From a virus, in the IMG/VR virus record IMGVR_UViG_3300050116_000286, positions 1 through 20,175 of that record: 20,175 bases of DNA. One strand, 5' to 3'. A program made the position numbers and the translations under genes. Positions 1-20,175 of the stretch are shown here, piece after piece. Position 1 is the first letter of the stretch; the number at the start of each line of letters is the position of its first letter. The notes under the pieces were generated by a model that did not search any database, was not told the DNA's origin, and worked only from the letters and a program-made list of their open reading frames with translations.

Positions 1-213
1 ATGCCCAAAATAAGGAGCGTGAAGACTTACGTCACTTATTGGTACTGCAAGAAGTGCCAGATCCTTCTAGAGCTCCATAGCTGGGATAAGTTCATGACAC
101 TGACAGAGACCGGGCCGCTCTGCTCCGAATGTGCAAGCCATCTCAAAGTTTTCGACGGCAATTTGAATGCCCCGTGTGCGCGCATCGTCATAGATTTCAG
201 CCGTAGTCGCTGA
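1..213 (+). CDS. small CxxC/CxxC zinc-ribbon-like protein, function unknown
   Basis: This 70-residue reading frame is the only plausible plus-strand gene. It has two Cys pairs, C16-KK-C19 and C41-SE-C44, 21 residues apart, the spacing of a small zinc ribbon. Codon choice looks ordinary. The ATG is the first base of the window, so neither a ribosome binding site nor a longer upstream frame can be judged. It ends 3 bp from the end of the long minus-strand gene, so the two converge tail to tail without a visible terminator. It could be an early or regulatory phage gene, a host gene at the element's edge, or a chance frame. I do not recognise the family. Confidence 0.45.
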   Translation: MPKIRSVKTYVTYWYCKKCQILLELHSWDKFMTLTETGPLCSECASHLKVFDGNLNAPCARIVIDFSRSR

Positions 214-216
214 AGA

Positions 217-3200
217 TCAGCAGGCCCCTGGCTGGCCATTTATGCGCTTGACCAGGCAGGGATCGACGATATGCAGATGATGTCCGGTGATGAGTCCGGG
301 CATCTGGAAAATAAACCAGACCGCCTTTTCCGCCGTGGTTGCGGAGTCTTCGACCACCTCGAGTCCGTTTGTTCCTGTGCAGATCTTCGGGTAGCCACCG
401 CTTGGGCAGCTCGTGACCCCGTTTGCGATGATCCATGCCGTGGTTCCGGTCGGATTCGGCTCGTTCCACATGGGGTCATTTAGATTGGCGAATGCATGGG
501 CCGTTCCGCCTTCAATGGGTAAGACAAAGAGTCCCGTCTGATACCCCGCCCCTCCGGTTACGTGTAGATATCCGCCGTAGGTTTGCAGTGCTGTGCAGAA
601 CGGTTTCTGCCATGCCGGCAAAGTGGAACAGTTGTAACTTGAGTCGATATAAAACAAGGAGCCGTTCAGTGGCGCGTTGGCTACCGTTCCGGGGCATGGA
701 TTGACATTTCCGTTGGCAGGATAAGCCGGGGCATTGGCGACGCCGCCCGTAGACTGCACGCAATCAACCCCCAGCAGAAGAGCGTGAGGGATGCTGTTGT
801 TTTCGATCTCCAGTTCCCGTGGCAGCGGTACCGATGCTCCGAATCCGGCCGAGTTAATCCCGTCTGCAATGCCACCGAGCGGGTCGGTAAAAGCGTAATC
901 GACAGCGTTGTAATAGAGGGTGTACTGACAGTTTGGATTGACTGCTGCCTGGGCGGGGGTTGTCGCTGTACAGGTAGTAGGCAGAGCCCGCACCGAACAG
1001 ACCGTAGTGGAGCCGAAAAAATAACTGACAAGAATCCGGCCGCCCGGGGTCGGGTCAATATCCGTGCTCTGGTCCCAGATGGCGATATTTTGGTCTCCTT
1101 CGCAGGAATCCCACTGCGCCCCGCTAGGCAGGTGGAAGTATTTCCCCGCGGCACAATATGTGGCGGACGCGCCCGAGCATGGGCCGGATCCCGACGTTAT
1201 AAGAAACACCGGGCAGCTTTGGTCGCAATAATAGAAGCCGTTCCCTTGACTAGACGTGGTGTTGGCGGGAGATGTACTGGCGGAGGTGCTGTATCCACCC
1301 GCCGCGTCGCTTGAGGCAAAGGTGTTGTTGATGATGGCAATGGACGGATCGGAAGAGGAACAGGCGACATTCCCCAAGCAGTGACTGCCCACATCGGATG
1401 GGAGCACGGTGCTGAAAACGGAGCCAGGAAGGAACACGTCTGCAACTGGCTGCTGGCTGGAGACGCTGTACGTCGAAGAGGCGCGGGTCGAGACCGTGAT
1501 GGTGGCCGTCCCAAGGGCCACCGATTTGAACAGGACCGAGTTCATCAGCCAGTCTCCACCGGCACTGAGCGTGCTGCTATCCGTCTGGCTCCCAGAGGAG
1601 AAGAGGTCCGTGTACTGCATGGAGGACCACCCTGTTCTTCCTATGGGGGCCGGGAAGACGCCGGTAGTCACCCGCCCGGGAGATACAACGGCAGAGAACA
1701 GGACATCGCTCGCAGCCGTTGCAGTAACCGAGTTTGTCGGGTTGAGATTGTTTCCGGTAGCCACTGCCTGCGCGTCGACGCCACCCGATAAGCCGAGCAT
1801 ATCGGCGCAGATGATATTAGGGCCAGTGGCTCCGCCGCTCCCAAAGGTCGCCGTTATGATGACCGCCGTCGAACCCACGACTCCCTGGCTGTCGTAAATA
1901 GCTTGACTGCTGCCGGTGCCCCTCGAGGGCGCAGAGCTAGAAGGCGATACGAGCGTATAGGTATTCCCTGCGCTGTCCGTGGGAACGGAATAACTTGAGC
2001 TCGTATCGGCCGAGGAGACCGCGACCACGATCGTATCGTTGTTCGCGACGGGCAGCGGCAGCGTGCAGGTAATGCTGGTCTGCCCGGTTTGTCCGGTGGC
2101 ATTGTTGGTACGGATATTGCCATTCGGAGTCCCCGAAACGGCGCCGGCGTTGACCGAGATCGTGGATGTACCGGGATTGAGGCCAGTGACGAACCCGCTG
2201 GCATTCACGCTCGCCACTGATGACGTCGTGCCCGCGATGAAGCTGATCGCGTAGCCCTGCCAGGTGGTGGTCGAGACGGAATCGGTCATCGTGCCGGCAT
2301 AGGTGCCAGCCGCAACTCCGGTCCGCGCTTCGATGCCCATGGGACCGCAGTTTGCGGCTAAGTCATTCGCCACCATGGAGTAGTTTGTGCCTGCGGTAAA
2401 TTCCGGTGAGATGCCGCAGTTCTGGGAACCGTAGTCCGTCGCGCCCACGAGGATCAGATCCGAGATCCCCGTTGTGGTGAAGCTTCCTGTGGTGATGCTT
2501 GTTGTTGCTGAGCTGGCATTGTTGCCGGCTTTCACTACGTCGAGGACCGCGCTGATGCTCTGTGATGCGCCCGAGTACTCCAGGCACTGCATCTCAAGCG
2601 TGGTAGCCACGGAGGAATTCTCCGTAAGGATGTCCGCGCCGCTCCCCTTGTTGACGGCAAAGAACCATTGATTGTTGATGGCCGCGCCATGATCCGCCGC
2701 AATGGCCGTGCTTACGAAAGCGTTGCCGAGGGAGTCAGTAACAGAAATGGTTGCGCTGGCGGAAGTATTCGCCCGGGTAAAGCAAGCCAAAAGGCTGCTG
2801 CTGGTCGTACTGATCGACGTAGCGGCTAGGGACGAAACGGAGGTATGGACCCCAGTGCCCGTCGAGTTGAGCAACGTCCAGGGCGAGGATGAAGACCCGC
2901 CGCTTGCATTCCAGCCGACGTTGTAGTTGGTGACGTTCAGGGTTGACGAGTCAGATCTCGTTTCCGTGGCCGTCAGCTGCACGGTATTCGTGGGCGTGAC
3001 GTCGCTGATGCTCGCGGTGGACGGAGATAGCGCGATGGAGGAAAGAGCCGGCGTAGCGACCGTGGCGCCGGCGCCACTCAGGGATACGGTGAGCGGGGCA
3101 GAGCTGATGGAGGTCACGACATTCAGCGTGGCCGTTTTGGTGCCTGCTGAATGCGGCCAGAAGCTTACATAAATGGTGCAGGTCGTCCCTGGCGCTATGA

Positions 3201-3654
3201 TCGCACCACAGTTATAGCCTTGTACTGGGAAGTTGGTGGGATCGGTGCTTCCCACGCTTACCAGACTGAAACTTTGTGGTGAGGCCACGGTGCAGATCCC
3301 AGTCGGGCCCAAGGTGCCCGCGCACAGGGTAACCTGCAGCTGTTGCGTATATCCGACGTTGAGAGTTCCGAAGCTCAGCGACGTGGGATTTAGGGTGGCA
3401 ACCGAACCCCCGCCGAGCGCCGCCCAGCTATTGGTGCTCTGGCAGTAGTAAGGCAGCGATACGCCGTTGTTAGAGAGCATCACGATGTCGGTGGGCTCGA
3501 CACCGTTGCCGGGATTGCAGAGGGCCGGCAGTGAGCTCACGGAGCGAATGTGCGTGGGCACTGTAGCCTGTGCCGCCGCTGTGCCAGTGCCCACGAGCAA
3601 AAGAACCGCGCAAAGCACAAAGCGAAGCGCTCTAAATTTTGATGTAGAAAACAT
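217..3654 (-). CDS. exported multidomain Ig-like/ASH-type surface or fibre protein (1145 aa)
   Basis: Residues 1-30 form a clear Sec signal peptide (basic start, hydrophobic core around FVLCAVLLLVGT, then TAAAQA). Residues 86-195 resemble an ASH/HYDIN-type beta domain (LNPTSLSFGTLNVG). An Ig-like BIG2 domain seems split: its start lies near 204-250 and its end (VASVNASGFVTGLNPGT) near 480-496. Two related beta-sandwich modules follow the pattern 'TDS.GN' then a closing strand, at about 285-473 and 513-711; the first sits inside the BIG2 domain. Residues 740-1145 form a Cys-rich C-terminal domain with ELEIENNSIPHALLLGVDC at 947-965, a motif I associate with secreted bacterial proteins of uncertain function. 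It is the last gene of the series. The 12 bases before its ATG read CCTCCCCTCCTA, the opposite of a Shine-Dalgarno. The role could be host-surface adhesion, a receptor-binding fibre or an exported cargo protein. The architecture is clear; the function is not. Confidence 0.7.
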   Translation of the reverse strand: MFSTSKFRALRFVLCAVLLLVGTGTAAAQATVPTHIRSVSSLPALCNPGNGVEPTDIVMLSNNGVSLPYYCQSTNSWAALGGGSVATLNPTSLSFGTLNVGYTQQLQVTLCAGTLGPTGICTVASPQSFSLVSVGSTDPTNFPVQGYNCGAIIAPGTTCTIYVSFWPHSAGTKTATLNVVTSISSAPLTVSLSGAGATVATPALSSIALSPSTASISDVTPTNTVQLTATETRSDSSTLNVTNYNVGWNASGGSSSSPWTLLNSTGTGVHTSVSSLAATSISTTSSSLLACFTRANTSASATISVTDSLGNAFVSTAIAADHGAAINNQWFFAVNKGSGADILTENSSVATTLEMQCLEYSGASQSISAVLDVVKAGNNASSATTSITTGSFTTTGISDLILVGATDYGSQNCGISPEFTAGTNYSMVANDLAANCGPMGIEARTGVAAGTYAGTMTDSVSTTTWQGYAISFIAGTTSSVASVNASGFVTGLNPGTSTISVNAGAVSGTPNGNIRTNNATGQTGQTSITCTLPLPVANNDTIVVAVSSADTSSSYSVPTDSAGNTYTLVSPSSSAPSRGTGSSQAIYDSQGVVGSTAVIITATFGSGGATGPNIICADMLGLSGGVDAQAVATGNNLNPTNSVTATAASDVLFSAVVSPGRVTTGVFPAPIGRTGWSSMQYTDLFSSGSQTDSSTLSAGGDWLMNSVLFKSVALGTATITVSTRASSTYSVSSQQPVADVFLPGSVFSTVLPSDVGSHCLGNVACSSSDPSIAIINNTFASSDAAGGYSTSASTSPANTTSSQGNGFYYCDQSCPVFLITSGSGPCSGASATYCAAGKYFHLPSGAQWDSCEGDQNIAIWDQSTDIDPTPGGRILVSYFFGSTTVCSVRALPTTCTATTPAQAAVNPNCQYTLYYNAVDYAFTDPLGGIADGINSAGFGASVPLPRELEIENNSIPHALLLGVDCVQSTGGVANAPAYPANGNVNPCPGTVANAPLNGSLFYIDSSYNCSTLPAWQKPFCTALQTYGGYLHVTGGAGYQTGLFVLPIEGGTAHAFANLNDPMWNEPNPTGTTAWIIANGVTSCPSGGYPKICTGTNGLEVVEDSATTAEKAVWFIFQMPGLITGHHLHIVDPCLVKRINGQPGAC

Positions 3655-3666
3655 TAGGAGGGGAGG

Positions 3667-4056
3667 CTAATTGTTCCCGATGACGTTCCAGTTGCCGCTG
3701 ATATTCGAAGCCTGAAGAACCACGTACTGCCATTGGTTGGAGAGGATGTAACTCGATGCCCCGTCAATTAACGCTCCGGCTGCATCCACATAGGTAATGG
3801 TTCCCGCGCCGGCATCAATCTTCTTGCAGCGGATCACCATGCCGGGATTGGCGACCGCTGAAGGCAGCGTGCGCACAATGCCGCTTCCGCCGCCAGAGGC
3901 TTCCTCGACTTCTGTTGTATTCGCGACGCTTCCGGTTGCAGACGCCGCGACGGAGACCAGAGTGATGGTGTGATTGGCATTCCACCTGGGACCGTCGACG
4001 AGGGCGCGATTCGATGCTGCCGCTTGCGCGGATTGAAAACCGTGAATGACCGGCAT
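3667..4056 (-). CDS. small fibre/decoration-type beta protein (129 aa)
   Basis: The C-terminal half follows a pattern common in phage fibre proteins: GMVIRCKKIDAGAGTITYVD (72-91), then a glycine-rich turn (LIDGASS) and strands ending in NWNVIGNN. Such modules are usually small beta-structures in fibre shafts or caps. The N-terminus (MPVIHGFQSAQAAASNRALV) has no signal peptide, unlike its two larger neighbours. The gene lies 34 bp after the tailspike-like gene and 12 bp before the 1145-residue gene, consistent with co-transcription. It may be a fibre accessory or a capping subunit. The assignment rests on pattern resemblance only. Confidence 0.6.
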   Translation of the reverse strand: MPVIHGFQSAQAAASNRALVDGPRWNANHTITLVSVAASATGSVANTTEVEEASGGGSGIVRTLPSAVANPGMVIRCKKIDAGAGTITYVDAAGALIDGASSYILSNQWQYVVLQASNISGNWNVIGNN

Positions 4057-4090
4057 GTGGGTTTATCTCTGAAAGAAAGAAAAGGCGGGA

Positions 4091-6679
4091 TTACTGATGG
4101 TAGAAGTGGCAGTACGATCCGCGAATGATATTCATGGTGCCAGACGCAGCACCGTTCTCGGCCTGGATCGCCAGGCTGCCCGCCGTCGTCCCATTCTCCA
4201 CAGTGCCGTAAATTGAAAATGGATAACTGGTGGTAGCTGCGTTCGGGGTGCCGCCTACAAATGCTGTCGCTGAAGCCGTAATCGCACTGGAGGTGCTGGT
4301 GTTAGTGGCGGTCGTATCAATCTTCGCCCACGCTGCGATGTTGGTTGGAGACGCCGGGGTGGTAACGGCCAGGCCCAGAGTCGCCGCCGTGGTAGAGCCC
4401 TGCCAGAACCCCTTACAGTCGAAGCTGATAATCTGGCTGGCATAGATCGGAATGGATTCCCACGTCTGCAGCGAGGCCGTGGTCTTGGCGAAGTTGCTGC
4501 CACTCTGGGGCTGGTGGTTCGCCTCCCCAACTCCGGAGTTGTCCAAGACTAAACAGTTGGCGCTGGTTGAGGCGCACCACATCCATTCTTTAGCTGGATT
4601 GTTGCTGGTTCCATATCCATAGAAAGGGATGCGGGCTTGCGTCAGTTGCCGATTCTGCGAGTTCGAGGTGTCATTGATAGTGTTGGCGTAGGCCCCGGTC
4701 TGATATATGCTGTGCAGATTTATATTCGTCATCGAACTGCCGGTGATGGTCACGCAGTTCGTGCCATTGCCAGTTGCCGACCCACACGTAAAAGCATAGA
4801 CGTTGACATTATCGGCATTCTGGATGAGCAAGCCCTGGGCAGTCGACTCGCCGTCCTCAATGCCTACGTCATAAAGATTTACTCCCAAATTCTGATAGTT
4901 GCCGCCATCGTCTGCAATTCGGATGTCCGGCTTGCCTGTGCCTTCGTGGGCGTACAGACCGCCGACCACATTGACTCCTCCCATCTGCCCGCCGGAGCCG
5001 CGAGTCGTGATTTCAAGCGGCGTGCTGAGCGTAGACGAGGCACAGTCGACTGTATCGTGCGGAATGTCGAGCGGCCCCACCGAGGTGCCATCGCCGTCCA
5101 CTTCGAAACCGACGCCGTTTGCCGGACAACCAAAATTGTTACCGCCGATAAACGTTCCCTGCTGCGCACCATAGAGATGCAGACCATACAGCATCGTCGG
5201 GCTGGAGCCGATGAGAGCATTGACGCCCTTTATCGTAACGGCCCCGTGATAGCCCGTGTAGCCAAAACCCGCGGCTCCACCAGAGGAGCTGGTCGCGGTG
5301 CCGGCCTCGGTATAGGTATACGAGGTACCCGAGCCGGTCATGCTCTTGATGCCGTTGGCGAAATCGGTTGCATCCGTTACGCCATAGACCAGAACCGGCT
5401 TGGCGCTGATTGTCGGACCGCTCACTGAGGTCGTAACTGTGACTGTGGTGGAAGTGCGTGAAATAGCGGAGATTTTCAGCCAGCAGGTATCACAGTCGGC
5501 GGCGATCAGTTCAGGGAAATTGGCCGAAGATGCGACGTTGAATCCGTTGCCGGAATTGACCCCCTCGTTGGTTGTGATCACTCCCGATTGCGGATGGATG
5601 GTAAGCGGAACGGTTTGTGCGTCCGTAATCGTCACATTCCAAGCCGTGCAGGAATTTAGGAGCAGGGTGTGGCCCTCTCCATTTGAACCGCCGGCACCGG
5701 TAAATCCGAGCACAACCCCTTGATCCCAAGTCTGAGCATTGGATCCGGTGTAGCAGGGGAATCCGCGCGCATCTAGTACGCCTCCAGTTGGCGCGGCGGC
5801 TACGCAAGCATTGATCTGGGCCGCGGGAGACGACCCGGAAAACTTGGTGCAGTCCAGAAAGACTGTGCTTGAACTGCCCGTTGTGGAGCCCGTCGCGATC
5901 AGCGGTTGACCGGCGGTGGAACTGCTGATTCCGCTGCCGCTGCCCGTGGTGGCATAGGTCTGTCCGACATAGTTCGTTCCATCGGAAAATACGGTCACGC
6001 TGGTAGCTGCCGAAGCTGATCCCGCCGCCAGCGTAAGGCTGCTGGATGAACCGTTAATCTGTTGCCCGCTCGGAGCGACCGTGACAACCCCGGACCCGTA
6101 GTTGATGATTTGGACGCACTGCCCCGAGGCGGGCTGCGAACTGGACGCTACGAGCGTAATGGTAAACGTGCCGGAGGGTACGACGATGTTGTCGCAGCCG
6201 ACGAAATCAGAGGCCAGGACCTGATATGTCGTGGTCTTCGACTTCACCTGAAACGGCTGATTGGCGACCAATTGCTTGCTGGAGTTTGTACCGATCGCGA
6301 AGGCAGAGGTTGGGATCGCCGCGCCTTCAATTTGAGCGACCGAGGGATTAGGAAACGTTCCAGATAGATCACCGCCTGCTGTACCCGCTGCGCCACAAGT
6401 GATAACCCCGGCGTTCGTGATCGTGCAGGATCCGGTCATGGTCTGCGGGGCATAGGCCGTCCCACCGCTGTTTCCGAGCAACAACTGGCCTGAGGACGGT
6501 GCCGCGGAGCTTCCCGTGCCTCCGTTGCTTTGGGGAAGTACGCCCTTGAACTGAGAGTTTGCCGACCCTGCGCGGCCGAGATCCAGCTGGGTCTGCGAGA
6601 AGAGCGAGACCGCTGCAACAAGAAAGAGGGCAAGCACGGCGCCACACCGCAGCCCACGGGAGATAGCTGATCGTTTCAT
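4091..6679 (-). CDS. putative tailspike/tail fibre with signal peptide and beta-helix-like region (862 aa)
   Basis: The start is a strong Sec-type signal (MKRSAISRGLRCGAVLALFL, continuing hydrophobic to about residue 28). Next come classic fibre motifs: KGVLPQSNGGTG (45-56) and GGDLSGTFPNPSVAQI (102-117). A fibre beta-domain spans about 145-240 (SGTFTITLV, then FSDGTNYVGQ). From 272 the pattern resembles the start of pectate-lyase-like tailspikes (DCTKFSGSSPAAQINACV, then GGVLDARGF). Residues about 480-690 are rich in short G/N/D-turn repeats typical of a right-handed beta-helix. The C-terminal 170 residues look like another beta domain. In tailspikes such helices bind or cleave surface polysaccharide; I cannot place catalytic residues here. 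The odd features are the signal peptide and many Cys residues, which would suit disulfides outside the cytoplasm. Confidence 0.7.
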   Translation of the reverse strand: MKRSAISRGLRCGAVLALFLVAAVSLFSQTQLDLGRAGSANSQFKGVLPQSNGGTGSSAAPSSGQLLLGNSGGTAYAPQTMTGSCTITNAGVITCGAAGTAGGDLSGTFPNPSVAQIEGAAIPTSAFAIGTNSSKQLVANQPFQVKSKTTTYQVLASDFVGCDNIVVPSGTFTITLVASSSQPASGQCVQIINYGSGVVTVAPSGQQINGSSSSLTLAAGSASAATSVTVFSDGTNYVGQTYATTGSGSGISSSTAGQPLIATGSTTGSSSTVFLDCTKFSGSSPAAQINACVAAAPTGGVLDARGFPCYTGSNAQTWDQGVVLGFTGAGGSNGEGHTLLLNSCTAWNVTITDAQTVPLTIHPQSGVITTNEGVNSGNGFNVASSANFPELIAADCDTCWLKISAISRTSTTVTVTTSVSGPTISAKPVLVYGVTDATDFANGIKSMTGSGTSYTYTEAGTATSSSGGAAGFGYTGYHGAVTIKGVNALIGSSPTMLYGLHLYGAQQGTFIGGNNFGCPANGVGFEVDGDGTSVGPLDIPHDTVDCASSTLSTPLEITTRGSGGQMGGVNVVGGLYAHEGTGKPDIRIADDGGNYQNLGVNLYDVGIEDGESTAQGLLIQNADNVNVYAFTCGSATGNGTNCVTITGSSMTNINLHSIYQTGAYANTINDTSNSQNRQLTQARIPFYGYGTSNNPAKEWMWCASTSANCLVLDNSGVGEANHQPQSGSNFAKTTASLQTWESIPIYASQIISFDCKGFWQGSTTAATLGLAVTTPASPTNIAAWAKIDTTATNTSTSSAITASATAFVGGTPNAATTSYPFSIYGTVENGTTAGSLAIQAENGAASGTMNIIRGSYCHFYHQ

Positions 6680-6719
6680 TTGTTTGCGTACCTTGATTTT
6701 CAGGAAGAGAAGGGAAGAG

Positions 6720-7361
6720 CTAGAACCAGAGGCAATTCAGTTTGGTGCCGGTCGCCGGCGCGGTCAGATAGGTGATCGTCGCCCCGGATATCGTGTAGTC
6801 ATCGCCTGCGCCTTGCTGTTGCTGCAGGCCATTTTCGAAGCAATCTACGTCGCTTGCTTGGGTAGGAGTGGGCGAGAGCGTGAAGGTGGTATTGGAACCG
6901 TTGATTGAGCCTGACGGCGCACCCTGATTGAGGTTCACCCCTGCATCGGCTGCGCAGCTTGGGACCCCGCTCGTGCTGATCTTGAGGATATGTCCGCTGC
7001 CCGTGCAATCGATCGATTCCACGCCACCCAGGGTGGAGGCGCTCGGATTCGGCAGCTGTGACGCGGTGACCGCGGTACTCGTGGTCATTACAGTTCCGCT
7101 CGAGGGGAACACGGCAGTGCCGTTGACCGCAGTTCCGCCGTTGGCGGTCGGCAGGACGCCCTGCACCTGGGTTGCGAGGTTTAGCTGCGTCACCGCCGCT
7201 ATGCTCACGATCGCCCAGCCGAGCACAACAGCAATGCCCAGATTAGTCGGGACTTTGGCCAAGAGATTCTTAGCAAAACCGCGTACAAAGATGCTCGCGA
7301 GCGCAAGAAACAACACGGCCGCGAGACTGCAACCGAGCAGTAAGGCGATAAGTATGGTCAT
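6720..7361 (-). CDS. membrane-anchored fibre-like protein (213 aa)
   Basis: Two N-terminal hydrophobic helices (about 3-28 and 41-58) with a short basic link (VRGFAKNLLAK) would hold the protein in the membrane. They are followed at once by fibre motifs: TQLNLATQVQGVLPTANGGT (58-77) and TASQLPNPSASTLGGVESID (99-118). The last 60 residues (TTFTLSPTPTQASDV, FENGLQ, DDYTISGATITYLTAP) form a compact beta domain also seen at the C-terminus of the head-tail joining protein just upstream. The N-terminal fibre motif resembles that of the next gene, so the two may be paralogous at their fronts. It may be an inner-membrane docking or fibre subunit. The membrane helices are visible; the role is inferred. 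Confidence 0.6.
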   Translation of the reverse strand: MTILIALLLGCSLAAVLFLALASIFVRGFAKNLLAKVPTNLGIAVVLGWAIVSIAAVTQLNLATQVQGVLPTANGGTAVNGTAVFPSSGTVMTTSTAVTASQLPNPSASTLGGVESIDCTGSGHILKISTSGVPSCAADAGVNLNQGAPSGSINGSNTTFTLSPTPTQASDVDCFENGLQQQQGAGDDYTISGATITYLTAPATGTKLNCLWF

Positions 7362-7389
7362 GGCTGATTTATTTCTTTCGATGAAAGGA

Positions 7390-8070
7390 CTAGAAGAAAG
7401 CGATGAGTTCCTGCGTAGCTAAAGGCGGATCGGCAAGCGTGACCACGGTGACTCCTCCGCCGATTTCGATGGTGTAATCGTTCTCGTCACCTTCGTTCAA
7501 TAACACTCCCAAGAAAAGCTGAAATGCGACGTCGGAAGCTGCCTGACCGTTAAATGTGAAGGTGACTCGCGAACCATCAGGTGCTTGGGTCGGGTAATGC
7601 CGCGTAAGCGCAGCGCCGGCCACGCTAGGCGAAGCAGGATTGATGAAGATTCCGCCCTGGGAAATCGACAATGGAGCGGTGAAGTTCTCAAGTTCCAGAT
7701 TCTCTATCTCTGAGCACCGCAACCGCAGCTCGATCTGGCGCAGATCAACATCCTCGATTCCCTTTATCTCGAGCGTCCGAGCATTGCTCTCATCCTGATA
7801 AATCACGCGCATCTGCTGCGTGATGCCCCGCTGCCATGGCGTGGCTACGAGATAGATGAGCTCTTGCGCAATCTGCTGAGCTTTGTCCAGTTCTTGGGTC
7901 TGCAGCACTCGGATCGCCGCCCAAGCCACCGCATGAGGACTATAGGGCGGATCGGATCCGTCCTGATTACGCCCGCTCGGAGCCATGAACACAATTTGCC
8001 GGTGCATGGCTCCGATTGGGGTATACGCGCCGACGGGCGGCGGAACAGCGCTGAGGCGGCGAAGGGGCAT
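7390..8070 (-). CDS. phage head-tail joining (head closure) protein with C-terminal fibre-type domain
   Basis: Residues about 22-122 fit the phage head-tail joining family that seals the portal channel: HRQIVFM, then AVAWAAIRVLQ, QRGITQQMRVIYQ and LEIKGIEDVDLRQIELRLRC. Family members usually stop near residue 110. Here about 100 more residues follow: a short linker, then FTFNGQAASDVAFQLFL, ENDYTIEIGG and TLADPPLATQELIAFF, matching the C-terminal domain of the downstream membrane-anchored protein. Start choice is uncertain. ATG at 8070 lacks a good ribosome site and follows the CTAG repeats; ATG at 8007 (M22) sits nearer the conserved domain but has GGAG only 2 nt away. The domain call is fairly firm, and the fusion is the notable feature. 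Confidence 0.7.
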   Translation of the reverse strand: MPLRRLSAVPPPVGAYTPIGAMHRQIVFMAPSGRNQDGSDPPYSPHAVAWAAIRVLQTQELDKAQQIAQELIYLVATPWQRGITQQMRVIYQDESNARTLEIKGIEDVDLRQIELRLRCSEIENLELENFTAPLSISQGGIFINPASPSVAGAALTRHYPTQAPDGSRVTFTFNGQAASDVAFQLFLGVLLNEGDENDYTIEIGGGVTVVTLADPPLATQELIAFF

Positions 8071-8073
8071 TGG

Positions 8074-8101
8074 CTAGTTTGCTAGTTTTCTAGGAAACTA
8101 G
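8074..8101. repeat. four CTAG tetramers at exact 8-bp period, inner near-palindrome
   Basis: CTAG occurs at 8074, 8082, 8090 and 8098, each 8 bp apart. The last three form a near-perfect 20-bp palindrome (8082-8101) with one mismatched symmetric pair. The last CTAG contains the stop codon of the upstream gene, so the repeat fills the gap to the head-tail joining gene. It could be an operator, a weak terminator hairpin or a recombination scar. CTAG is generally rare in bacterial DNA. Confidence 0.6.
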
Positions 8102-8520
8102 TTCCACTGAACGACCGCAATCTTCAGCAGCGCCGAAGAGGTGGTCAGATAAACCGTCTGCCCGCCAGGCTGAATCCAGCCGCTCAGCGACTTGAACTGC
8201 ACGGCCGCGAACCCATTCCCAGCGACCGTATAACTGGTGAGCGAAGCATCCGTCCGGCCGAGCGAATCCGCCACACTGGAGACCGTGAAGGTGTGCGTGC
8301 TCGCATCGCTGTTCTGCACGATCAGGATTTCTCGTCCGGTGGCATAGAAAGAGTTGCCGTTCGTGGCATCCATGGCCACAAAGGCAACGGTTAGATCGCC
8401 GGCCTGCACGGCGTAATTGTTCTGCTTGAGGATGACGGTTGTGAGTGGAGTCTGCACCGCGAAGACGGGCATCGCGGCCATGGTCAGGATGATGAAAAGG
8501 GAAGCAAGTTTGCGAAGCAT
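8098..8520 (-). CDS. decoration-type beta protein carrying a signal peptide (140 aa)
   Basis: The start at 8520 is supported by AGGAG placed 8 nt upstream and by an immediate signal peptide (MLRKLASLFIILTMAAMPVF, then A). The frame stays open upstream to an ATG at 8652, but that longer start has a poor ribosome site. The mature part matches, as I recall, a small beta-protein family of phage structural modules: a Gly/Asn turn (DATNGNSFYATGREILIVQN), then DSLGRTDASLTSYTVAGNGF and GWIQPGGQTVYLTTSSALLK. Relatives I remember begin directly at the beta domain without a leader. It lies between a coiled-coil gene and the head-tail joining gene. It may be a head or neck decoration; why it would be exported is unclear. 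Confidence 0.6.
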   Translation of the reverse strand: MLRKLASLFIILTMAAMPVFAVQTPLTTVILKQNNYAVQAGDLTVAFVAMDATNGNSFYATGREILIVQNSDASTHTFTVSSVADSLGRTDASLTSYTVAGNGFAAVQFKSLSGWIQPGGQTVYLTTSSALLKIAVVQWN

Positions 8521-8663
8521 GGTGTATCTCCTATGTTGTTTTGAGAGTCTGGAAAATTCGTTGCGCGAGCGCTCGAAGCGAACAGATTCAGCCCTGCGCT
8601 CCATCTCTTCGCCTACTTCGGTCCGGGCCACGATGACGGGCGCCTGATCCATGGATGCCGTTC
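8521..8663 (-). other. 143-bp inter-gene stretch, open in frame with the downstream gene
   Basis: No independent gene is seen. On the minus strand the frame of the 140-residue protein stays open through almost all of this stretch (from ATG 8652), encoding an Arg/Glu-rich segment that would precede the signal peptide. A GC-rich palindrome, CGAGCGCTCG, lies near its middle. The better ribosome site at 8520 argues that most of this is leader sequence. Confidence 0.4.
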
Positions 8664-8897
8664 TTATACTTTCCTTGCTGAAGGAGTCATCTTGCGCAGG
8701 GATATCCGCTGCAGTTCTTCGAGTTGCTGGTGCAAAAGCTGGGCACGTTCCGCTTCCAGCCGTTCAAGATTCGGATCACCGCTCTCGCGCGCATTCTTAA
8801 TCTTGGCCTCAGAGGCTGCGATCTGGCTGGGCGTGACTTTGGTTTCTGGCGGAAACTTTGCCGCATCGGGCACGAGATCAACGTCTTTGGAACTCAT
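8664..8897 (-). CDS. small coiled-coil protein, unknown function (77 aa)
   Basis: The protein is highly charged. About residues 26-66 have a heptad-like pattern rich in Glu, Leu, Gln and Arg (LERLEAERAQLLHQQLEELQ), typical of a coiled coil; the N-terminus is acidic and Pro-rich. No signal peptide or metal motif is present. The ribosome site is weak. The gene sits 86 bp after the previous gene, behind a strong GC hairpin. Its place between the connector and the head-tail joining gene suggests a minor structural or chaperone role. I do not recognise the family. Confidence 0.5.
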   Translation of the reverse strand: MSSKDVDLVPDAAKFPPETKVTPSQIAASEAKIKNARESGDPNLERLEAERAQLLHQQLEELQRISLRKMTPSARKV

Positions 8898-8930
8898 AAA
8901 TGATATGGCAGACGTCGCCCCCAGCTCCCA

Positions 8931-8956
8931 GTCCGCGGGCAGGTTCTCCCGCGGAC
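8931..8956. terminator. GC-rich hairpin without U-tract (terminator-like or attenuator)
   Basis: GTCCGCGGG (8931-8939) and CCCGCGGAC (8948-8956) form a perfect 9-bp stem with an 8-nt loop, in the gap between two minus-strand genes. On the minus strand no T-run follows, so it is not a classic intrinsic terminator. It may pause polymerase or protect an mRNA 3' end. Confidence 0.45.
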
Positions 8957-8983
8957 CGAGAGTCGAGAGGCGACGGTCTATGG

Positions 8984-9508
8984 CTAGACTTCGGTCAGAG
9001 CGCCAGCCACGGAACCGACGAGGATCCAGTTGCCGTTATAGGCCAGCAAGGTGATCGATCCGCCGGCGTGCGCGGCAAAGGTATAGGTGTCCTTCGCGGT
9101 CGCCGTGCCGTCGAGAATGGTGCTGGCTGGAGTAGTGACGGTATGGGCGAATGCCGTGGTGCTAACGATCGTGAGTAATTGGCCGTCATTGCCTCCAGCT
9201 GCCGGCGCTCCCGCCACAGGGGCAGCTAGTGTAAGCGCTGCCGCGCTGCCTTTGGTGATGATGACGGTTCCGTGCGTAGAAGCGATGGCGCCGTTTGCGC
9301 TTTTCACTTCAGTGCCGCACAGGTCCTGGTCGACGTAGGCGCCGAAGGTACCGAGGCTAGCATCCAGCGGCGAAGCGGTTGTGCCCGAGAACTGCAGGGC
9401 CATGCCGGCGACGGCCAGCCCGACGCCTGAGACCAGGGCAAAGGTGAGCATCGGGTGCGTTGTGGTCCCGACAAGCGACATGAGTGCAACGATCAGCATT
9501 GGGTGCAT
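8984..9508 (-). CDS. membrane-leader fibre/decoration beta protein (174 aa)
   Basis: AAGGAG 9 nt upstream fixes the ATG at 9508. The first 38 residues are hydrophobic and appear internally duplicated: HPMLIVALMSLVG (2-14) and HPMLTFALVSGVG (18-30). Residues about 70-166 fit a small beta domain common in phage structural proteins: TVIITKGSAAALTLAAP, then GQLLTIVSTTAFAHTVTTPA, KDTYTFAAHAGGSITLLAYN and GNWILVGS. Such domains occur in fibres and head decorations. The gene follows the connector gene by 39 bp. The hydrophobic leader would place the beta domain outside or on the inner membrane. The domain resemblance is good; the function is inferred. Confidence 0.6.
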   Translation of the reverse strand: MHPMLIVALMSLVGTTTHPMLTFALVSGVGLAVAGMALQFSGTTASPLDASLGTFGAYVDQDLCGTEVKSANGAIASTHGTVIITKGSAAALTLAAPVAGAPAAGGNDGQLLTIVSTTAFAHTVTTPASTILDGTATAKDTYTFAAHAGGSITLLAYNGNWILVGSVAGALTEV

Positions 9509-9547
9509 TGGTGAATTTCTCCTTTTGATTTGAACTTAAGTTGGCTA

Positions 9548-10729
9548 CTACGCTTGCGGAATTACCGTGAATCCCAGGTCGCGGACGCTTTCGATGATCG
9601 TTTGCAGGCTGAGCGGAATGCTTGCCGCGCTGCCTGCAGCTACGGGCTCGCGATTGTAGTAATAGTGTGAAACCAGCAACATGATGGCGACCTGTAGATC
9701 CTCTGGGCAGTTGATCGTCCGCGAGTAGCTGCCTGGCTGGTCGGGAGGATTGGGCAGCACTCCCTGATAAAAACCGAGGCAACGCCAAGCATTTGCGACC
9801 CCATTGTCCGTGGTCATGGCGCCTAATGTTGTCGCCCAAGTTGGAGGCGCAGTGCCGGTGAGCAGAGAGGGAACGATAAGGGTTTGCAGGTTCCCGTTGC
9901 CATCAAAAACTGTGTCGTATTCCGCGTATTCCGTTTGCGGATCGTATTCGCCCAGGACCGGGCCAAGGCAAGTCCATGAAGCTGACCCGTCCGGCGTGAC
10001 GCCTCCAGGGCTCTGGGAAAAGACTGGCGCGGAACCGCTGCCGGTCGTGCCAGAAGGCCCCACGGTCTGCATCTGCACATTCCCATTCGGATCAGTGAAG
10101 TATGCGTATTGCGAAACGCTGTTCGACGGCTCCCAACCGGCCTTAGATTCCTGCGTTGCGGGCGTCGTGGTTCCATCTGGTGCATAGCCAGCCGTGAAAA
10201 AGATCTGGACGGAATTCGCCCCGATAATCGAGACCGGCCAGCGTTGGCCAGGCAGAGGCAACACACGTCCCGTAGCAAAATCAGGAATGAAATCTCGGAA
10301 CGGAACCAGCGCATGCTTGAGGCCATCGGTGCCGATGTAAACAATCGATGTAATGGAAGTGATGGGGTTGCGCAGGGCCACCACTTGGAACGGATCGAGC
10401 ATCTGATTCTGCAGACCGCCGATCGCGGGATAGGGATAGGACGCTATCGGCCCATAGCCGAAGTAAAAAGGAAACGCCGCCCCGAAGAGCGGGGCGTATG
10501 GAGATTGAAAATATGGAAAGAAAGGGAAGCCGTCTTGATATTGTACGAACGACCTTTGCGCCAGCGTAAGCCCCGTCCAGCGCTCGATTTGCCGCCTCGC
10601 CGCCTTCATTAGTTTCGGCACAATCGTCGCAATATCGGGATTCGACGAGGGCAGTTTGAGAAACTGCACGATGTCGCTGGTCAGCACCGGCTCTGCCACC
10701 GGCAGCGTAAGTTCAAGAATGGAACTCAT
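9548..10729 (-). CDS. gp6-like head-tail connector with large fibre-type insertion (393 aa)
   Basis: Head-tail connectors of this family form a ring under the portal and are usually 100-200 residues. Here the family's N-terminal part is seen at 1-65 (VLTSDIVQFLKL, then KAARRQIERWTGLTLAQRSF), its middle at 111-181 (ALRNPITSITSIVYIGTDG, then SVQIFFTAGYA), and its C-terminal helix at 340-393 (CPEDLQVAIMLLVSHYYYNR). Between 183 and 335, at the usual AGY to helix junction, lie two fibre-type repeats, each with 'NGN.Q' early and 'TDG/TDN' then 'W.CLG' late. A second insertion (66-105) is 14/40 Phe or Tyr. The ATG at 10729 follows the intrinsic terminator and lacks a clear ribosome site. The ring role is well supported; the insertions suggest a decorated collar. 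Confidence 0.75.
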   Translation of the reverse strand: MSSILELTLPVAEPVLTSDIVQFLKLPSSNPDIATIVPKLMKAARRQIERWTGLTLAQRSFVQYQDGFPFFPYFQSPYAPLFGAAFPFYFGYGPIASYPYPAIGGLQNQMLDPFQVVALRNPITSITSIVYIGTDGLKHALVPFRDFIPDFATGRVLPLPGQRWPVSIIGANSVQIFFTAGYAPDGTTTPATQESKAGWEPSNSVSQYAYFTDPNGNVQMQTVGPSGTTGSGSAPVFSQSPGGVTPDGSASWTCLGPVLGEYDPQTEYAEYDTVFDGNGNLQTLIVPSLLTGTAPPTWATTLGAMTTDNGVANAWRCLGFYQGVLPNPPDQPGSYSRTINCPEDLQVAIMLLVSHYYYNREPVAAGSAASIPLSLQTIIESVRDLGFTVIPQA

Positions 10730-10740
10730 GAGAGTTTGTC

Positions 10741-10775
10741 AAAAATGACGGGAGCCGAGATTGAACTCGGCTCCC
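10741..10775 (-). terminator. rho-independent terminator after the major capsid gene
   Basis: GGGAGCCGAG (10750-10759) and CTCGGCTCCC (10766-10775) form a perfect 10-bp stem with a 6-nt loop. Read on the minus strand, the stem is followed within 3 nt by ATTTTT, giving a U-tract. It lies about 10 bp after the capsid stop codon and before the connector ATG. It should lower transcription past the capsid gene, giving much capsid and less connector. Confidence 0.8.
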
Positions 10776-10785
10776 ATCAACAGGA

Positions 10786-12126
10786 TTAGCTATGTTGCAC
10801 GAGCAGGGAGAACGCCTTGTACTGAAGGCGTTGACCATCGGTACGGAGGTAGGCTTGGAAACCGATCTGGTGATTCGGCATGTAGAGCTCGTTGTACCGG
10901 ACCAGAGTGACTCCCAGCACATCGCGGATGATGTACTTATCGAACTTTCCGAAAAGCACACTGTTCTTGTTGGCCGCCGGCACTCCGGCGACTGCCGCAT
11001 CCATGGCGCCGGACCAATCGTAGGGATAGCCGAAGATTTTGTCTTCTTGATCCTTCGTGATTGTTTCGACGAACAGCGGCCTGCCGTATTTGTCCTTGAC
11101 CTTTTTCAGGTAGTCGAGGATCGACCAGTGCGCTAGGAACTTCGCGCCATCGCGATAGGTCGGATCGACCAGTGCGATGATGCCGGCCAAATCGTCGGTA
11201 CCGATCGAATTGGCTCCGGTGGCGCTCGTTCCGTCGTTGGCACTTGAGCCCGCGGCGGTTACGGTCAGTGGCGTGCCATCAGCCAGGATGGAAGTGACAA
11301 GCCCGGTCGGCGCCGTTGAGCCGGCTCCCGTGGTGTAAGCAGCGTCTGTCAAACGGCCCAGGCGGATGCCGAGCAGTTCGGCCAGCAAGCTCTCGATGGG
11401 GAACGCGCTGTCCTGCATCAATTGCACGCTGACCAGTACCTGGTCGGACGATCCGAGATAAGCGCTGTAGACGACTTCCGAGAAGGTGGGGTTAATCTGG
11501 CTGACCGCTCCACTTTCTGAAAGAAAACGCCCCTGGTTGGCCGTATCGTCGACCGCTGGCCAGTGCAGGGGATTGCCGGTGGAGGTTGGCACGATGCGAC
11601 AATTGCGCCGCATTCCGCCATACGCTTTCATCACGATTTCGAGTTCGCGCTGAAAGCCGACAGGGATCAGGGTTTCGCCGGCGCTTGACGATCCGGTGTT
11701 CAGGGCCGAATAGGTGCGCAGCTCGCGGCACATCGTCTGAAATTTCGCGGACTGCTCACCGGACCGCACCCAGTGGAGAAAGCCGGCACGGTATTCCGAG
11801 TCCGCAGCGATTTCGTGGTATCGCTTCTCGACGTCGCTGACGGCCACTTCATTGCGTGTGGCGAGGGCCTCGGGAGACTCGACTTGCGGTTGCGGCGGAG
11901 CGGCCACGCGAAGTTGCTCTTCCTGCAGCTTTTCCGTCGCAGCAATAGCATCTGCCTGGCGCTTCATGTTTTCCTGCTGAGCGTTCAGTTCATGCCAGCG
12001 CTTGCTGGCTTCGGCGGCGGCCGCTGGGTCTTTCGAGTTCCAGGAGCCGTCGTTCTTGGTGAGATCGTGCATTTCCTGGATCAGCTTACTGCGCGCAGCC
12101 AGGATCTCTTTCACTGTGGAGTTCAT
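10786..12126 (-). CDS. HK97-fold major capsid protein with N-terminal delta domain
   Basis: The 446 residues show the family layout. Residues about 1-110 are a charged, helical delta (scaffold) region (KSKLIQEMHDL-type heptads, NAQQENMKRQADAIAAT). The shell domain starts near ALNTGSSSAGETLIPVGFQR (141-160). Further family landmarks are MRRNCRIVPTSTGNPLHWPA (172-191), FSEVVYSAYLGSSDQVLVSV (215-234), DAAYTTGAGSTAPTGLV (261-277) and a C-terminal KYIIRDVLGVTLVRYNELY. The delta region is probably removed by the protease encoded just upstream, near residue 105-145, before expansion. AAAGGA 8 nt upstream of the ATG is a good ribosome site. A 151-bp leader precedes it and a strong terminator follows, as expected for the most abundant virion protein. 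No separate scaffold gene is needed. Confidence 0.93.
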   Translation of the reverse strand: MNSTVKEILAARSKLIQEMHDLTKNDGSWNSKDPAAAAEASKRWHELNAQQENMKRQADAIAATEKLQEEQLRVAAPPQPQVESPEALATRNEVAVSDVEKRYHEIAADSEYRAGFLHWVRSGEQSAKFQTMCRELRTYSALNTGSSSAGETLIPVGFQRELEIVMKAYGGMRRNCRIVPTSTGNPLHWPAVDDTANQGRFLSESGAVSQINPTFSEVVYSAYLGSSDQVLVSVQLMQDSAFPIESLLAELLGIRLGRLTDAAYTTGAGSTAPTGLVTSILADGTPLTVTAAGSSANDGTSATGANSIGTDDLAGIIALVDPTYRDGAKFLAHWSILDYLKKVKDKYGRPLFVETITKDQEDKIFGYPYDWSGAMDAAVAGVPAANKNSVLFGKFDKYIIRDVLGVTLVRYNELYMPNHQIGFQAYLRTDGQRLQYKAFSLLVQHS

Positions 12127-12277
12127 CAGATTGTCCTTTTTTTGAGTAGATTTGCGGACCGCTTGCGTCAGCAGCTTGCAGGGCGCCTGTCCGCTTTCGT
12201 GGCTATCGCGCTTAAGCTCCGGGCTTCATCCCCGTGGGGAACGCGCGGCCATGACAGAAAATTTTCGGAGGTAACGA
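12127..12277 (-). other. 151-bp leader between protease and capsid genes, no gene seen
   Basis: No open frame longer than a few codons lies here on the minus strand. The stretch holds short dyads (TCCCCGTGGGGA near 12231; GCGGAC and GTCCGC arms about 30 nt apart near 12159-12197) but no clear promoter hexamers. The last 20 bases carry the capsid gene's AAAGGA ribosome site. It may be a structured 5' leader or hold an internal promoter I cannot recognise. Confidence 0.4.
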
Positions 12278-13393
12278 TCAGGAGTTGACGTTCTCGATCT
12301 GCTCGAGTTCAATCTCCAGGTTCCGGGTTATGGCTTGGGCTAGCTCTAGATCGATGCCAGCGGAATCCTTTTCGCTCTCGCCGGACACGTGGATGCCGTG
12401 AGCTTTGGCAGCGGCTTTGATCTTCGCCAGCACTTTTGGTTTATCGGCCGCCGGGATGCCCTGCGTCTGTTCGAAGCGGGCCAAGGCATTGCGGATATGC
12501 GATGCGGTTTTCTCCTCGGTGGAGAACTTGATGGGGAGTTTCCAGGTCTCCGTCTTATCTGGATCCCCAACGTAAGCGAATGCGCCAGGGCCCAGGTCCT
12601 CACCATCTACCCGCTTGGTTTTCTTCTGATTGTCGCGCGCTGCGCGCTCCGCCATGCCAGGATCACAATTTTCGGGATCGGAGCAGCTTTGCATGTGCAT
12701 GCCGCACTCTTCGCACTCTGCGGAATAGCAGGCGCGACAGGAGCAGTCACATTCGAGGTCGCCTTCATCGTCATCGCCGGCGGGCACATCATCGTCCCGC
12801 TTCAGGGCGGCCTCGAGTAATTGCTGCAATTTCTCGCTATCGCCGAACACTCCTCGCAATTCCAGCGCGCGGGCTTTCACGTCGGTGCCTTCATAAGCCG
12901 GGTAGGTGACGGGGCCCACATCGAACAAATCGACGTCTTGGATGGTGCGTCGGATAAAGGTTTTTCCGTCCTTTTCTTCTTCCGAGCGCTCTTGCTTGGT
13001 AACCATGAATGCGAAGCTGCAGCCACTAAGGTCCTTGCGTTGGATCGAGGTCCGCACATCTTTTCCAAGTTGCGTATCGGGGGTGGTGCAGTCGAATCGC
13101 AGTCCGCGGCTGTCCTCTTCGAGCGTGAGAGTCCCGGAGGCCGTCCTGCCGAGAATGTTGTTCGAATCGTGATTGAACAGGCAGCGGACGTCCTGGTTCT
13201 CGCCGAGCGCACGCTTAAAGCTTCCCGATTGGATGGTCTCGACGACTCGCAAGCTAGGCGAGTCCCAGAGCACATACTCTTCCCCAAATACGGCCGCGTG
13301 ACCATCGATGTGGCCATTATTGAGCGCCCGAATCTCAGCCTGCTGGCTGGTGCGCCGTTCGATCCCGGACGTAAGGTTTTTGGATACTGGCAT
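12278..13393 (-). CDS. HK97-type prohead protease with Cys-rich and C-terminal accessory domains
   Basis: The protease cuts capsid delta domains and itself inside the prohead. Landmarks are NGHIDGHAAVFGE (27-39), the His motif CLFNHDSNNILGRT (71-84, H75), the Ser motif DLSGCSFAF (121-129, S126 likely nucleophile) and FDVGPVTYPAYEGT (157-170). The family usually ends near residue 180-220. Here residues 215-243 hold eight Cys and one His in a likely metal-binding cluster (CDCSC, then CEECGMHMQSC). Residues about 268-335 (GPGAFAYVGDP, HIRNALARFEQTQGIPAADK, VLAKIKAAAKAHGI) match a small C-terminal domain seen on other phage proteases. A Glu-rich helix closes the protein. GGAGG 9 nt upstream fixes the ATG at 13393. 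It lies between a small gene and the capsid gene, the classic order. Confidence 0.88.
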   Translation of the reverse strand: MPVSKNLTSGIERRTSQQAEIRALNNGHIDGHAAVFGEEYVLWDSPSLRVVETIQSGSFKRALGENQDVRCLFNHDSNNILGRTASGTLTLEEDSRGLRFDCTTPDTQLGKDVRTSIQRKDLSGCSFAFMVTKQERSEEEKDGKTFIRRTIQDVDLFDVGPVTYPAYEGTDVKARALELRGVFGDSEKLQQLLEAALKRDDDVPAGDDDEGDLECDCSCRACYSAECEECGMHMQSCSDPENCDPGMAERAARDNQKKTKRVDGEDLGPGAFAYVGDPDKTETWKLPIKFSTEEKTASHIRNALARFEQTQGIPAADKPKVLAKIKAAAKAHGIHVSGESEKDSAGIDLELAQAITRNLEIELEQIENVNS

Positions 13394-13424
13394 GATGTTT
13401 CCCTCCGAACGAATGTGGACTCTT

Positions 13425-13628
13425 CTACCGACCCCTAGGGCCTCTCCGCGCAGCAGACTCGGGCGAAGCGACGGCGTGCTCTGCCTGCGAAGTAATAATT
13501 TCTCGCTCGACGGATTCCGCAGGCTCTAACACTTTGGCGGCCTTTTTGTGGTCTAGCAGATAGGTAGCGACGTATTCCGGGACCACGCGAATCTCTCCCG
13601 TTTCCTTCATCCTGACTTTAATGGACAT
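13425..13628 (-). CDS. small conserved head-module protein, unknown function (67 aa)
   Basis: The start ATG lies inside the portal gene's last codons (11-bp overlap), with a near-perfect AGGAGG about 7 nt upstream. The first 35 residues have a pattern I recall in small phage proteins placed between portal and protease: MSIKVRMKETGEIRVVPEYV, then ATYLLDHKKAAKVL. The C-terminus is Ala/Arg-rich and probably disordered. Its tight coupling to the portal gene suggests a minor head or assembly factor. No function is known to me. Confidence 0.65.
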   Translation of the reverse strand: MSIKVRMKETGEIRVVPEYVATYLLDHKKAAKVLEPAESVEREIITSQAEHAVASPESAARRGPRGR

Positions 13629-15366
13629 GTTCTTCCTCCTGGATTTCGGTTTCCTCTTCGGACGGCACGATTCGAGAGCAGTGCTCCCGTAGGACCGTGA
13701 TGGCGCGCCTCAGTTCGATCGCGGCATCGGAATCGGTCCAACCGGGAGCCCGCTGCGCCATGTCGGCGATGTATTGACGCAAGAATGTAGTTGTATCCTC
13801 GCTGAGCCGCATCTCGCCCGGCTCTCGATCCGGCGCCAGCTCAAAGGCCGCCGCGATGGTGCTCAGTACGGGCGTGAAAATGGCCTCATAGTCTCGCTTA
13901 ACGGGCTTGGTTCGGTTCCGTATGCGACCGAAAGCATCGCTGAAGATGCGCGAATAGAGCACAAAATAGTGCCTGATCTCGGCGTCCGTTGAACGTTTTC
14001 CGCCCTGACTCGTTGGGGTCGCCGGCTTGCTCCCACCAACGCCGCCGTCTTGATCATCTCCGCCCTGACCTGCGCCTTTGCCGGGTACGGGAGCTGGCGC
14101 CGGCGGCTCCGCCCAGTCTTTGGTCACATAGACCATATTGACGGGTTGCCAGAGTTTGTCGGCCGGATCCGCAGATTTCAGTTGACGGTCGGAATACGGT
14201 TGCAGGCCTAATAGCTTTCGCCCTTCATCCGCTGTCATCAAACCGGCGTAGCGACCCATCTGCACGCCTTTCAGCAAGTCGGCATAGGTCGCGCGCTCAA
14301 ATTGTCCGGTATCGAAACGGCAGAAGAAGCGATTGGCATTGCGCCCGGCTTTGGGAAACAGTTTCGCGTTCAGGCTCTGCTCCCACTTGTTCAGCCAGGG
14401 CTTCAGCACGAAGGTCAAAAATTCCAATGCGCGCTGTTCCATGTTGGCGCGCGATTCTTCCGAAATGCCGAGAAAGTGCGGGGGCACTCCAAAGATGGCT
14501 GCGATCTGTTCACGGTTAAATTTCCGTGTCTCCAGAAACTGCGCTTGGTCGGGTGGGACCGTGACCGCTTCCCATTTCACTCCGCCATCGAGGACCGCCA
14601 TGGTATGCGATTGGCCGCGGCCATGCGCCGCCATCCAGTTTTTGACGTCGCTTAATTTCTGCTCTGGACTTCGAAAGCCAGGGACGGTGAGATATCCGCC
14701 CGGGCGCGCATCGTTGGCGAAAAACTTTGCGGAGTACGATTGTGCCGCCAGATCTGTTCCCAGCACTTCTCTCGCGTAATATTTCACCGGGGACAGTCCG
14801 ACCAGCGAGTCCATCCCCAGGCCGCGCACATGCACCATGTTCTCTTGCAGAATGTAGCGCTCATAATGTCCGGCTGTATCGGTGGTCTTATAGAAAAGCT
14901 CTCCAGGCTGGAGCTCGAGCCGGGGAAGTTTCTGATCTACGTTGCGGTAAGGAAAGGTCGCAAATGGGCTGCGCACATAGAGGGCAGCTGGCTGCCCGGC
15001 GCCGTTGTGTGCAATTTCCAAGTAGGCATTGCCGGTCATCAGGATGTGGCCTTGGCAGGTCTGCCGCAGATCGGCGCTGGTGGTTTCTGAATTGGGCTTC
15101 GAGCCAAGAACGAATTGCAGTGGATGATCGTATGCGAGATGTTCTTCGTCCTGGCTGACGCGCTCGTAAACGTTCAGCGGCAGCATGGAGATGGCATCGG
15201 AGATAACGCGCACGCAGCCCGCATAGGCGGCCACTTGCATGGCGGTTAATTCATTGACCTCCACGCCGCTTTCTGACGGTGCGACCCCGAACCATCCGGC
15301 AAAATAATCGGCCGGATACGAGATGACTGAGGACAGCGAATCCCTGAACTCCTTCCAGAGGCTCAT
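13618..15366 (-). CDS. HK97-type portal protein with extended C-terminus (582 aa)
   Basis: The portal is the dodecameric DNA gate at one capsid vertex and the dock for terminase. The N-terminal family signature is TAMQVAAYAGCVRVISDAIS (41-60) with LPLNVYER (62-69). Further landmarks are TGNAYLEI (111-118), MVHVRGLGMDSLVGLSPVKY (177-196) and REQIAAIFGVPPHFLG (285-300), which marks the stem and tunnel region. The usual family length is about 400; the core ends near 410. A Gly/Pro/Asp-rich linker (420-455) then leads to a 125-residue helical domain (ATDAEIRHYFVLYSRIF-like start near 461) and an acidic tail ending EEEHVH. That extra domain may contact the connector or packaged DNA. The ATG directly follows the TAA of the 48-residue gene, so translation is probably coupled. 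Confidence 0.92.
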   Translation of the reverse strand: MSLWKEFRDSLSSVISYPADYFAGWFGVAPSESGVEVNELTAMQVAAYAGCVRVISDAISMLPLNVYERVSQDEEHLAYDHPLQFVLGSKPNSETTSADLRQTCQGHILMTGNAYLEIAHNGAGQPAALYVRSPFATFPYRNVDQKLPRLELQPGELFYKTTDTAGHYERYILQENMVHVRGLGMDSLVGLSPVKYYAREVLGTDLAAQSYSAKFFANDARPGGYLTVPGFRSPEQKLSDVKNWMAAHGRGQSHTMAVLDGGVKWEAVTVPPDQAQFLETRKFNREQIAAIFGVPPHFLGISEESRANMEQRALEFLTFVLKPWLNKWEQSLNAKLFPKAGRNANRFFCRFDTGQFERATYADLLKGVQMGRYAGLMTADEGRKLLGLQPYSDRQLKSADPADKLWQPVNMVYVTKDWAEPPAPAPVPGKGAGQGGDDQDGGVGGSKPATPTSQGGKRSTDAEIRHYFVLYSRIFSDAFGRIRNRTKPVKRDYEAIFTPVLSTIAAAFELAPDREPGEMRLSEDTTTFLRQYIADMAQRAPGWTDSDAAIELRRAITVLREHCSRIVPSEEETEIQEEEHVH

Positions 15367-15513
15367 TTATCTTGTCTTTTTACCGAGGGACGCCGCCATG
15401 AGAAGTAATATCCCGGCGACGAGTGGCCCGAGTGGCCGATAAATCCAACTGCAACCGGTGACGATCAGGATGAATCCCGCCAAGGGATAGACGATCACAG
15501 TGAAGCGGTTCAC
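15367..15513 (-). CDS. 48-aa two-helix membrane protein between terminase and portal
   Basis: This gene is very short. It starts with GTG at 15513, overlapping the terminase stop as GTGA, and its TAA abuts the portal ATG. The protein starts MNRFTVIVYPLAGFILIVTG. A first hydrophobic segment spans about 5-24 and a second about 28-43, linked by a short loop with Trp, Arg and Pro; the end is basic (GKKTR). The 4-bp overlap on one side and 0-bp spacing on the other strongly suggest a real coupled gene. Small membrane proteins sit at the same place in some other phages, but none has a settled function that I know. A role in prohead assembly at the membrane or a holin-like role is possible. Confidence 0.65.
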   Translation of the reverse strand: MNRFTVIVYPLAGFILIVTGCSWIYRPLGPLVAGILLLMAASLGKKTR

Positions 15514-17522
15514 GCGTTGCCGTGCCTCCCGCAATCAAAGACAATCTCGCCTTTTACCGTCTGTCCAAGGCACAGCTCCTGGCATACCTGGCACGGGCGC
15601 ACGACTGTAATCCCGCCCCCCATGCCCGTCGCCGCCATCACTCGATTCAATCCTGTGAGCAGCGCAGTGACCGGATCAATTTTGTTTTCAAAGCGCTCTT
15701 TGTTGGGGAACAGGTTGTCATTTTTGTCAGGATGGCAAACCACATTCGAGATCGCCCAGACCAGGACCGGATCGCCGTCGAAGTGAAAGCGGCCATCATA
15801 GACAGCCGCCTCCAATTCCTTCATCGGTTCCGACAGGTACTTCGGAAGCTGCGGAACTTCCACCATCACAACCCCCTCCGGCTGCAGGTGATTGACGAGG
15901 CTATGCGCCTGGAAAGGATCGTGGGCTACTTCCAGAACTTGAAAGGTCCGACAGTCCTGTCGGATATCGTCCTCAACTAGGTCGTAGTCGTTGGTTTCGC
16001 CCGGACAGGTCTGGAGTCGGCCTTCGAGCGCCCAGCCCCGATACTGGGAATTTTGCGTAAGTTCCAGCCTCGCTTCCGGTGTCCAATATTTCCCGAACAC
16101 ATAGTAGTGCCGCTCTGTCTTCTTGGCGCCGACTAACTCCGAAATGACAGTTGCGGCCTCGGTAGTGAGCGACCGTTCCTTCGCCGGCATGTCTTTCCAG
16201 AAAATCTTTACCTTGGCCAGAAGATCAAGCTTGGAAGCAAGATCGAGTCCGATGCTGCACGGCTGGCCCGTAAAATCCGCTTCGTGAAGTGATGGGTCTG
16301 CGCATTTTGCCAAGCGCAGCATGTCCATCCATATATGATCGGCATTGACCCATCGGTCTAAGTGCTTGGTCTGGTAGGACGGCTGTTTGGACGCTAGCTG
16401 AACAGCTTGATGAAGATCGGCAGCAATCGCATCAGGAAATACGGAAACGCCCCAGTTAGGATTAGCCTTGATTGCTGAATCCAGGTCTGCCCAGTCGTCT
16501 TCATCGTCTATGGTGTAGACGATGCCAAACACTCGATCGTCTTGTTTGACTCCTTTAAGGATGTCGAGGACGTACCCGCGGACCTCATAACAAATGCCCG
16601 CGCGATCTGATCCGGCCGTCGTAATTTCCCAGAGCAACGGCTGGGACCGCTTTCCGCACGCGGTTTTAAGAACATCGTAGAGTTCGCGACTTTTATGAGC
16701 ATGCAACTCATCGATGAGGCCACCGTGAACATTCAAGCCGTCCAAAGAGTTCGCGTCGGATGACAGCGGCCGAAACCAGGATGCGCTGGTAAGTTGATTG
16801 ATGGAGTGGGCGCCTACATCGATTCCAGCACGCCGACAAAAGTCTCCCATCCCCTGCGCCATAGCCTGCGCCACTCCGAAGACGATGCGGGCCTGGTCTC
16901 TCGTCGTCGCCGCACTATAAATTTCTGCGCCGCCTTCGCCATCCAGTGACATCAAGTAGAGTCCGACCGGTGAGGTTAAAGCGGATTTCCCGTTGCCTCG
17001 TGGAACTTCCGTGTAAGACTCGCGGAATCGCCGAGCGCCCGTATGTTTCGACACCCAGCCAAAGACCGTGGTCAAAATAAAACATTGCCACGGCTCGAGC
17101 TTGATTAACTGCCCGCGAAGAGGCCCCTTGATGTGCGGAGCCATCTCCACAAAGATGCAGACGCGCTCCGCTCGTTCATCGTCGAATCTCCATGGCCATG
17201 CTGGATCATTCTGTCGAACTAGATCGGCTCGCTGCCTCTCGCACGCGGCCTTGACCCATTGGCACGCCGGAATCTTTCCGCCGAGGATGTCTTCGGCGTA
17301 CTTCAGCGCGATCGCGACGTGCGGGGCTATTGAACTTTCGCTTGTGCGTGGCGGAGCAGTTTGCTCAACGGGTCGTCGGCTGGAGATGGATCTTTGTCGA
17401 CTTTTACTCGGCTTCGATCTGCGGGCGTCATCCCGAACGCCGCGAGATAGCTTTTGTACAACTGGCGCTCGGCGGCTGTTGCTCTTGCTCCTCTTTTTCT
17501 TCGACATATCACGCGTAGGCAC
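15510..17522 (-). CDS. terL: large terminase subunit, HK97/YmfN type (ATPase-nuclease)
   Basis: TerL is the motor that cuts and pumps phage DNA into proheads. Residues 1-65 are a basic extension. The ATPase shows Walker A VPRGNGKS (173-180), Walker B GGLIDELHAH (267-276, D271 E272) and the coupling motif WEITTAG (298-304). The RNase H-like nuclease shows SIGLDLASKLDL (423-434, D427), VAHDPFQAH (532-540, D535) and IDPVTALLTG (615-624, D616). The C-terminus has a Cys cluster (C644, C647, C651, C664, H667) that could bind zinc. The GTG start at 17522 has GGAAGAG 5 nt upstream. No ATG, GTG or TTG appears later before the conserved region except M6, so the 196-bp overlap with the small terminase gene seems real. 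Confidence 0.93.
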   Translation of the reverse strand: MPTRDMSKKKRSKSNSRRAPVVQKLSRGVRDDARRSKPSKSRQRSISSRRPVEQTAPPRTSESSIAPHVAIALKYAEDILGGKIPACQWVKAACERQRADLVRQNDPAWPWRFDDERAERVCIFVEMAPHIKGPLRGQLIKLEPWQCFILTTVFGWVSKHTGARRFRESYTEVPRGNGKSALTSPVGLYLMSLDGEGGAEIYSAATTRDQARIVFGVAQAMAQGMGDFCRRAGIDVGAHSINQLTSASWFRPLSSDANSLDGLNVHGGLIDELHAHKSRELYDVLKTACGKRSQPLLWEITTAGSDRAGICYEVRGYVLDILKGVKQDDRVFGIVYTIDDEDDWADLDSAIKANPNWGVSVFPDAIAADLHQAVQLASKQPSYQTKHLDRWVNADHIWMDMLRLAKCADPSLHEADFTGQPCSIGLDLASKLDLLAKVKIFWKDMPAKERSLTTEAATVISELVGAKKTERHYYVFGKYWTPEARLELTQNSQYRGWALEGRLQTCPGETNDYDLVEDDIRQDCRTFQVLEVAHDPFQAHSLVNHLQPEGVVMVEVPQLPKYLSEPMKELEAAVYDGRFHFDGDPVLVWAISNVVCHPDKNDNLFPNKERFENKIDPVTALLTGLNRVMAATGMGGGITVVRPCQVCQELCLGQTVKGEIVFDCGRHGNA

Positions 17523-17749
17523 GCCATCTCTTCCATGGACGCACGGTCCATGCTCGAGGCCACGCCTGGCGCAAGCAGTGCGGCCAGGTAGTGCCAGGCT
17601 TCTTTTTCCTCGCGGCCGAGTTTATCGGGCGGATCGCCGAGTGCTCCGCTCGGTGCAGGCTCACTCGAACGTGCGCGTTCGCGTTCAGGGTGACGCAGGA
17701 AGGACCCTTTTGCTTTGAGGGTAGCTGTGGGAACTCTGTTCGCCGGCAT
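17327..17749 (-). CDS. terS: small terminase subunit, P27-like
   Basis: TerS recognises the packaging site and hands DNA to the large subunit. The 140-residue protein has the P27-type pattern: LRHPERERARSSEPAPSGAL (18-37), GDPPDKLGREEKEAWHYL (38-55) and GMTPADRSRVKVD (106-118). ATG 17749 is chosen because the pattern starts a few residues later; the frame is open to 18073, but that part is low-complexity, antisense to nothing useful and overlaps the HNH gene. The ribosome site is weak (GAAG). Residues 76-140, including the conserved GMTPADRSRV, are encoded by DNA that also encodes TerL residues 1-65 in another frame. The HNH gene lies 97 bp upstream. Confidence 0.82.
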   Translation of the reverse strand: MPANRVPTATLKAKGSFLRHPERERARSSEPAPSGALGDPPDKLGREEKEAWHYLAALLAPGVASSMDRASMEEMACLRVICRRKRGARATAAERQLYKSYLAAFGMTPADRSRVKVDKDPSPADDPLSKLLRHAQAKVQ

Positions 17750-17846
17750 CTGCTCTACTTCGGGGCCAAAAAAGCTTGAACGGGAGACGCGTGCACGCGG
17801 CTGACCGACGGTCGCAGGCCGAGGGCTCCGTCGAACTCCGACCCCC
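17750..17846. other. candidate cos region between HNH and small terminase genes
   Basis: This 97-bp gap has no gene. It holds a perfect 12-bp palindrome, CGCGTGCACGCG (17788-17799), and just beside it GACCG-A-CGGTC (17803-17813), plus a C-run at 17840-17845. In HK97-like cos phages the cohesive-end site lies between the HNH gene and the small terminase gene. The position and dyads fit, but no cleavage site can be proved from sequence. Confidence 0.4.
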
Positions 17847-18293
17847 CTATCCCACGCAGGATGCAGAGGACGCTGCAGCAACTTCCTTTTCACTCCACAG
17901 TCCGCAGCTCTCTCGAGCTGTTTTGTAGGCGTGGCACTCATGGCACGTGCCACGGAGATTGCCGGCATCGAAGAACCTAGCTTGGTCGCCGGCATGGGCG
18001 GCGATGTAAACTTCCGCGCGTTGGATGTGGTCAACATCCACGCTGGCTCGGCGTCCTCCGCAGAGTATGGCAATACGGCAGAGTGGATCTCGGCTCAAGA
18101 TGAATGCCCGCGTAATCGTGCGCCAGGCGCGGCTATCATAAAGTGACTTGAGTCCGCTTTCTCGGCGAGCTGCTGAACGTTGACGCTGACTGCGAGTTTG
18201 GCGATTATCTCGGAGATGAGCGTTGCAGTAGCGGCCGCCGCCTGGAACTGAGACGCTGCACTCGGCGCAGATGCTGTGAGCTCTGGCTGGCAC
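17847..18293 (-). CDS. phage HNH endonuclease
   Basis: HNH enzymes next to terminases help cut DNA at the packaging site in cos phages. Here residues 50-71 give the family front (SLYDSRAWRTITRAFILSRD), then two Cys (C72, C78). The HNH core is VDVDHIQRAE (85-94, D88 H89), FDAGNLRGTCHECHAYKT (108-125, N112, C117, C120, H121, K124). An extra N-terminal metal knuckle is suggested by C9-AE-C12 and C23-NA-H26. The start is GTG at 18293, the only start codon seen near the pattern, with no clear ribosome site. It lies between the recombinase and the small terminase gene, the usual position. All core residues are present. Confidence 0.85.
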   Translation of the reverse strand: MPARAHSICAECSVSVPGGGRYCNAHLRDNRQTRSQRQRSAARRESGLKSLYDSRAWRTITRAFILSRDPLCRIAILCGGRRASVDVDHIQRAEVYIAAHAGDQARFFDAGNLRGTCHECHAYKTARESCGLWSEKEVAAASSASCVG

Positions 18294-18295
18294 TT

Positions 18296-18312
18296 TAATT
18301 ACGCTGTAATTA
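18296..18312. repeat. AT-rich inverted repeat downstream of the recombinase gene
   Basis: TAATTAC-GCT-GTAATTA is a perfect 7-bp inverted repeat with a 3-nt centre, lying in the 34-bp gap between the recombinase stop and the HNH start. It is AT-rich in a GC-rich region. It could be an operator, a binding site for the adjacent recombinase, or part of an attachment site. Confidence 0.5.
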
Positions 18313-18327
18313 CACGATACTTATAGG

Positions 18328-18864
18328 TCACGACTTCAGTGCTTTCTCGACAGCTTTGCCCGCCGCATCATCGCTGACCACCAAATAGGATCCGGTTGAC
18401 GCGATGGATTTGTGGCCCAACCGTTTCCTCACGTTCTGGATACCAGCTTTGTCTATCGTCTGCATTGCGATGCTGTGTTTCAGAACGTGGGGATGACATT
18501 TGTGTCGCGGAATTCCTGCGACTTCACCGTATCGTTGAAAGAGCGCCCAGGCTTGCTGTCGGCTGATCTGGAAAAGTCGTGTTTTCGGAGGAGTGCGGCG
18601 GACCCATTCCGCGAGCGCTGCGACTTCATCGAGAAGAGGTTTCGCATGCGATACCAAACGCTGCACAGTTCTCTCCGAACCTTTGAGCCTGGCCACGGTA
18701 AGATAACCGTCGCGGACGTCTTCTCGTTTAATGCCGAGAATTTCTGAGATCCTAAGCCCATGATGAAATCCCACCAAGAACATCAGCCAGTCGCGCTCGC
18801 TGCGTTTTCGTGCGGCACCGAGAAAGCGGAGTAGCTCTCTGCGAGTCAGGCTTTGGATGGCCAA
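18328..18864 (-). CDS. tyrosine recombinase, catalytic domain only
   Basis: Tyrosine recombinases integrate, excise, invert or resolve DNA. The 178 residues hold the catalytic set: R38 (HHGLRISEILGI), K61 (ARLKGSER), H126-VL-K129 (HPHVLKHSIAM), H151 (RLGHKSIAS) and nucleophile Y160 (STGSYLVV). The second conserved Arg of the H-x-x-R motif is Lys here, a variant seen in some relatives. The usual N-terminal core-binding domain (about 100 residues) is missing, as in short FimB/FimE-type invertases. The start is TTG at 18864; upstream the same frame runs into the stop of the preceding gene, so no longer start exists. The gene sits in the late series beside HNH and terminase genes rather than at an element edge. 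It may act as an integrase, a concatemer resolver or an invertase. Confidence 0.82.
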   Translation of the reverse strand: MAIQSLTRRELLRFLGAARKRSERDWLMFLVGFHHGLRISEILGIKREDVRDGYLTVARLKGSERTVQRLVSHAKPLLDEVAALAEWVRRTPPKTRLFQISRQQAWALFQRYGEVAGIPRHKCHPHVLKHSIAMQTIDKAGIQNVRKRLGHKSIASTGSYLVVSDDAAGKAVEKALKS

Positions 18865-18873
18865 GAATAGAAA

Positions 18874-19137
18874 TCAACTCGTCTTCTTCTGAAGAAAGGG
18901 ATGCGGATCGTCAGGAAGAATGCTGTATTTCCCCGGTGACTCGAGTGAGTCGGCATCGCCCACCGCCTTAAGGTCTACTCCTTCCAGGCTGATGAGTTCG
19001 ATCGTGATCCGCGGGAAGCAGTTGACCTTGTGCTGGAAAGTGACGGATGTTACGCCCTTGATCTGCTCTCCGGTTTCGGCGTTGAAAACTTTTGTTCCGC
19101 CAAACACCTCGCCGCTGCTCTCAATTCTCAGTTTCAT
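18874..19137 (-). CDS. small conserved phage-type protein, unknown function (87 aa)
   Basis: The protein follows a pattern I recall from small hypothetical phage proteins: MKLRIESSGEVFGGTKVFNA, then ETGEQIKGVTSVTFQHKV and RITIELISLEGVDL. It looks like a compact beta protein with a charged tail. AAGG lies about 10 nt before the ATG. It ends 9 bp before the recombinase TTG and in the same frame. An 80-bp gap with a dyad lies upstream, so this may be the first gene of a transcript. No function is known to me. Confidence 0.6.
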   Translation of the reverse strand: MKLRIESSGEVFGGTKVFNAETGEQIKGVTSVTFQHKVNCFPRITIELISLEGVDLKAVGDADSLESPGKYSILPDDPHPFLQKKTS

Positions 19138-19217
19138 AGGGACTTGACCTTATGTAGTATTGTCAAGCGGTTAACGTGACAGGCGTATAAACAGAGGGTG
19201 CACGCAATGTCAGCGTC
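19138..19217 (-). promoter_or_regulatory. possible promoter/operator upstream of the 87-aa gene
   Basis: The 80-bp gap holds a consensus -35 hexamer TTGACA on the minus strand (19161-19166) but no good -10 at standard spacing. TTGACA is half of an imperfect dyad: TGTCA and TGACA arms bound 19161-19181 around GTTAAC. That arrangement would suit an operator more than a bare promoter. This is a weak call. Confidence 0.25.
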
Positions 19218-19469
19218 TTAGTACCGCAGCCCTTCGGTGTTCAATCCGGCCAGCGACGGCGTCGTTTTGTCCTCGGTCGGCTCCGCTTCAGTTGGCGGCC
19301 GTAGCTTTAACCGTGCGATCTTGTAGAGCAATGTGCGGTAGCAAATCCCGAGATCTCGAGCCGTCTTCTTCCGATTCCACTTCCGCTCTGCGAGTTTTTG
19401 CTCGAGAAAATACCGCTCCATTTGCTCCATGGCTAAGCGGTAGCGCGAAGTGGGAGGAAGGAAAGTCAC
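19218..19469 (-). CDS. stand-alone Fis-type helix-turn-helix protein (83 aa)
   Basis: Residues 31-56 (WNRKKTARDLGICYRTLLYK, then IARLKL) are a textbook Fis/NtrC C-terminal DNA-binding domain, preceded by the usual dimer helix (EQMERYFLEQKL). The AAA+ and receiver domains of NtrC-like activators are absent, so it is a small DNA-bending or regulatory protein. The GTG start overlaps the upstream stop as GTGA. The C-terminal 27 residues are Pro/Thr-rich and probably flexible. It may regulate late genes or assist recombination, as Fis does for some tyrosine and serine recombinases; a recombinase gene lies two genes downstream. The fold is confident, the role inferred. Confidence 0.75.
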   Translation of the reverse strand: MTFLPPTSRYRLAMEQMERYFLEQKLAERKWNRKKTARDLGICYRTLLYKIARLKLRPPTEAEPTEDKTTPSLAGLNTEGLRY

Positions 19470-19624
19470 GCGCTCTTCTTAGATTGGATTGTGCGGCGAT
19501 ATTCCTGTTCGAGTTGCTTGTAATGGAGCCGCAGTAGGAAGTCCAGGATCCGCAGGACAAGAGAGACAAAAGACAGCCCGCAGAATAGCCACACCAACCG
19601 GAGCGGAATCGTAACTGTGATCAT
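19466..19624 (-). CDS. small one-helix membrane protein (52 aa)
   Basis: The start chosen is ATG 19624, which overlaps the upstream stop as ATGA; a longer frame to 19684 exists but lies inside the upstream gene. Residues about 5-29 form one membrane helix (PLRLVWLFCGLSFVSLVLRI), followed by a charged tail (HYKQLEQEYRRTIQSKK). Overlaps on both sides imply translational coupling. The layout would suit a spanin-like, holin-like or accessory membrane protein, but no family is recognised. Confidence 0.55.
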   Translation of the reverse strand: MITVTIPLRLVWLFCGLSFVSLVLRILDFLLRLHYKQLEQEYRRTIQSKKSA

Positions 19625-20175
19625 GCCGCTTTTTTCTTCGGCCTCACGTCCAGTGTCGGCGTGCGATCGGTAGTCACGAAGCATTGCAGGACCAACGCCA
19701 TAATCTTGAGAGTGAGCTTCTCGCCTTTAAGAATCTCCGCAGCATTTGAAGAGAACGTCCAGCGCTTGTCCTCGGTGAAGAGCTTCTTCAAAAGCTTGGT
19801 CTGCTTTTTCTTTTTCAGTGCGAGCCGCAGGCGTTCCACGGCGACGCCGTCCTGGGTGGTTGACTGGCTGAATGTCGCCATCAGTTCCCAAGCGATGCCG
19901 TGTAAGAGTTTGGATTTCTCTCGGTGCGGTCCGCCGAAGTTCCGAACGAGCTCGATCAGTTCGCGCTTTAACCGTGTCACTGGCACCAGGGCGTTTTCAA
20001 CTTTAGTTTTCGCTTCTGCCGTTGCCTCGCTCAGCACCTGGTATAGCCGATCAAACTCAATGGCGAATTCATCCGCCTCTTCCGGCGTGGGGGCGAGCTT
20101 GAGACCCTGCAGGCGGGTGAGCATTTGCGCCACGTGAGGATCGAGCGGGATTTCGGTTTCGGTCACAGCGCCCAT
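19621..20175 (-). CDS. unrecognised coiled-coil protein, possibly distantly Gam-like (184 aa)
   Basis: The ATG is the last base of the window, so the true start and promoter cannot be checked. Residues about 30-80 are helical and charged (EFDRLYQVLSEATAEAKTKV, then RLKRELIELVRNF). A second part follows: KSKLLHGIAWELMATFSQ, a Lys-rich stretch (ALKKKKQTKLLKKLF) and KRWTFSSNAAEIL. A coiled coil followed by a 'K.kll.G..wE' strand faintly recalls phage Gam proteins that bind DNA ends, but the match is weak and could be chance. The end is basic (RPKKKAA). It is the first gene of the visible series and couples to the next by ATGA. Confidence 0.5.
   Translation of the reverse strand: MGAVTETEIPLDPHVAQMLTRLQGLKLAPTPEEADEFAIEFDRLYQVLSEATAEAKTKVENALVPVTRLKRELIELVRNFGGPHREKSKLLHGIAWELMATFSQSTTQDGVAVERLRLALKKKKQTKLLKKLFTEDKRWTFSSNAAEILKGEKLTLKIMALVLQCFVTTDRTPTLDVRPKKKAA

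Follow-up and report, generated by a model that had tools for sequence, protein, structure and literature searches.

Predicted export leaders on structural and fibre-type proteins of a soil siphovirus and its relatives

Background

Tailed phages are taught to assemble wholly in the cytoplasm, and a signal peptide in a phage annotation is usually taken to indicate a host or moron gene. Nevertheless, there are described systems in which virion proteins are exported or hardened by disulfides. Filamentous coat proteins of the M13 g3p type are virion proteins made as Sec-dependent preproteins (PMC8310372), and the Agrobacterium phage Milano uses many disulfides to stabilize its neck, collar, capsid and tail (PMC10491603). 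Tunturi_1 and Tunturi_2 are Tunturiibacter phages for which infectious particles have been obtained (PMC11924767). In these isolated acidobacterial podoviruses we found signal peptides on the fibre/spike cluster gp12-14, 16 and 17 and none on the core genes; the cluster is an independent occurrence of the arrangement described here. Tunturi_3 and Tunturi_4 were also checked for such leaders, and none were found. A limited literature search yielded no report of signal peptides on structural proteins of tailed phages, an absence that is weak evidence.

Results

The window, i.e. the whole stretch of 20,175 nucleotides that was analysed, is a 20-kb fragment of a soil bacteriophage, an HK97-type siphovirus; its ends fall at gene boundaries. 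All five genes for which leaders had been claimed are present as open reading frames on the minus strand (D, S, F213, F862 and F1145, starting at 9508, 8520, 7361, 6679 and 3654). In the order of the late genes, the features are:

15510..17522, minus strand: terminase large subunit (TerL_nuclease, E 3e-34)
13618..15366, minus strand: portal protein (Phage_portal, E 1.3e-85)
12278..13393, minus strand: prohead protease, S78 (Peptidase_S78, E 2.3e-43)
10786..12126, minus strand: HK97-type major capsid protein (Phage_capsid, E 4e-39)
9548..10729, minus strand: head-tail adaptor Ad1 (phrog_40, E 6.9e-10), without leader
8984..9508, minus strand: D, 174 aa; hydrophobic leader at about residues 1-45 (nt 9374-9508), coil helix, beta domain at about 58-172
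8664..8897, minus strand: 77-aa gene without leader, kept at the same position in relatives
8098..8520, minus strand: S, 140 aa, small tailed-phage structural protein; Sec signal peptide at residues 1-21 (nt 8458-8520)
7390..8070, minus strand: head closure protein Hc1 (Phage_HCP, E 2.8e-9; phrog_25, E 2.3e-8), without leader
6720..7361, minus strand: F213; TM1, K/R-rich loop, TM2 or signal sequence (nt ~7176-7361), fibre motif
4091..6679, minus strand: F862, fibre-like; signal peptide, 19 Cys, motifs LPQSNGGTG and GGDLSGTFPNPSV
3667..4056, minus strand: 129-aa fibre-like protein without leader
217..3654, minus strand: F1145; signal peptide, choice-of-anchor-D/ASH-like domain (89-196), 31 Cys

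The phage type is given by TerL, the HK97-fold capsid with its S78 protease, the portal, Ad1 and Hc1. S sits between Ad1 and Hc1, and Hc1 has an additional fibre-like domain at its C-terminus. In the relative G001, the leadered genes are followed by the tail terminator and major tail protein (MTP), and in G002, G009, G011 and G017 by the tape measure too; such tail genes lie outside the window.

This gene order bears on the possibility that the leaders are real export signals of proteins whose target is the producing cell rather than the virion, e.g. periplasmic or surface-displayed fibre-like decoys or receptor blockers, which would prevent re-adsorption and superinfection, or lysogenic-conversion surface proteins. 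Any secreted role would fit signal peptides and Cys richness, and F1145 has a host-like choice-of-anchor-D module. However, the genes of relatives are part of the late operon, where Ad1, Hc1 and the tail terminator flank them. In the window, the fibre-type genes are tightly packed with Hc1, with gaps of 12-41 nt from Hc1 downwards. The GC content is 0.54-0.60 throughout, without the deviant base composition of a moron or any shift at the leadered genes, and no promoter-like site was found on the minus strand at positions 1-13500, although the patterns scored may not be those of the host. Furthermore, the leadered S is the sole S copy in most phages, and Tunturi_1 and Tunturi_2, which make infectious particles, carry their leaders on annotated spike/fibre genes. 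We thus consider a cell-directed role unlikely. The suggestion in the original prediction that phage-derived genes serve the host as surface proteins finds no support, given intact late operons in many phages and the same lack of promoter-like sites and GC shifts; it was rejected, as there was no sign of host-domesticated copies outside phage operons.

Leaders were called with a home-made n/h/c rule and a start choice based on Shine-Dalgarno (SD) sites; because the caller is home-made, its calls are calibrated but not equivalent to SignalP-class predictions. S begins with MLRKLASLFIILTMAAMPVFA, followed by a predicted cleavage before VQTPL, and F1145 with MFSTSKFRALRFVLCAVLLLVGTGTAAAQ, with cleavage predicted at its end; both are classical n/h/c signal peptides. 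In F862 (MKRSAISRGLRCGAVLALFLVAAVSLFSQ), charge and core are classical and the cleavage site is less sharp. These three, as well as the K (see below) and S families, have the positive n-region, hydrophobic core and small -3/-1 residues of Sec/SPase I substrates. The N-terminus of D (MHPMLIVALMSLVGTTTHPMLTFALVSGVGLAVAGMALQFSGTT) is hydrophobic but contains no K/R and lacks a clear AXA; it is anchor-like rather than a classical Sec peptide. In F213, two hydrophobic segments flank a K/R-rich loop, with the fibre motif AVTQLNLATQVQGVLPTANGG next; its second helix alone fits the Sec/SPase I pattern. All five expected leaders were recovered, three as Sec peptides (8520, 6679, 3654) and two as hydrophobic or two-helix anchors (9508, 7361), and so were the many Cys of the two largest and the 213-residue proteins (31 in 1145 aa, 19 in 862 aa and 5 in 213 aa). 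Two genes of the run are leaderless, namely Hc1 (8070-7390) and the 129-aa gene (4056-3667). An SD site immediately precedes the leader ATG of D (AAAAGGAGAAATTCACC, SD AAAAGGAG) and that of S (AGGAGATACACC); at 7361, 6679 and 3654 such a site is weak or missing.

Homologous modules beside HK97-type heads carry the same leaders, as the original prediction had proposed to check. Residues 58-172 of D form, in a single-chain prediction, a spike/decoration beta domain of the T4 gp9/gp10 type (Solidus gp83 tailspike, Z 10.9; CBA120 TSP4, 9.7; Pa223 capsid spike, 8.2; T4 gp9, 7.8). We know of no solved gp9/gp10-type spike protein with a membrane-type leader. The D leader occurs in the window and in the majority of close relatives, and most distant ones lack it; L042, L043, L044 and G011 have leaderless homologues, and elsewhere the domain is fused to longer, probably head-decoration, proteins.

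Of the 66 distinct homologues of S, 44 have a signal peptide whose end coincides exactly with the start of the domain, and the other 22 begin at the domain. Leaderless members have their SD and ATG where leadered ones have the AFA cleavage site. A Cys pair is present in 38 of 43 leadered and 0 of 22 leaderless proteins (Fisher 7e-13, not corrected for kinship); the S of the window itself is without it. A phylogenetic sign test of this link had few resolved pairs. Pooled pN/pS is 0.47 for the leader codons and 0.17 for the mature part, so that the leader codons, too, are by this measure under purifying selection. The best S tree, which is poorly resolved, has at least 6 leader changes, 1 of them forced by strong branches. 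Taken together, the comparisons support gain and loss of the predicted leaders exactly at the domain start.

In BFVD, S matches the fold of leaderless phage proteins of 112-119 aa (TM 0.75-0.78). With the phrog_16194 "tail protein" profile, the S of the window scores weakly (E 0.13), relatives reach 1.3e-5, and the leaderless S of L117 gives 1.6e-5. Naming S from PDB folds was abandoned, as the best matches (Z up to 6.6) were unrelated beta proteins of no one family. Searches of isolate phages with S and D gave no match. Strict signal peptides occur in 20.8% of neighbouring ORFs on contigs with leadered S versus 1.4% on distant leaderless contigs. L119 has one leadered and one leaderless S, as if for separate jobs. 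The leadered copy could thus have a function of its own, which favours a cell-directed role and counts against docking on the virion; most phages have the leadered copy alone.

The fibres encoded after Hc1 (K) have a signal peptide in 21/21 cases. F213 matches phrog_18673 tail fiber (E 5e-4) and carries the motif TQxxLxTQVxxxLPxANGG, followed by a tail-fibre domain at the C-terminus; a 46% homologue shares the two-helix N-terminus. Proteins of this type are also found in L095 and L114. F1145 matches the Pfam families Cep192_D4 (E 1.8e-5) and ASH (E 5e-4), both short of the curated cut-off, and plasmid proteins annotated as choice-of-anchor D. Against isolate phages and plasmids, the large fibres gave weak matches only.

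Ten distinct paralogues of a second major tail protein (MTP2) each have a two-helix leader; its K/R are in most cases confined to the inter-helix loop, and it holds 0 acidic residues. A strong SD lies directly upstream of the leader ATG, while MTP1 in the same phages is leaderless, a pairing that again looks like separate jobs and would suit cell-acting products. Leader ends can be alike between families (AAALFGTT in D of L200, SAALFGTT in MTP2 of G009).

With the same rule, 5/327 core proteins (TerL, portal, protease, capsid, connectors, terminator, tape measure) were positive. The predicted leaders are thus concentrated in D, S, the fibre/K proteins, F213 and some MTP2, and are nearly absent from core assembly proteins. 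The Cys density (2.2 vs 0.8 per 100 aa) was counted in favour of the explanation preferred in the Discussion. In L116, a hydrophobic N-terminal extension is found on the major capsid ORF itself, which counts against that explanation.

The leaders could also reflect misread start sites, chance hydrophobicity or remnants of prophages in decay. The weak SD sites at three of the five genes and the fragmentary record that stops at gene boundaries fit such an explanation. We nevertheless regard it as very improbable, and rejected start-site misreading, since strong SD sites precede the leader ATG of D, MTP2 and nearly all S, the leaders are conserved with a pN/pS below 1, and the core genes of the same phages are leaderless. 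True starts downstream of the hydrophobic segments, which would have undone the original prediction, were seen only in other, mostly distant, homologues; as these begin with SD and ATG at the domain, the leader is an addition and not a misread start.

A further possibility is that the leaders hold the proteins at the inner membrane as tethers and that decoration, tail and fibre parts are assembled there, with the domains remaining or finishing in the cytoplasm and the leader shed or retained. D and MTP2 share the two-helix leader type, and leaders on a tail-tube-type protein and once on a capsid (L116) are hard to square with full export. On the other hand, the positive inter-helix loop of MTP2 and F213 predicts that the C-terminal domain lies outside, the peptides of S and K are classical and cleavable, with a leader-linked Cys pair in S, and in L114 the domain of the F213-type protein follows one classical signal peptide. 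Such tethering is improbable in our opinion, more so than products that act on the cell.

A scan of genome contigs reached relatives in Proteobacteria and one Opitutus only. A search of 388 genomes from the Opitutus phylum did not detect S; it had no positive control and shows little. Tunturi and the style of the proteins lead us to guess at an acidobacterial host.

Discussion

The explanation we favour, to which we would give about an even chance, is that all five are late products of structural or fibre type from an HK97-type siphovirus lineage that has added export signals to ordinary phage domains, and that the virion is finished from outside. In sequence terms, the predicted leaders keep their character among relatives and meet the domain exactly where it begins, and those of D, S and MTP2 have good ribosome-binding sites ahead of them; export of the leadered proteins is a well-supported prediction. 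Sec would move the domains over the inner membrane, the classical peptides of S, K, F862 and F1145 would be cleaved while D and MTP2 stay anchored, and disulfides would form on the periplasmic side. The later steps are more speculative: the proteins might stay in the periplasm during cytoplasmic assembly of heads and tails, until holin and endolysin merge the compartments and allow docking, at or after lysis, as decoration, neck or side-fibre parts. The virion would thus be completed from outside with disulfide-hardened parts. Export of MTP2 is difficult to reconcile with a tail tube formed in the cytoplasm, unless that tube consists of MTP1 only. The original claim that fibre/decoration proteins are exported or membrane-docked is supported by the modules with the same leaders, the gain and loss of leaders at domain starts, the leader-linked Cys pair and purifying selection on the leader; between exported or membrane-docked proteins and virions that acquire parts outside the cytoplasm they do not decide.

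Signals on head-, neck-, tail- and fibre-type proteins suggest maturation outside the cytoplasm, either of virus parts or of a layer that surrounds the virus or its host. Should export of structural components be routine, virion assembly in these soil phages would cross a membrane and draw on the Sec and disulfide machinery of the host. The particles would then be hardened by disulfide bonds, as suits a harsh habitat, and phage annotation would face a new constraint. Tunturi_1 and its cultivated host make the question directly testable. Somewhat more tentatively, we propose a tailed-phage lineage that combines Sec export, periplasmic disulfides and addition at lysis, with the same solution having arisen separately in Tunturi_1 and Tunturi_2.

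Filamentous phages such as M13 are unrelated to the phage of the window: they have ssDNA and assemble at the membrane without lysis, whereas the window has terminase, portal and HK97 capsid genes instead of an ssDNA inovirus genome and extrusion machinery. Milano resembles it in its disulfide-stabilized virion but differs in its contractile tail, and the main text on that phage is silent on signal peptides (PMC10491603). D has the fold of the T4 gp9/gp10-type trimeric spikes, plus a hydrophobic leader with its own ribosome-binding site. S shares size and fold with small phage structural proteins of 112-119 aa (phrog_16194; BFVD, e.g. A0A6J5PFJ9), to which it adds a Sec signal peptide and most of its relatives a Cys pair. 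Tunturi_1 and Tunturi_2 are podoviruses, and similarity of their sequences to the proteins of the window is not detectable, but in their gp12-gp17 cluster, as in the window, Cys-rich fibre/spike genes that bear classical signal peptides lie next to each other, and the head and tail genes beside them are leaderless.

Structural-type proteins with leaders

Leaders, i.e. N-terminal export-type segments, are conserved and selectively maintained on structural-type domains in these phages, and are concentrated in families of the decoration and fibre type. They had first been noticed on five ORFs of the window (starting at 9508, 8520, 7361, 6679 and 3654), and all five were found. Three of these (8520, 6679 and 3654) are classical signal peptides. 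At 9508 the leader is a hydrophobic segment that lacks K and R, and at 7361 it consists of two helices in a hairpin, with a loop rich in K/R. Leaders were called by a home-made n/h/c rule, with starts chosen by the Shine-Dalgarno sequence (SD). On this basis, 5/327 core structural proteins from these phages were leader-positive, as were 51/75 members of the 8520 family (S) and 21/21 fibres encoded after the head closure gene Hc1 in relatives. The exported fibres contain 2.2 Cys per 100 aa, versus 0.8 in core proteins.

Nature of the window

The window, a virus fragment of 20,175 bases in IMG/VR, opens on an ORF's ATG and closes with a second one in reverse complement; it was thus probably trimmed at gene boundaries. 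Its minus strand encodes integrase-like, terminase, portal, S78 protease, HK97 capsid, head-tail adaptor (Ad1) and Hc1 proteins, with the five leadered genes around and downstream of Hc1; no tail genes lie within the 20,175 bases. In relatives, whose portals are 50-65% identical, leadered genes of the same type are followed by tail terminator and major-tail-protein genes, and longer relatives run on to genes for tape measure, NlpC and tip proteins. It follows that the window is a piece of a long-tailed phage.

Hc1 (7390-8070) has a fibre-type C-terminal domain (TFTFNGQ...DYTIEIGGG) missing in the relatives' shorter Hc1. A strong terminator-like minus-strand hairpin (10746-10779; 14 pairs plus a T tract) lies just past the capsid gene, ahead of Ad1. 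The C-terminal part of the protease (12278-13393) is rich in Cys (11 in the window, as many as 20 in relatives) and possibly metal-binding.

The S family

Close relatives with enough sequence keep the S gene between Ad1 and Hc1. A broader search yielded 66 distinct S proteins: in 44 the signal peptide stops exactly where the S domain begins, and 22 begin directly at the domain, most of them with a good SD. A Cys pair (ACD... and (T)CS...) is present in 38/43 leadered and 0/22 leaderless S proteins (Fisher 7e-13, members counted without kinship correction); the window's S and a few other leadered ones do not have it. The best tree, which has few strong branches, requires six changes for the leader and six for the Cys pair. 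That a disulfide forms outside the cytoplasm in most S relatives is a well-supported prediction. With a pN/pS of 0.47, versus 0.17 in the mature part, the leader codons are constrained. One related contig (L119, 7511-8363) carries two S genes in tandem, the first with a signal peptide and the second without. The predicted fold (mean pLDDT 94) resembles that of small phage proteins without a leader (TM up to 0.78); comparison with solved structures gave no matching family.

Around S, strict signal peptides were found on 20.8% of ORFs in contigs with leadered S, 1.4% in distant contigs with leaderless S and 15.9% in near-clade contigs with leaderless S. The leader trait is thus a property of the phage lineage, gene by gene.

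The 9508 protein (D)

The D domain has the T4 gp9/gp10 spike-type fold (Z up to 10.9, a capsid spike among the matches). Most of the family at large is leaderless, and some of its domains are fused behind longer proteins, which by eye look like head-decoration proteins. In the window and in most of its close relatives, D starts with a hydrophobic leader, and a strong SD precedes it; D is leaderless in the close relative G011 and the distant contigs L042-L044. The following gene copies were compared:

8984-9508, window, minus strand: D gene
23649-24044, contig G011: D gene
6046-6531, contig G001: D gene

The join (slash) is seen by comparing ...AAALFGTT/ITAQTPGPMV in contig L200 with MTQ/ITAQTPGPMV in L101. 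Within the operon, the gene shifts between positions ahead of the capsid, past Ad1 and past the major tail protein.

Tail proteins, capsid and possible routes

Two-helix leaders ending in FGTT, which abuts the tail-protein domain, were found on ten distinct second major tail proteins, each of whose genes has a good SD site. K/R are confined to the inter-helix loop in most (L114 and L135 have extra K in longer leaders) and acidic residues are absent (0/10), so that the C-terminal domain is predicted to lie outside. Each of five contigs (G001, G002, G009, G011, G017) carries a tandem pair of major-tail-protein paralogues. In the 7361 type (window, G011, L095, L114), the last helix closes at A-V-T-Q, after which comes the fibre motif; the L114 protein has one classical signal peptide at that place. 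The major capsid ORF of L116 (4611-6314) has a hydrophobic N-terminal extension of about 75 aa, with an SD found only ahead of the extension.

The leadered proteins are predicted, with good support, to be translocated, and may dock on virions at lysis. Alternatively, they could serve, once exported, in exclusion or as decoys, or assembly could be tethered to the membrane, with which the leaders on the one capsid ORF and on the second major tail proteins would be compatible. The domains themselves are of known kinds; no report of their export was found in the literature searched, and the assembly route behind it has a fair chance of being new.

Comparison with Tunturi phages

Tunturi_1 and Tunturi_2 are podoviruses isolated on Tunturiibacter (Acidobacteriota) (PMC11924767). 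Like the window, both have signal peptides on fibre-type structural genes (the fibre/spike/structural cluster gp12-14, 16 and 17, most members Cys-rich), and their genes for head and tail tube lack them:

10371-23028, Tunturi_1: signal-peptide-bearing fibre/spike gene cluster

The Tunturi_1 paper (PMC11924767) does not use the term "signal peptide" in its main text, and no such cluster was found in Tunturi_3 and Tunturi_4. Since no similarity was found between the exported proteins of Tunturi_1 and Tunturi_2 and those of the window, the Tunturi cluster looks like an independent instance.
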